Below, piece by piece: positions 1-64,000 of a DNA stretch of 64,000 nt. Each line of letters opens with the position of its first letter. Positions within the stretch are counted from its first letter, which is position 1. This stretch comes from Fibrobacter succinogenes. Its GTDB lineage: Bacteria; Fibrobacterota; Fibrobacteria; Fibrobacterales; Fibrobacteraceae. Location: the NCBI GenBank assembly GCA_902779055.1, contig CACZAD010000003.1, positions 1 to 64,000 on the forward strand, in the 5' to 3' direction. Both the position numbers and the translations under genes were made by a program. The notes beneath the pieces are model-generated. The model saw only the letters and a program-made list of their open reading frames with translations. It had not been told where the DNA came from and searched no databases.

Positions 1-2099
1 ACGTCCTGTTCCTGGATCTTGTCGTAGTCGGCGGCGTTCTTGAAGGTGAGGGCGAGCATGCCCTGCTTCTTGAGGTTCGTTTCGTGGATTCGGGCGAAGC
101 TCTTCACGATCACGGCCTTCACGCCGAGGAAGCGCGGTTCCATGGCGGCGTGTTCGCGGCTGGAGCCTTCACCGTAGTTTTCGTCACCGATCACGATGGA
201 GCCGACACCAGCTGCCTTGTACTGCTTGGCGAGTTCCGGGACTTCCTTGTAGCAGCCGTCGTTGCTGAGAACTTTGTTGGTTTCGCCGTTGAAGGCGTTC
301 ACGGCGCCGATGAGCATGTTGTTCGAAATGTTTTCGAGGTGACCGCGGTAGTTGAGCCACGGACCAGCCATAGAAATGTGGTCGGTGGTGCACTTGCCCT
401 TGGCCTTGATGAGGATCGGGGCGCCTGCGATATCCTTGCCGTCCCAAGCACCGAACGGGGCGAGAGCCTGGAGGCGCTTGCTTTCCGGGTTGATGGAAAC
501 GGTGATGTTGGAGCCGTCGGCAGCCGGAGCCTGGTAGCCAGCGTCCTTCACATCGAAGCCCTTCGGCGGGAGTTCGCACTGTTCCGGCGGATCGAGCTTC
601 ACGGCCTTGCCTTCGTTATTCACGAGGGTGTCGGTCATCGGGTTGAAGCGGATGTCGCCAGAGAGGGCGGCGATCACGGCCATGAGCGGGGAGGCAACGA
701 AGGCGTGCGTGTTCGGGTTACCGTCGGCGCGCTTGGCGAAGTTGCGGTTAAAGCTGTGGACGATGGTGTTGAGTTCTTTCTTATCGCTTCCTGCACGGTC
801 CCAACGGCCAATGCAAGGACCGCAAGCGTTTGTCATGATCGTTGCACCGAACTGCTTGAACAAATCGATGAGGCCATCGCGTTCGGCGGTGTAGCGAACT
901 TGTTCGGAACCCGGGTTGATGAGAAGCGGGCACTTCGGGGTGAGACCCTTGGCAAGAGCCTGCTTGATCATGTTGGCTGCCATGTAGAGGTCTTCGTAGC
1001 TGGAGTTCGTGCAAGAACCGATGAGGGCGGCACTCACGACCGGCGTTGATTCCGGCTTCGTTTCGGTGGCCTTGAGGGATTCTGCCATGTCGGTCACGGC
1101 GAAGGCGCGGTCCGGGCTGAACGGGCCATTGTAATGCGGGATGAGCGTGTTGAGGTCGATTTCCACAACGCGGTCAAAATACTTTTCCGGTTCGGCTTCA
1201 ACTTCCGGGTCGGCCTTGAGGTCGGCGGCAATCTTGTCGGCGGCGTCAGCGACGTCGGCACGGCCAGTAGCGCGGAGGTAGCGGCTCATGGAATCGTCGT
1301 AGCTGAAGGTGGAGCAGGTAGCGCCCACTTCGGCACCCATGTTGGCAATCGTTGCCTTGCCGGTAGCGGAGAGGCTGCGTGCGCCTTCGCCAAAGTATTC
1401 AATAATGGCGTTGGTGCCACCCTTAACAGTGAGGATGCCTGCGAGCTTGAGGATGATGTCCTTAGCCGTTGCAAAGCCCTGGAGCTTGCCAGTGAGCTTC
1501 ACGCCAATCATCTTCGGGTACTTGAGTTCCCACGGGAGACCGACCATGGCGTCGACAGCGTCTGCACCGCCCACGCCAATCGCAAGCATGCCGAGGCCGC
1601 CAGCGTTCACGGTGTGGGAGTCGGTACCAATCATCATTCCGCCCGGAAATGCGTAGTTTTCGAGCACCACCTGGTGGATGATGCCTGCACCCGGGAGCCA
1701 GCAGTCAATGCCGTACTTGGCGGAGACAGACTGCAAGAAGTCGTACACTTCCTTGCTTTCTTCCTTGGCGCGCGGGAGGTCCTTTTCGACACCTTCGCGA
1801 GCGATAATCAAGTGGTCGCAGTGCACGGAACTCGGCACAGCCACGCGGGACTTGCCTGCAGTCGTGAACTGGAGGAGAGCCATCTGGGCGGTTGCGTCTT
1901 GCATGGCAACGCGGTCCGGGTGGAATTCGGCAAAATCAGCGCCGCGCTTGTAGGTTCTGTTTTCTGCGCCATCGATCAGGTGGCTGTAGAGAATCTTCTC
2001 GGCGAGAGTGAGCGGGCGGCCAAGCTGCTTGCGGGCAACAGCGACGCGTGCTGGAATGCGAGCGTATGTGGCCTGGATCATGTCGAAATTAAAAAGCAT
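1..2099 (-). CDS. acn: Aconitate hydratase (mitochondrial-type), C-terminus outside window
   Basis: Interconverts citrate and isocitrate in the TCA cycle; cytoplasmic [4Fe-4S] enzyme. About 699 codons are visible and the reading frame is still open at the window edge, so only the last stretch (roughly 50-60 residues by family length) is missing. The cluster cysteines are recognisable in the segments LIGSCTNSS and [11 protein letters not shown], and the swivel-domain motif [10 protein letters not shown] lies near the edge. The start is the ATG at 2099, preceded by GAGG six bases upstream. The protein resembles the mitochondrial/ACO2 type more than AcnB, which has a different domain order. It is separated from trpA by two terminator-like hairpins, so it is probably its own unit. 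Confidence 0.93.
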
Positions 2100-2201
2100 A
2101 GTTACCTCATGAATTTAACGGCAAAAAAGATAGAAATTTTAAAAACAGCGAAAAGGGAAAATTTAAGCGTATTTGGGGATATGTTGTGGTTCAAATTGCA
2201 T

Positions 2202-2230
2202 AAAAAAAGAGGTCTGACGAAGTGACCTCT
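2202..2230 (-). terminator. Hairpin with T-run on minus strand, upstream of acn
   Basis: Seven-base stem AGAGGTC/GACCTCT with a nine-base loop. On the minus strand it is followed by seven T residues, the form of an intrinsic terminator. It lies between the trpA terminator and the acn start, so it either backs up trpA termination or ends a very short leader transcript before acn. Confidence 0.55.
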
Positions 2231-2330
2231 AGAAAGTGTAAAGACGGGGCTTGCTAATGTAATAAACAGTCAAGAAATGTAATGATTATGAATAAGTTTT
2301 TAAAATGGTTGCTATAAAATTGAATTATGC

Positions 2331-2362
2331 AAAAGAGGCCGGTTTAAACCGACCTCTTTTTG
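2331..2362 (-). terminator. Bidirectional terminator after trpA
   Basis: Near-perfect inverted repeat AGAGGCCGGTTT/AAACCGACCTCT with A-rich and T-rich flanks on both sides, lying beyond the trpA stop. It would end transcription of the trpBA unit. Confidence 0.75.
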
Positions 2363-2366
2363 CGTT

Positions 2367-2394
2367 GTCACCCCGGATTAATTCCGGGGTCGCC
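2367..2394. repeat. Short palindromic repeat, CCCCGG...CCGGGG family
   Basis: Copy of a dispersed palindrome that starts TGTCA(C/T)CCCGG and ends CCGGG(A/G)TC(A/G)CC. Relatives in this window lie near 20.79, 21.86, 39.05, 46.65, 46.90, 48.80 (inside ligA), 54.63, 55.39 and 62.6 kb. It sits just after the trpA terminator. Confidence 0.7.
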
Positions 2395-2416
2395 TTTCTC
2401 GTATTAAATCCGGGCT

Positions 2417-3169
2417 TTACTTCCCGGCGATTTCCTTGGCTTTTGCTTCAATGGCGGCGATGGCTTTGGCGCGACCTTCGGCGGTGTCTTCGTTGGCGAG
2501 TACAATGTTCACGAATACGGAACCCGCGACTACGGCGTACACATGCTTCGAAAGCACCTTGGACTGTTCGCCATTGCGGATACCGAAACCACCGAGAACC
2601 TTGGCGCCGTGCTTACCGACAGTGTCGATAAAGTCGAGCGTGTCCTGGTCAATCGTCGTTTCGCTTCCGGTAGTACCTGCGCGGAGTGCGGCATAGATGT
2701 ACTTGAAACCTGTGGAAGCCATCGTTTCGAGGCGTTCCTTGGTCATGCTCGGAGCTGCAACCGGAATGTTTTCGAGACCGTGTTTTTTGCAGGCTTCGGT
2801 GAGGCCTTCGTCATGGTCAAACGGAAGGTCCGGAATGATGCAAGCAGAAACGCCTGCGTCCTTGCACATCTTGACGAAGTTTTCAACGCCCGGCGTAAAG
2901 GCGAGGGAACCGTAAGTCATAATGTAAATCGGTGTTTCGGGGTGGCGTTCGTGAATCTGCTTCACGATGGCAAGGCCCTGCTTGGTGGAATAGCCCTTTT
3001 CGAGAGCGATGGTGGAGGCCGTCTGGATGGCCGGACCGTCTGCACTCGGATCGCTGAAGGCAAGCTGGATTTCGAGAATGTTGGCGCCACCCTTCACGAG
3101 GGCATCGGCGATGGCGATAGAAGTTTCCGCATCTGGGAAACCCGCAATAAGATGAGACATTAAGTTCAT
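2417..3169 (-). CDS. trpA: Tryptophan synthase alpha subunit
   Basis: Cleaves indole-3-glycerol phosphate to indole and glyceraldehyde 3-phosphate, passing indole to TrpB. 250 residues, slightly shorter than the usual 260-270 because the N-terminus is short. The catalytic Glu lies in ILEIQLAFSDP and the catalytic Asp in DPSADGPAIQ; the phosphate-binding glycines appear in VLGGFGIRN and VVAGSVFV. Position two before FSDP is Leu-Ala rather than the usual Val-Pro. It follows trpB by 114 bases that carry a GTAGGAAG-type repeat, and probably shares the trpB promoter. The ATG at 3169 has a weak GAGA upstream; an ATG at 3160 is also possible. Confidence 0.95.
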   Translation of the reverse strand: MNLMSHLIAGFPDAETSIAIADALVKGGANILEIQLAFSDPSADGPAIQTASTIALEKGYSTKQGLAIVKQIHERHPETPIYIMTYGSLAFTPGVENFVKMCKDAGVSACIIPDLPFDHDEGLTEACKKHGLENIPVAAPSMTKERLETMASTGFKYIYAALRAGTTGSETTIDQDTLDFIDTVGKHGAKVLGGFGIRNGEQSKVLSKHVYAVVAGSVFVNIVLANEDTAEGRAKAIAAIEAKAKEIAGK

Positions 3170-3208
3170 AATAAATTCTCGCGGCTTTGCCGCTGTTGAA
3201 AATGTTTT

Positions 3209-3286
3209 AGTAGGAAGTTAGAAGTAGGAAGTAGGAAGGATAATTTGGGACATTACTGTCTACCGTCTACTTCCTACTGTCTACTA
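3209..3286. repeat. Inverted GTAGGAAGT/ACTTCCTAC repeat between trpB and trpA
   Basis: Tandem AGTAGGAAG units on the left face CTACTTCCTACTGTCTAC on the right, giving a hairpin-prone element. The right end supplies the stop codon of trpB. A close relative lies between the encapsulated desulfurase gene and cysE (15176-15286). Confidence 0.7.
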
Positions 3287-4591
3287 TTTATTCATAATTT
3301 CGGCGTCGTGGATGTCTTCGTTGTTTTCGAGGCGAACAAGTTCTGCCTTGAGGAATTCCTTCCACTTTTCGGGGCGGAACACCGGGCTAGTGATGAAGAT
3401 GTCCTTGTCACCGCGGCCACTCATGTTGATGACGAGCGCCTTGTCTTTCGGGAGTTCCTTCGCAATCTTCATGGCGGCTGCACCGGCGTGAGCGCTTTCG
3501 AGAGCGAACAAAATGCCTTCGTTACGGGCAAAGAACTTGACGGCTTCAAGGGCTTCCTTGTCGAGAATTGCCGTGAATTCCACGCGACCAGATTCACCGA
3601 GAGCGGCGAGCTGCGGACCAATGCCCATGTAGTCGAGGCCTGCCGAAATGGAGCGCGTCGGCATGGATTGACCGTCTTCGTCAATGAGGAAGCGGCTCTT
3701 GTAACCCTGTACGATGCCTTCGCGGCTAGCGTTACCCGTCATGCGGGCTGCGTTTTCGCCGACGTTTGGGCCGACGCCACCAGCTTCTGCACCGATCAAT
3801 CGTACATTCTTGTCTTCGATAAACGGCGTGAACACGCCGATGGAGTTGCTACCGCCACCCACGCAAGCGACAACGGCTGCGATGTCGATGTTGCGTTCTG
3901 CGGCTTGGCGCTTGACTTCTTCACCGATGATGGACTGGAACGTGCGGACGATATCTGGGAACGGGGCTGGGCCGAGAGCGGAACCAAGCACGTAATGGGT
4001 GTTTTTGAAATTCGTAGCCCAGTCGCGCATGGCTTCGTTCACAGCATCCTTGAGTGTGCGGCTACCGCTCGTGACCGGCACGACCTTTGCACCGTACATT
4101 TCCATCGTTGCTACGTTCGGCTGCTGACGACGGACATCGACTTCACCCATGTACACGACGCATTCGAGGCCGAGCTTTGCGCAAGCGGCTGCAGTGGCGA
4201 GGCCGTGCTGACCGGCCCCCGTTTCGGCGATGATGCGGGTCTTGCCCATTTTCTTCGCGAGGAGGCACTGACCGATAGCGTTGTTGATCTTGTGGGCGCC
4301 TGTGTTGGCGAGACCTTCGAGCTTGATGTAAATCTGCGCACCGCCCAAAAGCTTGGTAGCCGTCGGGGCAAAGTACAGCGGAGTTTCGCGACCAATGTAG
4401 TCGCGCTGGATGATACGGAACTCTTCGAGGAATTCCGGATCGTGGATGTACTTGTTGAATGCCGCTTCGAGGTCGTCGAGCGGGCGGCGGATGATTTCGG
4501 CAACGTACTTGCCGCCGAACTTGTCAAAGAAACCGTTAAAGGCCTTCGGTGAGTCCGAAAGCCTTTTACAAACACTTGATGAAATCAGCAA
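3284..4591 (-). CDS. trpB: Tryptophan synthase beta subunit
   Basis: Condenses indole with serine to make tryptophan; PLP enzyme. Recognisable motifs are FDKFGGKYV near the N-terminus, the PLP lysine in TGAHKINNA, and the phosphate-binding GGGSNS. The start is a problem. The frame runs unbroken from the trp leader, and there is no ATG in frame until far into the protein. I chose the TTG at 4591, which has AGAG six bases upstream and lies just past the leader-peptide stop. TTG at 4624 or GTG at 4621/4618 are alternatives, but they overlap the leader's Trp codons. Either choice makes the attenuator hairpin part of the coding sequence. The remaining protein is complete and typical. Confidence 0.9.
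   Translation of the reverse strand: MLISSSVCKRLSDSPKAFNGFFDKFGGKYVAEIIRRPLDDLEAAFNKYIHDPEFLEEFRIIQRDYIGRETPLYFAPTATKLLGGAQIYIKLEGLANTGAHKINNAIGQCLLAKKMGKTRIIAETGAGQHGLATAAACAKLGLECVVYMGEVDVRRQQPNVATMEMYGAKVVPVTSGSRTLKDAVNEAMRDWATNFKNTHYVLGSALGPAPFPDIVRTFQSIIGEEVKRQAAERNIDIAAVVACVGGGSNSIGVFTPFIEDKNVRLIGAEAGGVGPNVGENAARMTGNASREGIVQGYKSRFLIDEDGQSMPTRSISAGLDYMGIGPQLAALGESGRVEFTAILDKEALEAVKFFARNEGILFALESAHAGAAAMKIAKELPKDKALVINMSGRGDKDIFITSPVFRPEKWKEFLKAELVRLENNEDIHDAEIMNK
4538..4566 (-). promoter_or_regulatory. trp attenuator hairpin (trpBA copy)
   Basis: On the minus strand AAAGGCTTTCGG pairs with CCGAAGGCCTTT around a five-base loop. The upstream GAGTCCG (about 4597) can pair instead with CGGACTC inside this hairpin, giving the classical antiterminator choice. 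A pause hairpin GGCTCTA/TAGAGTC overlaps the end of the leader ORF. Unlike the trpE copy there is no strong T-run after it, so it may act on translation as much as on transcription. Confidence 0.7.
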
Positions 4592-4599
4592 AACGGACT

Positions 4600-4650
4600 C
4601 TATTTCGTAGAGCCCCACCACCAACGGTTGAAACGGATTGCAGAATTCAT
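4600..4650 (-). CDS. trpL: trp leader peptide with three consecutive Trp codons
   Basis: Sixteen-codon ORF reading MNSAIRFNRWWWGSTK, placed about 14 bases after the -10 box and ending just before the antiterminator segment. Three adjacent TGG codons are the hallmark of ribosome-mediated tryptophan attenuation: when charged tRNA-Trp is scarce the ribosome stalls and frees the antiterminator. The second leader of this kind precedes trpE. No clear Shine-Dalgarno is visible, which fits a short leader. Confidence 0.8.
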   Translation of the reverse strand: MNSAIRFNRWWWGSTK

Positions 4651-4663
4651 CTTCACGATGGAT

Positions 4664-4692
4664 AATATAGGAAGGTGGTCTGTTTTTGGCAA
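4664..4692 (-). promoter_or_regulatory. trpBA promoter
   Basis: TTGCCA and TATATT separated by 17 bases on the minus strand, placing the transcript start a few bases before the trp leader peptide. Confidence 0.75.
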
Positions 4693-4740
4693 GGGAATAG
4701 GAAAATTTTTTATGGGTTTAATTTGCCTTAAAAAAAGACT

Positions 4741-4768
4741 TTGGGAAATCTTATTATTTAATTATATT
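4741..4768 (+). promoter_or_regulatory. Promoter of the GLUG-type lipoprotein gene
   Basis: TTGGGA and TATATT separated by 16 bases, about 90 bases upstream of the ATG at 4858. It is divergent from the trpBA promoter. Confidence 0.5.
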
Positions 4769-4857
4769 TACATTCACTTAATTTAGAGCCCGCTCCTAAA
4801 TCACAGTGATTGATGTTGGGCGGACCCCTGAGTTGGTTTTCTACAAATGGAGAAAAA

Positions 4858-6084
4858 ATGAGAAGTCCTCGAATCAAATGGACTGGCTTTGTCGGCGCTT
4901 TCGCCCTCGTTGGAATGTCCCTTCTTTCCGCATGCGGTGATAATAACAGCTCTAGCAGCATCACTCAACCCCAAGTCAATGAAAAAGTCACTGAGAGTTC
5001 ATCTTCCGTGGATGAAGGCAGCTCCGTTATTGTGAGCGAAGCCGATGAGTGCCGCTTGGGAAGCAAAAAGTTCCCTGAAAATTATTGCTGTCAATATTAT
5101 GGTGTTCAATGCACAACCACACCGAAGTCTTCTAGTTCGGTTGAATCCAGTTCTTCTGTAGCTTCTGATGTATCCGCTGTGTGGACCGGCAAAATGGAAA
5201 TGCCGAAGACGCAGACCATCGACGGTAAATCATACATGATTATTGAAACCGCCGAAGAACTTGCTTATTTTGCGGACCAGGTAACGAATAAGGGGAATGA
5301 AAGACTCAATGCTCGCCTGGTCAAGAATATTCGTTTGAACGTCGATAACATGGTCGATGAAAATGGTAACCTTCTTGTTGATGCGTTGACCCTCAATGAA
5401 TGGACGCCTATCGGTGGTGGCACGAATGCGGTTATGTATAAGGGTACTTTTGATGGGAACGGTCATAGAATTTCCGGTATTTATGTGAACAAACCGTCTT
5501 TCCAGCGTGCTGGATTTATTGGTACTTTGGGCGGAACGACTACTAGTGATAGTGGTTTTGTAAAAAAGCTAGGCATTGTCAATTCTTATATTGTTGGCAA
5601 TGAACAAGTGGGTGGAATTGTTGGTCGCGAAAATAGGGGACAAATCGACAGGGTCTTTAACAGGGGCTCGTATGTCAAAGGTAAGTATGCAGGTGGCATT
5701 GTGGGTTACCAAGTAAATGGTGGGCGCATTATCGCAGCTTACAATACGGGAACGATTGTTTCTCCTACGACGCGTGCGGCGGGAATTGTTGGGATGAAGG
5801 AAAGCAATGCTGGCGTTTTGCTCCGTAGCTACAATGTCGGGTTTATTATTGCTCCGTCATCTGGCGTTGCAGCCGGAATCTCGACAAATAATTCGAGCAA
5901 GAATTGCTTTTATGCCGCTCAATCCGATAAAGAATTGAAGGCAAACGGTGCTACCGAAAAGAGCAAAAACTTTATGGCGACGAACGAATTTGTCAGCACG
6001 TTGAACGGTCTTGCCGATGGCGAACGCTGGACCCGCAACGATAACATCAACAATGGATTCCCGATATTTGATTGGGAACTGTAA
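4858..6084 (+). CDS. Secreted lipoprotein with GLUG-like repeats
   Basis: 408 residues from the ATG at 4858, which has GGAG seven bases upstream; an in-frame ATG at 4810 would add residues before the signal peptide and is less likely. A signal peptide ends in the lipobox LLSAC. It is followed by Ser-rich linkers typical of Fibrobacter exported proteins and by a Cys-containing stretch. The C-terminal half has repeats of the form GGIVG...NRGSY and GGIVGY...YNTGTI, as in GLUG-motif (bacterial adhesion) domains, preceded by GTFDGNGHRISG. It probably sits on the cell surface, function unknown. The gene lies on the opposite strand to its trp neighbours, between trpCF and trpBA, flanked by two attenuator copies, which suggests insertion into an older trp operon. 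Confidence 0.8.
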   Translation: MRSPRIKWTGFVGAFALVGMSLLSACGDNNSSSSITQPQVNEKVTESSSSVDEGSSVIVSEADECRLGSKKFPENYCCQYYGVQCTTTPKSSSSVESSSSVASDVSAVWTGKMEMPKTQTIDGKSYMIIETAEELAYFADQVTNKGNERLNARLVKNIRLNVDNMVDENGNLLVDALTLNEWTPIGGGTNAVMYKGTFDGNGHRISGIYVNKPSFQRAGFIGTLGGTTTSDSGFVKKLGIVNSYIVGNEQVGGIVGRENRGQIDRVFNRGSYVKGKYAGGIVGYQVNGGRIIAAYNTGTIVSPTTRAAGIVGMKESNAGVLLRSYNVGFIIAPSSGVAAGISTNNSSKNCFYAAQSDKELKANGATEKSKNFMATNEFVSTLNGLADGERWTRNDNINNGFPIFDWEL

Positions 6085-6109
6085 TTGATCTTTTTTAAAA
6101 ACAGTATAA

Positions 6110-6271
6110 AAAATAGGCTTCCGGTAACGTCCGGAAGCCATTTTAGTAAACACTTGATGAAACCAGCAAATCCGTTCCGTTTTACGGGAACCCCTCCCGC
6201 AAGCGGTCTGAGTGGATTACCGATTTCACCTTTATGGATATCAATATACAATGTAAGTCGTTGATTGTCAA
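6110..6271 (-). promoter_or_regulatory. Orphan trp-type leader/attenuator copy with intact promoter
   Basis: A consensus promoter (TTGACA, 17 bases, TATATT at 6243-6271) is followed by sequence related to the trpBA leader, sharing TTTGCTGRTTTCATCAAGTG. A strong hairpin GGCTTCCGG/CCGGAAGCC with a following T-rich tract lies at 6116-6139. The aligned leader ORF (GTG start, 15 codons) has no Trp codon: the three TGG positions read TTG, CGG and GAG. No minus-strand gene follows; the transcript would end against the 3' end of the lipoprotein gene. The same hairpin is a good terminator for that plus-strand gene. It is either a decayed relic or a stand-alone small RNA. Confidence 0.65.
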
Positions 6272-6327
6272 TAGTTTACGATAACTTTTTTGTAAATTTT
6301 TGGTATGATTTTTGGGGCGCAATATGA

Positions 6328-6357
6328 GAAAAGCCTATCTCTGTGGATAGGCTTTTT
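6328..6357 (-). terminator. Terminator after trpCF
   Basis: Nine-base stem AAGCCTATC/GATAGGCTT with a six-base loop, just past the trpCF stop. A strong T-run follows on the plus strand and a TTTT on the minus strand. Confidence 0.7.
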
Positions 6358-6380
6358 TGAAATTTGCTGCTTTGTGAACG

Positions 6381-7925
6381 TTATTTCACGGCGGAAATTG
6401 CCGCGAACAGCGCTTTCATCTTGTCGTGATTCTTGATGCCGGGGGCGTCTTCGATGCCGCTGGAGACGTCAATGAGTTCGGGATGGAACTTTTCGCAGAT
6501 TGTGGCGACGTTTTCGGGATTGACTCCGCCGGCAAGCCAGAGCGGGGCTCCGTTTGCTTTTTCGCGAAGGAGCGATTCGGGGATGGTCTTGCCGGTGCCT
6601 CCGGGGATTCCTTCGACTTTGGCGTCCAGGAGAATGCGGGGTTCCCCGTTTTTGCGGAGTGCCTCTACTTTGTCAAAATCGGATGCTTCGCCGATACGGG
6701 CTGCGCAGTAATGGGCGTAATCGTTGTTTTGTTCCGCTGCGATTCCGTGGAACTGCACGGCGTCGAGAATGCCTTCGCGGGCGAGCTTGATGGCGGCTTG
6801 GCCTTCGACGGAATTTGGGTCGGTAATCACGCCGACGAGAATCGGAGTGTGTGGATTCCCTCCCGCGCGGAGTTTGGTCGAGAATGACGTTACGAATTCT
6901 TCGGTCGTGAGTCTCTTGGTTGTGCTGAACACGAATCCGAGCAGGTCGGCGCCGAGTTCGGCGGCGAGGAGGCCGTCTTCTTCACGGGTGATGCCGCAAA
7001 TTTTCACGAGCGTGCGGTTACTGCGCGGCGGTTCGGCTGGCTCACCGACCTTACAAGGTCCCTGAGCTTGTCGAAGGGCGGCGTATTTCTTCCAGAACTT
7101 GCCTTGGACGTTTTCGCATCCGCCTTCGAATGCGCTGACCACGTCTTTTGCGAGCGGCGGATTCTTGGCGACGGCTTCACCGACGAGGATACCTGTGAAT
7201 CCGAGGTTGCGGGCGTATGTCGCATCGGCGGCACTCAGAATGCCCGATTCAAAAACGGCTTTGGCGGGGAGCTTGCTGCGGACGCTTGCGGGAATCAGCG
7301 GGTCGGTATGGAATGTGGCGAGGTCGCGCGAATTCACGCCTGCGACTATTATCTTGGCTGCTGCATCACCGAGAGCTGCCGTCACAACGGAGAGCTTGCG
7401 GAAATCGTCAGCTTCGCGGACTTCGACGAATGCCTGGATCCCGAACTTCTGAGCGCGTTCAGCCATCTTCACGAGCTGCCCGTCAGTCAAAATTCTGGCA
7501 ATCAAAAGTACAGCGTCGGCACCGCAGCGGTAGGCAATGTCAATTTCGTCTTCGAACAGGAGGAAGTCTTTGCGGAGAACGGCGCAGGTGTGCAATCCCT
7601 GCTGATGGCGGCGTTCCATCAAGTCTGCAACAGCAATCAAGTCGCGGAGAGAACCTTTAAAGAAGTTCCCTTCGGTGAGTACCGAAATGGCCTGAGCGTG
7701 GGCTTCGGCATAGGTTGTTGCTAGTTCCACCGGATTCAAGTCGGGAGCGATGTCTCCCTTGGATGGCGAAGCTCGCTTGACTTCAAGGATGGCGCCAGGG
7801 GTGCCCAAAAATTCCACGTGTCCACGACGACGCTTTTCGGGAATTTCCACGCCAAAGTTCAAGCCCAGCCGCTGAATGTCTTCGCGGCGCATACGCACGA
7901 TTTTTTGCAAAATGTCTTCGCTCAT
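6381..7925 (-). CDS. trpCF: Indole-3-glycerol phosphate synthase / phosphoribosylanthranilate isomerase fusion
   Basis: Two consecutive tryptophan-pathway enzymes in one 514-residue chain. Residues 1 to about 275 are TrpC (EVKRASPSKGDI, CAVLRKDFL, VFESGI). About 306-514 are TrpF (LVKICGIT with the catalytic Cys, VQFHG, IDVSSGIE with the catalytic Asp). The order C then F matches the E. coli fusion. The linker, residues about 283-301, is encoded by a dispersed palindromic repeat (LRQAQGP...VGEPAEP) that also occurs in aprA. The ATG at 7925 has AGAGG upstream. A promoter (TTGAAC, 16 bases, TAAAAT) lies close before it, so it is transcribed separately from the other trp genes. Confidence 0.95.
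   Translation of the reverse strand: MSEDILQKIVRMRREDIQRLGLNFGVEIPEKRRRGHVEFLGTPGAILEVKRASPSKGDIAPDLNPVELATTYAEAHAQAISVLTEGNFFKGSLRDLIAVADLMERRHQQGLHTCAVLRKDFLLFEDEIDIAYRCGADAVLLIARILTDGQLVKMAERAQKFGIQAFVEVREADDFRKLSVVTAALGDAAAKIIVAGVNSRDLATFHTDPLIPASVRSKLPAKAVFESGILSAADATYARNLGFTGILVGEAVAKNPPLAKDVVSAFEGGCENVQGKFWKKYAALRQAQGPCKVGEPAEPPRSNRTLVKICGITREEDGLLAAELGADLLGFVFSTTKRLTTEEFVTSFSTKLRAGGNPHTPILVGVITDPNSVEGQAAIKLAREGILDAVQFHGIAAEQNNDYAHYCAARIGEASDFDKVEALRKNGEPRILLDAKVEGIPGGTGKTIPESLLREKANGAPLWLAGGVNPENVATICEKFHPELIDVSSGIEDAPGIKNHDKMKALFAAISAVK
7022..7080. repeat. Palindromic repeat inserted in frame in trpCF
   Basis: Shares TTCGGCTGGCTCA, ACCTTA and GGTCCCTGAGCTTG with the copy inside aprA (about 36020-36078). 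It encodes the interdomain linker of TrpC-TrpF, the one place where an insertion would do little harm. Confidence 0.75.
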
Positions 7926-7943
7926 ATTTTCCTCTAGGTGCCA

Positions 7944-7971
7944 ATTTTAGAAAAATTTAAGGCTCGTTCAA
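7944..7971 (-). promoter_or_regulatory. trpCF promoter
   Basis: TTGAAC and TAAAAT separated by 16 bases, about 20 bases before the ATG of trpCF. No Trp-codon leader is visible here. Confidence 0.55.
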
Positions 7972-8095
7972 ATAAAATACAGTTTTAGTAGGAGTTTTGG
8001 AGTTGTCTATAGAGGACACTTTGAGTTGTGAGGGGCTCTTTTTTGATGCGTTTTCTGGTTCGGCGGCTTAAATTTAAAGAAAAAAGGGATGTGCT

Positions 8096-9844
8096 ATGAA
8101 TTATTTGCTTTCTAAAACGATGCGTGTGGCCGCAACTTTCGCGGCTTTGGCTGTCACAACGGCTGCGGTTCCTGCGTTTGCGGTGACTTCGCCGGACTTT
8201 CCGATGACGGGTTTTGCAACTCAGAATGGTGGCACCACAGGTGGCAAGGGCAAATCCGAAGTCACGGTGGACAATGTGACTGACCTTAAGGCCTACGCCA
8301 AGGCGGGCAACAAGATTATTTACGTGAAGCCGGGTACTTACATGGGTCCCATTGAAGTGGGGAGTAACGTTACCATTTATGGCTATCAGGGGGCTATTAT
8401 CGCCCAGCCGACGACGGGTAGCGCCATGAAGTTGAGCGGTTCCAGCAATGTCATTATCCGTAACTTGAAATTCAAGGGCATTGGCGCTCACGACGACGAT
8501 GATGAAGATTGCCTCCAGGTGAATCACGAATCCAAGAATGTGTGGATTGACCATGTGGATATTTACGACGGCCACGATGGCAACTTGGATATTACCAACG
8601 CTTCGGACTATGTGACGATTTCGTGGACGAAGTTCAGCTATACGTCGGCTTCGACGGGCCATCAGTTCAGCAACTTGATTGGCAATAGCAAAACCAAAAC
8701 ATCGGACCGTGGACACCTCAATGTCACGATTCACCATACTTGGTGGGCGGATGGCGTGAAGGAACGCATGCCTCGTGTGCGTTTTGGCAAGGTGCATGTG
8801 GCGAATAACTTGTTTGATAGCAAGGATGCGAGCCATTGTGTGCGTGCCGCTGTCGAGGCGAATATCCGCATTGAGAAAAATGTGTTTATCGGCGTGCAGA
8901 AGGCTCTTGACTTGTACACGAGCGATGGCGCTATTACGGCTGCCCAGATGATTGGCAACTACGAAGAAAACGTGAAAAAGCAACAAGCGGGGACGGGAAC
9001 TGCATTTACGCCGCCTTATACTATGAGCTTGACTGATGTGAGTACGCAGGCCAAGGCTTATGCCCTTCGCGATTCTATTAAGTTGTATGCAGGTGCGACA
9101 CTCCCTGATCCGGGAAAATCTCAAACGGTGACACCCGCATCTTCTTCGAGCGAGGCGAAGTCCAGTTCCAGCGTGGCAGTGTCTAGTTCAAGTGTCGCGA
9201 AATCCAGCAGCAGTGTGGCGCAGTCCAGTTCAAGTGTCGCGCAGTCTAGCTCTTCGCAGGGGGAGGTTGTTTCTGGAACGGCGACACTTACAAAGCACGG
9301 CTCGGGCAGCGCCAAGCAAGAAGTCAAACAAGGTGAATCTATCGAAGAATTTTACTTTACTGTCGCTGGTGCCACGGGGGCGACTGTTACGGGACTCCCC
9401 GATGGTATTGTGGGGACAATGAAGGGTAGTGATTTTTACATCTCAGGTACGGTCGCTCAAAATGCTGCTGTGGGGGCGTACAACTTTACCATAACGACAA
9501 CTGGGGCTACGACAAATGCAACCAAGAGCGGAACTATTACGGTTATTGGTGCAAATGGAGAGGTTGCAGAGTCTAGCTCTAGTAAAGTCGAATCAAGCTC
9601 TAGCTCGGAGCAGGGCACGACTTCGTTGGATGTCGCTACGGTTGCTTCGCATTTCAATGTTTCTGTCGACGGTCGAGTGCTTACCGTGCAAGGTGCTACG
9701 CAGGCTGCGTATCTCCTGGATGCCCAGGGCAGGCTGATTACAAAAGTTCAGTCCTTGGGTAGCGAAAGCTTGATAACCGTTCCTCGTGCGGGCATGTACC
9801 TCTTGCGAGTCGGTAACGAAACGCGTCGTGTTATCGTGCGGTAG
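8096..9844 (+). CDS. Secreted pectate lyase, polysaccharide lyase family 1
   Basis: Cleaves polygalacturonate by beta-elimination outside the cell. 582 residues: signal peptide to about residue 30 (ends VPAFA); a parallel beta-helix PL1 domain to about 335 with the family motifs WIDHVDIYDG and the RMPRVRFG arginine; Ser-rich linkers at about 345-385 and 495-510; a small beta-rich module between them; and a C-terminal 75-residue module ending GMYLLRVGNETRRVIVR. That tail resembles the sorting domains of exported proteins in Bacteroidota and Fibrobacterota; its role here is inferred. The ATG at 8096 has AAGGGA upstream. It fits plant cell-wall breakdown and has no operon partner. Confidence 0.92.
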   Translation: MNYLLSKTMRVAATFAALAVTTAAVPAFAVTSPDFPMTGFATQNGGTTGGKGKSEVTVDNVTDLKAYAKAGNKIIYVKPGTYMGPIEVGSNVTIYGYQGAIIAQPTTGSAMKLSGSSNVIIRNLKFKGIGAHDDDDEDCLQVNHESKNVWIDHVDIYDGHDGNLDITNASDYVTISWTKFSYTSASTGHQFSNLIGNSKTKTSDRGHLNVTIHHTWWADGVKERMPRVRFGKVHVANNLFDSKDASHCVRAAVEANIRIEKNVFIGVQKALDLYTSDGAITAAQMIGNYEENVKKQQAGTGTAFTPPYTMSLTDVSTQAKAYALRDSIKLYAGATLPDPGKSQTVTPASSSSEAKSSSSVAVSSSSVAKSSSSVAQSSSSVAQSSSSQGEVVSGTATLTKHGSGSAKQEVKQGESIEEFYFTVAGATGATVTGLPDGIVGTMKGSDFYISGTVAQNAAVGAYNFTITTTGATTNATKSGTITVIGANGEVAESSSSKVESSSSSEQGTTSLDVATVASHFNVSVDGRVLTVQGATQAAYLLDAQGRLITKVQSLGSESLITVPRAGMYLLRVGNETRRVIVR

Positions 9845-9869
9845 TCATCTCGTAAAATTGGTCGAAAAA

Positions 9870-10457
9870 CTATTCAATGGCGCAATACAGTAGCGAAAGC
9901 CCCATAAGCGTGTAGAATGTTCTGTGGTGCTTTTTGAAAAGCCCTTGCAGTAGAACGCCTGCGAATAGCCATGCTAGATTGCAGATGGGGCCTGTAAGCG
10001 GCAAAAACAAACCGAGAAAGAGTAAATGCGGAAAATCCTGGTGGTAGGGGAGCATATAGGTCGTGATTGCCGTGAGGCAGAACACCATGATTTTGACATT
10101 CGTGAGTTGCACGAAAAGCCCAGTGCGAAAGCTTCCGGTTGTGCGACTGTTGCGGATTTCTTCGAGTGGCTTGAACGCCTGAATTAAAAGGCTTATGGCG
10201 AGGAATGTGATGTAAATTGCTCCAACGAAAGAAAATATCTTAATGAAATTTCCAAACGCACTGCTGATAAAATAAACAATAAAAACGGATGCTAGCGAGA
10301 CAATCGTGTATCCTGTGAAAAGACCATACCACTGCTTTATCGCTATGTTTTTCCCGCTACCCATTGCCACCGATAGCGAACATAGATTCGCCGGTCCTGG
10401 GGTAATTCCTGAGATGAATGCATAAAGCAAAAATGAAAGTGCAATTTCTAGAGACAT
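9870..10457 (-). CDS. LysE/RhtB-family amino-acid exporter
   Basis: 195-residue inner-membrane protein with about six hydrophobic segments and the family signature SGITPGPANLCSL near the N-terminus. Members export lysine, threonine, homoserine, methionine or related amino acids. It is the last gene of a four-gene operon (metY, methyltransferase, DddL-like cupin, exporter), 15 bases after the cupin gene. The context suggests a sulfur-containing substrate such as methionine, S-methylmethionine or a breakdown product; this is inference. Confidence 0.8.
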   Translation of the reverse strand: MSLEIALSFLLYAFISGITPGPANLCSLSVAMGSGKNIAIKQWYGLFTGYTIVSLASVFIVYFISSAFGNFIKIFSFVGAIYITFLAISLLIQAFKPLEEIRNSRTTGSFRTGLFVQLTNVKIMVFCLTAITTYMLPYHQDFPHLLFLGLFLPLTGPICNLAWLFAGVLLQGLFKKHHRTFYTLMGLSLLYCAIE

Positions 10458-10472
10458 TTAACCTTTTGCTGC

Positions 10473-11078
10473 TTATACGTATTTCGAGAGAGTTTTGACG
10501 TCCTTGCCGCTCCAGGTGTAAAGGGCGAGCATGGGCTCGTTCTCTGTTTGCATGGAATGGATGTGGTTCGATGGATGCAGAATGAATTCGCCAGGGCCTC
10601 GTATTTGTGAATGCCCGTCGAGAGTCCAAATGGCGTGCCCGGAAAGAACAACGTAAAGCTCTGTTGCGGGGTGCAGGTGTGAGGGGTAAAAGGTGTTTTT
10701 GCCAAGAAGCGTGAACCCAAAACAAAATTGCTCATCGCGATAGGGGGCTTCCGGACCAAGAATTTCACCCCATCCCAATTGTGTGTCGATATCGGCCATA
10801 TCGGGGCGAGGCTCGTAATTGTATTTCCACGGCAAGTAGGGAAGGGCTGGTTCGAGGGCTTTCAAAAAACTGTTGGTCTCGGAGTTGCCATACTTGACTG
10901 CCTCTTTGATCCAACGGATTAAGGGGGAGTTGCTCTTTTCGAATTTACCCAAGGGTTTGGGAATATCGTGTACGGCGAAATTGGCTGCTTCTAGTCCGAT
11001 CTTATCGTCTATCTTGGCTCGCTTGAAAAGAAACTTTTGAGATTCTTCGATTAAATTGTGAATGACGACTTGTTCCAT
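10473..11078 (-). CDS. Cupin resembling DMSP lyase DddL
   Basis: 201 residues. The C-terminal half is a cupin with the pattern FTLLGKNTFYPSHLHPATELYVVLSG, then HPSNHIHSM and LALYTWSG. This matches my memory of the DddL/DMSP-lyase cupin family, including likely metal ligands His134, His136, Glu140 and His174 and the Tyr142 thought to act in catalysis. DddL splits dimethylsulfoniopropionate into dimethyl sulfide and acrylate. Here it is sandwiched between a methionine S-methyltransferase-like gene and an exporter, so its substrate may be S-methylmethionine or a related sulfonium rather than DMSP. The N-terminal 80 residues are helical and unassigned. A generic metal cupin is the alternative. 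Confidence 0.65.
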   Translation of the reverse strand: MEQVVIHNLIEESQKFLFKRAKIDDKIGLEAANFAVHDIPKPLGKFEKSNSPLIRWIKEAVKYGNSETNSFLKALEPALPYLPWKYNYEPRPDMADIDTQLGWGEILGPEAPYRDEQFCFGFTLLGKNTFYPSHLHPATELYVVLSGHAIWTLDGHSQIRGPGEFILHPSNHIHSMQTENEPMLALYTWSGKDVKTLSKYV

Positions 11079-11085
11079 AAATGAT

Positions 11086-12045
11086 TTATCTTGTACTGGA
11101 TTTTAATACGGCGACGGTGTGGCCTATGGTTTCGCCCTGTTTGAATGCTTCGTATGCTTCGGTGGCTGTGAGCTTGGATGAATCGAGTGCTTTCTCGATT
11201 TCGAAAGCGCGGCTTCCGGATTCTTTGACGGAAACGTTTGCGAATGCTTTTTGCAGATCGTTTGCACGGTAGAAATGGAACGGCCCAAGTCCTGCTTTTT
11301 CTTGTGCGGCGTATCCCGAAATCACGTCTTCTGGCTCGGCTTGAACTTTCCAGGAGTATGTGAAAATCTCGGACTTGAGCCCTGCAAGTTCCCCAAGCTT
11401 TATGAAGGCGCTTAATGGAACGCGACCGCCGAGTGTAGAATACACGGCACCGTCTTCAGCCAAGAATTCTTTGGCTTGCTTGAGCGCGAGGTAATGAAGA
11501 TCAAGCATTTGCTCGTGAACAAAAGCAGGAATCGTTTCTGACCGTTTTTCGAGATAGTGGCCGCTATTCCGCTTATCTTCGATTTTGGTGTCGTTTGCGA
11601 GAGGAACATTGGGGAGGTTCTCGTAAATGACGTTGAATTTCCGCTTGCCGTTCTGGAGTGGCTGCAATAGATCTCCATCGCCAAATTCAAAATCAATGGA
11701 ATTGATTTTTTGGACGTTGTTTCGGATGTTTTGAGCGGCTGTGGCGACAACGCTTTTTTGCAAATCCGTAAAACCAACTCGCGTTGCTCCCAAAAGTTCG
11801 ATGGCGGTCAATACATCAATGCCGGAACCGGTACCGATCGAGGCGAAGGCTTCGATGTCCTTGCCTTGCTTTTCGCGGATCAGCTTGAATGCGGGGGCCG
11901 CAATGTAGGCGACCCAGTCGCTTTTGATGTCTTCTGTTTTGGGCAAGTAAGCGTGGTCGGCAACTTCAATCGAAAGGTAGTCCTTGATGCGCTTTGGAGC
12001 CCCTTCCAGGGAAAGGTATTTGGCTACGTCGACGATGATACTCAA
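11086..12045 (-). CDS. SAM-dependent methyltransferase resembling methionine S-methyltransferase (MmtN-like)
   Basis: 319 residues. A class I methyltransferase fold is shown by SIGTGSGIDVL (residues 69-79) and ENLPNVP (142-148, in the place of an NPPY-type motif). The stretch from about 176 on (FVHEQMLDL ... GGRVP ... GL ... W) follows the layout of the N-terminal domain of plant methionine S-methyltransferase (FVEDQ ... GGRPG ... GF ... W). The bacterial version, MmtN, is about this length and makes S-methylmethionine in DMSP synthesis. The start is a TTG directly after the metY TAA, with GGCGG upstream, so translation is probably coupled. Another O-, N- or S-methyltransferase activity is possible. 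Confidence 0.6.
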   Translation of the reverse strand: MSIIVDVAKYLSLEGAPKRIKDYLSIEVADHAYLPKTEDIKSDWVAYIAAPAFKLIREKQGKDIEAFASIGTGSGIDVLTAIELLGATRVGFTDLQKSVVATAAQNIRNNVQKINSIDFEFGDGDLLQPLQNGKRKFNVIYENLPNVPLANDTKIEDKRNSGHYLEKRSETIPAFVHEQMLDLHYLALKQAKEFLAEDGAVYSTLGGRVPLSAFIKLGELAGLKSEIFTYSWKVQAEPEDVISGYAAQEKAGLGPFHFYRANDLQKAFANVSVKESGSRAFEIEKALDSSKLTATEAYEAFKQGETIGHTVAVLKSSTR

Positions 12046-13389
12046 TTACTTACCGCCTTTGACACTTGCGTTAATTGCTTGTTCAAAGTCGGCGATGATG
12101 TCGCGCGGGTCTTCGATGCCGACGGAAACGCGGATCATGTCATCCGGGATTCCTGCGGCAAGCCTGTCTTTCGGCGAAAGCTGCGAATGCGTACTTGTTG
12201 CCGGATGTAGAACGCTTGTGCGGGCATCACCCACATGCACCACGAGGGCTGCGACCTTCAATGCCTTGACGAATGAGCGGATGGCCGCTTTGCCCCCCTT
12301 GAGTCCGAATGTCAGGACGCCGCTACCGCCCTGATAATCGAAGTATTTGCGGATGCGCTTGAAATACGGGCTAGATTTGAGTCCTGGATAGCTGACCCAA
12401 TTCACTGCGGGATGTTTGGACAAAAATTCTGCCAATGCAAGGGCGTTGTTGCTGTGCTGCGGCATTCGCAAATGGAGCGTTTCAAGGCCCAAATTCAAAA
12501 GGAATGCGTTGAACGGACTTAATGCGGCGCCGTAATCGCGCAAGAATTGAGCGCGTGCCTTTGCAATGAATGCGGCTCGTCCAAATTTTTTTGTGTAAGA
12601 GGTGTTTGCGTATTGGGCGTCCGGTTCCACGAGGTCTGGGAACTTTCCGTTTTCCCAGTTGTAGTTGCCACCGTCAATGACGACACCGCCAAGCGCGACG
12701 GCGTGACCGTCAATGTACTTTGTCGCCGAGTGAATGACGACGTTTGCGCCGAGTTTTAGCGGCTTTACGAGAAATGGCGTGGCGAGTGTGTTGTCGACGA
12801 GGAACGGAACGTCAAATTCTTTGGCGAGCTTGGAAAACTTTTCAAAATCCAAAATGCCCAAGGCCGGGTTGCCAATCGTTTCACCGAAAATGAGCTTGGT
12901 GTTCGGGCGGAATTCCTTGCGAAGTTCTGCAATGGAATCATCCGGGTCGATGAACGTCGTTTCGATGCCGAGTTTGGAAAGCCTTACGCTGAGCAATGTG
13001 TAGCTCCCGCCGTAAATATGCTTGCTTGCTACAATATGGTCGCCCGCTTTCACGAGGTTCGAAATGGCGAGGAGTACTGCGGATTGCCCTGAAGCTGTTG
13101 CGACTGCGCCTACGCCGCCTTCGAGTTCCGTAATCTTGCTTTCAAATGCCGCTACGGTCGGGTTTCCGGTGCGGGTGTATTTGTTGCCAGATTGCTTGAG
13201 TGCAAAAAGTCTTTCGACTTCGTCAACATCTTCGTACTTGTATGTCGTGGATTGAAAAATTGGGAGGACTCGCGGTTCGCCAATCTTGGGCTTCCAACCG
13301 GCTTGTAAACACTTTGTTCCAAAATTCCACTGGCTCGGATCAGAAATATTTGTAGATCCAGATTCATTCTTTGTTATTTGCTTGGACAT
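12046..13389 (-). CDS. metY: O-acetylhomoserine sulfhydrylase (MetY type)
   Basis: PLP enzyme that makes homocysteine (or methionine, with methanethiol) from O-acetylhomoserine and reduced sulfur. 447 residues; the PLP lysine lies in HSATKYIDGH, with YTRTGNPT and ETIGNPALGI as family landmarks. The N-terminus is about 20 residues longer than in most relatives. First gene of an operon with the MmtN-like, DddL-like and LysE-like genes, behind a sulfur-box promoter at 13424-13453; GGAGG precedes the ATG. A second, rather different MetY lies at 22187-23413. The enzyme may supply methionine to the next gene product. Confidence 0.9.
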   Translation of the reverse strand: MSKQITKNESGSTNISDPSQWNFGTKCLQAGWKPKIGEPRVLPIFQSTTYKYEDVDEVERLFALKQSGNKYTRTGNPTVAAFESKITELEGGVGAVATASGQSAVLLAISNLVKAGDHIVASKHIYGGSYTLLSVRLSKLGIETTFIDPDDSIAELRKEFRPNTKLIFGETIGNPALGILDFEKFSKLAKEFDVPFLVDNTLATPFLVKPLKLGANVVIHSATKYIDGHAVALGGVVIDGGNYNWENGKFPDLVEPDAQYANTSYTKKFGRAAFIAKARAQFLRDYGAALSPFNAFLLNLGLETLHLRMPQHSNNALALAEFLSKHPAVNWVSYPGLKSSPYFKRIRKYFDYQGGSGVLTFGLKGGKAAIRSFVKALKVAALVVHVGDARTSVLHPATSTHSQLSPKDRLAAGIPDDMIRVSVGIEDPRDIIADFEQAINASVKGGK

Positions 13390-13423
13390 TTAAAAGCCTC
13401 CATACGGCTATATTTTTTTTGAA

Positions 13424-13480
13424 AATATAGAACGCACTTATAGCTTTGTCCAATACTAAATAAATATCATGTATTATAGA
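13424..13480 (-). promoter_or_regulatory. Sulfur-box promoter of the metY-mmt-cupin-exporter operon
   Basis: -35 TTGGAC (13448-13453), 18-base spacer, -10 TATATT (13424-13429), with ATTTAGTA directly upstream of the -35 and CTATAA about 17 bases farther out. One of eight copies of this arrangement in the window. Confidence 0.85.
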
Positions 13481-13527
13481 TTTAATTTATTAGTAATATG
13501 TGAATAATTTGTCTTAAATTTGTCTGC

Positions 13528-14061
13528 TTAAAGACTTTCTTCAAACGCAGTAAGGAAAGTTCTTCCTTGTTCCCATTCGCGTAAGTCGGATACAGAATTG
13601 ATATGTCCGAGTTTACCGGCGTTGAACAGTTTTACGCACCAGGCGGATGCGAAAAATTCGGCACGTTCCATAGAAACGAACGGGTCGTTTTCGCTGGCAA
13701 CGACGCAAGCGGGAATAGGCAATTTTTCGAGCGGCATAGGCGCGAAGGACTTGATCACTTCGATGTTATCCACGTCGCTCGGAGAAACAAGGAACGCTCC
13801 CTTGACGTATGCAGGAATTTTTCCTTGATTTTGGGTAAGGTAAATGACTGTGGTTGCTACACCTAAACTGTGTGCGACGATAATTGTATTTTCATTTAAC
13901 TTTTGAATAGTGTCGCCAAGTGTTTTAACCCATTCGTCTCTTTGCGGATGGTCCCAATCGCGTTGCTGTACTCGGCTGGTGTTTTGCAGGCTCTTTTCCC
14001 AAAAAGTTTGCCAATGTTTTTCGTCCGAATTGTTTAAACCAGGTACAATCAAGTAATGCAT
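13528..14061 (-). CDS. RBBP9/YdeN-family serine hydrolase
   Basis: 177-residue alpha/beta hydrolase. The nucleophile is the Ser in VAHSLG, the acid probably the Asp in SENDPF, and the His is in KLGHINS, all in the usual order. The N-terminus YLIVPGLNNSDEKHWQTFWE is characteristic of the family, whose substrates are poorly known. It lies between cysE and the metY operon with its own spacing. I see no direct link to sulfur metabolism apart from location. Confidence 0.85.
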   Translation of the reverse strand: MHYLIVPGLNNSDEKHWQTFWEKSLQNTSRVQQRDWDHPQRDEWVKTLGDTIQKLNENTIIVAHSLGVATTVIYLTQNQGKIPAYVKGAFLVSPSDVDNIEVIKSFAPMPLEKLPIPACVVASENDPFVSMERAEFFASAWCVKLFNAGKLGHINSVSDLREWEQGRTFLTAFEESL

Positions 14062-14201
14062 AAAAGTCTCCGTACGTTTATTCCTAGTTAAAAAATAGGA
14101 TAATTGCGTGGGCTTGTCACATTACTAGCTTCATCACGCATGTGGATCCTATCACTGTGGCTTTCAGCCTTGTTCCAGGATGACACCGATTCTCCTTCCT
14201 A

Positions 14202-15164
14202 CTAAATAATATAGTACCAGTCGTCGCTTTGCGTGATTTCGGTGGTCTTGTGCTTTTTGCTGTCGGTCGTGGTGTAGTCGAGTTCCAAATTCTTGATGCT
14301 GACGCGAGTGTTGGCGTCGATGGAACGCGTGATGAAGGCGTTGCCGCCGATGACTGCGTTTTCACCTACGACGGTATCGCCGCCGAGAATGGAGGCTCCA
14401 GCGTAAATGGTGACATTATCCTGAATCGTCGGGTGGCGCTTTTTGCCGGAAAGTCTTTGGCCACCTCGTGTGGAGAGAGCGCCCAACGTGACGCCCTGAT
14501 AAATCTTCACGTTCTTGCCAATGACTGCGGTTTCACCAATCACAATGCCGGTACCGTGATCGATAAAGAAGTACTTGCCGATGGTTGCACCCGGATGAAT
14601 GTCGATGCCCGTTTTGGAGTGGGCGTATTCGGTCATGAGTCGTGGGAGAACCGGAACGTGCAAAAGGTAGAGTTCATGGGCAATGCGGTAGATGGTCGTT
14701 GCCATGAGGCCGGGGTAGGCGAGGATGATTTCGTCGAGGCAGCCGGCAGCGGGGTCGCCGTCATAAGCGGCGCGCAAGTCCGTTTCCAGGAATTCACGGA
14801 TTTGCGGAATCTTGGAGAAAAATTCTTTGCAAATTCTATAACTTTCGATTTTGCGTTCGTCGGAAGTCATGGTGCCACGAAGCTTGCAGTAATCCAGGGC
14901 GATAGCCACCTGTTTGTGGAGGTGGTAGAAAATGTCTTCGATAAGGACAGCGAAGCTGTTCTTCGGGTTATAAATCTTGTGCGTACGATCCCTGAAGTGA
15001 CCGGGGTAAATCACTCTGATCAAATTCTGCAATATCATCTGAACTTCGGCCTGGTCGGGTCGATTGTAAATGTCGATATTGTCGATATGCTTGCCGCCAT
15101 TGTAATCGTTAAAAATGGTCTGTACGGCTTTTTCGACTTCAGATTCCTGGATAAGTTCGTGCAT
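14202..15164 (-). CDS. cysE: Serine O-acetyltransferase
   Basis: Makes O-acetylserine, the carbon acceptor for cysteine synthesis. 320 residues from the ATG at 15164. An N-terminal helical domain is followed by the left-handed hexapeptide-repeat domain (HPGATIGKYFFIDHGTG, VIGKNVKIYQGVTLGA) with the catalytic His in DHGTGIVIGET. Longer than E. coli CysE (273), mostly at the N-terminus, as in the plant/EpsC-like group. It lies downstream of the encapsulin and its desulfurase cargo on the same strand, an arrangement known from family 2A encapsulin loci. An upstream extension of the frame to 15251 runs through a repeat and has no sensible start. Confidence 0.92.
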   Translation of the reverse strand: MHELIQESEVEKAVQTIFNDYNGGKHIDNIDIYNRPDQAEVQMILQNLIRVIYPGHFRDRTHKIYNPKNSFAVLIEDIFYHLHKQVAIALDYCKLRGTMTSDERKIESYRICKEFFSKIPQIREFLETDLRAAYDGDPAAGCLDEIILAYPGLMATTIYRIAHELYLLHVPVLPRLMTEYAHSKTGIDIHPGATIGKYFFIDHGTGIVIGETAVIGKNVKIYQGVTLGALSTRGGQRLSGKKRHPTIQDNVTIYAGASILGGDTVVGENAVIGGNAFITRSIDANTRVSIKNLELDYTTTDSKKHKTTEITQSDDWYYII

Positions 15165-15175
15165 AGATTTAGTTA

Positions 15176-15286
15176 GAAGTAGTAAGTTAGAAGTAGACAG
15201 TTGGCAGTAGGAAGTTAGACGAGGAAAGTTTTGTTGCGGCTTGGCCGCCATTCTTTCTACTGTCTACTTCCTACTGTCTACTGACC
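15176..15286. repeat. GTAGGAAGT-type inverted repeat between desulfurase and cysE
   Basis: Left arm TTAGAAGTAG...GTAGGAAGTTAGA, right arm TTTCTACTGTCTACTTCCTACTGTCTAC. Same family as the trpB-trpA intergenic copy. It can form a hairpin that might tune expression of cysE relative to the upstream genes. Confidence 0.7.
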
Positions 15287-15291
15287 ATTAG

Positions 15292-17034
15292 TTACGCGAA
15301 TGTCTTCAACGCTCTTACGAGTGCGTCGATGTCATCGGGCGAGTTGTAGAGTGCGAGAGTGGGTCGCACGGTACTTTCGTATCCGAAATGGCGTAAGACA
15401 GGCTGTGCGCAGTGATGCCCGGTGCGAACGGCAACGCCGTAAGCGTCGAGTCTCTTGCCCACTTCTTCGTCGGAGTATCCGTCGAGCTTGAAGGCTAGCG
15501 CTGATGCCTTGTTGAGTGCGGTTCCTACAAGGTGGAGGCCCTTGACGGTCTTCAATTCCTTGAGGCCGTACTGCAACAGTTCATGTTCCCAGCGGAATAC
15601 GCACGGCATACCGATTTTAGTGAGGTACTGGAGAGCTGCACCGAGGCCAACAGCGTCGGCGATGCTTCCGGTACCAGCTTCGAACTTGTTCGGAATTCCG
15701 TTGTAAATCGTGCGTTCGAACGTCACGTCCGCAATCATGTTGCCACCGCCGTGATACGGACGGGCGGCTTCGAGCAATTCCTTCTTGCCGTAAACGACAC
15801 CGATGCCGGTCGGAGCAAACACCTTGTGTCCAGAGAACACGAAGAAGTCTGCGTCGAGAGCAGCGACATTCACCGGAATATGCGCGATGGACTGAGCACC
15901 GTCAATGAGGATTCTCACGCCGTGTCTATGAGCGATAGCGATGAGTTCTTCGATCGGGGTCACAGTGCCGAGCACGTTCGATACATGCGTCACGGAGACG
16001 AACTTGGTGCGCTTCGTGAACAGTGCTTCGTAATCGTGGAGCTTGAGCTGACCCGTGGAATCGCACGGAATCACCTTGATAATCGCGCCTGTTTCTTCGG
16101 CAATGAGCTGCCAAGGAACGATGTTGGCGTGATGTTCCAGGATGGAGACGATGATTTCGTCACCCGGCTGGAGCGTCGGCTTCACGTAGGCGTTTGCAAC
16201 CAAGTTAATGGCTTCGGTCGTGCCGCGAACGAAAACAACTTCCTGAGAAGACGGAGCGCCGATAAAGTCACGAACGATGTTGCGTGCATTTTCGTAGGCG
16301 TCTGTCGATGCGGCCGCGAGCGTGTGTGCGCCACGGTGAACGTTGGAGTTTTCGTTTTCGTAGTAGTACTTGAGGCGGTCAATGACAACCTGCGGACGCT
16401 GCGTCGTTGCACCGTTATCGAGCCAAACCAGCGGATGACCGTTGATCTGCTTCGAAAGAATCGGGAAGTCCGAACGGATCTGCGACAGAGTCTTGGAACC
16501 GATGCGGATGGAATCGTTGCGAGAGTTTGCGCCGCTGTTTGCAGAACCCGTCTTCACGGAGTCGCCACCGAGAGATGTCGGAGCATCGATCTGGCGATTT
16601 GCTTCGGCAGCCTGCGTCTTGGAAACGACCTTCGGGGAGTAACCCTGAGCCGGTGCGGGTGCTGTCGGAATATCGCTCAGCTGCGATGCGAACTGCGATT
16701 CGGGAACCGCAGGGGCTTCGACCGTGTTGAGCCAGGTGTCTGTAGAACTTCCGCCGTAGGCAAACGGAGCCGAAGATGTCGGCTGGTCGCCATAAGTCGC
16801 AAAGGGATGTTCCCAGTCGAAGGCTGGAGTCTGGCTGATGGCTGCGGCACCCTGAGCTGCACTGACGCCCTGAGCGGCAGAGGCATTCTGCGCTTCGGGA
16901 GCGGCGGGGGTTGCTGCATATGCGCTATCCGTCAAATCCGGGAAATACGCATTTGCCAATTGCTCCAGTTCAGCCGCATTGGGAACTCCGGCGAGTTCTT
17001 CCAGCGATCTGGTTTCTGGATTATTCGTAGTCAT
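15292..17034 (-). CDS. Encapsulated cysteine desulfurase (family 2A encapsulin cargo)
   Basis: SufS-type PLP desulfurase: releases sulfur from cysteine as a protein persulfide. 580 residues from the ATG at 17034 (GAGG 12 bases upstream), overlapping the encapsulin stop by 14 bases. The catalytic domain starts near residue 190 (IRSDFPIL) and has the PLP lysine in FSGHKVFAPTG and the active Cys in TGHHCAQP. The first about 185 residues are Ala/Pro/Ser-rich and apparently disordered, with short islands such as EELAGVPN and AFDWEHPF. This is the layout known for cargo of SrpI-like encapsulins, where the N-terminal tail directs packaging. The cargo loads elemental sulfur into the shell in studied examples. 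Confidence 0.93.
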   Translation of the reverse strand: MTTNNPETRSLEELAGVPNAAELEQLANAYFPDLTDSAYAATPAAPEAQNASAAQGVSAAQGAAAISQTPAFDWEHPFATYGDQPTSSAPFAYGGSSTDTWLNTVEAPAVPESQFASQLSDIPTAPAPAQGYSPKVVSKTQAAEANRQIDAPTSLGGDSVKTGSANSGANSRNDSIRIGSKTLSQIRSDFPILSKQINGHPLVWLDNGATTQRPQVVIDRLKYYYENENSNVHRGAHTLAAASTDAYENARNIVRDFIGAPSSQEVVFVRGTTEAINLVANAYVKPTLQPGDEIIVSILEHHANIVPWQLIAEETGAIIKVIPCDSTGQLKLHDYEALFTKRTKFVSVTHVSNVLGTVTPIEELIAIAHRHGVRILIDGAQSIAHIPVNVAALDADFFVFSGHKVFAPTGIGVVYGKKELLEAARPYHGGGNMIADVTFERTIYNGIPNKFEAGTGSIADAVGLGAALQYLTKIGMPCVFRWEHELLQYGLKELKTVKGLHLVGTALNKASALAFKLDGYSDEEVGKRLDAYGVAVRTGHHCAQPVLRHFGYESTVRPTLALYNSPDDIDALVRALKTFA

Positions 17035-17983
17035 AGTATTCGCCAACCTCTACGTCTTCAAGGACTGCGATAGCGTCGTCGGAAAGGATTGCTGCAGAGC
17101 AGTAGAGCGACAGGAGGTAAGATGCGACACCCTTGTTGTCGATACCGCGGAAACGCACGGAGAGGCCGCGAGAGTGTTCGTTCTTGAGGCCAGCCTGGAA
17201 GAGACCGATAACGCCACGCTTTGCTTCGCCAGTACGGACGAGCAAGATGTTGGTCTTGCCACCCTTGGACTTCGGATTCTTCACGCCATCGACAAGGAGC
17301 TTGTCGGTCGGGACGAGAGGAATGCCGCGCCAGGTGAGGAACTTGCCACCGGCGATGTCAACGACGACAGGCGGCACGCCACGGCGGGTGCATTCGCGTT
17401 CGAACGCTGCAATAGCACGCGGGTGGGCGAGGAAGAAGGACGGTTCCTTCCAAACCTTGGAGATGAGTTCGTCGAGATCGTCCGGAGTCGGGCGGCCATC
17501 GTCGCGGAGCGGCTGGATGCGCTGGGAGTCAGCGATGTTCTTCAAGAGACCGTAGTCGTCGTTGTTGATGAGCTGGCTTTCCTGACGTTCGCGGAGAGAT
17601 TCGATAGCGAGACCGAGCTGTTCCTGAACCTGATCATACGGGGAGCTGTAAACGTCTTCGATAGCGGTGTTGACGTTGATGATCGTGGAGATGGAGTTGA
17701 GCTTGTATTCACGCGGTTCGGTTTCGTATTCGACGTAGCCTTCCGGGATAATGTCAGACTTCTTGGTTGCGCTGCAGAGAACGTCGAGCGGTGTCTGGCC
17801 TTCGACGACCTTGTTCACGCGGAAAAGACCTGTTTCGAGACCCTTGAATTCAAGGAACTTGGTGAGCCACTTGGGCGTGAGCGCGCCAAATTGCGGCTTG
17901 GTCTTGGTGACGTTCGCCAGGTTGTAAGCGGCCTTGGCGCCGAGGGCATTAATGCCCGTGTTCTTTTCTGCTTCATTTGCCAT
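17021..17983 (-). CDS. Family 2A encapsulin shell protein (SrpI-like)
   Basis: HK97-fold shell protein that assembles an icosahedral nanocompartment. 320 residues. Stretches such as TPKWLTKFLEF, VEYETEPREY, SPYDQ, ELISKVWKEPSFFLAHP and FLTWRGIPLVP match the cyanobacterial SrpI protein closely. The gene for its desulfurase cargo overlaps its 3' end, then comes cysE, so the three form a sulfur storage/mobilisation unit. AGGTAAA precedes the ATG. The upstream region lacks the TTGGAC-18-TATATT sulfur promoter seen in neighbouring units, so regulation may differ. Confidence 0.95.
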   Translation of the reverse strand: MANEAEKNTGINALGAKAAYNLANVTKTKPQFGALTPKWLTKFLEFKGLETGLFRVNKVVEGQTPLDVLCSATKKSDIIPEGYVEYETEPREYKLNSISTIINVNTAIEDVYSSPYDQVQEQLGLAIESLRERQESQLINNDDYGLLKNIADSQRIQPLRDDGRPTPDDLDELISKVWKEPSFFLAHPRAIAAFERECTRRGVPPVVVDIAGGKFLTWRGIPLVPTDKLLVDGVKNPKSKGGKTNILLVRTGEAKRGVIGLFQAGLKNEHSRGLSVRFRGIDNKGVASYLLSLYCSAAILSDDAIAVLEDVEVGEYYDYE

Positions 17984-18138
17984 AATGGTTTACCTCTTAT
18001 TGTTAGTTGTGATTAAAACTATTTTCCTAGTATTTAGATGTGAATATTAGAAAATAATAAGCTTATTTTGTTGTTATGGAAAACTCACTCTGTCGAAAAT
18101 TTTTGTTGACATAGCTTATCCCTATTCAAAGCCCTGCG

Positions 18139-19605
18139 TTATAACCATGCGCCTTCGTGCGAGAACATGATGTCCTTCATCGCGTCGATGCCGCCCTTCA
18201 GGTTGTACAGAGGACCGGTATAACCCGCTTCGCGTAAGGTGTTGATGGCCAGTTCGCTGCGTTTGCCCTGCTTGCAGACGAAGATGGTGTCCTTGTTCGG
18301 GTCGAGTTCCTTTTGTCTGCGGACGAGCTGTCCAATCGGAATCACGATGGCATTCGGGAAGCGCAAAATGGCGCGTTCGTGCGGTTCGCGGACATCCACG
18401 ATGGTCATATCGTCGCCGTTGTCGATGCGCTTGGCGAGCTCTTCGGGCGTGAATCCTTCTACAGGAGTTTCGTTTGTTGTCTTCAATCCGCAAAGTTCTT
18501 CGTAGTCGATTTCTTCGACGCTTGTAATTGTCGGGTTGTTTCCGCAAATTGGGCAATGGCAATTGCGTTCGACCTTGAGAATTCTCGATGTTAAGTACAA
18601 ACTATCGACGTGGAGAATTTTGCCGTTCAAGTGTTCGCCGATTCCCAAGATGAGCTTCAGCGCTTCATTCGCCTGGATGCTGCCGATGATGCCTGGGAGC
18701 GGGCTGATGGCGCCACCTTCTGCGCAAGAGGGGATGAGCCCTGCCGGCGGAGGAGACGGGTATTGGCAACGCAAGCACGGACCGCCATCCAAATTGAATA
18801 CGCCGACTTGTCCTTCGAACTGGTAAATCGCACCGAATACAACCGGAATGCCGTGCAGTGCGCAAGCGTCGTTGATCAGGTAGCGAGCCTTGTAGTTGTC
18901 GGTACAGTCGATGACGATGTCGTAGCCTTCGATTTCGGCTTCGATGTTCGAGGCGTCAAGCTGTTCCTTGACGGCTTCGAAGACGATGGTCTTGTTGATG
19001 TTTTTGACTTTGTCCTTTGCGGAGGCGACTTTGGGACGCTTGACATCGCGTGTACCGTGGATGACTTGGCTCTGCAAGTTTTCAAGCGAAACTTCGTCAA
19101 AATCGATGACCTTGATGGTGCCAACGCCTGCGGCGGCGAGGTACTGGATGACCGGAGAACCGAGGGCTCCTGCGCCTACGACGACCACTTTTGCGGCCTT
19201 GATGCGCTTTTGGCCCTTGACGCCGATATCGCGGAGCATCAGGTGCTTGCCAAAACGCTCGATTTCAGAATCGTCAAACGAAACAGCCTTGCGTCTTTCG
19301 TCCGAAATCAGGCTCTCTACGGGAGAGTCGGTCGGTGCGCCGCCAGCGATGGCGGGCAAAAGCAGAATTTCGGTATCTTCTGGAAGGGCGGCGTCCCAAA
19401 TCGTTTCGACGGTCAACTTTTTGTTGTTGACGTAAATCTGGATGAAGTCCCTGACCTTTTTATTGTCGTCGTAAAGAACCTTTTCTCCTTCTGGGTATGT
19501 ACTGATTAAATGTGCCAATGCCTTCCGGACTGTATCTACGGGGGCATCTACTTGGGAGTTCTTCCCAAAGAAATTCCTGAGCGTTGCTGATATGTAAATT
19601 CTCAC
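18139..19605 (-). CDS. MoaD - ThiF/MoeB E1 - rhodanese three-domain fusion
   Basis: 488 residues. About 1-92 is a ubiquitin-fold MoaD-like carrier ending LLLPAIAGGAPT. About 110-350 is an adenylating E1 domain (VVGAGALGSPV ATP loop, CTDN, catalytic Cys in IPSCAEGG, zinc pairs CLRC and CPIC). About 390-488 is a rhodanese with active Cys in FVCKQGKRS. MOCS3-type proteins have E1 plus rhodanese; here the carrier is fused as well. The carrier's GG is internal, so it must be cut free or act in a linked form. A JAMM peptidase gene lies 250 bases upstream. The GTG start has CGGAG seven bases upstream. A sulfur-box promoter is at 19682. Confidence 0.9.
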   Translation of the reverse strand: MRIYISATLRNFFGKNSQVDAPVDTVRKALAHLISTYPEGEKVLYDDNKKVRDFIQIYVNNKKLTVETIWDAALPEDTEILLLPAIAGGAPTDSPVESLISDERRKAVSFDDSEIERFGKHLMLRDIGVKGQKRIKAAKVVVVGAGALGSPVIQYLAAAGVGTIKVIDFDEVSLENLQSQVIHGTRDVKRPKVASAKDKVKNINKTIVFEAVKEQLDASNIEAEIEGYDIVIDCTDNYKARYLINDACALHGIPVVFGAIYQFEGQVGVFNLDGGPCLRCQYPSPPPAGLIPSCAEGGAISPLPGIIGSIQANEALKLILGIGEHLNGKILHVDSLYLTSRILKVERNCHCPICGNNPTITSVEEIDYEELCGLKTTNETPVEGFTPEELAKRIDNGDDMTIVDVREPHERAILRFPNAIVIPIGQLVRRQKELDPNKDTIFVCKQGKRSELAINTLREAGYTGPLYNLKGGIDAMKDIMFSHEGAWL

Positions 19606-19681
19606 TTTTTTCTCCGTACATTAAAAAGTGGCTGTTCCGTACAAAATTTCCCACAATACTTGTAGGATTTTTTCAAGCCGA

Positions 19682-19740
19682 AATATAGAACGGAAAAAGG
19701 AGTTTGTCCAATACTTAATTTTTATGCACTCTTATTGATT
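19682..19740 (-). promoter_or_regulatory. Sulfur-box promoter of the MoaD-E1-rhodanese gene
   Basis: -35 TTGGAC (19706-19711), 18-base spacer, -10 TATATT (19682-19687), with AAAAATTAAGTA upstream. Fifth to sixth bases of the extended -10 read CCGTTC as in the other copies. Confidence 0.85.
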
Positions 19741-19858
19741 TTTTCTATGACTAAAGGCTTTTTGTTGGTTTTGGTTATTACTACAGCGCGGGAGGGGATC
19801 TTGGACGTCGTTAACTACAAAAGTTACGCGTTTTCAGTTCGTTGTTTAAAGGACTAGT

Positions 19859-20248
19859 CTAAACTGATTTCTTATAGCTTTTAACATCCACCACGCCTTG
19901 GGCGGTGACGGACATAATGACATATAAAAGGCCGGGAACCATGTATTTGCGGTCTTCGTCAGAAAGAATTGCCTTGCAATTCGGGTGCGAGTGGTAAAAT
20001 CCGATGATTTCAAGCTCGCTCTTATCGAGTTCGCGCTCGATGTTGTAAAGGAATAAGGGATCGATGCTGAAATGGGTGGCTTCTTCTCCGCCGTGAATCT
20101 GGTTTTCAACTTCGCGGATTTCGGTGACTTCTATTTCACCCTTTTCGGACTTTTTTCCAACCAAAATGCCACAGCATTCGCTAGGGAATGCTGTTTTTGC
20201 GGCTAAAGCCATTTGTTCCGAAACAATTTTGCTAAATTTGGTTGTCAA
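19859..20248 (-). CDS. JAMM/MPN+ metallopeptidase 1
   Basis: 129 residues. The JAMM zinc motif is complete: Glu in ECCGIL, then YHSHP, and SDED after nine residues. Bacterial members trim sulfur-carrier proteins to expose the C-terminal Gly-Gly or free the amino acid built on it (Mec+, QbsD, HcyD). The start is a TTG with a strong AAGGAG seven bases upstream; no ATG is available before the catalytic Glu except one at codon 13. A hairpin separates it from the second JAMM gene upstream. Its substrate could be the GGGQ carrier or the internal GG of the neighbouring fusion. Confidence 0.88.
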   Translation of the reverse strand: MTTKFSKIVSEQMALAAKTAFPSECCGILVGKKSEKGEIEVTEIREVENQIHGGEEATHFSIDPLFLYNIERELDKSELEIIGFYHSHPNCKAILSDEDRKYMVPGLLYVIMSVTAQGVVDVKSYKKSV

Positions 20249-20325
20249 AATTTTCTCCTTAGAAGTGCCCCCGGAATCGGAATTTCACAAGGATCCCGGG
20301 GACACCATTGTACGGAGACTCAAAA

Positions 20326-20358
20326 GAGCGCCTTCGCTATTAAGCGGAGCGCTTTTTT
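20326..20358 (-). terminator. Hairpin between the two JAMM genes
   Basis: AGCG-C-CTTCGC pairs with GCGGAG-CGCT across a six-base loop, next to the stop of JAMM 2. The T-run is stronger on the plus strand, so on the minus strand it may act as a partial terminator or RNA-stability element. Confidence 0.45.
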
Positions 20359-20360
20359 AA

Positions 20361-20771
20361 TTATTCAATCACCAAGCCTTCGTTCGTGGCGTTCACTCCT
20401 TCGATGTGGAAGGAATTGAGTACCGGATTGGCACGGTCCATCAGCGAAAGGATCAAGTAGCTGGCCTTGCTGTCGAAGGCGAGGCGCTTGTCTTCGTCCG
20501 AGGGGCGCGACGGGGACTCGGGATGAGAATGCCAGTTGCCAAGCGGGGACAGACCATTTTGACGCATGTCCTTGATGGCGGCGAGGTGTTCCTTGGGATC
20601 CAGCGAAAAATGTTCGTTGGAATGGTCGATATTGGTGAGCAAGTAAACCTTTTCGATATGCTTATTTTCGCCATCGATACGCCCTGCAATCAGCCCGCAA
20701 GCTTCTTCGGGCAGGTTCTTTTCTGCATGCTCCAATATCTTTTGATATTCAGCTTTTGGTAACGTTATCAT
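20361..20771 (-). CDS. JAMM/MPN+ metallopeptidase 2
   Basis: 136 residues from the ATG at 20771 (AAGGAA upstream); an earlier ATG at 20795 lies inside a palindromic repeat. Zinc motif complete: Glu in EEACGLIAG, WHSHP, SDED. Only distantly similar to JAMM 1, so the two probably have different carrier substrates. It follows the ThiF/MoeB gene by 66 bases and belongs to the metY-tusA-carrier-E1 operon, which matches the Wolinella HcyS/HcyF/HcyD arrangement for protein-thiocarboxylate methionine synthesis. Confidence 0.88.
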   Translation of the reverse strand: MITLPKAEYQKILEHAEKNLPEEACGLIAGRIDGENKHIEKVYLLTNIDHSNEHFSLDPKEHLAAIKDMRQNGLSPLGNWHSHPESPSRPSDEDKRLAFDSKASYLILSLMDRANPVLNSFHIEGVNATNEGLVIE

Positions 20772-20787
20772 TGAAATTCCTTTTTTA

Positions 20788-20822
20788 GATGTCATCCCGG
20801 CCTTTGTGCCGGGATCACCTTT
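20788..20822. repeat. Palindromic repeat GTCATCCCGG...CCGGGATCACC
   Basis: Complete copy of the dispersed palindrome in the thiF-JAMM 2 spacer, with CCCGGC/GCCGGG arms. Confidence 0.8.
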
Positions 20823-20837
20823 TACCGGATACGGCTC

Positions 20838-21647
20838 TTAATGCTTCAGATCGCACACAGCTTGTTCGTAGTCGATCAGATGGTCAATCGTCGGGTGGTC
20901 ACCGCAGACTGCGCAATCCTTCGTGTGCGTCGGGAGCTTAATTTTGCGGAATTCCATCGTGAGTGCATTGTAGGTGAGCAAGTAACCCGTGAGCAGGTTA
21001 CCGACACCGAGAATGTACTTGACGGCTTCCATCGCCTGGAGGCTACCGATAACACCGCCCATAGCGCCGATCACGCCTGCCTGCTTGCAAGTCGGCACGG
21101 CATCTTTTGGAGGGGGTTCCTTGAAAACGCAGCGGTAGCACGGGCCCTGACCCGGAACGTATGTCATGAGCTGACCCTGGAAGCGGATAATGCCCGCGTG
21201 AGAGAACGGCTTCTTGGCCATGACGCATGCGTCGTTGATGAGGAACTTTGCCGGGAAGTTGTCGGTTCCATCAATGATAAAATCGTAATCCTTGATGAGG
21301 TCCATGATGTTTTCGCTGGTGACGAACGTGTGGTACGTAATCACCTTGACATCCGGATTCATCGCTTCCATCGTTTCCTTGGCGGACTGCACCTTGGGCT
21401 TGCCCACATCCTTTGTGGCGTGGATAATCTGGCGCTGCAAATTGGAAAGATCAACGACGTCTGCATCGGCAATACCGATGGTGCCAACGCCAGCGGCGGC
21501 GAGGTACATGGCGACAGGAGCGCCGAGGCCACCTGCACCAATGACAAGCACCTTGGCGTTCAAAAGCTTCTTCTGGCCCTTTGCACCCACTTCCTTGAGG
21601 ATGATGTGGCGGGAATAGCGTTCGAGTTGTTCGTTAGTAAAAGCCAT
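20838..21647 (-). CDS. ThiF/MoeB-family sulfur-carrier adenylyltransferase
   Basis: Activates the C-terminus of the small carrier encoded just upstream by adenylation, the step before thiocarboxylate formation. 269 residues with the Arg finger region YSRHIIL, ATP loop GAGGLGAP, the catalytic Cys in VPTCKQAG and zinc cysteines CYRC and CAVC. No rhodanese domain, unlike the 18-19 kb fusion. Its ATG overlaps the carrier's TAA (TAATG), a sign of translational coupling and 1:1 supply. By analogy with HcyF of Wolinella it would serve homocysteine synthesis with the MetY in the same operon. Confidence 0.92.
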   Translation of the reverse strand: MAFTNEQLERYSRHIILKEVGAKGQKKLLNAKVLVIGAGGLGAPVAMYLAAAGVGTIGIADADVVDLSNLQRQIIHATKDVGKPKVQSAKETMEAMNPDVKVITYHTFVTSENIMDLIKDYDFIIDGTDNFPAKFLINDACVMAKKPFSHAGIIRFQGQLMTYVPGQGPCYRCVFKEPPPKDAVPTCKQAGVIGAMGGVIGSLQAMEAVKYILGVGNLLTGYLLTYNALTMEFRKIKLPTHTKDCAVCGDHPTIDHLIDYEQAVCDLKH

Positions 21648-21862
21648 TACTGACCACCTCCCATGAAGTAGAGGAATTCGACGGTGTCGCCATCCTTGAG
21701 GGCGGTCGTTGCAAACTTGCCGTTTTCGACAAATTCATCGTTCAGGGAAACGGTCACATACTGCGGCGTTTCGACCTTTTCTTGTTCAATGAGTTCTGCG
21801 ACGGTGAGGCCGTCTTTAACTTCTTTCTTGTTTCCTGCAACAGTAATAAACATCTTTGTCAT
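21647..21862 (-). CDS. ThiS/MoaD-like sulfur carrier with C-terminal GGGQ
   Basis: 71-residue ubiquitin-fold carrier (beta-grasp pattern VTVAELIEQE, VSLNDEFV, LKDGDTVEFLYF). The chain ends MGGGQ, so the Gly-Gly needed for adenylation is masked and must be exposed by a peptidase; two JAMM genes lie downstream. Related carriers that need trimming are QbsE and Wolinella HcyS. Two ATGs are possible (21862 and 21853); the first lies within a palindromic repeat that also places a GGAGG upstream. Position between tusA-like and E1 genes, behind metY, supports a role in carrying sulfide equivalents to O-acetylhomoserine. Confidence 0.88.
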   Translation of the reverse strand: MTKMFITVAGNKKEVKDGLTVAELIEQEKVETPQYVTVSLNDEFVENGKFATTALKDGDTVEFLYFMGGGQ

Positions 21863-21903
21863 CCCGGCTGAAGCCTGTCATTCCCGCCTCCGAGCGGGAA
21901 TCT
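21856..21903. repeat. Two palindromic repeats overlapping the carrier start
   Basis: GTCATCCCGGCTGAAGCCTG joined to TCATTCCCGCC...GGCGGGAATCTCC. The first overlaps the carrier start codon and the second lies where its ribosome-binding site would be. Confidence 0.65.
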
Positions 21904-21905
21904 CC

Positions 21906-22157
21906 TTAATCCCCGACCTTTTTCACGATCAGCGTAAATGTTCCGTCCTGATTGTCGTCAAGCTTGAGGATTTGGTGGCCTTCTTCCTTGAGGCTGCGCG
22001 GCACATTCTGCACCGGTTCACCGTCGTTCAAGCGGATTGCGAGAATCTGGCCTTCGTCAAGTTCTTCGAGAGCGACTTTTGCCTTCACGAAAGTGGTGGG
22101 GCATTTGACGTCGGTGACGTCGACGGTATCGTCAATTTTGAATTCTTGTTCTGCCAT
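21906..22157 (-). CDS. TusA-like sulfur-transfer protein
   Basis: 83 residues. N-terminal VDVTDVKCPTTFVKAKVALEEL corresponds to the TusA CPxP-...-K-AL signature, with CPTT in place of CPxP. The single conserved Cys would carry a persulfide. It sits between metY and the ThiS-like carrier in the same operon, so it may hand sulfur from the sulfite reductase, rhodanese or TusA fusion to the thiocarboxylate machinery. ATG with CGGAG nine bases upstream. Confidence 0.85.
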   Translation of the reverse strand: MAEQEFKIDDTVDVTDVKCPTTFVKAKVALEELDEGQILAIRLNDGEPVQNVPRSLKEEGHQILKLDDNQDGTFTLIVKKVGD

Positions 22158-22186
22158 TGTTTGTTTTCTCCGTACGTTAATTGTTA

Positions 22187-23413
22187 TTAAATGTTCTTGA
22201 TTGCCTGCTCAAAGTCTTCCTTGAGGTCTGCGATGTCTTCGATGCCCACGCTGATGCGGATGGACCCTTCGAACACGCCTGCATTTTCCTTCTGTTCCTT
22301 GGTGCCATGCGTAAAGATGGTGCTGTCCGGATGGATGACGAGCGTGCGCAAGTCTCCAATGTTCGTGGCAATCGTAGCGTATTTCAAGTTGTTGATGAGC
22401 TTGAATGCCTTTTCCTTGGTGCCTGCGTCAATCGAGATGATGGCACCGCCTTTGCCGCCGAACTGTTTTTGGACCAAGTCGTAGTAGGGGCTCTGCTTGA
22501 GGGCGGGGTAGTTGACCTTGATGCCTTCAAATCCCTGCAAAAATTCGGCGAGCTGCAAGGCGTTGCTACACAAGCGTTCCATGCGAAGTCCCAAAGTTTC
22601 GAGTCCGAGGGAATTCAGGAATGCGGTTGCCGGGGCAATGCAACAGCCCACGTTACGCCAGATACCATTGCGGAGCTTGGCGAGGTAAGCGAACTTGCCA
22701 AATCGCTTGTATTCTTCGAATCCCTTGTAGCGGGCCGGATCCCACTTGAAGTTTCCGCTATCGACGATGATGCCGCTGATGGCGCTACCGTTGCCGTTGA
22801 TGTACTTCGAAGAAGAATGTACGACGATGTCGGCTCCAAATTCAAAAGGACGGACGAGGTAAGGGGTGGCGGTCGTGCTGTCGGCAATGAACGGGACGCC
22901 TGCTTCGTGGGCTGCGTCAGCGACGCTCTGCAAATCGACAACATTCAGTTTCGGATTGCCGATAAGTTCCGTGAATACGGCTTTCGTCTTTTCGTTCAAC
23001 TGCTGCCTGACGCTTTCGGCAGTGACTTCCGTGACAAAGCGAGTCTTGATGCCGAACGGTTCCAGGTCGTGGAACAAGTCAATCGTGCCACCAAAAAGTC
23101 CGGCGCTGGCAATGACCTCGTCACCGGATTGCAAAATGTTCAAAAGCGAAAGCGTTACTGCGGCCATACCCGAAGAGCAGGCGACTGCGCCAATGCCCTT
23201 TTCGAGCGAAGAAATACGGCGTTCAAAAGAATCTGTTGTTGGATTTCCGATACGGGTGTATGCAAAACCGGGGGCTCTGTTGTTAAATACGGCTTCAAGT
23301 TTTTCGGCGGATTCCTGCGAAAAAGCACTTACTTGATAAATGGGTGTCAGCGTTGATCCCGAATTCTTTTCACTTCCAAAGTCATGATGCAATAACGTGG
23401 TATTAAAATCCAT
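22187..23413 (-). CDS. metY: O-acetylhomoserine sulfhydrylase / Cys-Met metabolism PLP enzyme
   Basis: 408 residues. PLP lysine in HSSSKYINGNG; YTRIGNPTTDSFERR and ELIGNPKLNVVD are family landmarks. Heads an operon with tusA-like, carrier, ThiF and JAMM genes, so it most likely takes sulfur from the carrier thiocarboxylate rather than free sulfide, as shown for Wolinella MetY. It is clearly different from the MetY at 12046-13389, which has its own partners, so the two probably use different sulfur donors. Behind a sulfur-box promoter at 23454. Confidence 0.9.
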   Translation of the reverse strand: MDFNTTLLHHDFGSEKNSGSTLTPIYQVSAFSQESAEKLEAVFNNRAPGFAYTRIGNPTTDSFERRISSLEKGIGAVACSSGMAAVTLSLLNILQSGDEVIASAGLFGGTIDLFHDLEPFGIKTRFVTEVTAESVRQQLNEKTKAVFTELIGNPKLNVVDLQSVADAAHEAGVPFIADSTTATPYLVRPFEFGADIVVHSSSKYINGNGSAISGIIVDSGNFKWDPARYKGFEEYKRFGKFAYLAKLRNGIWRNVGCCIAPATAFLNSLGLETLGLRMERLCSNALQLAEFLQGFEGIKVNYPALKQSPYYDLVQKQFGGKGGAIISIDAGTKEKAFKLINNLKYATIATNIGDLRTLVIHPDSTIFTHGTKEQKENAGVFEGSIRISVGIEDIADLKEDFEQAIKNI

Positions 23414-23453
23414 TCAAAGTTCTCCGTACATATTCCTATATTTTTCGTAGGCA

Positions 23454-23510
23454 AATATAGAACGTGGATTTGTAATTGTCCAATACTAAATTTATATGAC
23501 GATTTATAGT
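23454..23510 (-). promoter_or_regulatory. Sulfur-box promoter of the metY-tusA-carrier-thiF operon
   Basis: -35 TTGGAC (23478-23483), 18-base spacer, -10 TATATT (23454-23459), AATTTAGTA directly upstream and CTATAAA farther out. Confidence 0.85.
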
Positions 23511-23620
23511 CAAAACCTATAGTAAATGTAGGTTTAAGCCTAGTCAAATTAAGGATTTATGATTTTATACCCAAAATCGATTGAATTTTGCCTCTTATAG
23601 GAAATTTTTATGTAAAAAGG

Positions 23621-23650
23621 CCCAAAAAGCCCGTCTAGATCAAACGGGCT
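23621..23650 (-). terminator. Terminator after the sulfite reductase gene
   Basis: AGCCCGT/ACGGGCT stem with a nine-base loop, followed on the minus strand by TTTTT. Confidence 0.75.
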
Positions 23651-23674
23651 CCTTGTGTTTGTTAGGCTTTGTGC

Positions 23675-24541
23675 TTAAGGAGTGCCGTTGTAGGCGTCTT
23701 TGATTTTTTGTGCAAAGACATCATGACCGATGCGGTCGATGGTGAATTTGAATCGTTCGCCTGGATTTGCGTTTTCGGCAAAGAACGAAATGGCGGCGTC
23801 GCAAATTTCAAGCAGCTTTTGCTTGTCTTCTACGAACGGAATGATGGTTTCGCCCTTGTTGATGGAATTGCCGAAAAGACCGCCGAAAGAAACGATGTAG
23901 CCGTGTGTGGCTTCCCAGGCGTCCGTGGGGCAGGACTTGTAGCAACGCCCGCAGTAGTTGCACTGGGATTCGTCAAAGATGACCTTCTTGTTCTCGATGC
24001 GGATGGCGTTTCTACGGCAAGCTTTGGCGCAAACGCCACATCCGATGCAGGCGCTTTCGAGCCATTTCACCTTGATGGCGCCCTTGATACCCACATCGTT
24101 TTCTTCGGCCTTGAGACAGTTGTTCTGGCAACCGGTCACGCCGAACTTGAACTTGTGCGGGAGCTCGCGAGCGAAGTAGCGATCGTCCAGTTCTTTTGCG
24201 ATGGCGTAAGTGTCGATACAGCCGCTAGGGCAAACGGCTTCGCCCTGGCAAGCGGTAATCGTTCTCACACGAGGACCGCAAACACCCGGTTCTACGCCGC
24301 CTTCGGCAAGGGCTGCCTTCACGTCGTCAACGTTTTCGAGCTTGATGAACGGAATTTCGACACTCTGTCTCGAGGTCAAATGAGCATAGCCTTCGCCATA
24401 TTTTTCGGCGACTTCGGCTATTTTTGCAAGTTGTGTTGCGGTTAGGTGTCCGCCTACGACTCGTACGCGCAGCGAGAAGTTGTTCTTCTGCTTTTGGCGC
24501 ATCCAGCCGCCTTTTTTAAGTGTTGCGTAATCTGCTGCCAT
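23675..24541 (-). CDS. Siroheme sulfite reductase, small anaerobic (AsrC-like) type
   Basis: Reduces sulfite to sulfide with six electrons. 288 residues from the ATG at 24541, which lies after the promoter and has GGAGAG upstream. N-terminal nitrite/sulfite reductase half-domain (LTSRQSVEIPF), then the siroheme-[4Fe-4S] cysteines in CQGEAVCPSGC and GCQNNC, then two ferredoxin-type clusters (CIGCGVCAKAC, CNYCGRCYKSC). It resembles AsrC and the small monomeric sulfite reductases of anaerobes rather than CysI. No flavoprotein partner is adjacent, so electrons probably come from ferredoxin or a separate subunit. It sits between the cysTWA and metY operons. Confidence 0.9.
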   Translation of the reverse strand: MAADYATLKKGGWMRQKQKNNFSLRVRVVGGHLTATQLAKIAEVAEKYGEGYAHLTSRQSVEIPFIKLENVDDVKAALAEGGVEPGVCGPRVRTITACQGEAVCPSGCIDTYAIAKELDDRYFARELPHKFKFGVTGCQNNCLKAEENDVGIKGAIKVKWLESACIGCGVCAKACRRNAIRIENKKVIFDESQCNYCGRCYKSCPTDAWEATHGYIVSFGGLFGNSINKGETIIPFVEDKQKLLEICDAAISFFAENANPGERFKFTIDRIGHDVFAQKIKDAYNGTP

Positions 24542-24571
24542 GTTTTTAGACTCTCCATAGTTTTGGGGGCA

Positions 24572-24630
24572 AATATAGAACGCGCTTTTGCCTTCGTCCA
24601 ATACTTAATTTTTATTGTGATTGATAGAAA
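24572..24630 (-). promoter_or_regulatory. Sulfur-box promoter of the sulfite reductase gene
   Basis: -35 TTGGAC (24596-24601), 18-base spacer, -10 TATATT (24572-24577), AAAATTAAGTA upstream and CTATCAA farther out. Confidence 0.85.
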
Positions 24631-24647
24631 AACCTTATACGAAATTG

Positions 24648-25706
24648 CTAAATCACGACGACAGGTTCTCGGAGCGACTTGTTCTCGAGCAAAAAGGCGT
24701 TGTCTCCTGCGGTCACGAAAATGCGGTAGACCAATACATCGACTTTTTCACCGACAGAAACGCTCGGCTCGTCAAAGCTGCGCCTTGCTGTGAGAGTTTC
24801 CCCGTTTACTGAAACGGTCAATTCAATGCCGCTTCCGCGGAAGGCTACATCGGTGACGACGCCTTCTTGAGCGGATTTCCCGTATTTCTGTGTTTCGTTT
24901 TTCTTGGTGACCTTGACAAATTCGGGACGCACGATGGCTTGTTCTGCACCTTCAATGGCTTCAAAGCTATTGAACTTGCTGTAATCCTTGAAAATGGAAG
25001 GCTGGCCGAAGAATGATGCCACAAAAGAAGTTTTGGGAGTGCCGTACACGTCAAGCGGTTTCCCGATTTGATCGATGCGGCCCTTGTTCATAATGATAAT
25101 TTCGTCGGCGACTTCGATGGCTTCGTCTTGGTCGTGCGTGACGAAAATGCTCGTGACGCCAAGCTTTGCAATCATTTCCTTGAGCCAATGGCGGAGTTCC
25201 TGACGCACCTTGGCGTCAATGGCGGCAAACGGTTCGTCGAGCAAAAGCAACTGCGGATTCGGCGCAAGCGCACGCGCAAAGGCCACTCGCTGCCTCTGGC
25301 CGCCCGAAAGCTGGCTTGGATAGCGCTTTTCGAGACCTTCTAGCCCAATCAGCTTGACGAGTTCTGCAACGCGTTCCTTGATTTCGTTTTCGGGCTTCTT
25401 CAGAACGCGGAGACCGAAGGCGATATTTTCGAAAACGGTCATGTAGCGGAACAAAGCGTAACTCTGGAAAACGAATCCGATGCCGCGCTTGCTGGCGGGT
25501 ACATTGTTGATGACTTTTCCGTCAATGATGATGTCACCGTTGTCGGGCGTTTCGAGCCCTGCAATCATGCGGAGAATCGTTGTCTTTCCCGAACCGCTCG
25601 GGCCCAGAAGGCCAATGAGTTTACCCTTTTCGATACCGAAGGAAACATCGTCGGAGGCCTTGAAATTTCCAAAATGTTTGTTGATGTGTTTCAGTTCTAC
25701 GTACAT
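24648..25706 (-). CDS. cysA: Sulfate ABC transporter ATPase
   Basis: Powers sulfate/thiosulfate import. 352 residues with Walker A GPSGSGKTT, Q-loop FQSYALF, signature LSGGQRQR, Walker B LLLLDEP and the H-loop THDQDEA. A C-terminal regulatory domain (TOBE-like) follows about residue 240, as in CysA and other CUT1/sulfate ATPases. Last gene of the cysT-cysW-cysA operon, eight bases after cysW. The sulfate-binding partner genes lie 5 kb upstream in a separate unit. Confidence 0.93.
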   Translation of the reverse strand: MYVELKHINKHFGNFKASDDVSFGIEKGKLIGLLGPSGSGKTTILRMIAGLETPDNGDIIIDGKVINNVPASKRGIGFVFQSYALFRYMTVFENIAFGLRVLKKPENEIKERVAELVKLIGLEGLEKRYPSQLSGGQRQRVAFARALAPNPQLLLLDEPFAAIDAKVRQELRHWLKEMIAKLGVTSIFVTHDQDEAIEVADEIIIMNKGRIDQIGKPLDVYGTPKTSFVASFFGQPSIFKDYSKFNSFEAIEGAEQAIVRPEFVKVTKKNETQKYGKSAQEGVVTDVAFRGSGIELTVSVNGETLTARRSFDEPSVSVGEKVDVLVYRIFVTAGDNAFLLENKSLREPVVVI

Positions 25707-25714
25707 ATAATCTC

Positions 25715-26548
25715 CTACGGCTCAACTTTGTGTTTCTTCTTTCCGTTGTATTCGATTAAACTTCTTGCGATCAAGATGATGATGGCTAGCATCACGAGGA
25801 TCGATGCTACGGCAAATGCGGGCACATATTGGAATTCGTTAAATAGAATTTCTACATGTAGCGGGAGTGTGTTCGTCTTTCCGCGCAAATGCCCAGAAAT
25901 CACCGAGACCGCACCGAATTCACCCATCGCACGGGCTGCGCAAAGCACCACGCCGTACAAAAATGCCCATTTGATATGCGGGAATGTAATCTTGCGGAAA
26001 ATCGTCCAGCCTTTTGCGCCCATCAGTGCTGCGGCTTCTTCTTCGTCGTTACCGCGTGCTTCCAAAACGGGAATTAGTTCGCGTGAAATGAACGGGAAAG
26101 TCACGAAAATTGTGGCAAGAACAATGCCTGGGACTGCAAATACGATTTTGATGTCCCAATCTTGCAACAGCGGGTATAACGGGCTTTGGCGTCCGAACGT
26201 GAGCAAGAAAATGAGGCCTGCGATAATTGGCGAAACGGTCACCGGCAAGTCAATCAGCGTCGTGAGAATCTTTTTCCCTTTGAACTGGAACTTGGTGAGG
26301 GACCATGCGGCGCTCAGACCGAAAACTGTATTGATGAGCACGGCAAGCAGCGTTGCTTCTAGCGTGAGCCAAATGGCCTTGACTGTGTAATTGTCGGTCA
26401 CGGCTTTTTCGTACACGGCAAAACCTTGCTTGAATGCTTCTGTAATCACCGTAATCAGCGGGAGCAAAAGCATTAACACTACGAAAATGATGCTGATACT
26501 GATCAATGTCCACTTGACGACTTTTGAGGAAGTTGTTTCTTTGCTCAT
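25715..26548 (-). CDS. cysW: Sulfate ABC transporter permease CysW
   Basis: 277 residues, six predicted membrane helices, with the ABC permease EAA-loop around GAKGWTIFRKITFPHI. FGAVSVISGHLRGKTNTLPL is characteristic of CysW. Its ATG overlaps the cysT stop (TAATG). Forms the membrane pore with CysT in the inner membrane. Confidence 0.93.
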   Translation of the reverse strand: MSKETTSSKVVKWTLISISIIFVVLMLLLPLITVITEAFKQGFAVYEKAVTDNYTVKAIWLTLEATLLAVLINTVFGLSAAWSLTKFQFKGKKILTTLIDLPVTVSPIIAGLIFLLTFGRQSPLYPLLQDWDIKIVFAVPGIVLATIFVTFPFISRELIPVLEARGNDEEEAAALMGAKGWTIFRKITFPHIKWAFLYGVVLCAARAMGEFGAVSVISGHLRGKTNTLPLHVEILFNEFQYVPAFAVASILVMLAIIILIARSLIEYNGKKKHKVEP

Positions 26549-27381
26549 TAATTTCCTCCCTTCAAAATTTTGGTGTTTCTCGTCTGGATGAGGTTCACGA
26601 GGAAGAGTGTCACGAATGAAGCGACGAGCATTACAAGCGCGATTGTTGTGGCACTCGCGTAATCGTATTCCTGCAATTCCGACATAATGATGAGCGGGGC
26701 GATTTCTGTTTCGAACGGCTTGTTGCCGGCAATGAACACGACGCTACCGTATTCGCCCAAGCAACGTCCGAATGCAAGCCCAAACCCTGTCAATGCGGCC
26801 GGAACAATTTCTGGGAAAATAATCTTCCAGAAGATGCGGCTTCGTGATGCGCCCAAGACGCCTGCGGCTTCTTCGTAAGCGGGGTCGAGCTTTTCAAGTA
26901 CCGGTTGTACGGCACGGACGACAAACGGTATGCCGATAAACACAAGCGCAACAGTTATGCCGATTTGCGTAAAGGCTATCTTCACGCCGAACCTGGCGAA
27001 AAATCCGCCGATGAGCCCTGTATCTGCGGTAAGCGCCGTCAAGGCGATGCCTGCCACGGCCGTCGGCAAAGCGAACGGGAGTTCGATCATTCCGTCAATC
27101 AAGCGCTTGAGCGGGAATGTGTACTTCACAAGTACCCACGCAAGCACGATGCCCATCACGGCGTTGATGAGCGAGGCGACGAACGCCGTCACGAAACTCA
27201 CTCTAAAACTCGACAAGACTCTGTCGCGTGTAATCGTTTCAATGATTTCACTGAAACTCATTTGCGCCGAAAACACCACGAGCGACGCAAGCGGAATCAG
27301 CACCACGACACTTAAAATGGTGAGTGTGATGCCGGTAGTAAGGCCGAAGCCAGGAATGACACTTCTATTTGTTCTCTTCAT
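26548..27381 (-). CDS. cysT: Sulfate ABC transporter permease CysT
   Basis: 277 residues from the ATG at 27381. N-terminal VIPGFGLTTGITL, the EAA-loop GASRSRIFWKIIFPEI, and LGEYGSVVFIAGN identify CysT/CysU. The transcript predicted from the sulfur-box promoter starts only about five bases before this ATG and no Shine-Dalgarno is visible, so translation may be nearly leaderless; an in-frame TTG at 27393 would overlap the -10 box and is rejected. Confidence 0.93.
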   Translation of the reverse strand: MKRTNRSVIPGFGLTTGITLTILSVVVLIPLASLVVFSAQMSFSEIIETITRDRVLSSFRVSFVTAFVASLINAVMGIVLAWVLVKYTFPLKRLIDGMIELPFALPTAVAGIALTALTADTGLIGGFFARFGVKIAFTQIGITVALVFIGIPFVVRAVQPVLEKLDPAYEEAAGVLGASRSRIFWKIIFPEIVPAALTGFGLAFGRCLGEYGSVVFIAGNKPFETEIAPLIIMSELQEYDYASATTIALVMLVASFVTLFLVNLIQTRNTKILKGGN

Positions 27382-27392
27382 AATTGAAGCCA

Positions 27393-27450
27393 AATATAGA
27401 ACGCGTCATTCGTTATGTCCAATACTAAATAAGTATCACATTTTATAGAA
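27393..27450 (-). promoter_or_regulatory. Sulfur-box promoter of cysTWA
   Basis: -35 TTGGAC (27417-27422), 18-base spacer, -10 TATATT (27393-27398), TTATTTAGTA upstream, CTATAAAA farther out. Confidence 0.85.
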
Positions 27451-27475
27451 TTTTTGTATTAAAACAAAGTAATTG

Positions 27476-27988
27476 TCAATGATGGTGGTGGTGCATTTCT
27501 GTCGTTACTGATGCTTTGGGTTGGTATCCGGCAATGCCTGGATCTACCATACCAAAAATCATTGCGATGTGAGAGAGAACAAGGAATGCGGCAAGCGCTA
27601 GGATGGCGCAATTAGAACGCTTCTCTTCGCCAGCCTTACGGAACAGAAGTTTCAAGTTCAGCAATGCTAGCAGTATCATTGGAATGCCGGCCAGGATGTA
27701 CGAGCCGATTGCCACGACATCAATCCAAGTTCTGAATTCTCCGGCGGATGCAAGCGGAATAATGACGTTCGGAATGAAGTAGGCTATGATGCCGACGAAC
27801 GAGAGCCCGGCAAGGATTCCGGCAATGCGGTTGATTTTTGAAAGCGTCGGATGTGCGCCCGGTGACCGCAACAAGAACAAATCTGTTATGGCTATCGTTT
27901 CTGCAAGAATGACAGGAATTGCCATAAAGATGATGAGGTTCCAGGGAGAGTTTTGCATCAGCAAATCCATATAATGGGTAGAGTACAT
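27476..27988 (-). CDS. Four-helix membrane protein with a C-terminal His run
   Basis: 170 residues from the ATG at 27988 (AAAGGA upstream). Four hydrophobic segments, at about residues 14-35, 55-80, 90-110 and 125-150. The first carries a buried Glu and Asp (ILAETIAITDLF), the last a His (VLSHIAMIF). The chain ends in TTEMHHHHH. I do not recognise the family with confidence. The polar residues and the His tail suggest metal or small-molecule handling in the inner membrane. It lies between cysTWA and the divergent rhodanese-TusA-DsrE gene, with no sulfur box of its own visible on this strand. Confidence 0.7.
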   Translation of the reverse strand: MYSTHYMDLLMQNSPWNLIIFMAIPVILAETIAITDLFLLRSPGAHPTLSKINRIAGILAGLSFVGIIAYFIPNVIIPLASAGEFRTWIDVVAIGSYILAGIPMILLALLNLKLLFRKAGEEKRSNCAILALAAFLVLSHIAMIFGMVDPGIAGYQPKASVTTEMHHHHH

Positions 27989-28074
27989 ATTGTATCCTTT
28001 TTGTTGTTGTGTTTGACAGACCCCTTCTTTGATCTTTAATCTACAAAACCTGTTACGTAAAATTGTTATTGAAA

Positions 28075-28134
28075 ATTTTGATAGCATACGATTGGAAAAA
28101 TGTATTGGACGCTTGCAAAATGTGGTTTTATATT
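28075..28134 (+). promoter_or_regulatory. Sulfur-box promoter (plus-strand copy)
   Basis: TTGGAC (28105-28110), 18-base spacer, TATATT (28129-28134), GTA directly before the -35 and TTGATAGCATA farther upstream. The only copy on the plus strand, serving the rhodanese-TusA-DsrE gene. Confidence 0.75.
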
Positions 28135-28176
28135 TGCGACAAATTATTTTTAGAACTTAAAAAGTAAGGTGCTTTA

Positions 28177-29181
28177 ATGTCCGAAGTTAAGATTTTTTCT
28201 GCAAAAGATTTTCATAAGATTGACATAAAGAATTCGACGCTTCTTGATGTGCGTGAACCTGGCGAAGTCATCGTTCATCCAGTGGACGGTGCGATTCAGA
28301 TTCCTTTCTTTGAGCTTTCTAAAAAGATTGATTCCATCCCAAAGGACAAGCCTGTTTATGTTTTTTGCTCTACGGGTGATCGCTCAGAACAAGTCGCAGA
28401 AATCCTTGCGGATAGGGATTTCGAAGTGTATAACATCGAAGGTGGTCTTGATGCCGTTCCTAAAGCGCTTCATATCGATGCCAAGGGGCTAAAATGCCCG
28501 GGGCCAATTGTAAAGGTTGACGAAACCGTCAAAAAAGCGTTAATTGGCGACGAAATCCAAGTCGAAGCGGACGAAAAGGCGTTTTTCTCGGATGTCGAAG
28601 TCTGGTGCCAGCGTACCGGAAACGAGTTAAAATCACTCACCGAAAAAGACGGCGTCATTTATGCGACCATCGTGAAAAAGGAATCTCCCGTACCCGAGAA
28701 AAGAGAATTTGAACACGGCAAAACATTTGTCGTATTCAGTGGCGATTTGGATAAGGCGATTGCATCTTTTATTATGGCGAACGGTGCTGCCGCTATGGGG
28801 CGCCCTGTTACGATGTTCTTTACTTTTTGGGGGGTAAGCCTTTTGCGCAGACCCGAAAAAGTCCGTGTGAAAAAATCGTTCATCGGAAAAATGTTCAGCT
28901 TGATGTTGCCGAGAGGCGCTAAAAAACTCGGCCTTTCTCGTATGAACTTCGGTGGCATTGGTGCCAAGATGATTCGTGCCGTCATGAAAAAGAACGGCGT
29001 GTCTTCGCTAGAAGAATTGATCCAGAGCGCTCAGCAAAAAGGCGTCAAATTTGTCGCTTGCCAAATGTCGATGGAACTTATGGGATTCACCCATGATGAA
29101 TTAATCGATGGAGTAGAACTTGGCGGCGTTGCGACGATGCTCGGCTCCACCGAAAAATCTGACTTGACGTATTTTATTTAA
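28177..29181 (+). CDS. Rhodanese - TusA - DsrE-like fusion protein
   Basis: 334 residues with three sulfur-relay domains in one chain. Rhodanese at about 1-95 (LLDVREPGE, active Cys in VFCSTGDRS). TusA at about 97-165 (IDAKGLKCPGPIVKV). DsrE/DsrF-like at about 180-334 (VVFSGDLDKAIASFIMANGAAAMG, Cys in FVACQMSMELMG). Each has its expected cysteine, so a persulfide could pass from domain to domain. Relatives with this C-terminal half occur fused to CoA-disulfide reductases. It faces away from the rest of the island but shares the sulfur-box promoter. Likely role: accept sulfur from desulfurase or sulfide and pass it to the carriers; cytoplasmic. Confidence 0.92.
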   Translation: MSEVKIFSAKDFHKIDIKNSTLLDVREPGEVIVHPVDGAIQIPFFELSKKIDSIPKDKPVYVFCSTGDRSEQVAEILADRDFEVYNIEGGLDAVPKALHIDAKGLKCPGPIVKVDETVKKALIGDEIQVEADEKAFFSDVEVWCQRTGNELKSLTEKDGVIYATIVKKESPVPEKREFEHGKTFVVFSGDLDKAIASFIMANGAAAMGRPVTMFFTFWGVSLLRRPEKVRVKKSFIGKMFSLMLPRGAKKLGLSRMNFGGIGAKMIRAVMKKNGVSSLEELIQSAQQKGVKFVACQMSMELMGFTHDELIDGVELGGVATMLGSTEKSDLTYFI

Positions 29182-30143
29182 GCGCTTTCTACTTGCCATG
29201 TAAAGCCCGCTTCTTCAATCGTGCGGAACGTGGCTTCGAGGCTTTGCCCGCCTTCGGTCAAGTAGCCGGATGCGAAAATGGAGTCTGCAATTTTAAATAA
29301 AGTCTTTTCGTGACCCAGGAAATAGACTTCTCGGCCGGCTGCGCAACGGATATCCGATTTCGGTAGCATCAAGCGTGCGAGGCAAAGAACTTTGATGCAG
29401 TATTCCGGAGTCAGTGCCGATATGTCGCGTTCAGCAAGTCGCGTACCTTTGACCGGAAGTAAAAAGTTTATGGGGACGGATTCGGGATTGATTTCTTTCA
29501 ATTCAAAGAGCATATCCACAACGTCTTCTTTTGTTTCGCCCATGCCGATAATGCCGCCAGAGCAGATTTCAAAACCGATGCGCTTCAACATCTTTAAGTT
29601 GTCGATTCGTTCTTGATACGTGTGCGTCGTGCAAATGCTTGGATAAAAACGACGGCTGCTGTTCAGGTTATGATTGATTCTGTTCAGCCCGGCATCTTTA
29701 AGAATTTGCGCTTGGTGCTCGGTCAAAAATCCAATGGAACAGCAAATTTGCGTATCGTTCTTTTTCATTTTGCGGATGCGTTCGGCAAGGCTTTCGATAT
29801 CGCTGTCGGCAAAGTGGATCCCGCTAAGTCCAATGCAATGTCTGGAAAGATGAAATTCATCGACGAGGTTGTTGTCGCCGTAAAGTTTTTTATCTTCGAC
29901 ATAACGGTATTTTTCGATCGGCGCTTCGGAATCTCGTGATTGCGCGCAGTAAGCGCAGTTTTGTGTGCAGTTGCCGCTGCGGACATTTGTGAGCAACTGG
30001 ATGTTGACTCGATTGCCTTTGTATTTCGTTCTTAGCTGGTATGCTGCCTCGATGAGTTCGCTGAGGGCGTCGCTTTGTAAATCTAGTATGGCGAGGGCTT
30101 CATTTTTCGTTATTGAAATATTGTCGGCAACAGGAAAAAACAT
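29178..30143 (-). CDS. bioB: Biotin synthase
   Basis: Radical SAM enzyme that inserts sulfur into dethiobiotin. 321 residues with the radical SAM cysteines in CTQNCAYCAQS and NFLLPVKGTRLA, plus a Cys and Arg region (CAAGREVYFLG) as in other BioB. Its stop overlaps the end of the convergent rhodanese fusion by four bases. No other bio genes are nearby, so its place in a sulfur island may reflect its sulfur demand or chance. The -10-like TATATT lies directly before the ATG, so the true promoter is uncertain. Confidence 0.93.
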   Translation of the reverse strand: MFFPVADNISITKNEALAILDLQSDALSELIEAAYQLRTKYKGNRVNIQLLTNVRSGNCTQNCAYCAQSRDSEAPIEKYRYVEDKKLYGDNNLVDEFHLSRHCIGLSGIHFADSDIESLAERIRKMKKNDTQICCSIGFLTEHQAQILKDAGLNRINHNLNSSRRFYPSICTTHTYQERIDNLKMLKRIGFEICSGGIIGMGETKEDVVDMLFELKEINPESVPINFLLPVKGTRLAERDISALTPEYCIKVLCLARLMLPKSDIRCAAGREVYFLGHEKTLFKIADSIFASGYLTEGGQSLEATFRTIEEAGFTWQVESA

Positions 30144-30216
30144 AATATACCTATAATAACGGTAGGGAGTTGAAACGCAAAGATAGTATGATTATGCCAT
30201 CTTGTCAAAAACTAAA

Positions 30217-30254
30217 ATGCTCCCAATCTTTGCTTTCGCAAAAACTGGGAGCGC
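30217..30254 (-). terminator. Terminator after the sulfate-binding protein gene
   Basis: GCTCCCA/TGGGAGC outer stem plus TTTGC/GCAAA inner stem, followed on the minus strand by TTTT. Confidence 0.7.
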
Positions 30255-30286
30255 TCGGTTTTACAAGAAGAATTGTTTAGACCGGA

Positions 30287-31306
30287 TTACTTCTTTTCGT
30301 AGATCTGGTCGAAAATTCCGCCGTTAGAGAAGTGCGTGTTCTGAGCCTTGTCCCAGCCGCCAAAGCGTTCGATGCTGATCAAGTTTACGTTCGGGTTGAA
30401 TTCCTTGTATTGGGCGAGGATTTCCTTGTTGGACGGACGATAGTGATTCTTGGCGGCAATGTGCTGGCCTTCGTCGGAGTAGAGGTAGTTCAGGTATTCG
30501 GTAGCAAGTTCGCGGGTGCCGCGCTTGTCAACCACCTTGTCCACGATAGCGACGGAAGGCTCAGCCAAAATGCTGATGCTCGGAATCACGATTTCGTAGT
30601 CGTTCGGATAATCCTTGAGGGCGAGGAAGGCTTCATTTTCCCAAGAGAGCAGCACGTCGCCCTGACCGTTTTCGATGAATGTCGTCGTAGAGCCGCGAGC
30701 GCCCGAAGCAAGCACGAGAACATTGGCGTAGAGCTTTTTCACGAAATCCTTGGTCTTTTCCTGGTCACCGTTATACTGGTTTTCGGCCCATGCCCAAGCG
30801 GCGAGGTAGTTCCAGCGTGCGCCACCAGAAGTTTTCGGGTTCGGAGTAATGATGCCAATGCCCGGCTTTACGAGGTCGCCCCAGTCCTTAAGATTCTTCG
30901 GGTTGCCCTTGCGGACCAAGAATACGATGGTGGAGGTGTAAGGAGAGCTGTTGAGCGGGAATTCCTTGACCCAACCCGGTTCGATGAGTCCTGCGTCGCG
31001 AACGGCGTTCACGTCAAATTCGAGAGCAAGCGTGACAACGTCTGCTTCGAGGCCGTTTGCCACTTCCAAGGCCTGCTTGCCGGAACCGCCATGGGACTGC
31101 GTGATTTCAACATCCTTGCCGGTCTTTTCCTTCCAATGTTTGGCGAATGCCTCATTGTAGTTCGCGTAAAGTTCGCGGGTCGGATCGTAAGAAACATTGG
31201 TGAGTGTTTGCTTGCCGTGTTCATGCTTTTCTTCGGAAGAAGAGCATGCTGTGAAAGCGAGGGAGAGAAGGGCGATGGATGCAATGGTAAGTTTTTTGAA
31301 ATTCAT
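30287..31306 (-). CDS. sbp: Sulfate-binding lipoprotein 1
   Basis: Captures sulfate for CysTWA. 339 residues. Signal peptide with lipobox FTAC, then the Sbp pattern: [35 protein letters not shown] and [17 protein letters not shown]. Anchored as a lipoprotein rather than free in the periplasm as in E. coli. Second gene of the barrel-sbp unit, 116 bases after the porin, with an 11-bp inverted repeat in between. A close paralogue lies at 37976-39004. Confidence 0.94.
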
Positions 31307-31354
31307 GTTTAAAACCTCTTTTTGTTTAAATGTTATGATTTGTTTTTAAAGAAA

Positions 31355-31403
31355 CGCCCTCAGCGAAATGGATCAAAGAAGCTGTAATGCTGCGCTGAGG
31401 GCG
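31355..31403 (-). terminator. Large hairpin between barrel gene and sbp
   Basis: Perfect 11-bp inverted repeat CGCCCTCAGCG/CGCTGAGGGCG around 27 bases, with no clean T-run. More likely a partial terminator or mRNA-processing/stability element that sets the barrel-to-Sbp ratio than a full stop. Confidence 0.55.
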
Positions 31404-31422
31404 CTCGGGGATGTGCTAAGTT

Positions 31423-32442
31423 TTATTTGAGAGATGCCGTGAATCGGGCGGCAAGAGCGATGTCAGATGCCTTCTTTTCGCTGTAAAGGTTCACCTGGAT
31501 CTTGGAATAATCGTTGATTTTCTTGATGAAGCTTACGGTCCAAGCGATTCCATCGGCACCGGCCTGCAATTCGTCGCGGTTGGAGAGGTATTCCAATTCG
31601 GCGTAAAGGTTGCTCAAGAAACCTGCGGTCGGGATTTCCAAACCGACGAAGAACGGAATGTAGCGTGAATCCTGTGCGTATTCAGGCTTGATGGCGTTTG
31701 CTGCCTTGAGGTTTTCGCTGTCGGCGGTAGCAACCAAGGCTACTTCACCGTAAAGGCCGAAGTTCTTTTGGAAGTAGTAGCTTGCGCGACCTGCAACACG
31801 GTGGGTCAATTGAGCCGTATGCTGGATCGGGTCGAGTGCGTTCACGCGATAGGCTGCGCTCACCTTGGCATCGCCAAACTTAAGCGTTTCTTCAAGACGG
31901 ACGTAACCCGTGTTGAACTTGGCGTCGTAAGTACCGAGCAAGGCGTTGAATGTCGAAATGCCGTTTTCGTAACCAAAGGCGAATGCGTCGTGCTGGTAAT
32001 CGCGGGAGAGGAATCCGCGCTTGTTGAGGGCAACATCGACATAAGTACCGAAGTTGCCGCCGACGCTCCAGTCGGTACGGAAACGACCGAATTGAACATT
32101 GAACTTGCCGTATTCGGTATCCCACTTGTAGTTGGCGTAGTAGGTATCGGCAGAAATCTTGTCGTAGTTCTTGCCTTCAATCGTGTTACCGAATGCCGGG
32201 CTGAAAATGCGCAAGTTGATGACGGCACTGAGTTTTTCGGAATCGTACTTTGCTCCAATATTTGCACGCAAGAAAGAATTGTCGAGCGTGTTGTCGGCAT
32301 CGTTGTCGTAAAGTGATTTGATTGCTTGTGCCTGGACATTTCCTGTCAGCTTAAAAGTGCTTTCGTTAGCAGATTCTGCAGCAGAGCAAATGGATGATAC
32401 CAGTGCTGTTGTAATCAAAATCTTGGATATTGTCTGGTTCAT
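31423..32442 (-). CDS. Outer-membrane beta-barrel, probable sulfate porin
   Basis: 339 residues from the ATG at 32442 (AAGGAG upstream). Signal peptide ending SSICSAAE, then alternating amphipathic strands (FNVQFGRFRTDW, ASYYFQKNFGLYGEVALV, NLYAELEYLSN) and a final strand ending in ARFTASLK, typical of an outer-membrane barrel. It is the first gene behind a sulfur-box promoter and is followed by the sulfate-binding protein, so it probably lets sulfate or other sulfur compounds cross the outer membrane. I do not recognise a named porin family. Confidence 0.75.
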   Translation of the reverse strand: MNQTISKILITTALVSSICSAAESANESTFKLTGNVQAQAIKSLYDNDADNTLDNSFLRANIGAKYDSEKLSAVINLRIFSPAFGNTIEGKNYDKISADTYYANYKWDTEYGKFNVQFGRFRTDWSVGGNFGTYVDVALNKRGFLSRDYQHDAFAFGYENGISTFNALLGTYDAKFNTGYVRLEETLKFGDAKVSAAYRVNALDPIQHTAQLTHRVAGRASYYFQKNFGLYGEVALVATADSENLKAANAIKPEYAQDSRYIPFFVGLEIPTAGFLSNLYAELEYLSNRDELQAGADGIAWTVSFIKKINDYSKIQVNLYSEKKASDIALAARFTASLK

Positions 32443-32505
32443 TCGTAGACTCCTTGTTATTGTTTTTGTTGTTGTATGGTTCGTTGTTTTTTTTTTGTGC
32501 GGCAA

Positions 32506-32565
32506 AATATAGAACGCGTTTTTCGGTTTGTCCAATACTAAATTTTTATGCTGAGATATTGATTT
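32506..32565 (-). promoter_or_regulatory. Sulfur-box promoter of the barrel-sbp unit
   Basis: -35 TTGGAC (32530-32535), 18-base spacer, -10 TATATT (32506-32511), AAAATTTAGTA upstream. Confidence 0.85.
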
Positions 32566-32635
32566 TTGTTATTATTGTAAATGAAATTTAATTTATTTGT
32601 TTAAATGAATATAAAGTAAAACTCATGCAAAGAAG

Positions 32636-32672
32636 AAACGCCATTCAGAGGCGTAACCTAAGAATGGCGTTT
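32636..32672 (-). terminator. Hairpin after cysN
   Basis: Perfect stem AAACGCCATTC/GAATGGCGTTT, 15-base loop, followed by TTTCTTCTTT on the minus strand; ends the apr-cysDN operon. Confidence 0.7.
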
Positions 32673-32691
32673 AGTGCTATATGCAAAAATG

Positions 32692-34377
32692 CTAATGCAA
32701 TACGACTTTGCGGTATGTGTCGAAAGAAGCCCACTTGCGGAAGAATTCTTCACGACCTGCGATACCTGCTTTTTCGTATTCGGCTAACAACTGCTTTACG
32801 TCTTCATTGGAATGGACTTTGATTTCAAAGCCGCGTCCGTTGATGACGGGAACATTGCCGTAGCGGTAATCTCCTGCCGTAGTGATTTCAGCAATGCGCT
32901 TGCCGCGAACCTTGACGGCGATACTGTCACGCAAAATGATAATGTCGAAATCGTCGGGGTAGTGGTAGCTTTCACCAACGGTAGGAATTTCGTCGCCGAC
33001 GGTGTAGTGCTGCTTTACGGGCTGTTGCTTTACCACGGAGAGCGTTGATGTGTCGTAGAAGAATTCTTCAAAGATTTCTCCGCGTCCATGGCGCTCGCCT
33101 TGTACGAATGCAGCCTTTTCGTTAGATTGAAGCTGCTTTTCGTAGAGTCCTTCGACTACGCCGCAGGCAGATGTTGCATGCGTTACGCGGTCAATAAGAA
33201 TGAGCTCGCCAAGAGTTTTGTGCTTTTCAAAAAGATCGACGACAATGGCTTCGGCAAAGACGATTTCTACAACTGCAATTCCGTTTTTGCTCAGGCTTTC
33301 TGTTTCTTGGTGCGTTCCCGTGTTCACATCAATGGAGTAGTCGATTTTTGTGAGTGTTCCAGGAATGATCTTTGTCCCGATTTTGACGAGATAATCTTTG
33401 CCGAGCGAAAGCGGTTCGTCATCCATCCACAAGAGCGAAGCCTTGATTTTCTTGTAGCTACCGAGGCTTGCGTCTCTGGCGAGAACACAACCTCTCGATA
33501 CATCGACTTCACGGTCAAGCGTAATTGTGACGGGCTCGCCGGCGTGGGCTTCCTCGACATTCTTGTTTGTGTAGAGAATGCTTTTGACGGATGCTTTTTC
33601 GTAGCTCGGGAGGGACTTGATGACATCGCCGACGCGAACCGTTCCCGATTCAATCTGTCCTTGGAATCCGCGGAATGTTCGGTCGGGGCGGCTCACGCGC
33701 TGCACGGGCATGTAAAAGCCCTTTTCTTGTGCTGAGCTAGATGTATCGACATTTTCAAGGTATTCAAGTAATGCAGGGCCTTGATACCATGGAATGTTTT
33801 TCGATTTGATGGTGACATTGTCACCTTCCGTTGCTGAAAGCGGAATGACCTGAATGTTGCTCAGGGAATGCGTCTGTGTAAGATCTGCAATTTGCACCTT
33901 GATTCGGTTGAACACTTCTTCGCTGTAGCCCACAAGATCCATCTTGTTCACGGCAAAGACGAAGTTGCGAATGCCCATCAGCTTGCAAATGCGAGCGTGT
34001 CTGCGAGTCTGTACGAGAACGCCTTGCGATGCATCCACGAGAATCACGGCGAGGTCGGCAAAAGATGCGCCCACCGCCATGTTGCGTGTATATTCTTCGT
34101 GCCCCGGCGTGTCCGCCACGATAAAGCTGCGGTGATCCGTTGTGAAATAGCGGTATGCGACATCAATGGTGATGCCCTGTTCGCGTTCGGCCATAAGGCC
34201 GTCGAGCAAAAGCGAATAGTCAATCTTTCCGCTACGGCTACCGACTTTACTGTCCAATTCCAAAGCCTTTTCCTGGTCGGCGTAGAGCAACTTGGAATCG
34301 TAAAGAATATGGCCGATAAGGGTTGATTTGCCATCGTCAACGCTACCGCAAGTAATAAACTTCAATAAACCTTTCAT
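32692..34377 (-). CDS. cysN: Sulfate adenylyltransferase GTPase subunit
   Basis: Works with CysD to make adenosine 5'-phosphosulfate from ATP and sulfate, driven by GTP. 561 residues: GTPase motifs CGSVDDGKST, DTPGHEEYTRN and VNKMDL, then EF-Tu-like domains 2 and 3. The chain is about 85 residues longer than E. coli CysN (475), with an extra C-terminal segment from about residue 445. No APS kinase domain is present, so the pathway goes through APS directly, consistent with the apr genes upstream. Fourth gene of the aprA-aprB-cysD-cysN operon. Confidence 0.94.
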   Translation of the reverse strand: MKGLLKFITCGSVDDGKSTLIGHILYDSKLLYADQEKALELDSKVGSRSGKIDYSLLLDGLMAEREQGITIDVAYRYFTTDHRSFIVADTPGHEEYTRNMAVGASFADLAVILVDASQGVLVQTRRHARICKLMGIRNFVFAVNKMDLVGYSEEVFNRIKVQIADLTQTHSLSNIQVIPLSATEGDNVTIKSKNIPWYQGPALLEYLENVDTSSSAQEKGFYMPVQRVSRPDRTFRGFQGQIESGTVRVGDVIKSLPSYEKASVKSILYTNKNVEEAHAGEPVTITLDREVDVSRGCVLARDASLGSYKKIKASLLWMDDEPLSLGKDYLVKIGTKIIPGTLTKIDYSIDVNTGTHQETESLSKNGIAVVEIVFAEAIVVDLFEKHKTLGELILIDRVTHATSACGVVEGLYEKQLQSNEKAAFVQGERHGRGEIFEEFFYDTSTLSVVKQQPVKQHYTVGDEIPTVGESYHYPDDFDIIILRDSIAVKVRGKRIAEITTAGDYRYGNVPVINGRGFEIKVHSNEDVKQLLAEYEKAGIAGREEFFRKWASFDTYRKVVLH

Positions 34378-34428
34378 TAGAAATAGCCCTCCCTCTTGCG
34401 GCGTTCCATGCTGCCGGCGGCTTCGTTG

Positions 34429-35235
34429 TCAATCAATGATTTCGTCAAGCGTCGTGGCTGTCGATTCTACGCCGCCAGTAAGCGGGTAGCAACCGAGCGT
34501 GCGGAAACGCACCGACTTGATTTCGGGCTTTTCGCCTTCGCGCAATGGGAATCGTTCGTCATCGACCATGATGATGTTGCCATCGCGCACCACGACTGGG
34601 CGCGGAGCCGCAAAGTAAAGCGGAACGATGTCGATGTTTTCGCGCTTGATGTACTGCCAAATATCTTTTTCGGTCCAGTTCGAAATCGGGAAAACGCGGA
34701 TGCTTTCGCCTTTGTTAATCTTGGTGTTGTAAAGCTTCCACATTTCTGGGCGCTGATTCTTTGGATCCCAGGCGTGGGCGGAATTGCGAAACGAGAATAT
34801 GCGTTCCTTGGCGCGGGATTTTTCTTCGTCGCGGCGTCCACCGCCAAATGCTGCTGTAAAACCGTACTTGTTCAGAGCCTGCTTCAAGGCTTGCGTCTTC
34901 ATGATGTCGGTGTAGGCCGAACCGTGGTCGAACGGGTTTATGCCTTGCTTGACGCCATCTTGGTTGATGTATTCCAGCATTTCGATGCCGAGCTTTTTCG
35001 CGATGTTGTCGCGGAACTCAATCATTTCGCGGAACTTCCATGTGGTGTTCACATGCAAGAACGGGAAGGGCGGCTTCTCGGGGTAGAATGCCTTGAGAGC
35101 CAAATGTAGCATGACGGAACTGTCCTTGCCAATCGAATACAGCATCACCGGCTTTTCGCATTCGGCAGCGACTTCGCGGATGATGTAGATGGCTTCGGCT
35201 TCCAGCTCGTCGAGGTGTGAAAATTCGCTCACTGT
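34429..35235 (-). CDS. cysD: Sulfate adenylyltransferase catalytic subunit
   Basis: 268 residues from a GTG at 35235. I prefer this start because AGGAG lies seven bases upstream and the aprB stop is only eight bases away; the frame opens earlier (TTG 35277) but that would overlap aprB by 35 bases and lacks a ribosome-binding site. PP-loop motif [15 protein letters not shown], and the family stretches [16 protein letters not shown] and [14 protein letters not shown]. Partner of CysN; the two genes are 51 bases apart. Confidence 0.94.
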
Positions 35236-35242
35236 GAAACTC

Positions 35243-35557
35243 CTAGTATTTGTTGGATTCTTTTGGGTCAATGTCAATGTGCTTTACGTTTCCGTCGGGA
35301 AATTCCACAATCCAGCGGTTAAGTCCATTGACTTTTTCGGTATGTACTTTGCTGCCCTTGCCGCCAATGTCTTCGCCGAGGAAGAATCGGATGGCGTGAA
35401 CGGGGCACTCCTTGATGCACGAAGTGCAACCCCAGCAATCTTTGGGGTACTTGATAAAGGCTTTTTTCTGTTCGTTAATCTTGATCAGCGTGCCGGGACA
35501 AACGTCGTGACATCTCCCGCAGCCGATGCAAATGTTTGGATCAATGTTGATGCTCAT
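35243..35557 (-). CDS. aprB: Adenylylsulfate reductase beta subunit
   Basis: 104-residue iron-sulfur protein that passes electrons to AprA for APS reduction to sulfite and AMP. Two [4Fe-4S] motifs: [11 protein letters not shown] and [11 protein letters not shown], with more cysteines of the pattern just after each. Shorter than the dissimilatory AprB (about 150), lacking most of the C-terminal tail. Its start overlaps the end of aprA by 17 bases, a sign of coupling. Confidence 0.92.
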
Positions 35558-37258
35558 AATTCTTTTGCCCTTCTGCGGTAAGTTCGCGTGTGAAAGTCTT
35601 GATTTCGCCGTTGACTAAGCGGGAATTCACATACTTTCGCCAGTGAATGTTGTCTTTTTCGGGATAGTCCCAGTTTTCTGCAAAACTGTGCCAGCGTGTT
35701 TCGTGGCGTGTGGCGAGATGCGCGATGACGCTCTTGCAAACGGTGAGGCGTTCCTTTAGCTCGTAGATGTACATGACTTCTTGCAAGTCGGTGGCGCTAA
35801 GCTTGCCCGTAAGGCTTTCGATATCGTCAATTTTTTCTTTGGCGATATTGAGATGCTTTTCGGTATAGCCGTAGCCTGTCGTGATTCCGCCTGCATATTC
35901 GTCCATGGCGATTTGCATAGCTTCTTCAAGTTGCTCTGTCGTGTATAGCGAGTTTTTCTGCGATAGATATGTTTCGATTTCAGCGACGTGTCGGGCGATT
36001 TCTGCGTCTTTGATGGTTGCTTCGGCTGGCTCAGCAACCTTAAATCGTGCATCAGGTCCCTGAGCTTGCCGAGGGGCCGGTGAAGCCTTTATATATTCCA
36101 CAGCCGACTTTGCTGCAATTTCGCCTTCGGCAAGTGCGCCCGTTACATACTTTTGCGGGCAACCTCCGGCCACATCGCCTGCGGCGTAAAGCCCTTCGAT
36201 GCTTGTGGCGCGCTTGGTGTCGACCCAGTAACCGCTTGCTGTGTGGCCGCCTACAATGTAAGGCTCCGTACCTTCGATTTCCACATTTGCTTTGGAGGGC
36301 GTTTCGTTTTCAAGCCAACGAATTGTTTGCGAAGGAGCCATGTTCAGGTACGCCTTCAAAAGCGATTCTTCTTGTTCTGCCGAAATCCCTTCAGTTCTCA
36401 AATAGCATGGCCCACGACCTTCCAGATTTTCGGCGACGGTTCCGTAAACGCGTTCCGAAGTAGAAATGCCGTATTTCGTTTCGTAAACTTCTCCGAGCGA
36501 ATTGACCTGCTTGGCGCCCACGCCTTGCGCGAGTGTTCCTGTCGGTGCGATTGTATCCTTGCAACGGAGCGCGATGAATCGCATTTCGAATGTTGTCATT
36601 TCGGCGCCGTGGCGAATTCCCATGGCGTATCCGGCTCCCGTGTTGAATGGCGGGTACCACATTTTATGCCTTGAAAACCGGCAGCTCCGCCTGTCGCGAT
36701 AATGACGGCTTTGGCTTCAATCGCGTAAAATGTATCGTTCTCGATTCCAAAACCGTATGCACCATCGATTTTATTGTCGTGAACTGAAAAGTCAAAGATG
36801 TTGACATAATTCAAAACGGTCACATTGTTCAACTTCTTGACAGCATTGGCTAAAATCGGCTTGATGTTTTCGCCATTAATCTTGATATTACGATTTCCGC
36901 GCGTGACGTATTTGCCGTCCTTGTCCTTCAAAATAACAAGCCCAAGCTTTTCCAAGTGCGCCGTGATTTCGTTAAATCTTTCTGATATAGAATAAAGTAA
37001 ATCTTCGCGGACGATTCCATCGGCGTCTTTCTTTGCATATTCTACATAATCCTTGGGCTCGCGGCCTTCGGTGATGTAGGCGTTTAAAGCGTTTACGCCA
37101 GCGGCAAGGCAGCCACTGCGTTTGATATTCGCTTTTTCGACGATAAGAATTTTGAGGTCCGCTGCATTACTTGCGTTTTTTGCTGTAATTGCAGCATAGC
37201 AGCCTGCCGTTCCACCGCCAATAATCAATAAGTCTGTTTTTATTCGTTCTATCTTCAC
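35541..37258 (-). pseudogene. aprA: Adenylylsulfate reductase alpha subunit, frameshifted
   Basis: FAD enzyme reducing APS to sulfite. N-terminal part (37258 to about 36665; GTG start with GGAGG) has the FAD motif IIGGGTAGCYAA. It runs to GGAAG and then leaves frame. The remainder (about 36680 to 35541) is in another frame, beginning FSRHKMWYPPFNTGAGYAMG. Relatives read roughly GGAAG-LYRPNNPG-FSRHKMW, so about eight codons plus one base look deleted at the junction. The rest is intact. Near the C-terminal third, an in-frame palindromic repeat encodes RQAQGP...VAEPAEA. Either the gene is inactive in this strain or there is an assembly error. First gene of the apr-cysDN operon. Confidence 0.85.
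36020..36078. repeat. Palindromic repeat inserted in frame in aprA
   Basis: Shares TTCGGCTGGCTCA, ACCTTA and GGTCCCTGAGCTTG with the trpCF copy. It lies in a surface-like linker between the FAD domain and the helical C-terminal domain. Confidence 0.75.
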
Positions 37259-37285
37259 GGCGCCTCCGCATTTTCAAGTTCCGCA

Positions 37286-37345
37286 AATATAGAACGCGAC
37301 TTTTCAAACGTCCAATACTAAATTCATATCGCCGTTGATAGAAAA
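37286..37345 (-). promoter_or_regulatory. Sulfur-box promoter of apr-cysDN
   Basis: -35 TTGGAC (37310-37315), 18-base spacer, -10 TATATT (37286-37291), GAATTTAGTA upstream, CTATCAA farther out. Confidence 0.85.
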
Positions 37346-37399
37346 ATTGTATTAGAAAATCGAGCCCATCGTAAATAGGAAAAAGTTATATTTTGGCAT

Positions 37400-37963
37400 A
37401 TGGCATTATCGGCAAATATTACACGCGAAGGAGCGCTCGAACTCCTCAAAAAATACAACTCGGATCCCTTTCACCTTGAACATGGCGAAATCGTTGAGAA
37501 CACCATGCGCTATTTTGCACGTGAACTCGGCTATGGCGAAGACGAGGAATTTTGGGGAATTGTCGGCCTTTTGCACGACCTTGATTTTGAACAGTGGCCC
37601 GAACAGCACTGCATCAAGGAACGTGAACTTATGCAAGAAGCGGGTCTCTCTGAAGAACTCATTCACGCTACGACAAGTCACGGCTGGGCTATAACAGTCG
37701 ATGTGAAGCCCGAACACGAAATGGAAAAAGTCCTTTATGCCGTTGATGAATTGACGGGCCTGATTGGCGCTGTCGTGCTGATGCGTCCGTCAAAAAGCGT
37801 GCAAGATCTGGAACTGAAATCCGTGCTGAAAAAGTACAAGTCCCCGAAATTTGCCGCCGGTTGCTCCCGCGAAGTCATTGAACGCGGTGCAAATCTTTTG
37901 GGCTGGGAACTGAATGACTTGATTTCCCGCACGATTGCCGCACTCCGTACATTCAGACCGTAA
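37400..37963 (+). CDS. HD-domain hydrolase
   Basis: 187 residues. HD-type metal motif: His in FHLEHGEIV, then LLHDLDFE, then later His/Asp (TTSHGW, YAVDELTG). A metal-dependent phosphohydrolase of unknown substrate, similar to short HD proteins found across anaerobes. A TATATT lies about seven bases before the ATG and there is no Shine-Dalgarno, so the mRNA may be leaderless. It runs divergently from the aprA promoter and convergently with sbp 2. Confidence 0.85.
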   Translation: MALSANITREGALELLKKYNSDPFHLEHGEIVENTMRYFARELGYGEDEEFWGIVGLLHDLDFEQWPEQHCIKERELMQEAGLSEELIHATTSHGWAITVDVKPEHEMEKVLYAVDELTGLIGAVVLMRPSKSVQDLELKSVLKKYKSPKFAAGCSREVIERGANLLGWELNDLISRTIAALRTFRP

Positions 37964-37975
37964 TCCGAAAAAACG

Positions 37976-39004
37976 TTACTTCTTTTCGTAAATCTGGTCG
38001 AAAATCCCATACTCGAAAAAGTGCGTCTTCTGTGCATTTTCCCAACCGCCAAAATGCTCAATCGTAATCAGATTGACATTTTGGTCAAATTCTTTGTACT
38101 CGTCAAGAATCGCTTTGTTTGTCGGACGGTAATGATGCCTTGCCGCAATATGCTGCGCTTCGTCAGAGTATAGATAATTCAGGTATTCCGTCGCAAGTTT
38201 GCGCGTGTTGCGTTTGTCTACAATCTTATCTACAATCGCGACAGAAGGCTCTGCCAAAACGCTCACACTCGGCATCACGATTTCGTAATCCTTAGGATAG
38301 TCCTTGAGCGAAAGGAACGCCTCGTTTTCCCAAGATAGCAACACATCGCCCTTGCGCTCTTCAATGAACGTATTTGTAGAACCGCGCGCCCCCGAAGCGA
38401 GGTCAAGAACATTCTGGTATAGCTTCTTCATGAATCCCTTGATTTGCGCTTCGTCGCCGTTGAACTGCTTTTCTGCATAAGCCCAGGCCGCGAGATAATT
38501 CCAGCGCGCACCGCCCGAAGTTTTGGGATCTGGCGTGATGATGCCGATGCCATCCTTGACGAGATCGTTCCAGTCCCTGATTTTCTTGGGATTCCCCTTG
38601 CGCACGAGAAACACAATCGTCGAAGTGTAAGGAGCGCTGTTGCGCGGAAATTCCTTGACCCAGCCGTTTTCAATAAGCCCTGCGTCACGGACAATGTTCA
38701 CGTCGTATTCCAGCGCGAGCGTGACCACATCCGCTTCAAGCCCGTTCACCACCTCAAGCGCCTGCTTGCCCGAACCGCCATGAAACTGCGTGATTTTCAC
38801 ATCTTTGCCGGTCGCCTCTTTCCAATGCTTCATAAAAATATGATTGTAATTGGAATAGAACTCACGGGTCGGATCGTAAGATACATTAACAAGCGTGTTG
38901 TTCTCAATCTCAGGCGCTTTCTCCGAAGAGCAACCGAAAAAGCTAACGGTTCCCACCCAAAAAAACGCAACCGCGAGAGTCGTCTTGATGAAATTCTGAT
39001 TCAT
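37976..39004 (-). CDS. sbp: Sulfate-binding lipoprotein 2
   Basis: 342 residues, closely similar to Sbp 1 along its length (shared [29 protein letters not shown] and [18 protein letters not shown]-type stretches). Signal peptide with lipobox SFFGC. It has no sulfur-box promoter upstream, only a plain AT-rich stretch and a palindromic repeat, so it may be expressed differently or be selective for another oxyanion (thiosulfate, molybdate). Intact frame. Confidence 0.92.
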   Translation of the reverse strand: MNQNFIKTTLAVAFFWVGTVSFFGCSSEKAPEIENNTLVNVSYDPTREFYSNYNHIFMKHWKEATGKDVKITQFHGGSGKQALEVVNGLEADVVTLALEYDVNIVRDAGLIENGWVKEFPRNSAPYTSTIVFLVRKGNPKKIRDWNDLVKDGIGIITPDPKTSGGARWNYLAAWAYAEKQFNGDEAQIKGFMKKLYQNVLDLASGARGSTNTFIEERKGDVLLSWENEAFLSLKDYPKDYEIVMPSVSVLAEPSVAIVDKIVDKRNTRKLATEYLNYLYSDEAQHIAARHHYRPTNKAILDEYKEFDQNVNLITIEHFGGWENAQKTHFFEYGIFDQIYEKK

Positions 39005-39051
39005 GTAGCTTCATCCTTCTTGATGAGAATGATAGCAATATTTTTTTCGAT

Positions 39052-39134
39052 GTCACCCCGGACTTGTTCTCTTTGACCACTTATGCTTTAGCATTTATGT
39101 GGTTATGATCCGCGAATGGGGACGGGGTCGCCTA
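39052..39134. repeat. Palindromic repeat with a second element in its loop
   Basis: GTCACCCCGGA ... GGGGTCGCC arms enclose about 55 bases (GACCACTTATGC...ATGTGGTTATGATCCGCG) that recur, longer, inside the copy at 46716-46890. The inner part is itself a hairpin (ATGCTTTAGCAT). Confidence 0.65.
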
Positions 39135-39204
39135 TTTCAATATGAATTTATTTTATAATAAGGAAGGGGGAGGCTGGTGAAATTTTTGCTGCATAATAAA
39201 CTAA

Positions 39205-39232
39205 AAACGCTCCGATTAATCGGAGCGTTTTT
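39205..39232 (-). terminator. Terminator after trpGD (bidirectional)
   Basis: Perfect inverted repeat AAACGCTCCG/CGGAGCGTTT with a six-base loop and A/T runs on both sides. Ends the trpE-GD unit. Confidence 0.8.
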
Positions 39233-39237
39233 CAATG

Positions 39238-39346
39238 GAGATTCCCGCTTACTTCGACTGCGCTCAGCACAGGCTTCGGCGGGAATGACATCTTGCTGTC
39301 ATGCCCGACGCCTGTCCTCGCTTGACGGGGATGATCGGGCATCTTC
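39238..39346. repeat. Two palindromic repeats after the trpGD terminator
   Basis: ATTCCCGC...GCGGGAAT arms enclosing CTTCGACTGCGCTCAG, then TGCCCGAC...GATCGGGCA arms. Same general class as the other repeats. With the 39052 copy they fill the 344-base gap between sbp 2 and trpGD; I see no gene there. Confidence 0.65.
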
Positions 39347-39348
39347 CT

Positions 39349-40944
39349 TTACGAATTCGTCTCTTTCTTGACTTCTTCAATCTTCTTGAGGACCGAGCCG
39401 TCTTCCATCGCCTTGATGGCCTTGTCGAAGCCTTCCTTGATGCTAGCTGCCTTCTTGCTGATGTAAAGTGCAGCGCCTGCATTCAATGCGCAAGCGTACT
39501 TGATGCCCGGGCGGCCCTTGCCGTTCAAAACATTGAGAGCGAGATTGAAGTTGTCCACGCCCGTACCGCCTGCGAGGTCTTCAGGGTCCACAGCCGGGAC
39601 GCCGAATTCCTTCGGGTCGATGCGGTATTCGCGATATTCACCGTCTTCGAGGATTTCGGCAATGGTCGTCGGGACGCACGGAGAGATTTCGTCGTAGCCG
39701 TCATCAGAGATAGCGACCATGACACGCTTGGCACCGAGGAACTTTGCAGCCTTGGTGAACGGTTCCAGAATCGACTTGCTGTACACGCCGAGCATGAGGT
39801 ACTTGGCTTCGGCCGGGTTCGTGAGAGGTCCGAGCAAGTTCATGATGGTTTTGACGCCGAGGGCACCGCGAACCGGGCCGGCAAAGCGCATGGCGCTGTG
39901 GTAGACCGGAGCCATGAGGAACACGAAGTTCGTCTTGTCGATGACAGAAGCAGCCTTTTCCGGAGTCATGTCGAGCTTGAAGCCCGCTGCAGTGTAGAAG
40001 TCGGCAGCGCCAGACTTACTGGAAACAGCGCGGTTACCATGCTTTGCGACCTTGGCGCCACAGCTTGCAGCGATAAGGCCGGAGAGCGAACTCACGTTGA
40101 AGCTGCCCTTGCCGTCGCCACCGGTACCCACGATGTCGGTGAGCTCGTCGCCGCTGTATGGGAACTTGCGCTTCTTGCTGCTGAGTACCTTGGCACAGCC
40201 TGCAATTTCTTCGGTCACAGGGCCCTTGCTGGAAAGTGCGGTAAGGATTGCTGCCATCTGGCGTTCGTCCATGATACCGTCCGTCAAGTCTTCCATGAAC
40301 ATTTCGGCGGTTTCGCGAGTCAAATCCTTGCCTGCAGTAAGCGTGTTCAGGATTCCGCGGATATCGAGCGGTTCGCGACGGTAGTTGAGGAATGCCTTGA
40401 AAAATTCGTCGGCACGGCCGCTGGCGATAGATTCCGGGTGGAACTGCACGCCTTCAATGGGGAGCGTCTTGTGGCGAATGCCCATGATGTCGCCGTCGGT
40501 GGCGCGTGCGCTCACTTCGAAATCGCCCGGGAGCGTAGATTCGTCGATGACCAAGCTGTGGTAACGCGTAAAGATGTTCTTCTTGCCGATGGTGCGGAAA
40601 AGTCCCTTGCCGTCGAGGTCGATTTCTTCGGCAATGCCGTGCTTGATGAACTTGGCCTGCACAATCTTTGCGCCAAAGGCGTAACCGATAGCCTGGTGGC
40701 CGAGGCACACGCCCAAAATCGGGAGCTTGCCTGCAAAGTGCTTGATGGCTTCTACAGAGATGCCTGCGTCTTCCGGACGGCCCGGACCCGGGCTCACGAT
40801 GAGGCGGCTCGGGTTCAACTTTTCAATGTTTGCAATGGTGCATTCGCGGCTACGGAGCACGCGGATTTCTTCAGTAGTAATCTTGGCCAAAGCCTGATAA
40901 ACGTTGTAAGTAAAAGAATCGTAGTTATCGATAATGACGATCAT
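39349..40944 (-). CDS. trpGD: Anthranilate synthase glutaminase / anthranilate phosphoribosyltransferase fusion
   Basis: 531 residues from the ATG at 40944; the frame opens earlier but that overlaps trpE. About 1-195 is TrpG (class I glutamine amidotransferase: IDNYDSFTYN, oxyanion region SPGPGRPEDAG, catalytic Cys in GVCLGHQAIG, His and Glu in VQFHPES). About 200-531 is TrpD (GTGGDGKGSFNVSS, KHGNRAVSSKSGAAD, NLLGPLTNP). The same fusion is known in E. coli. It starts one base after the trpE stop, so the two are coupled and share the attenuated trpE promoter. Confidence 0.95.
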   Translation of the reverse strand: MIVIIDNYDSFTYNVYQALAKITTEEIRVLRSRECTIANIEKLNPSRLIVSPGPGRPEDAGISVEAIKHFAGKLPILGVCLGHQAIGYAFGAKIVQAKFIKHGIAEEIDLDGKGLFRTIGKKNIFTRYHSLVIDESTLPGDFEVSARATDGDIMGIRHKTLPIEGVQFHPESIASGRADEFFKAFLNYRREPLDIRGILNTLTAGKDLTRETAEMFMEDLTDGIMDERQMAAILTALSSKGPVTEEIAGCAKVLSSKKRKFPYSGDELTDIVGTGGDGKGSFNVSSLSGLIAASCGAKVAKHGNRAVSSKSGAADFYTAAGFKLDMTPEKAASVIDKTNFVFLMAPVYHSAMRFAGPVRGALGVKTIMNLLGPLTNPAEAKYLMLGVYSKSILEPFTKAAKFLGAKRVMVAISDDGYDEISPCVPTTIAEILEDGEYREYRIDPKEFGVPAVDPEDLAGGTGVDNFNLALNVLNGKGRPGIKYACALNAGAALYISKKAASIKEGFDKAIKAMEDGSVLKKIEEVKKETNS

Positions 40945-40945
40945 C

Positions 40946-42391
40946 TTAGTTTTCTCCTTCGAGCACGGCGCGGATGGCACCCAATTTTTCGTTCGTTTCT
41001 TCAAATTCGCGGTCAGCGTTCGATGCTGCCACAATGCCACCGCCTGCCTGGAGGCTGATGGTCTTGCCCTGCTTTAAGCAGCAACGGATAGCGATGCAGA
41101 AATCCAAGTCACCATCCGATTCAATGTAACCCACGGCGCCAGCGTAGAAACGACGCTTGATTTTTTCGAGACCAGAAAGAATTTCAATGGCGCTGATTTT
41201 CGGAGCGCCGCTCACCGTACCTGCCGGGAAGCTGGAGCGCAGCACTTCAATGGCCTTCTTGTTCTTGGAAACGCGGCCTTGCACGTCAGAGACCAAGTGG
41301 ATCACGTGGCTGAACTTTTCGCATTCCATGTACTTCGTGGTTTCGACCGTACCGGCATCGCAAACGCGGCCGAGGTCATTGCGGGCGAGGTCTACGAGCA
41401 TCAAGTGTTCTGCGCGTTCCTTCGGGTCACCCTTCAAATTCTTCATCAATGCTTCGTCTTCTGCGTCGTCCTTGCCACGGCGGCGGGTACCTGCAATCGG
41501 GTGGATGGTGGCGATGCCTTCACGCACGCGGATCAAGCTTTCCGGAGATGCGCCGATGAACTGGTGCGTTCCGTAATCCAAGAAGAACATGTACGGAGAC
41601 GGGTTCACCGTGCGGAGGCGGCGGTAAATGTCGAGTGCTTCGATATCGCTTGCGAACTGGATGCGGCGGGATGGCACTGCCTGAACGATGTTGCCTGCCA
41701 CGATGTGCTTCTGCAAAGCGGCGACCTTTTCCACGTATTCCTTGCGGGACTGTTCGAGGTCGGTCATCGTGATGCCCTTGCTGTACTGCTTTTCCGGAGC
41801 GAGGTAGCTAAAATCGAGGTCGGCGAGGCGGGCCTTCACCTTTTCAATTGCGGCCTTCAGGTCAATCTGGTGTTCTTCGTAGTTCAGAGCGAACAAGTGA
41901 AGCTTTTCGGTGAAGTGGTCAAACACAATGTAAATGTGGCCCACCAAAAATTCAGCTTCGGGAATGTTGAGTTCGTCCACCTGCGGGGCGAGGCGAATTG
42001 TGTCGCAACGGGCGCAGAATTCGTAGCCCAGGTAGCCCACGCCCGAAGACGGAATAGGAATCTGGTTAGGCGGCACCGTGTTTTCTGCAGAAATCTTGAG
42101 CAAGGCGTCGAGAATATCGCCATCACCTTCAGCCAAAAATTCACTTTCCTTGCCGTCCACGACAATGCTCACGTTCTTGTCGTTCTGGCGCAGGCGAAAA
42201 CCTTCGTCCACCATCAAGGTCGAATAGCGGCTGCGACCGTGGTCAAAGCTTGCCGATTCGAAGATGGCCTTTGCGCCGAGCTTCTTGGCGAGTGAAAACG
42301 GGGTGTAACGTTCACCGGGGAGAGCAACGTAAATGCTGTCGGTACGCGGAGCGTAACCCGGGCGTTCGGTGATGTGAGTAATCTTAGTCAT
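40946..42391 (-). CDS. trpE: Anthranilate synthase component I
   Basis: Makes anthranilate from chorismate with ammonia delivered by TrpG. 481 residues with the C-terminal chorismate-binding signatures IAGTRRRG, ERAEHLMLVDLARNDLGR and TVSGAPK. The N-terminal region carries a YVALPGERYTPFSLAKKL segment in place of the usual LLES-type feedback site, so the Trp-binding residues cannot be judged by eye. AGAGG lies before the ATG. Regulated by the trp attenuator at 42466-42599. Confidence 0.95.
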   Translation of the reverse strand: MTKITHITERPGYAPRTDSIYVALPGERYTPFSLAKKLGAKAIFESASFDHGRSRYSTLMVDEGFRLRQNDKNVSIVVDGKESEFLAEGDGDILDALLKISAENTVPPNQIPIPSSGVGYLGYEFCARCDTIRLAPQVDELNIPEAEFLVGHIYIVFDHFTEKLHLFALNYEEHQIDLKAAIEKVKARLADLDFSYLAPEKQYSKGITMTDLEQSRKEYVEKVAALQKHIVAGNIVQAVPSRRIQFASDIEALDIYRRLRTVNPSPYMFFLDYGTHQFIGASPESLIRVREGIATIHPIAGTRRRGKDDAEDEALMKNLKGDPKERAEHLMLVDLARNDLGRVCDAGTVETTKYMECEKFSHVIHLVSDVQGRVSKNKKAIEVLRSSFPAGTVSGAPKISAIEILSGLEKIKRRFYAGAVGYIESDGDLDFCIAIRCCLKQGKTISLQAGGGIVAASNADREFEETNEKLGAIRAVLEGEN

Positions 42392-42465
42392 TTTAATCCT
42401 CTAGTTTTTAAAACTCGTTTGCTTTCGCAAAGACTTTATTTCCCGGAGGATTTCGTCAATTTTCG

Positions 42466-42500
42466 GTAAAAAGGAAGGCCTCCGTGAGTCCGGAAGCCTT
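42466..42500 (-). promoter_or_regulatory. trp attenuator terminator before trpE
   Basis: On the minus strand AGGCTTCCGG/CGGAGGCCT with a short loop, then TCCTTTTT. The preceding AGAGCCCGG can pair with CCGGACTC in this stem, giving the antiterminator; GGACTCTA/TAGAGCCC overlaps the leader stop as the pause hairpin. All three helices of a classical trp attenuator are present. Confidence 0.8.
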
Positions 42501-42545
42501 TGCTAAAAAATCTTGGGTGATTTGTAACAATTACCGGGCTCTATG

Positions 42546-42599
42546 TTAGAGTCCGCGCCACCAACGACGGTTCATAGTTGCACTTGTTACGAAATTCAT
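42546..42599 (-). CDS. trpL: trp leader peptide before trpE
   Basis: Seventeen-codon ORF reading MNFVTSATMNRRWWRGL with two adjacent Trp codons, ending at the pause hairpin. Starts about ten bases after the -10 box. Similar in layout to the trpBA leader (MN... RWWW). Confidence 0.82.
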   Translation of the reverse strand: MNFVTSATMNRRWWRGL

Positions 42600-42610
42600 C
42601 ATATCACAAA

Positions 42611-42641
42611 AATATCAATCATATTTGCACATGGCAAGGGG
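42611..42641 (-). promoter_or_regulatory. trpE promoter
   Basis: TTGCCA and TATTTT separated by 17 bases on the minus strand, just upstream of the trpE leader peptide. Confidence 0.65.
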
Positions 42642-42704
42642 TTGTTTTAAAATTTATTGAAAAATCCTATAAACCTACTCTGAATTGAGATTTTTTTAGC
42701 CAAA

Positions 42705-42742
42705 TAAAAAAATCCCCGTGATCGGTTAGGTCGCGGGGATTC
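42705..42742 (-). terminator. Terminator after the COG0523 GTPase gene
   Basis: AATCCCCG/CGGGGATT stem followed by seven T residues on the minus strand. The rest of the 370-base gap to trpE holds the trpE promoter, leader and attenuator. Confidence 0.8.
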
Positions 42743-42761
42743 TCGTCTTACATTCTAATAA

Positions 42762-44078
42762 CTAATCATCCAAGCAGTCGTCCATCACCTGGATAATCTT
42801 CTTCTTATCCATGTGCTGGCCGATGAACACCAGGCGGATGATGCGGTCGCCGTACTTTTCGTCCCAGATCTTCTGGAGCTGCGGATTTTCGGCGAGCATG
42901 CGAGCCTGTTCTTCCTTGCTTTCGGCTGCAAACCACTGACCGAAGTTTTCGGCGGAGGCTTGCTTGCCAGCCTGTTCAAACAAGAAGCTGTTGTCACGAT
43001 CGTCGCTGAACCATACAAGACCCTTGGTGCGGATGATGCTGGTCGGATAATCGTCGAGGAATTCTTCGAACTTTTCGCGGTTCAGCGGACGGTGCGTTTC
43101 GTACACAAACGTGCTGATGCCGTATTCGTCGCCGTGCGGATGGTCCTTGTCGTGGTGGTGGCCGCAGTGGCAAATGCCATGTTCGTGGTCGCAATGGCTG
43201 TGGTCTTCGTCATCGTGGTCGTGATGGTGATGATGTTCGTGTTCATCGTGATCATCGTCATGGTCATGATGGTGTTCGTGTTCCTCATGATCGTGGTGAT
43301 GTTCGTCGTGATCGTCGTCGTCATCTTCATTGTGGTTGTCGTGGTCCATGCCGTTGAGGCGGATGGCCCATGCACTGGATTCGGCGACCTTGCCAAAGTC
43401 GAACTGCTTCGTGTCGAGAATTTCCTTCATATCGACCTTGCCGTAGTTCGTTTCGATCATCTTGGCGGTCGGCTGCAAAGCCTTCACGACAGCCTTCACG
43501 TGTTCCAGATCCTGCTTGCTCAGGCAATCGACCTTGTTCAAAAGGATCGTGTTGCAGAATTCAATCTGCTGGATGAGGAGGTTTGCGATGTCGTCTTCTT
43601 CGAGGTCTTCGTCGAGGAGTTTTTGGCCACCGGCGAATTCGTCGGCGAGGCGCATCACGTCAACGACGGCGACAATGTTGTCGAGGTGGCAGGCGAGGCG
43701 CTGTCCGTTGCGTCCCATCAGCTGGCTTCCGGCGGCGCAAATGGTCTGGGCTATAGGAATCGGTTCGCAAATACCGCTAGCTTCGATAAGAATGTAGTCG
43801 AACTTGCCCATTTCCAAAAGTTCGGCGATCTGTTCGAGCAAATCCGTCTTGAGCGAGCAGCAGATGCAGCCGTTCGACAGCGGAACAACCTTGCCCGAGT
43901 CTTCCTTGGTGATGTTTCCGCCCTTTTCAATCAAGGTCTGGTCGATGTTCACTTCGCCAATGTCATTGACGATGACGGCGACATGGTAGCCTTGCTGGTT
44001 GTTGAGAACGTAGTTGAGGAGAGTGGTTTTGCCGGCTCCCAGGTAACCGGTCAGGAGCGTTATAGGTACAGATTTCAT
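42762..44078 (-). CDS. COG0523 (CobW/YeiR-type) metal-trafficking GTPase
   Basis: 438 residues from the ATG at 44078; the upstream extension of the frame has no good start. Walker A GYLGAGKTT, metal-binding CxCC motif in NGCICCSL, GTP specificity LLNKVD. Between the GTPase and C-terminal CobW_C domains is a long His/Asp run (residues about 245-320) able to bind many zinc ions, typical of zinc chaperones such as ZigA/YjiA relatives. The C-terminal part includes ISTFVYETHRPLNREKFEEFL, common to the family. No Zur box was identified, so whether it responds to zinc starvation is unknown. Confidence 0.9.
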   Translation of the reverse strand: MKSVPITLLTGYLGAGKTTLLNYVLNNQQGYHVAVIVNDIGEVNIDQTLIEKGGNITKEDSGKVVPLSNGCICCSLKTDLLEQIAELLEMGKFDYILIEASGICEPIPIAQTICAAGSQLMGRNGQRLACHLDNIVAVVDVMRLADEFAGGQKLLDEDLEEDDIANLLIQQIEFCNTILLNKVDCLSKQDLEHVKAVVKALQPTAKMIETNYGKVDMKEILDTKQFDFGKVAESSAWAIRLNGMDHDNHNEDDDDDHDEHHHDHEEHEHHHDHDDDHDEHEHHHHHDHDDEDHSHCDHEHGICHCGHHHDKDHPHGDEYGISTFVYETHRPLNREKFEEFLDDYPTSIIRTKGLVWFSDDRDNSFLFEQAGKQASAENFGQWFAAESKEEQARMLAENPQLQKIWDEKYGDRIIRLVFIGQHMDKKKIIQVMDDCLDD

Positions 44079-44240
44079 GCGTGTAAATTTACTAAAAAAC
44101 GGATTTTTAGGCAAATTGGGAACTCTGTATGCTCTAAAATGGACTATCAAAAATGGCGAAAATCGCTTAAAAACGGCAGACTGTTAATTTTTGTTAAAAT
44201 TTCTTGTCGGAAAACTTACTTTTTGTTAAAATTTTAGTTA

Positions 44241-44410
44241 CATTGAGAATCAAGGAATCGAAGTGAGAGCTTAGGGCTAAACGAGATTCCCAAAAGAACT
44301 GAACCTGTTCTCAACCGACTTGGAGTTTTATAGACCGTAGCGGAGTCGTGCTAGATCTTGACTTCAATGAGAACAGCTCTAGGCGTCTCTTCGGGGACGC
44401 CTTCTTTTAT
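44241..44410 (+). ncRNA. Probable structured small RNA (6S-like shape)
   Basis: Promoter TTGTCG, 17 bases, TAAAAT lies directly before it, and it ends at the strong terminator GGCGTCTC-TTCG-GGGACGCC followed by TTCTTTTATTTT. The 5' CATTGA...CAAG pairs with 3' CTTG...TCAATG, closing a long rod; an apical hairpin AGAAC/GTTCT and a TCCAA/TTGGA helix lie within, separated by unpaired stretches. Length (about 170) and rod shape fit 6S RNA, but I cannot confirm the family. No ORF is likely. The 400-base gap between the GTPase and the FISUMP gene otherwise holds nothing. Confidence 0.55.
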
Positions 44411-44478
44411 TTTATCTTGTATTTTCCCTTGAGTTTTTTTATCTTCTGGTTGTCTGTAATAATTTATGGGGATATGCA

Positions 44479-46638
44479 ATGAACTCGTTTTTTCGCAATA
44501 ATTCTTGCATTCGTTCTTTTTGGGGTGTTTCGGCGCTTTTGCTTTGTGGGTTTGTATCCAGTTTTTGCCTGATGGGCTGTAGCGAAGATAACTCTAGCGT
44601 GGGAACCGATGTTTCGGAAAAAACCGAAACTCCAGAACAGTCCGAAACTCCGGAACAGCCGCTGGATTCCGTGAAATTGCTTGAATATGACAGGCTGGCA
44701 GGGTTTGTTGAAAGAGTCAATAAAAATGCAGAACAAGTTCGTGTCATTACATTGAGCGAACTTGATTCGGGGCTTGTTTTTACGGGTCGAGAATTTACGG
44801 AAAAGGTTGATTCAGGTACAGGTTTTTTTGAATTTAAAAATCTGAAATTGCAGTCTCCCTATGTGTTGCTAAACCACAATGGTAACAGTCTTATTTCTCC
44901 GATGTGGAGCTTTGTTGATTTGCAAAAAAAAGATTCCGTATATGTGAATTCGATGACGACAACTGAATTCCGTCGTGTGATGAATCTTGTTAAAAATGGC
45001 TTACCGACTGATTCTGCTGAAAAACAGGCCCAGCACGAAATTATGAAGGACTTGTTCCAAAAAACGTATGATATAAAGCCTTCAAATCAGATTGCAAAAA
45101 ACGATGCGGATTCCATTGCAAATACAATCCTTCAGTTGTATTCACAAAATCTTTCTTGTAAAAAGGCCGCTTATAAGTACGAATCGAACGGGACATGGGA
45201 TGTCGATTCCTTGAAAACCAAATTTGCGGATAGAATGTACTTTATCTTAGGTTATCCTAATTCGGAAGATTACGAATTCTTAACGGGTCGTTTGAGTGCC
45301 GTTATTTTTGGAAATATTGGTGGCTTGGGCGAGTGCTCCGCTAAGAACGATGGCGAAGCCAAGCGAATTACCAACGAACGTAGTGATTTCTATAGGCAGC
45401 CTTTTGTTTGCAAAAAAGACTCGGGGTGGACTTATCCAGGGGCCCGTTTCCAGGATACCTTTGAATGGGAGTCTGGTTATGATGGTGAATGGCGAAAGGG
45501 TGATTTCCACAATCCGTTCAAATATGCATACGATTCCTTGCAAGGTGAATGGATTCCTTATTTAGGCGACTCGGTGGGTGTGGCGTGCGTGTCTTCGAAG
45601 TTGGATGAAGTCCGTAAAAGAACTCCGACGAACGCGTTCGATTCCGGCTATGATAAGTGCATCTTGGACGATGGATATTTTTATTGGGTTTCTTCTGCAA
45701 CGGAAGAAGATTACATTAAATATGGGACGAAAAATTTGGAATGCGATTCCTTGGGTCGCGTCCAGAAACTCCCTATAGATTCGACCTTTGAAGTTGTATG
45801 TGAAGATGGCAAGTTCATCAGGGCTTCTGTTGCCCATAAAAATGCAGATCTGATCGAAAAAGAAAAAATTGCAAATCCGTGCGGTGACGAAGATGATGAC
45901 TTGCGTCAGGGAAAAGTGGATACGACGATTTATTATTCTTGTTATCATGGTGCATTGAAGATGGCGGGCGAACTGGATAAGTTCCTTGGAAAAGCCTGCA
46001 ACCTTGGCTCGGAAGGGTATTACAAGTACCAGAATTCCTTGTTCTACTGCAATGCCGCGCAATGGAAGTATTCTTCGGATTCTCTGGTGACCGAAACCGT
46101 GACTGACGAACGGGACAATTCAAAGTATAAGACAGTCGGCATAGGGACGCAAATCTGGATGGCGGAGAATTTGAAGTTGAAGACGGATTCCAGCTGGTGC
46201 TATCAGGATGAAGATAATGCTAATTGTGAAAGGTACGGCCGCCTTTATCAATGGAAGGGCAATGTTGGTGCCGAGAATATTTGCCCTGAAGGGTTCCGTG
46301 TGCCGTCAAGCAAGGATTGGGAAACCCTGAAATCCTATGTCAACGATGTCTTTGATTGGGATCATTATACGCGTATTTTAGGTGCCAAGGACGGTTGGAA
46401 AAAGAGTAACGAATGGTATATCGGAAATGAGGACTATGTCGGTTTCTCTGCGTTTGCGTCCGGAGTCCGTGATAGCAGTGGCAAGTATGCGGATGTGTTC
46501 GAGGCTGCTTATTTCTGCACGACGGATCATACAGACTCGACCTTTACCGTTTATAAGATGCAGAAATATTTGCCCAATCTCGAAGGGGTTGAAACACCCC
46601 AAAACAGCACCTGCACCATCCGCTGTATTAAAGACTAA
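44479..46638 (+). CDS. FISUMP-domain lipoprotein 1
   Basis: 719 residues. Signal peptide with lipobox FCLMGC, an acidic Ser/Glu/Pro linker, then a long region (about 80-530) without recognised domains but with several CDSLG-type segments. The C-terminal about 170 residues form the Fibrobacter major paralogous domain: TVGIGTQIWMAENLKL, CYQ...CERYGRLYQW, CPEGFRVPSSKDW, and ending TCTIRCIKD. Probably displayed on the outer surface; FISUMP function is unknown. It follows the small-RNA terminator directly and has GGGGA upstream of the ATG. Confidence 0.88.
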   Translation: MNSFFRNNSCIRSFWGVSALLLCGFVSSFCLMGCSEDNSSVGTDVSEKTETPEQSETPEQPLDSVKLLEYDRLAGFVERVNKNAEQVRVITLSELDSGLVFTGREFTEKVDSGTGFFEFKNLKLQSPYVLLNHNGNSLISPMWSFVDLQKKDSVYVNSMTTTEFRRVMNLVKNGLPTDSAEKQAQHEIMKDLFQKTYDIKPSNQIAKNDADSIANTILQLYSQNLSCKKAAYKYESNGTWDVDSLKTKFADRMYFILGYPNSEDYEFLTGRLSAVIFGNIGGLGECSAKNDGEAKRITNERSDFYRQPFVCKKDSGWTYPGARFQDTFEWESGYDGEWRKGDFHNPFKYAYDSLQGEWIPYLGDSVGVACVSSKLDEVRKRTPTNAFDSGYDKCILDDGYFYWVSSATEEDYIKYGTKNLECDSLGRVQKLPIDSTFEVVCEDGKFIRASVAHKNADLIEKEKIANPCGDEDDDLRQGKVDTTIYYSCYHGALKMAGELDKFLGKACNLGSEGYYKYQNSLFYCNAAQWKYSSDSLVTETVTDERDNSKYKTVGIGTQIWMAENLKLKTDSSWCYQDEDNANCERYGRLYQWKGNVGAENICPEGFRVPSSKDWETLKSYVNDVFDWDHYTRILGAKDGWKKSNEWYIGNEDYVGFSAFASGVRDSSGKYADVFEAAYFCTTDHTDSTFTVYKMQKYLPNLEGVETPQNSTCTIRCIKD

Positions 46639-46650
46639 ACTCACGCCCTT

Positions 46651-46965
46651 GTCATCCCGGCCTCTACACTTGTCATCCCGGCCTTGTGCCGGGATCTCCT
46701 TACACAGTAAAAAAGGCGATGCCGTCCCCATTCGCGGATCATGACCACATAAGAGCTAGTAGCATTCAAGGCGAGCGTCGCGACAGGCTGCTTGCGGACT
46801 GTCATGATTGAGCCGAAGATGCGGACGCAAAGCGTCAAAGCTCTAAGTGGTCAAAGACAACAAGTGCGGCATAACAGTACAAAAGACGTTCCTCTTACAC
46901 GCTTGTCATCCCGGCCTCTACACTTGTCATCCCGGCCCTTGTGCCGGGATCACCTTCTCGTATCG
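46651..46965. repeat. Cluster of palindromic repeats, one with a large loop insertion
   Basis: Two copies of CTTGTCATCCCGGCCTCTACACTT-type units frame a central element (46716-46890). Its GATGCCG...CGGCATAACAG arms enclose about 150 bases, including GTCCCCATTCGCGGATCATGACCACATAA and AAGTGGTCAAAGACAACAAG. The inserted part recurs, shortened, at 39052-39134. No gene is seen in this 336-base stretch between the FISUMP gene and ligA. Confidence 0.75.
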
Positions 46966-46974
46966 CGCAAAAAT

Positions 46975-49750
<2,776 letters not shown>

Positions 49751-49821
49751 GAAAAGGCTTTTTTGAAGGGTTTCGAAATGCGTCCGCAAAAATAAAAAAT
49801 ATATTATAGGTTGATTGACTG

Positions 49822-51057
49822 ATGAACTATAAAGTTGTTGGCATTATTTTTGTTGCAGCGTGTCTTTTGCTGCTGCTTTCCGTTGGGGGCTCGTTCTGGG
49901 ACGGTTCCTTTGAACTCTTTTTGCATGGCGATACGTGGAAATTCCCCGAAACCCCGTTCATCTTCTGGCTTGTCATGTCGCAGGCGGGGGTACTCCTTTC
50001 GGTATTCTTGCTCATCATGAACGTCAAAATCCACAGGCGAACCTCTCTGCTGCTAGAGCTGAGTTCGCTTTGCTGCTTGGCGGTTTCCATCTTTTACTCG
50101 GTGCTTTGTTCCAATGCGATTTCCATAGAAAGTAACGTTTACGGCATCGGAATCCTGGGCTTTATGTCGCTATTGTTCTTTGCGACTCATCTGGCTGCGG
50201 CAGACTCCGCCGAAGATATGTCCCTTTGCAAGGAGCTGGCAAACATCAGGCGTCCGCTCGCTTGGATTATGCTCCCGACCATCTTCTGGGTAGCCTCGTC
50301 TTTGGGACTGGATTACGCCCGCGTCGAGAATCCGATGTGGCTAGGCCCGTTCTTCCCGCTGTATATAGTCGCTTGCGTTTTCTATTCCGGCTTTGCGCTG
50401 TTGATCGCCCTCCTGTCATTCGAAAACTACTATAACCGCCTCATGGAAAAGTACCTGCTTCTTTCGAGCTGGTTCATGGCGCTCTTGTTCCTGTGGATGT
50501 ACCTCCTCAAGGGCGAGGGGAGCCTTGTTTCGCTTGTGTTTGCGTGTGCCGTCCCGCAGCTATTCTTTATTGAATCCATCCGTGATAATCTCTGGGGGCG
50601 CCTGTTCGTTTCGCTCTGCATTTTGTTTGGCGTATTGCTCAAGTGTGGTTTCTTGGTGAATGGCAAAGAGGCGCTTTTCTTTACGAATTTGAACTTTGCC
50701 GATGTCGGCATCATGTTGGCGGGCGTCGCCCTGTTTGTGGCCATCTTCCTTGCGGTGCGTTTTTTGCTGGCGCGATTCTTTGAAAACGACGAAATCCTGA
50801 TGGGCGAGGAAGATGAAAATTCCGATGACGAAGTTCCTGTGGTCGAGGCGGTAAAGCCTTTTTCGCCGTTCTCTTCGCCAGAATTCAAGGTGGTGCGTTT
50901 GCCCGTGCTTTGCGGGATCCTGGCGGGAGTGGTCTACGGCTATTTTACGTCGGACTGGATTTATCTGGCAGAACCCTTTGCCGCCTACGTGAGCTGCATG
51001 CTTGTATGCCTGCAACCCTTTGTGCATTTGTCCTTTAAACGACGGGGGCGCCAATGA
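49822..51057 (+). CDS. Multi-spanning membrane protein of unknown function
   Basis: 411 residues with about ten hydrophobic segments and an acidic cytoplasmic-type loop near residue 325 (EEDENSDDEVP). I do not recognise a family. It overlaps the next gene by four bases (ATGA), so the two are co-translated and probably act together. A TATATT lies just upstream of the ATG. Confidence 0.7.
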   Translation: MNYKVVGIIFVAACLLLLLSVGGSFWDGSFELFLHGDTWKFPETPFIFWLVMSQAGVLLSVFLLIMNVKIHRRTSLLLELSSLCCLAVSIFYSVLCSNAISIESNVYGIGILGFMSLLFFATHLAAADSAEDMSLCKELANIRRPLAWIMLPTIFWVASSLGLDYARVENPMWLGPFFPLYIVACVFYSGFALLIALLSFENYYNRLMEKYLLLSSWFMALLFLWMYLLKGEGSLVSLVFACAVPQLFFIESIRDNLWGRLFVSLCILFGVLLKCGFLVNGKEALFFTNLNFADVGIMLAGVALFVAIFLAVRFLLARFFENDEILMGEEDENSDDEVPVVEAVKPFSPFSSPEFKVVRLPVLCGILAGVVYGYFTSDWIYLAEPFAAYVSCMLVCLQPFVHLSFKRRGRQ

Positions 51058-51497
51058 GTATGTTTGCCAATGCCGTGGCGTGCCTTTTGGGGCTTTCGTA
51101 TGCGTTTGCCCTTTGGCGTGTCAAGGGAATGTTCCGTGTCGCGCTTTTGATCCTTTTGTTCGGCTTGATCAGCGTTTTGTACACGTCGTATTTCGGGAAC
51201 CTCTTGCTCCCGGCGCTGGAGTGCTACCCGTTCCGCATGCTGGCTCTCGCTTTTTGCGTTTATACGACAGGGTTGCGTGAACACCGCAGGCGCTATATGG
51301 TCTTGGCGCAGACGTTCTGGCTCTGGGTAGAACTTGTGAGCGCCGTGTCGCTTTTGCAAATGGGCGAGAGCGTCTCGTGGCTGCGTCTTGTCGCCATTGC
51401 CGGAATCGCTTTTGGTAGCGGCTTCATGGCTCGCATTTCAAAAGAAATCGAGTTCGGACTGATCGTCCTCTGGATGGCGGTCTGGATGTTCTTCTAG
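51054..51497 (+). CDS. Small membrane protein paired with the previous gene
   Basis: 147 residues, four to five hydrophobic segments with Arg-rich loops (REHRRRYM). Not recognised. Its ATG lies in the overlap with the upstream gene. The dimensions recall small subunits of two-part membrane complexes, but there is no motif to name one. Confidence 0.65.
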   Translation: MSMFANAVACLLGLSYAFALWRVKGMFRVALLILLFGLISVLYTSYFGNLLLPALECYPFRMLALAFCVYTTGLREHRRRYMVLAQTFWLWVELVSAVSLLQMGESVSWLRLVAIAGIAFGSGFMARISKEIEFGLIVLWMAVWMFF

Positions 51498-51502
51498 GAT
51501 TT

Positions 51503-53194
51503 TTAGGGATTGTTCTGATAAGTGACTTTGTTTGAAAGTCTCTTCTCGAATTCATCCTTGGTGAGCGGCTTGTCAAAGATGAACCCCTGAATGATGGAGC
51601 AGTTCGCGTCCTGCAAAAAGTCCAGCTGCTTGGTGTTTTCGACACCTTCTGCAACGACTTCGAGGTTCAGTTCGTTGATCATTTTCACCATGTTCTTGAT
51701 GACCACTTCGTCGTGGTGCTTTTCGTCGCCGATGTGGTCGAGGAGCGACTTGTCGAGCTTGATGACGTTCACGTTCAGGTCCTTGAGGGCGTTGAACGTG
51801 GAGTAGCCCGTACCGAAGTCGTCGATAGAAACTGAAATTCCGTTCTGGCGGAGTTCGTTCACGAACTTCTGCATGGCGACCTTGTCGTCAAAGTCCGAAG
51901 CTTCGGTCAGCTCGATTTCGATGTACTTGCTCTCGATCCGGAATTCCTTCATGATCTTGAGGATGTCGTCGGCTAGGTGCGGGTTCCGGAGGTGGAGCCT
52001 AGAAAAGTTTGACGATACGCGGACCGGTTCGATCCCGGCGTCCAGCCAGGAGCGGATGTCTTCGCAGACCTTGCGGAATACGTAAAAGTCGAGCTGGCAG
52101 ATCGAAGTTTCCTTTTCGAGGACGGGCAAAAATTCACCCGGAGCAATGATCTGTCCGTTGCGGTTCCAGCGTACAAGTGCTTCGCAGCCACAGAGCTTCT
52201 GTTCCTTGACAGAGACCTTGGGCTGGTAGTAGACGATGAATTCCTTGCGTTTCAATGCTTCGTTGAACAGCGACAGGATCTCTTTTTCGTGGTAGGCGGC
52301 ATCGAGCATCTTGCGCGTGAAATAGACGATGTCGTTACCTGGATGGATGCGAGCCTGGTTCATGGCCACGGAGCTACAGTGCATGATTTCGTTCATGGAA
52401 TCCGTGGGCTGAATGTCGTAAATGCCGATACGGCTCTGGAGCGTCAATACGATGGGCTGCTGCGGAGTCGGTATGGTCACCTGCATCGACGATAGCGCCT
52501 TGACGAACATGTCCTTGTTTTCTTTCTTGACGAGTACAAGGAAGTTGTCGCCACCGAGTCTTGCTATGATTTCGTCATCGCGGCACATCGCCATCACGTT
52601 ATGGGTGAATGCCGTGATGCCCTTGTCGCCAATGGCCGGAGACTTGGACTGGTTGATGTACTTGTAGTTCTTGAGGTTCAAGAAGAACGCGGCATAGTTG
52701 TGCAGCTGGTGCTTGGCCTTGAGTTCGATGCAGTGGTGGACCAGTTGAGCCGTGTTGGGGGCGCCGGTCATGGTGTCGGTCTGGCTTGCGTAATGGATGG
52801 CTCCCATGAGGCGGGCTCTGCCGAGGATGATGAAGATGTCATCGCAAATGAGCTTGACGGCCTGGAGTTCGGGGGCGGTAAATTTGTGGTTCTTCTTGGC
52901 GCGGATTTCGATGGTGGCCATACCGTTTTCACCGGTACGGTAGGTTTGGATAAGGGGGGTGCTTTCGTAACCGTTCGGGTCTTCGTAAATTATTTTTTCT
53001 TCATTGAGACCGTTTTTGGCAATAATGGAACATGGTGCAACGAGTTTTACCTTGATAAAACCCATATTCAAGGTATTACAAATAGGGGGAATTGCTGCGG
53101 TTACTCGCACTATCATTCCCTTCATATCTGGGATATTATCTAAAATAGCATCCCTAAAATTCTTATATACGCTATCAAAAATCACGTATTCCAT
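51503..53194 (-). CDS. GGDEF-EAL protein, probable c-di-GMP phosphodiesterase
   Basis: 563 residues. N-terminal about 130 residues are GAF-like and unassigned. The GGDEF domain (about 135-300) has RLGGDNF in place of GGDEF, so cyclase activity is doubtful. The EAL domain (about 315-555) keeps CEALVRWN, the metal-binding DDFGTGYS and EGVEN, so it should hydrolyse c-di-GMP. No membrane segment; cytoplasmic. Its 3' end meets the convergent membrane-protein pair. Confidence 0.9.
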   Translation of the reverse strand: MEYVIFDSVYKNFRDAILDNIPDMKGMIVRVTAAIPPICNTLNMGFIKVKLVAPCSIIAKNGLNEEKIIYEDPNGYESTPLIQTYRTGENGMATIEIRAKKNHKFTAPELQAVKLICDDIFIILGRARLMGAIHYASQTDTMTGAPNTAQLVHHCIELKAKHQLHNYAAFFLNLKNYKYINQSKSPAIGDKGITAFTHNVMAMCRDDEIIARLGGDNFLVLVKKENKDMFVKALSSMQVTIPTPQQPIVLTLQSRIGIYDIQPTDSMNEIMHCSSVAMNQARIHPGNDIVYFTRKMLDAAYHEKEILSLFNEALKRKEFIVYYQPKVSVKEQKLCGCEALVRWNRNGQIIAPGEFLPVLEKETSICQLDFYVFRKVCEDIRSWLDAGIEPVRVSSNFSRLHLRNPHLADDILKIMKEFRIESKYIEIELTEASDFDDKVAMQKFVNELRQNGISVSIDDFGTGYSTFNALKDLNVNVIKLDKSLLDHIGDEKHHDEVVIKNMVKMINELNLEVVAEGVENTKQLDFLQDANCSIIQGFIFDKPLTKDEFEKRLSNKVTYQNNP

Positions 53195-53340
53195 GCTCGC
53201 CCCTTAGAAATCCACACAGCAATTTGCACCAAAAATTGTGTTCTAAATGTAAATAATTATTTGGCAGAGAGGTAAAAAAATTTTAATATAATTATTTGTT
53301 TCTGTTCCAATTTAGAACGCGTGAGCTGTGTCACAAATGG

Positions 53341-54588
53341 CTAGTGGATTGGTGGGAAGAATATGTAGGCGATAATGATGGCGGCAATGACGCCGACGGC
53401 ATCCGCAATCAGTGCGCAGGTGACCGCGTGGCGTGTCTTTTTGACGCCCACGGAACCAAAGTACACGGCGATGATGTAGAATGTTGTGTCGGCGGCTCCC
53501 TGGAACATGCAGCTGAGGCGGCCTGCAAAGCTGTCCGGGCCAAGGTTCTTCATAGCGTCGATCATCATACCGCGGGCACCGCTACCGCTGAGGGGCTTCA
53601 TAAGGGCCGTGGGGAGGGCGGGCACAACGTCGTTTCCGACGCCGATGAGTCCGAGCAATGCCGAGATGCCGTTCATCACCAGGTCCATCGCACCGCTCGC
53701 GCGGAACACGGCTACACCCACGAGAATCGCGACGAGGTTCGGGATGATCATGACTGCGGTGTTGAATCCTTCCTTGGCGCCTTCGACGAAGGCTTCGTAA
53801 GCCTGGACTTTTTTGTAGCAGGCGAGGGCGAGGAATGCGACAATCACGCCGAACAGCACAAGACCGCTAATAAAGAGGCTCGTGGTGCCGAGGGCTTCGG
53901 CAGTGAGGTGGCTAAAGTAGAACATCACGGCGATGACGCAGGCGCTGATGCCGCCGAGCCAAGCTACGGTTACTGGGTCCTTGAGCTTGATTTTCTGGAA
54001 AAAGCTGAGTGCAAAGATGCCTGCGATGGTGCTAAAGAATGTCGAAAGGAGGAGCGGCAAAAAGACGTCGCTTGGGTTTGAGGCGCCTAGCTGGGCGCGG
54101 TATGTCATAATGCTCACCGGGATAAGCGTAAGGCCGCTGGCGTTCAAGACGAGGAACATGATCTGCGAATCGCTTGCGACGGTCTTGTCTTCGTTCGGGT
54201 TCAGGTCTTGGAGCTGCTTCATCGCCTTGAGGCCCATCGGGGTGGCGGCGTTGTCGAGGCCGAGCATATTGGCGCTGATGTTCATGAGCATCGTGCCCAC
54301 GACCGGGTGGCCCTTCGGAATTTCGGGGAACAACCTCGAGAAGAGCGGCTGGACGATCTTGGCGAGAATCTGGACGGCTCCGCCCTTTTCGCCGATTTTG
54401 AGGATGCCGAGCCAGAGGCTTAAAATGCCTGTGAGACCGAGTGCGATTTCGAATGCCGTCTTGGACATGTCGAACGCGGCAAGGACAGCCTTGTTGAAGA
54501 TGCCTGTATCACCGAAGGCGAGCCACTGGACTATGCAAGCGATGAACGCCCCGAAAAAGAAGATGAGCCAAATAACGTTTAAGACCAT
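53341..54588 (-). CDS. SpmA-SpmB-like nucleoside-recognition (Gate domain) membrane protein
   Basis: 415 residues from the ATG at 54588. Two Gate-type membrane halves: the first (LGLTGILSLWLGILKIGEKGG, SANMLGLDNAATPMG) resembles SpmA, the second (IPNLVAILVGVAVFRASGA, ...GSGARGMM) resembles SpmB. In Bacillus these are separate spore-maturation proteins; fused forms are common in non-spore-formers. Transport substrate unknown. Gly-rich and Asn/Asp residues in the repeats are conserved. Confidence 0.88.
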   Translation of the reverse strand: MVLNVIWLIFFFGAFIACIVQWLAFGDTGIFNKAVLAAFDMSKTAFEIALGLTGILSLWLGILKIGEKGGAVQILAKIVQPLFSRLFPEIPKGHPVVGTMLMNISANMLGLDNAATPMGLKAMKQLQDLNPNEDKTVASDSQIMFLVLNASGLTLIPVSIMTYRAQLGASNPSDVFLPLLLSTFFSTIAGIFALSFFQKIKLKDPVTVAWLGGISACVIAVMFYFSHLTAEALGTTSLFISGLVLFGVIVAFLALACYKKVQAYEAFVEGAKEGFNTAVMIIPNLVAILVGVAVFRASGAMDLVMNGISALLGLIGVGNDVVPALPTALMKPLSGSGARGMMIDAMKNLGPDSFAGRLSCMFQGAADTTFYIIAVYFGSVGVKKTRHAVTCALIADAVGVIAAIIIAYIFFPPIH

Positions 54589-54628
54589 AACTCTAAAGTA
54601 GTAAAAATGTAATTGTGATGGTCGACTT

Positions 54629-54681
54629 GTCACCCCGGCCTCGATGTCATCCCGGACTTGTTCCGGGGCGGGGCCACCTTA
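54629..54681. repeat. Palindromic repeat GTCATCCCGG...CCGGGGCGGGGCC
   Basis: Partial tandem of the dispersed palindrome between the SpmA-SpmB and YfcE genes. Confidence 0.65.
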
Positions 54682-54695
54682 CACGTTCTCGTATA

Positions 54696-55343
54696 CTAAA
54701 TCGTCATCGTCGCGATTTCCGCCCCATCCTCCAGCTTATGGATACTCAAGCGAATATGGGCGGGTTCGCCTCCATTGGCCGGCGTACTTTCGTAGAACCC
54801 GAAAGTGGGCGGGTTTCCACCTTTAGGCAAGCTCGTGGAGCCGGGATTCGCGATCACCACGTCGCGGAAGTTCTTTTCGAGCTTCCAGATGTGCGTGTGA
54901 CCGTACAAGTATATGTCGATAAGCGGCTTTTTCGCGGACTCGTCTTGCTGTGCTGCGGACTGTGCCGCACCCGTCGATTCGATGCTTTCGAGAGCGTTGC
55001 GCGGGAAGCATTCCGGCATGAAGATATGCCCATGGCTCAAGAACAGGTGGAATCCGCAATCTTCGACGACCTTGTATTCATTTTCCATAGGAAAATCGAG
55101 CATCATCAAGTCCACGTCAGCATCGCAGTTTCCGCGCACAGCGATAATGCGATCCTTGTACGGCGTGAGCGCTTCGACGACTTGCATCGGGCCGTGTCCT
55201 GCCGGGAGCGGGTTTCGCGGACCGTGATAGAGCGTATCGCCGAGCAAGAAAATCTTGTCGCAGTTGAACTTTTCAAAGAACGAGAGCGCCTGCCTTGCCG
55301 CCAAGGCAGAACCATGAATATCGGAGAGAATTAATGCTCGCAT
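54696..55343 (-). CDS. yfcE: YfcE-family phosphodiesterase
   Basis: 215-residue calcineurin-like metallophosphoesterase. Metal ligands in LILSDIHGS, GDTLYHG, RGNCD, SHGH and GHTH, all in the family order; NPGSTSLPK is typical of YfcE. Hydrolyses phosphodiesters in vitro; cellular substrate unknown. A 20-residue Ala/Ser insertion near residue 125 (GAAQSAAQQDESAKK) is unusual. Confidence 0.9.
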   Translation of the reverse strand: MRALILSDIHGSALAARQALSFFEKFNCDKIFLLGDTLYHGPRNPLPAGHGPMQVVEALTPYKDRIIAVRGNCDADVDLMMLDFPMENEYKVVEDCGFHLFLSHGHIFMPECFPRNALESIESTGAAQSAAQQDESAKKPLIDIYLYGHTHIWKLEKNFRDVVIANPGSTSLPKGGNPPTFGFYESTPANGGEPAHIRLSIHKLEDGAEIATMTI

Positions 55344-55382
55344 ATTTTGTGAATGCTAATCGATAGTTTTAATGGATAAAGG

Positions 55383-55412
55383 TGTTCCCGGCACAAGGCC
55401 GGGATGACAATT
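55383..55412. repeat. Palindromic repeat upstream of yfcE
   Basis: GTTCCCGGCACAAGGCCGGGATGACA, the opposite orientation of the common GTCATCCCGG repeat. Confidence 0.75.
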
Positions 55413-55456
55413 TTGCTCATACCTCAAAGGGCGAAGCCCGACCTCATACCTCACCA

Positions 55457-58400
55457 CTACTTGACCACAATCATCGGGCTGGTTTCACTCAACAGGTAAT
55501 TCCATTCTTCGCGGATCTTTTCGTATTCGGTCGGATCGGCGTAGAGTGCAAACGTGGTCCACTTGATGCCGCTAGACGTCTTGGACTTCGGCTGCTTTTC
55601 GAAGCTCACGTAATCCGGAGTATGGTTGAGCGGCTTGGCTTCGTTGAGCGATACCGTGTGACCGCTTGCCGTCTTGATGTTCAGCTTGAAGCTGAACTGC
55701 GTTTCGTGCGGCATACGGATGGGGTGGTGGCGCTTTGCGACTTTCGGAAGCTTGAACAGGCTACGTTCCCACACGTTCGGGAAGCGACCTTTCAGCTCGG
55801 ATCCGCCCTGTCCAAAGTAACCCTTGGAAAGGTAAGTGTTCACGATAATCAGCGGCTTGTTGAACTGGTCGAGGTTCTCGATTCGCATATTGCCGATGCT
55901 CACGTCCGGAACGCCCGAGGCGAGGAACTGTTCCAAGAGCTTTTCCTGGTCCTTGAGGTCGCGGCCAAAGAACTTGTTGCGGATGGCGCTTGCGAACTTG
56001 CCCTGGAGCTGCACGGAGTCGCGGAATTCGCATTCGCCGTTTGCGCCGATGAACAGGTCGTGCTGGATGGCAATCTGGTGTTCCTGGTTGTCTTCGAGAA
56101 TCGGAGTCGTCACCACGTGGCTCTGGTCTCCGTCAATCACGAGGGCGACCTTGCCTTCCATGTCGAGCGGTACCGGGCGGTCATTGCCCGTCTTGTCCGT
56201 TGCGTCGACCCAGCGTTCACTGATCTTCCCTTGCTTCGGGATGTAGAGAATCATGTGGTTGAACTGCTGGATGGTCGGCAAGTGCGAGAATCCTTCTTCG
56301 GTCAGGTGGATGGCCGTGAGGTAGCTCTTGACGCCAATGGCTTCGAGCATGTCCTTCAGCAAAAGTGCCATGTCCTTGCAGTCGCCGCGGTGTTCCTTAA
56401 GTGTCACTTCTGCGGTCTGCGGAATCAGGCTGTGGCCGCCGAATCGCACGTCGCGGTAACGGATGTCGTGACGGACAAAGTTCACGATGGCCTTGACGGC
56501 ATCGTCGCCAATCTTGTTGCCGCGCACTTCGAACGCCTGCTCGCGGACCTTGACAGCCTGCTTGAACTGGTGGCTGATGAGGTTCTGGTAATCGTCACCG
56601 ACGTCACGCCATTCCTGCTTGCCCGTGAGGATGAGGCCAGCACCGAAGTCGCGGTACACCGGCATGTAGAGTTCCTTGCGGACAATGACCGGATTGTCGA
56701 TTTTCCATTCGATGCCACCCTTGAAGGCCTTCCTTTCGAGCGGGCCGTATTCTTCAGTGACAAAGCGGGTCGTGTCGGCGTAAATGCGGAATACGGATTC
56801 TCCAACGGGTACGTCGCGGCTGCTTTCGTAATTGGTATACGGAATCATGCCCTTGTTCTGGATGTTCGTGCGGCTGAACTGCATGTAGATAAAGTCACCC
56901 GGAGCGATTTCCGAAAGCGGGAAGTGTGCCGTCTGGCTTTCGTTGCCGCCACCAATTTCGGTAGCGTATGTAATATAGGCTCCGTTGAGCGTGGCCTTCT
57001 GCTTGAGCTTCCAGTTGCTGTCATAAACTTCAAGGGCATTCAGGTAAATGCGGTCAAAGCCCGGCAAAAAGTCGAACGTGAATTCACGATAGATGGCTGC
57101 CCCGCGCTGGTCCAATACTTCGAGGAGCATTTCTTCGCTGCGGACCCAGTTGGCGCCTTTTTCGGCCTTGAGGGATTCCTTCTGGTAATGGACCACGGCA
57201 GGGAAGTCGCCTTCGACGGCGGTCTGCTTGGCCTGCGGGCGGAGGAGCGTCTTCAAGTCGGCTGTACGTTCTTCGACCGGAGTGATCGGCTTTTGGAGCG
57301 TGCGGTTGTCTGCCTTGCCGAGGTATGCCTTGGTGGCGGAGAGGAAACTCTTGGCGTCTTCGTTATCGGGTTTGAGGGCGAGTGCCTTGGTGAGAGCCTT
57401 TTCGGCATCGCGGTAGTTGCGGCTATAGAAGAGGATCTTGCCGTGCATCGTCCAGATCTTGTAATCGTTCTTGGCCTTGGCGAGAGTTTCGTCGCTGATG
57501 GCGCGGGCTTCTTCGTAGCGGCCGAGGAACATGAGGGCGTCCATGAGGGTTTCACCGAGTTCCTTGCTCATGCCAAAGCGTCCGCGGATGGCGTAAAGAA
57601 TGTCGACGGCTTCGGCGTACTGGTCAAGTCCCATGTACGTCTTGGCGAGGTACACACCGAGGCGGGAACTGGGCTGCGTGTCGTAGAGGCGCTGCACCAC
57701 GATGAGGGATTGATGACGCTGTCCCAGGCCCCAGAGGGCGTCGCTCAAGTTGATGACGTATTCCGGGTTGTTCGGCGTGTAGCGGAGGGCGCCTTCGGCA
57801 CATTCGCGGGCGTGGCCGTAGTCGAACAAGGCTTCGTACATTTCGCCGAGAATCGAGAGCAGCTTGCCGTTCTTGCGGACGAGATCCATCTGGTTTGTAA
57901 AGTAGCTGATGCCCGGACCATAAAGCTCCTTCATCTGGTACACAAAACCACAGTTAATTAAATAGAGCGGTTCTTCCGGATCCATCTTGTTGGCGCGTTC
58001 AAAGTAGCTGAGGGCCACGAACGGCTGGTTTTCGAGCAGGCGAAGGATACCGACCTGGCTCATGACGGCGGCGTTGAACTTATTCTGCTTTTTGCGGGAT
58101 TCTTCGTCGTTTGCCTGTTTGGGCATGGCGCCGACTTTTAGGCCTTCGATGGCGTTCTTCATCACCGAAGCGTATTTCTTTTTATTGATGCCCTGCGTCC
58201 ATGTGGCAATGAGGATGCCGCGTCCATTGTCATAGAAAAATCTGCCTGTATAATAGAAGTCAAACTTGTTGACGACTCGGGTGAGCGTGAATTCCTGGGC
58301 GTAGCGGTCGCCGACCTTGACGCGCTGCACTTCGAGGGAGGGCTCGTTCATCGAAAGTCCGAGACGGCTGAGGAGAACCTTGAACATATCCTGCTGACCG

Positions 58401-59263
58401 ACTTCGTCGCTCGGGACGATGGCGCCGTACACGAACAGCGAAATGTCTTCTTTCTTGTTGCTCAGGACTAAATCCGGATCTTCGTTCTGGCGGGCGACAC
58501 TTGCCCAGGTGTGCCAAAGCGTGTCGGTGGTGTTCCAGGTGTATCCGAGATCCGAGCTGGAGTGCTGTATGATGCGTTCGGCAGAAAGTTCCGAGACGGC
58601 TTCCTTTACGATGTCCTTGAGCTTGAAGGTCGCAAAGAAGTCCTTCCACTCTTGCTTGAGTTCACCTGCGGAAAGCTGTACGTCGTTGGCGGAAAGCGTC
58701 AGCGTAAAGACGTGGTTCCCGGCTCCGGTGACAAAACCGACGGCTTCGTAAGGCGTGTCGTAACGCTTGCCGGCCACGTCAAAGAATGCGCCCGTCGTGC
58801 CGAAGGCTTCTTCGGGGTACGTTTCGGCGAGAGTCGCCTTTTTTCCGCTCGATTCGAACGACTGCATTTCGATCTGGGCGCGGTCCATCAGTCGCAGGGG
58901 TTCACCATCGGGGAGCGTGACCTCGACGAGGACGGCGCGGCGGCCCGTCTTTGGATTGTAGAATTCGTAGGGGGCGTTGTCTTCGCCGCCGATGATCGTC
59001 CATCCGTTATCGGGGGCGGTAAACGTGTAGCCGCTCGTTTCGATGGTACCGCCGGTGGCCCTGGGTGTAACCGTCTCTTCGGACGTGTAATCCGATTCCG
59101 TGTAATCGTCTTCGTAGGTGGATTCTTCGGAACCCGAAACTTCTGTGGCGGGGGTGGTGTTTACATCGGGGGTGTTACCCGCGCAAGAAAACAGGAAAAA
59201 AAGCCCGAACGCAACCGTCAGGCGGGCAAGCACATTCTCTTTTTTTACAAACGAATAACGCAT
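55457..59263 (-). CDS. Giant lipoprotein with TPR and transglutaminase-like domains
   Basis: 1268 residues. Signal peptide with lipobox FLFSCAG. Thr/Ser/acidic linker, then an uncharacterised domain (about 70-400), a TPR-type helical region (about 400-660: QVGILRLLENQPFVALSYFERA, LINLSDALWGLGQRHQSL), a DUF3857-like beta domain (about 680-900), and a transglutaminase core (about 930-1060) with Cys in HRGDCKDMALLLK, His in FNHMIL and Asp in WVDATDK. Triad order is correct, so it may be an active peptidase or transferase acting in the periplasm or at the outer membrane. Function unknown; related DUF3857 proteins are common in Bacteroidota. Confidence 0.85.
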   Translation of the reverse strand: MRYSFVKKENVLARLTVAFGLFFLFSCAGNTPDVNTTPATEVSGSEESTYEDDYTESDYTSEETVTPRATGGTIETSGYTFTAPDNGWTIIGGEDNAPYEFYNPKTGRRAVLVEVTLPDGEPLRLMDRAQIEMQSFESSGKKATLAETYPEEAFGTTGAFFDVAGKRYDTPYEAVGFVTGAGNHVFTLTLSANDVQLSAGELKQEWKDFFATFKLKDIVKEAVSELSAERIIQHSSSDLGYTWNTTDTLWHTWASVARQNEDPDLVLSNKKEDISLFVYGAIVPSDEVGQQDMFKVLLSRLGLSMNEPSLEVQRVKVGDRYAQEFTLTRVVNKFDFYYTGRFFYDNGRGILIATWTQGINKKKYASVMKNAIEGLKVGAMPKQANDEESRKKQNKFNAAVMSQVGILRLLENQPFVALSYFERANKMDPEEPLYLINCGFVYQMKELYGPGISYFTNQMDLVRKNGKLLSILGEMYEALFDYGHARECAEGALRYTPNNPEYVINLSDALWGLGQRHQSLIVVQRLYDTQPSSRLGVYLAKTYMGLDQYAEAVDILYAIRGRFGMSKELGETLMDALMFLGRYEEARAISDETLAKAKNDYKIWTMHGKILFYSRNYRDAEKALTKALALKPDNEDAKSFLSATKAYLGKADNRTLQKPITPVEERTADLKTLLRPQAKQTAVEGDFPAVVHYQKESLKAEKGANWVRSEEMLLEVLDQRGAAIYREFTFDFLPGFDRIYLNALEVYDSNWKLKQKATLNGAYITYATEIGGGNESQTAHFPLSEIAPGDFIYMQFSRTNIQNKGMIPYTNYESSRDVPVGESVFRIYADTTRFVTEEYGPLERKAFKGGIEWKIDNPVIVRKELYMPVYRDFGAGLILTGKQEWRDVGDDYQNLISHQFKQAVKVREQAFEVRGNKIGDDAVKAIVNFVRHDIRYRDVRFGGHSLIPQTAEVTLKEHRGDCKDMALLLKDMLEAIGVKSYLTAIHLTEEGFSHLPTIQQFNHMILYIPKQGKISERWVDATDKTGNDRPVPLDMEGKVALVIDGDQSHVVTTPILEDNQEHQIAIQHDLFIGANGECEFRDSVQLQGKFASAIRNKFFGRDLKDQEKLLEQFLASGVPDVSIGNMRIENLDQFNKPLIIVNTYLSKGYFGQGGSELKGRFPNVWERSLFKLPKVAKRHHPIRMPHETQFSFKLNIKTASGHTVSLNEAKPLNHTPDYVSFEKQPKSKTSSGIKWTTFALYADPTEYEKIREEWNYLLSETSPMIVVK

Positions 59264-59459
59264 AATAATCTCGGGATAAATTGTTTAACACCCTAATTTT
59301 AGAAAAATAGGATGCAGCTAAAGTAGTGCTTTGCGATACAAACAAGAATAATCTGATTATCCTTTATTTATGTTTACAAAAGCGATGCGTGGATGAAAAA
59401 AAATATTTTCAAAGAGTTGCTTAAATTGGGTTCAAAGATTTTTTTTATTTTGAATACAA

Positions 59460-61121
59460 ATGAAAAATATATTTTGGATTCTCACTTCTCTTGTCTTGTT
59501 CGTCGCTTGTGGCGATGATCGTTCGTCTTCACCTAAAATTTCCGAGCTGCCTAGTGAAGTGGCCGATATGGACGAACTTAAAAAGTTCGAATGCGGCGAT
59601 GACTTCATCGGCGAAAAGGTCTATGTGAAAGACCTCAAAGCGGACTACGAATGCGATGGCGACCATTGGTTTGAAACCATCAATACGGGCAAGTCAAGTA
59701 GTTCATCCAAGAAAAACGGCGATGCCGGAACGGAGTCTGGCATGACATCTAGCAGCGCGAAGTCCAGCAGTTCCGCGAAGTCCTCGTCCAGCGTCACATC
59801 ATCATCGTCATCCTGTAGCGAAGCTGTAAAATTTAGCAGTTCTGCCGATGCTTCCAGCTCATCTGACGCTCAGTCAAGTTTCGGCAAAAATTTGCAAGTG
59901 CCTGCTTGCAGATCTAGCGACGAAGACGACAACTGTGAATACGGTTTGCTTACCGACGACCGTGACGGCAAAACATACAAAACCGTAAAAATCGGTGAAC
60001 AGGAATGGATGGCCGAGAATCTCAAATACGAGGCTGAAGAGAGTTTCTGTTACGAAGACAAAAAGGATAGATGCAAATTTGGTGGGGTACTCTACACTTG
60101 GAAATCCGCATCGATTGCCTGCCCCTCCGGTTGGCACCTCCCGACAATGGCCGAGTTCGATGTGCTGATTGCATCCGTGGACGGCAGGTCCAAAGAATCG
60201 AACCGCGCCAGCAAAAATCTCTTGGATGGCGAAACTGACGACTATGGATTTTCGGCTACGGGCAGCGGATTTAGGTGGGTCGATGGAACATACGGCTTAT
60301 TTAGCGGTTCTGCGTTTTTTTGGACTTCTACGGAAAATGACGAAAATAATTCTTTCTGCCTAAATTTGGACGAGCCAAACAGCATAAATGGTAAGGCGTA
60401 TCTTTTTATAACCGATAAGGGGATGGGACATTATGTTCGCTGCCTCAAGGGAAAATCGACCAAGTTGGAAGCGGCAACCGAGTCTGCTTATTCTGGTTCT
60501 TATGGCTCCCTTACCGACGAGCGTGATGGTCAGACTTACAAAACCGTAAAAATCGGAAACCAGACCTGGATGGCCGAAAACCTCAATCTGGAAACAAAAA
60601 ATAGCATCTGCTACGGTGGTTCCTCCGAAAACTGCGAAAAATACGGACGCTTATACGATTGGAGCGTCGCAATGGACGTCGATGGCATTTGGGGCGAAAA
60701 CATCAGGTTTTGTATTGATTTAAGTATTGAATTAAGCGACTGCTCACCGATATACCCGGTGCGCGGAGTATGCCCTGAAGGCTGGCATCTACCTTCCTAT
60801 GCAGAGTTCGAAACTCTTATCGAGGTTACCGGTTCAAGAACAACCGCAGGGCGAAAGCTAAAATCTACAACGGACTGGTTTGGCAATGGCAACGGCACGG
60901 ATGCATACGGCTTCAGAGCCCTTCCGGCGGGCTACGGCGGATCCTCCGCTGATTCCCTCAAAAACCAAGGCTTCAGCGCTAATTTTTGGAGTTCTACATT
61001 AATGAAATATGTTGAATACGCTCATCATTTATACATCACATTTTCCGATGACGATGTTGGGTTGAACACTATCGAAATGAACAGAAAACTCTCCGTCCGC
61101 TGTATAAAGAATGACGAATAG
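59460..61121 (+). CDS. FISUMP-domain lipoprotein 2 with two domains
   Basis: 553 residues. Signal peptide with lipobox LFVAC. A long Ser-rich linker (about 80-150) precedes two FISUMP domains: about 170-340 (KTVKIGEQEWMAENLKYE, CPSGWHLPTMAEF, YVRCLKG) and about 355-553 (KTVKIGNQTWMAENLNLE, CPEGWHLPSYAEF, SVRCIKNDE). Two domains in tandem suggest a binding scaffold; function unknown. A GC-rich element follows the stop. Confidence 0.88.
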   Translation: MKNIFWILTSLVLFVACGDDRSSSPKISELPSEVADMDELKKFECGDDFIGEKVYVKDLKADYECDGDHWFETINTGKSSSSSKKNGDAGTESGMTSSSAKSSSSAKSSSSVTSSSSSCSEAVKFSSSADASSSSDAQSSFGKNLQVPACRSSDEDDNCEYGLLTDDRDGKTYKTVKIGEQEWMAENLKYEAEESFCYEDKKDRCKFGGVLYTWKSASIACPSGWHLPTMAEFDVLIASVDGRSKESNRASKNLLDGETDDYGFSATGSGFRWVDGTYGLFSGSAFFWTSTENDENNSFCLNLDEPNSINGKAYLFITDKGMGHYVRCLKGKSTKLEAATESAYSGSYGSLTDERDGQTYKTVKIGNQTWMAENLNLETKNSICYGGSSENCEKYGRLYDWSVAMDVDGIWGENIRFCIDLSIELSDCSPIYPVRGVCPEGWHLPSYAEFETLIEVTGSRTTAGRKLKSTTDWFGNGNGTDAYGFRALPAGYGGSSADSLKNQGFSANFWSSTLMKYVEYAHHLYITFSDDDVGLNTIEMNRKLSVRCIKNDE

Positions 61122-61126
61122 CGGTT

Positions 61127-61345
61127 TAGCCGGGGCGTTACGGGGCGGCGAGCCCCGTAGTAGGGGTGGTGGAAGACCCATCGAAAGCCTGCTTGTAAAG
61201 CGAACAATTCCGCAGCCGAAGGCGAGGACCTGTTCGCGTGCAATGCAGGCTGAGGTGGGGCTGCAAACAGGGGGAGGCTTCCCCCTCCAAACCTCATAAG
61301 GCGGTCTTAGCCCGTTTGGACGGATTCTGCCCCCTAAAACAGCCC
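61127..61345. repeat. GC-rich element after the FISUMP gene
   Basis: Much richer in G+C than its surroundings, with hairpins GGGGCGGCGAGCCCCG and GGGGGAGGCTTCCCCC and no convincing ORF; the frame 61025-61297 on the minus strand overlaps the FISUMP gene and looks spurious. Comparable blocks often follow surface-protein genes in related genomes and may be relics of integrated elements. The remaining bases to gap hold an AT-rich promoter region. Confidence 0.5.
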
Positions 61346-61451
61346 CCCAAATCTCTTTTTTTTCGATTATTACTACACAAAAACTTTGATTTTTTGTATC
61401 TTTCCGACCAAGAACGCACCACCGCAAGGTGGAAAGCAATTTCAACAATAA

Positions 61452-62477
<1,026 letters not shown>

Positions 62478-62505
62478 TTAAAGTCTTAGAAGTTGATTCT
62501 AAAGG

Positions 62506-62537
62506 AAGACCTCGCTCACGCGAGGTCTTTCTTTTTT
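62506..62537 (+). terminator. Terminator after gap
   Basis: Perfect ten-base stem AAGACCTCGC/GCGAGGTCTT, four-base loop, then TTCTTTTTTT. Confidence 0.9.
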
Positions 62538-62543
62538 TGTAAA

Positions 62544-62712
62544 AGGCGATGCCGGCACAGTGGCCGGCATAACAGCAAAAGACGTGTCACCCCGGACACA
62601 ATGTCATCCCGGATTTGTACAAGTACAAAGCCTTCGGCTCAGCTATGAAAATGCAAGCATTTTCGCAGCGTTCGCCTTGGTTGCTTTTATTCCGGGACGG
62701 GGTCACCTTACA
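62544..62712. repeat. Palindromic repeats after gap, one with a loop insertion
   Basis: First, GGCGATGCCGGCACAGTGGCCGGCAT. Then GTCATCCCGGATTTGTACAAG ... TTCCGGGACGGGGTCACC arms enclosing about 75 bases that start with CTTCGGCTCAGCTATG and contain an ATGCAAGCAT palindrome. Confidence 0.7.
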
Positions 62713-62728
62713 CGGTATAATGCGGCCT

Positions 62729-63493
62729 TTAAGCAGTTACTTGTGCGAGGAACTCTTTCTTGAGTTTGGAGAGTTGTGTGGCGGCTTTGCGCTTGGTCTT
62801 GCGTTCTTTGCGGTTGGCAAGCAGCGTCGGGATGACGGTTGGGTGGTGGAGCGCAAAGGGGAGGGAGGCCTCGATCCCGAAAGCTTTGGAAAGCACGAGT
62901 GCTGTGGCCTTAAGATCCGTCGCCAAGCCCTTATCGGTCTCCGTCCCGGCAACACGTTTCGCTTCGTCGTTCAGGGCTTGCGCTACGAGGTAGGGGACGG
63001 AGAACATTTTGCCGCCGGCGTGCATCATGCGGAGCGTGAAGTCGGCAAGCCTTGCGATGGGCGGGAGCGTCATATCGAACCTGCCGGTACGCTGGATAAT
63101 GCGTCTCGAAAATACGGCTAGGTACGGGTGCGGTGCTGCGACGTAACGCATGGGGGCGTTCTCGTCAATGGCTATAAAACCGGATCCCTTGATAGCAGGC
63201 CTTAAAATGCTTCCGCCGAGGAACTTCTTTTCTTTTGTTCTAATTCGCGGAGCGAACGCGTCGACCATCGGAAATCCATCTGTCACGTCCGCTAGGTTGT
63301 TCAAAAACTCGCGGTCGATCTTGATGCTCGGGTGGGCGAATACAACCCATTCCCCTTCGATTTCGTCTAAATGTTTGTTCCAGTCGCTAGTGAAGAACCA
63401 GCCGAGTTTGGCGTCCGTGAATGGCGGTTGGGGCTTGAGCCCTTGTGCTTCGTCGTAGTTTTCGTCAAAAACAAAAACGTCAAACTGCCGCAT
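62729..63493 (-). CDS. Glycosyltransferase-like protein
   Basis: 254 residues. FDVFVFDENYDEA at the N-terminus, WVVFAHPSIKIDREFL (DxD-like region missing) and VDAFAPRIRT suggest a GT-A-type fold related to family 2 glycosyltransferases; the usual DxD is not obvious, so activity is uncertain. Lys/Arg-rich C-terminus. Adjacent to a barrel protein gene, 17 bases downstream of it on the same strand, so probably an operon. Confidence 0.55.
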   Translation of the reverse strand: MRQFDVFVFDENYDEAQGLKPQPPFTDAKLGWFFTSDWNKHLDEIEGEWVVFAHPSIKIDREFLNNLADVTDGFPMVDAFAPRIRTKEKKFLGGSILRPAIKGSGFIAIDENAPMRYVAAPHPYLAVFSRRIIQRTGRFDMTLPPIARLADFTLRMMHAGGKMFSVPYLVAQALNDEAKRVAGTETDKGLATDLKATALVLSKAFGIEASLPFALHHPTVIPTLLANRKERKTKRKAATQLSKLKKEFLAQVTA

Positions 63494-63510
63494 AGTGATC
63501 TTGGAGCCGT

Positions 63511-64000
63511 TTAAAATTCAACGCGTAGGCCGAGCCTGTGTTCGTAGCCAAGGCTTTCAGCGAGGTAGGAGAACGCGTAGTCAAAGGAGAACAGGCTCGA
63601 AGTGTAGCCCAGGCCCAAGCTGAACAGGCGTGCTTCGTTTGTTTCGTCAGGCCTGCTCGACGAAGATGCCAGTTCCTTGATGTCGCGGGAAATGTCGAGC
63701 CAAGTGCGCGTAAATCCTGCGCGGATGCGGATGAATTCTCCGAGTGCGTATTCGGCTCCGAGGTTCAGGTCCGGTTCGGCATAACGCGGAAAGTCCGTTT
63801 CTGCAAACAAGGTCAGACGCGGAACGCTGCGGGGCTTGAGGAATCCGCCAAAGGCGAACGTCTGAGAGAGCGGGTTCGAATCGTCGGCGTCTTTTTTCAC
63901 GTAACCGCGGAGCTGTGCGCCGAAGTCCCTTGCTGCAAACGAAAAACCGTAGTTCTTGGTGTCGGACATCCAGGTCACGCCCCAGTCGAATGCGGCTGCC
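63511..64000 (-). CDS. PorV/PorQ-like outer-membrane protein, N-terminus outside window
   Basis: About 160 residues of a beta-barrel are visible; the frame stays open at the window edge. Alternating strands (FSFAARDFGAQLRGYVKK, LNLGAEYALGEFIRIRAGF, LFSLGLGYTSSLFSFDYAFSYL) and a final LRVEF with terminal Phe are typical of a barrel, and the pattern resembles the FadL/PorV-PorQ group of type IX secretion. The WGVTWMSD stretch at the edge fits that family. The assignment is tentative. Confidence 0.6.
   Translation of the reverse strand, partial: AAAFDWGVTWMSDTKNYGFSFAARDFGAQLRGYVKKDADDSNPLSQTFAFGGFLKPRSVPRLTLFAETDFPRYAEPDLNLGAEYALGEFIRIRAGFTRTWLDISRDIKELASSSSRPDETNEARLFSLGLGYTSSLFSFDYAFSYLAESLGYEHRLGLRVEF

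Follow-up and report, generated by a model that had tools for sequence, protein, structure and literature searches.

A conserved gene unit pairing a methyltransferase with a DMSP-lyase-family cupin and a dedicated MetY in rumen bacteria of two phyla

Three genes found side by side in a 64,000-nucleotide stretch of Fibrobacter succinogenes DNA (the window) form a conserved unit that recurs in a second bacterial phylum. They encode a dedicated form of the sulfhydrylase MetY (MetY'), a methyltransferase and a cupin. We propose that, downstream of MetY', the methyltransferase forms a sulfonium which the cupin then splits by beta-elimination, and that the unit serves sulfur acquisition; this reading is tentative, and we place it a little short of an even chance.

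Results

Organization of the locus

Open reading frame calls bear out the initial annotation in its account of four tightly packed genes on the minus strand, separated by gaps of 0, 7 and 15 bases. All four lie behind one common sulfur-operon box.

13426 to 13455, minus strand: sulfur box TATTGGAC-N14-GTTCTATA, 0 mismatches, 66 bases before the metY' start
12046 to 13389, minus strand: metY', 447 aa, O-acetylhomoserine sulfhydrylase family, PLP-dependent, TIGR01326
11086 to 12045, minus strand: methyltransferase, 319 aa, class I SAM-dependent, MmtN-like predicted fold
10473 to 11078, minus strand: cupin, 201 aa, DMSP-lyase family PF16867, complete active site
9870 to 10457, minus strand: LysE-family translocator, 195 aa, PF01810, co-directional but not part of the conserved unit

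The methyltransferase gene begins with a TTG codon immediately 3' of the metY' stop. The core of the unit is three genes, metY', methyltransferase and cupin, and not four. The LysE product exceeds the PF01810 cut-off (33.9 bits against 25.6), and its nearest curated model, the cysteine/O-acetylserine exporter NF007653, is matched below cut-off (96.9 bits against 193). The gene adjoins the cupin gene in only 2 of 20 full Fibrobacter loci; elsewhere it lies several kb away, is in the opposite orientation or was not found. The translocator, which had been read as an exporter belonging to the operon, is therefore a bystander, and we rejected it as exporter of the product because it is not conserved with the unit.

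A box common to sulfate and sulfur genes

The sulfur-box promoter proposed from the first inspection is real in the sense that the box is far commoner in the window than expected: the pattern AGTATTGGACAA-N12-GTTCTATAT occurs four times against an expectation of 0.00, and the feature-list pattern, allowing up to three mismatches, matches ten times against 0.13. With at most one mismatch the latter has 12 sites in the whole 3.88-Mb genome (a reversed-pattern control has 0), eight of which fall inside the window, ahead of sulfate and sulfur genes. The boxes other than that of the unit precede genes for sulfite reductase, a sulfate ABC transporter, sulfur relay and a second metY-like protein. Related Fibrobacter loci carry the box as well. 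In every group 1 locus a copy with 0 mismatches stands 57–103 bp before metY', and in group 2 loci, where methyltransferase and cupin genes make up a unit of their own, a copy with one to three mismatches stands about 62 bp before the methyltransferase gene. The box is thus a putative promoter or regulatory element common to the unit and the sulfate and sulfur genes, and on the strength of this common element the unit would belong to the sulfur-assimilation regulon. Such a setting speaks against the earlier suggestion that the operon makes and exports a product.

Neither a SAM riboswitch nor any other gave an Rfam match above the gathering threshold, either in this region of the window or in any of six related loci; two matches to miRNA families near 15.2 kb fall below that threshold and are meaningless. 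Upstream of the Butyrivibrio operons described below neither sulfur box nor riboswitch was found.

Distribution of the unit

MetY', methyltransferase and cupin recur in the identical 20 of 101 relatives. The methyltransferase and cupin genes are adjacent in all 20 complete Fibrobacter loci, and the correspondence of MetY' with the methyltransferase is exact even in the genome (G030) in which 41 kb separates the two. These 20 genomes may belong to a single clade, and shared descent would then account for part of the co-occurrence seen inside the genus. Within the Fibrobacterota the cassette is limited to two genera of one family. Beyond the phylum, the triplet is present in the same order in four rumen Butyrivibrio genomes (4 of 79 of that genus, and 1 of 397 sampled genomes of the Lachnospiraceae). 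In group 2 loci the unit lies beside metK and a gene for an SsuA-type binding protein of the sulfonate family.

MetY' is a dedicated subfamily

The metY' product scores 559 bits against the TIGR01326 cut-off of 495, retains the PLP catalytic lysine motif (SATKY/SGTKY) and has the general architecture of MetY. It differs from the housekeeping enzyme, to which it is 52–54% identical, whereas the Fibrobacter and Butyrivibrio forms of MetY' share 74–76% identity. An alignment identified 44 positions that are invariant in MetY' and absent from eight reference MetYs; among these private substitutions are QYAN for SYHG and YTRTGNPT for YTR[IL]xNPT. In the genomes searched MetY' was found only together with the methyltransferase and the cupin. 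As judged from these alignments, MetY' is a dedicated subfamily common to Fibrobacter and Butyrivibrio and apart from housekeeping MetY, and its private substitutions suggest a nucleophile other than sulfide.

The cupin has a complete DMSP-lyase active site

The cupin is a member of the Pfam family DMSP_lyase (PF16867; 86.4 bits, cut-off 27), as are the cupins of the other cassette genomes tested. One PF16867 protein was found in each of these genomes, and none in the two that lack the cassette. The initial label, DddL-like, holds for the family and is loose beyond it: the nearest relatives in the PDB are structures of DddQ, which rank top both by sequence and by predicted fold. The catalytic and metal-binding residues of DddQ are Tyr120, His123, His125, Glu129, Tyr131 and His163 (PMC4437653); in an ungapped alignment all six are present in the cupin as Y131, H134, H136, E140, Y142 and H174, and they are invariant in 15 sequences. 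Family profile, active site and a fold with an N-terminal helical part are thus held in common with DddQ, DddL and DddW, although identity to characterized or annotated members is only about 22–31%. Those lyases are marine and accompanied by acrylate catabolism, whereas this cupin occurs in rumen anaerobes, accompanied by a methyltransferase and MetY', and its sulfonium substrate is putative.

The methyltransferase resembles MmtN in predicted fold

Profile searches of Pfam and curated models placed the methyltransferase in no curated family above its cut-off. Its predicted model (mean pLDDT 76; the N-terminus and the loop at 152–167 are weak) was compared with the PDB by Foldseek. The top nine matches are all MmtN chains (7vvv, 7vvw and 7vvx; E 2e-14 to 6e-13; TM 0.50–0.64), and the next match has an E of 3e-9. 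MmtN is the methionine S-methyltransferase of marine bacteria, with a fold made up of a Rossmann and a cap domain. The match to it (PDB 7VVV/7VVW/7VVX, PMC9135737; compare the N-terminal domain of plant MMT) extends over nearly the whole length and takes in the GxGxG SAM motif (GTGSG at 71–75), the SAM ribose-binding aspartate (Asp69 of MmtN, Asp94 here) and a C-terminal extension past the Rossmann domain.

The sequences, in contrast, are only 17–20% identical, with no significant match. A profile of the methyltransferase against the PDB ranks MmtN fourth (E 0.94), hhalign gives a probability of 1.3%, and pairwise z scores of 0.1–1.1 are not significant. Ranked by an MmtN HMM, the methyltransferase comes first after MmtN itself, but PrmC-type proteins are interleaved. 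Homologues on plasmids amount to a weak PrmC match. Kinship with MmtN by sequence is unproven: the modelled fold is the only strong link, and sequence does not separate the protein from other class I methyltransferases. The earlier description as MmtN-like is supported for the layout, by the predicted fold.

Nor are the residues with which MmtN contacts methionine conserved. Arg132 aligns, approximately, with Lys154 of the window protein and with Glu or Val in Butyrivibrio; around Glu250, where two MmtN proteins read [ED]K[ED]F, a similarly approximate alignment shows no counterpart. Cys121 of MmtN is Asn here. With Arg132 and Glu250 not conserved, and with sequence failing to single out MmtN, the earlier choice of methionine as methyl acceptor loses its footing. 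The surroundings differ too, for the neighbours include no DMSP-synthesis, NRPS or HMT genes, the partners being MetY' and the DMSP-lyase-family cupin.

Discussion

Observed here are the order of the genes, the families and active sites of their products, the type of promoter and the joint occurrence of the three in two phyla. We infer that sulfonium formation and cleavage is the joint function of the methyltransferase and cupin; the thiol used by MetY', and methionine as the product, we infer less firmly. A sulfonium function is favored because independent structure searches led from the methyltransferase to MmtN and from the cupin to DddQ.

Under this proposal MetY' would couple O-acetylhomoserine with some thiol, not with sulfide. 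The product would be an S-substituted homocysteine bearing, on its second arm, a carboxylate two carbons from the sulfur; examples would be S-(2-carboxyethyl)homocysteine from 3-mercaptopropionate and cystathionine from cysteine. The MmtN-fold methyltransferase would then use SAM to methylate the thioether sulfur, so that a sulfonium replaces a poor leaving group. Acting as DMSP lyases do, with the carboxylate held by the metal and Tyr142 as base, the cupin would deprotonate the carboxylate arm at its alpha position and expel the thioether. Methionine would be released, along with a fragment that is either acrylate or dehydroalanine. That the cassette releases methionine in this way we regard as doubtful though worth entertaining, and the same doubt attaches to its corollary, a third methionine route from O-acetylhomoserine in which the sulfur of an organic thiol is taken without free homocysteine on that branch. 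In methyl balance the proposed route shows no net gain over cystathionine lyase chemistry; therefore any advantage must lie in the sulfur source.

The best-surviving alternative, which we consider unlikely, is that of the initial annotation: MetY' makes methionine or homocysteine, the methyltransferase makes S-methylmethionine (SMM), and the cupin breaks SMM down to DMS and a C4 fragment, by abstraction of a beta-proton or an unusual 1,3-elimination. It is consistent with the fold nearest to a methionine S-methyltransferase, with the place of MetY in the methionine pathway and of metK next to the methyltransferase gene in group 2, and with the family of the cupin. The altered methionine-contacting positions argue against it, and so does the chemistry, because in DddQ-type lyases the proton comes off alpha to the carboxylate and the group lost is a beta one, whereas the sulfonium of SMM is gamma. 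Loss of sulfur as DMS would also be odd under a sulfate-assimilation box. The SMM cycle of plants and Group II MmtN organisms, moreover, has a stand-alone SMM:homocysteine methyltransferase (HMT/MmuM), and none was found in five Fibrobacter genomes that carry the cassette, whose only PF02574 match lies in a frame the size of MetH, about 1220 aa. Since it discards sulfur and needs a gamma-elimination, the sequence from methionine through SMM to DMS fits less well than release of methionine.

In a second alternative the methyltransferase converts a thioether derived from methionine into DMSP, or into an osmolyte or signal resembling DMSP, and the cupin recycles this product to DMS and acrylate in sulfur shortage. 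Every DMSP-lyase catalytic residue is present, and cupin DMSP lyases accept DMSOP as well as DMSP (PMC10686828). We nevertheless think it improbable: no gene for DMSP synthesis lies beside the unit, a single operon would both make and destroy its product, the cassette was confined here to two groups of gut and rumen bacteria, and a dedicated MetY would not be needed.

Just as improbable, in our estimate, is the reverse order, in which the methyltransferase and cupin act first on a thiol or thioether from the environment, S-methylcysteine for instance, and release methanethiol (or some other methyl-thiol) for MetY' to fix onto O-acetylhomoserine, directly yielding methionine. MetY-family enzymes accept methanethiol, S-methyl compounds of plant origin are expected in the rumen, and the regulon is one of sulfur scavenging; a sulfonium lyase, however, frees a thioether and not a thiol, and expulsion of a thiolate lies outside known DMSP-lyase chemistry.

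Least likely is that neither protein is a sulfonium enzyme, the methyltransferase instead modifying a nitrogen or oxygen of some unrelated metabolite on which the cupin works as isomerase, hydrolase or dioxygenase: similarity to MmtN in sequence is not significant, and the DMSP-lyase family may be functionally broad, because plasmids also carry members, in catabolic or transport operons that are unrelated (neighborhoods in which no methyltransferase partner was found), but two nearest PDB folds that are both sulfonium enzymes would be an unlikely coincidence, the complete lyase site is invariant, and box and MetY' tie the unit to sulfur.

The initial remark that no described operon is known to pair these families in a gut-type fibre degrader agrees with our search of one literature library, which found no description of a metY'-methyltransferase-cupin cassette and no link between Fibrobacter and DMSP or SMM metabolism. 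The pairing of a methyltransferase with a relative of DMSP lyase, alongside a dedicated MetY, appears to be undescribed. Sulfonium synthesis and DMSP-type cleavage are associated mainly with marine organisms and plants. In the present case enzymes from both fold families accompany a dedicated MetY in anaerobes that degrade fibre in the rumen and belong to two phyla, in Fibrobacter under a putative sulfate-assimilation promoter. If the proposed sulfonium function is correct, it would constitute an additional way to break unreactive C–S bonds, by methylation followed by elimination, would give the DMSP-lyase-family cupin a function outside DMSP metabolism, and would bear on the turnover of sulfur and methyl sulfides in the rumen.

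A dedicated MetY, a methyltransferase and a cupin form a conserved core

The window comes from a Fibrobacter genome (estimated contamination 7.9%), and the named genomes nearest to it are Fibrobacter MAGs, including many of rumen F. succinogenes. The four genes reported in the initial annotation are present as described, with gaps of 0, 7 and 15 bases:

12046–13389, minus: metY', a dedicated O-acetylhomoserine sulfhydrylase-family paralogue
11086–12045, minus: MT, a SAM-dependent methyltransferase of MmtN fold
10473–11078, minus: cupin of the DMSP-lyase family PF16867
9870–10457, minus: LysE-type exporter

The exporter, earlier taken as part of the operon, adjoins in only two Fibrobacter loci. 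MT adjoins the cupin in 20 of 20 complete loci, and MetY' occurs in 20 of 101 relatives, exactly the set with MT (in one genome, G030, it lies 41 kb away), although the Fibrobacter genomes compared are not independent samples. In a sister-genus genome (G633; locus L108, 8948–11384) a transposase-like ORF splits MT, while cupin, metK and a binding protein are kept; the pathway is therefore dispensable.

The cassette lies in a sulfur regulon

The box TATTGGAC-N14-GTTCTATA occurs at 12 sites in the entire 3.88-Mb genome (up to one mismatch; none with a reversed-pattern control), and eight of these fall inside the window. Genes behind the box, in a list that is not exhaustive, are:

metY' operon
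ThiF-rhodanese gene
sulfite reductase
second metY-like gene, followed by TusA/ThiS/ThiF genes
sulfate-type ABC permease
rhodanese/TusA/DsrE2-type gene

From the company they keep, we infer induction of these genes when sulfur is limiting. In other genomes an exact box stands 57–103 bp upstream of metY'. Where MT and cupin are transcribed separately from metY' (group 2), a box with one to three mismatches lies about 62 bp 5' of MT, against a typical best match of seven mismatches in random 330-bp pieces; the regulatory link thus tracks the MT–cupin pair through rearrangement. In two group-2 loci (L031, 2472–6941; L034, 1934–6883) FtsX-type permease and LolD-type ATPase genes precede metY' and an SsuA-family binding protein follows it (TIGR01728, 129 bits, under the cut-off); these genes may serve to import an organosulfur source.

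Upstream of the operon are cysE, a desulfurase gene, an encapsulin gene and then an extended stretch of genes for sulfur relay and sulfate assimilation:

15292–17046, minus: SufS-type cysteine desulfurase, extended at its N-terminus by about 200 residues
17021–17983, minus: encapsulin shell, type 2A, SrpI-like (PF19307, E 2.5e-92)
18139–23413, minus: sulfur-relay cluster, also holding small ThiS-like and TusA-like frames
18139–19605, minus: ThiF-rhodanese protein
19859–20248 and 20361–20795, minus: two JAMM-like proteases
20838–21647, minus: second ThiF
22187–23413, minus: second MetY-like gene

The desulfurase, immediately downstream of the encapsulin gene and upstream of cysE, is probably encapsulated. 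The cluster resembles the gene set for protein-thiocarboxylate methionine synthesis. Further along, a box at 37288–37317 precedes two overlapping minus-strand frames (35541–36662 and 36596–37258) whose translation resembles AprA (APS reductase), an FAD-binding reductase; the split is possibly a frameshift or sequencing error. On the other side, the linker of a TrpC–TrpF-like fusion (6381–7925, minus) contains LRQAQGPCKVGEPAEPPRSN, which looks like a dispersed repeat inserted in-frame.

Properties of the three enzymes

By profile MetY' is a MetY and keeps the PLP lysine motif. Forty-four positions are invariant in seven MetY' and absent from eight reference MetYs, some near conserved motifs. 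The genomes that carry it also retain an ordinary MetY, so MetY' has a separate job.

MT fits none of the curated families. Nine MmtN chains lead all other structures in comparisons with its predicted fold, a model containing low-confidence stretches, by an E-value gap of more than three orders of magnitude. The resemblance to MmtN that was first proposed holds for the fold and the retained SAM-binding Asp, but counterparts of Arg132 and Glu250, which contact methionine in MmtN (PMC9135737), are not conserved, and sequence comparisons speak neither for nor against membership. Filing MT as MmtN is not justified; it probably methylates a thioether sulfur as MmtN does, with a different or larger acceptor. 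Elsewhere, an mmtN gene on Rhizobium lusitanum plasmid p_4 (L110, 3567–7346; 64% identity over 90 aa to MmtN from R. indicus) adjoins diaminopimelate decarboxylase-like and polyketide synthase genes, likely a sulfonium-based natural product cluster.

The cupin exceeds the PF16867 cut-off and is a member of that family, as its initial description as a DMSP-lyase type implied, with DddQ structures its best matches by sequence and fold (model pLDDT 92). All six residues essential for DddQ catalysis (summarised in PMC4437653) are present and invariant among 15 family members; it should be a competent lyase.

A proposed methionine-releasing route

In the likeliest of the routes considered, MetY' would make an S-substituted homocysteine, MT would convert its unreactive thioether to a sulfonium, and the cupin would beta-eliminate this, freeing methionine. 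This route agrees with the order of the genes in the operon, with the chemistry of each enzyme and with the regulon. The sequence first suggested, methionine to S-methylmethionine (SMM) to DMS, is less likely: a beta-elimination lyase would need to cleave a gamma-sulfonium, MT lacks the conserved methionine-contacting residues, and sulfur would be discarded by genes that sit in a sulfur-acquisition regulon. A plant-like SMM cycle is unlikely, as no stand-alone SMM:homocysteine methyltransferase was found in the Fibrobacter genomes tested.

All three enzyme families are already known; in the freely accessible literature searched, we found no account of these three enzymes together, of such a dedicated MetY, of their occurrence in the rumen or of control by the sulfate regulon.

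The cassette in Butyrivibrio

Four Butyrivibrio genomes, of a different phylum, carry metY'–MT–cupin in identical order (L057, L058, L105 and L106). In three of these loci a small cupin of 112–117 aa, matching no NCBIfam model, adjoins the cassette on the opposite strand:

L105, 6032–6370
L106, 5320–5673
L057, 8020–8358

Identity between the window and the two compared in full is 74–76% for MetY', 58–60% for MT and 46–48% for the cupin, whereas housekeeping MetY and MetY' are only 52–54% identical. This pattern is as expected had the cassette been transferred between rumen bacteria.
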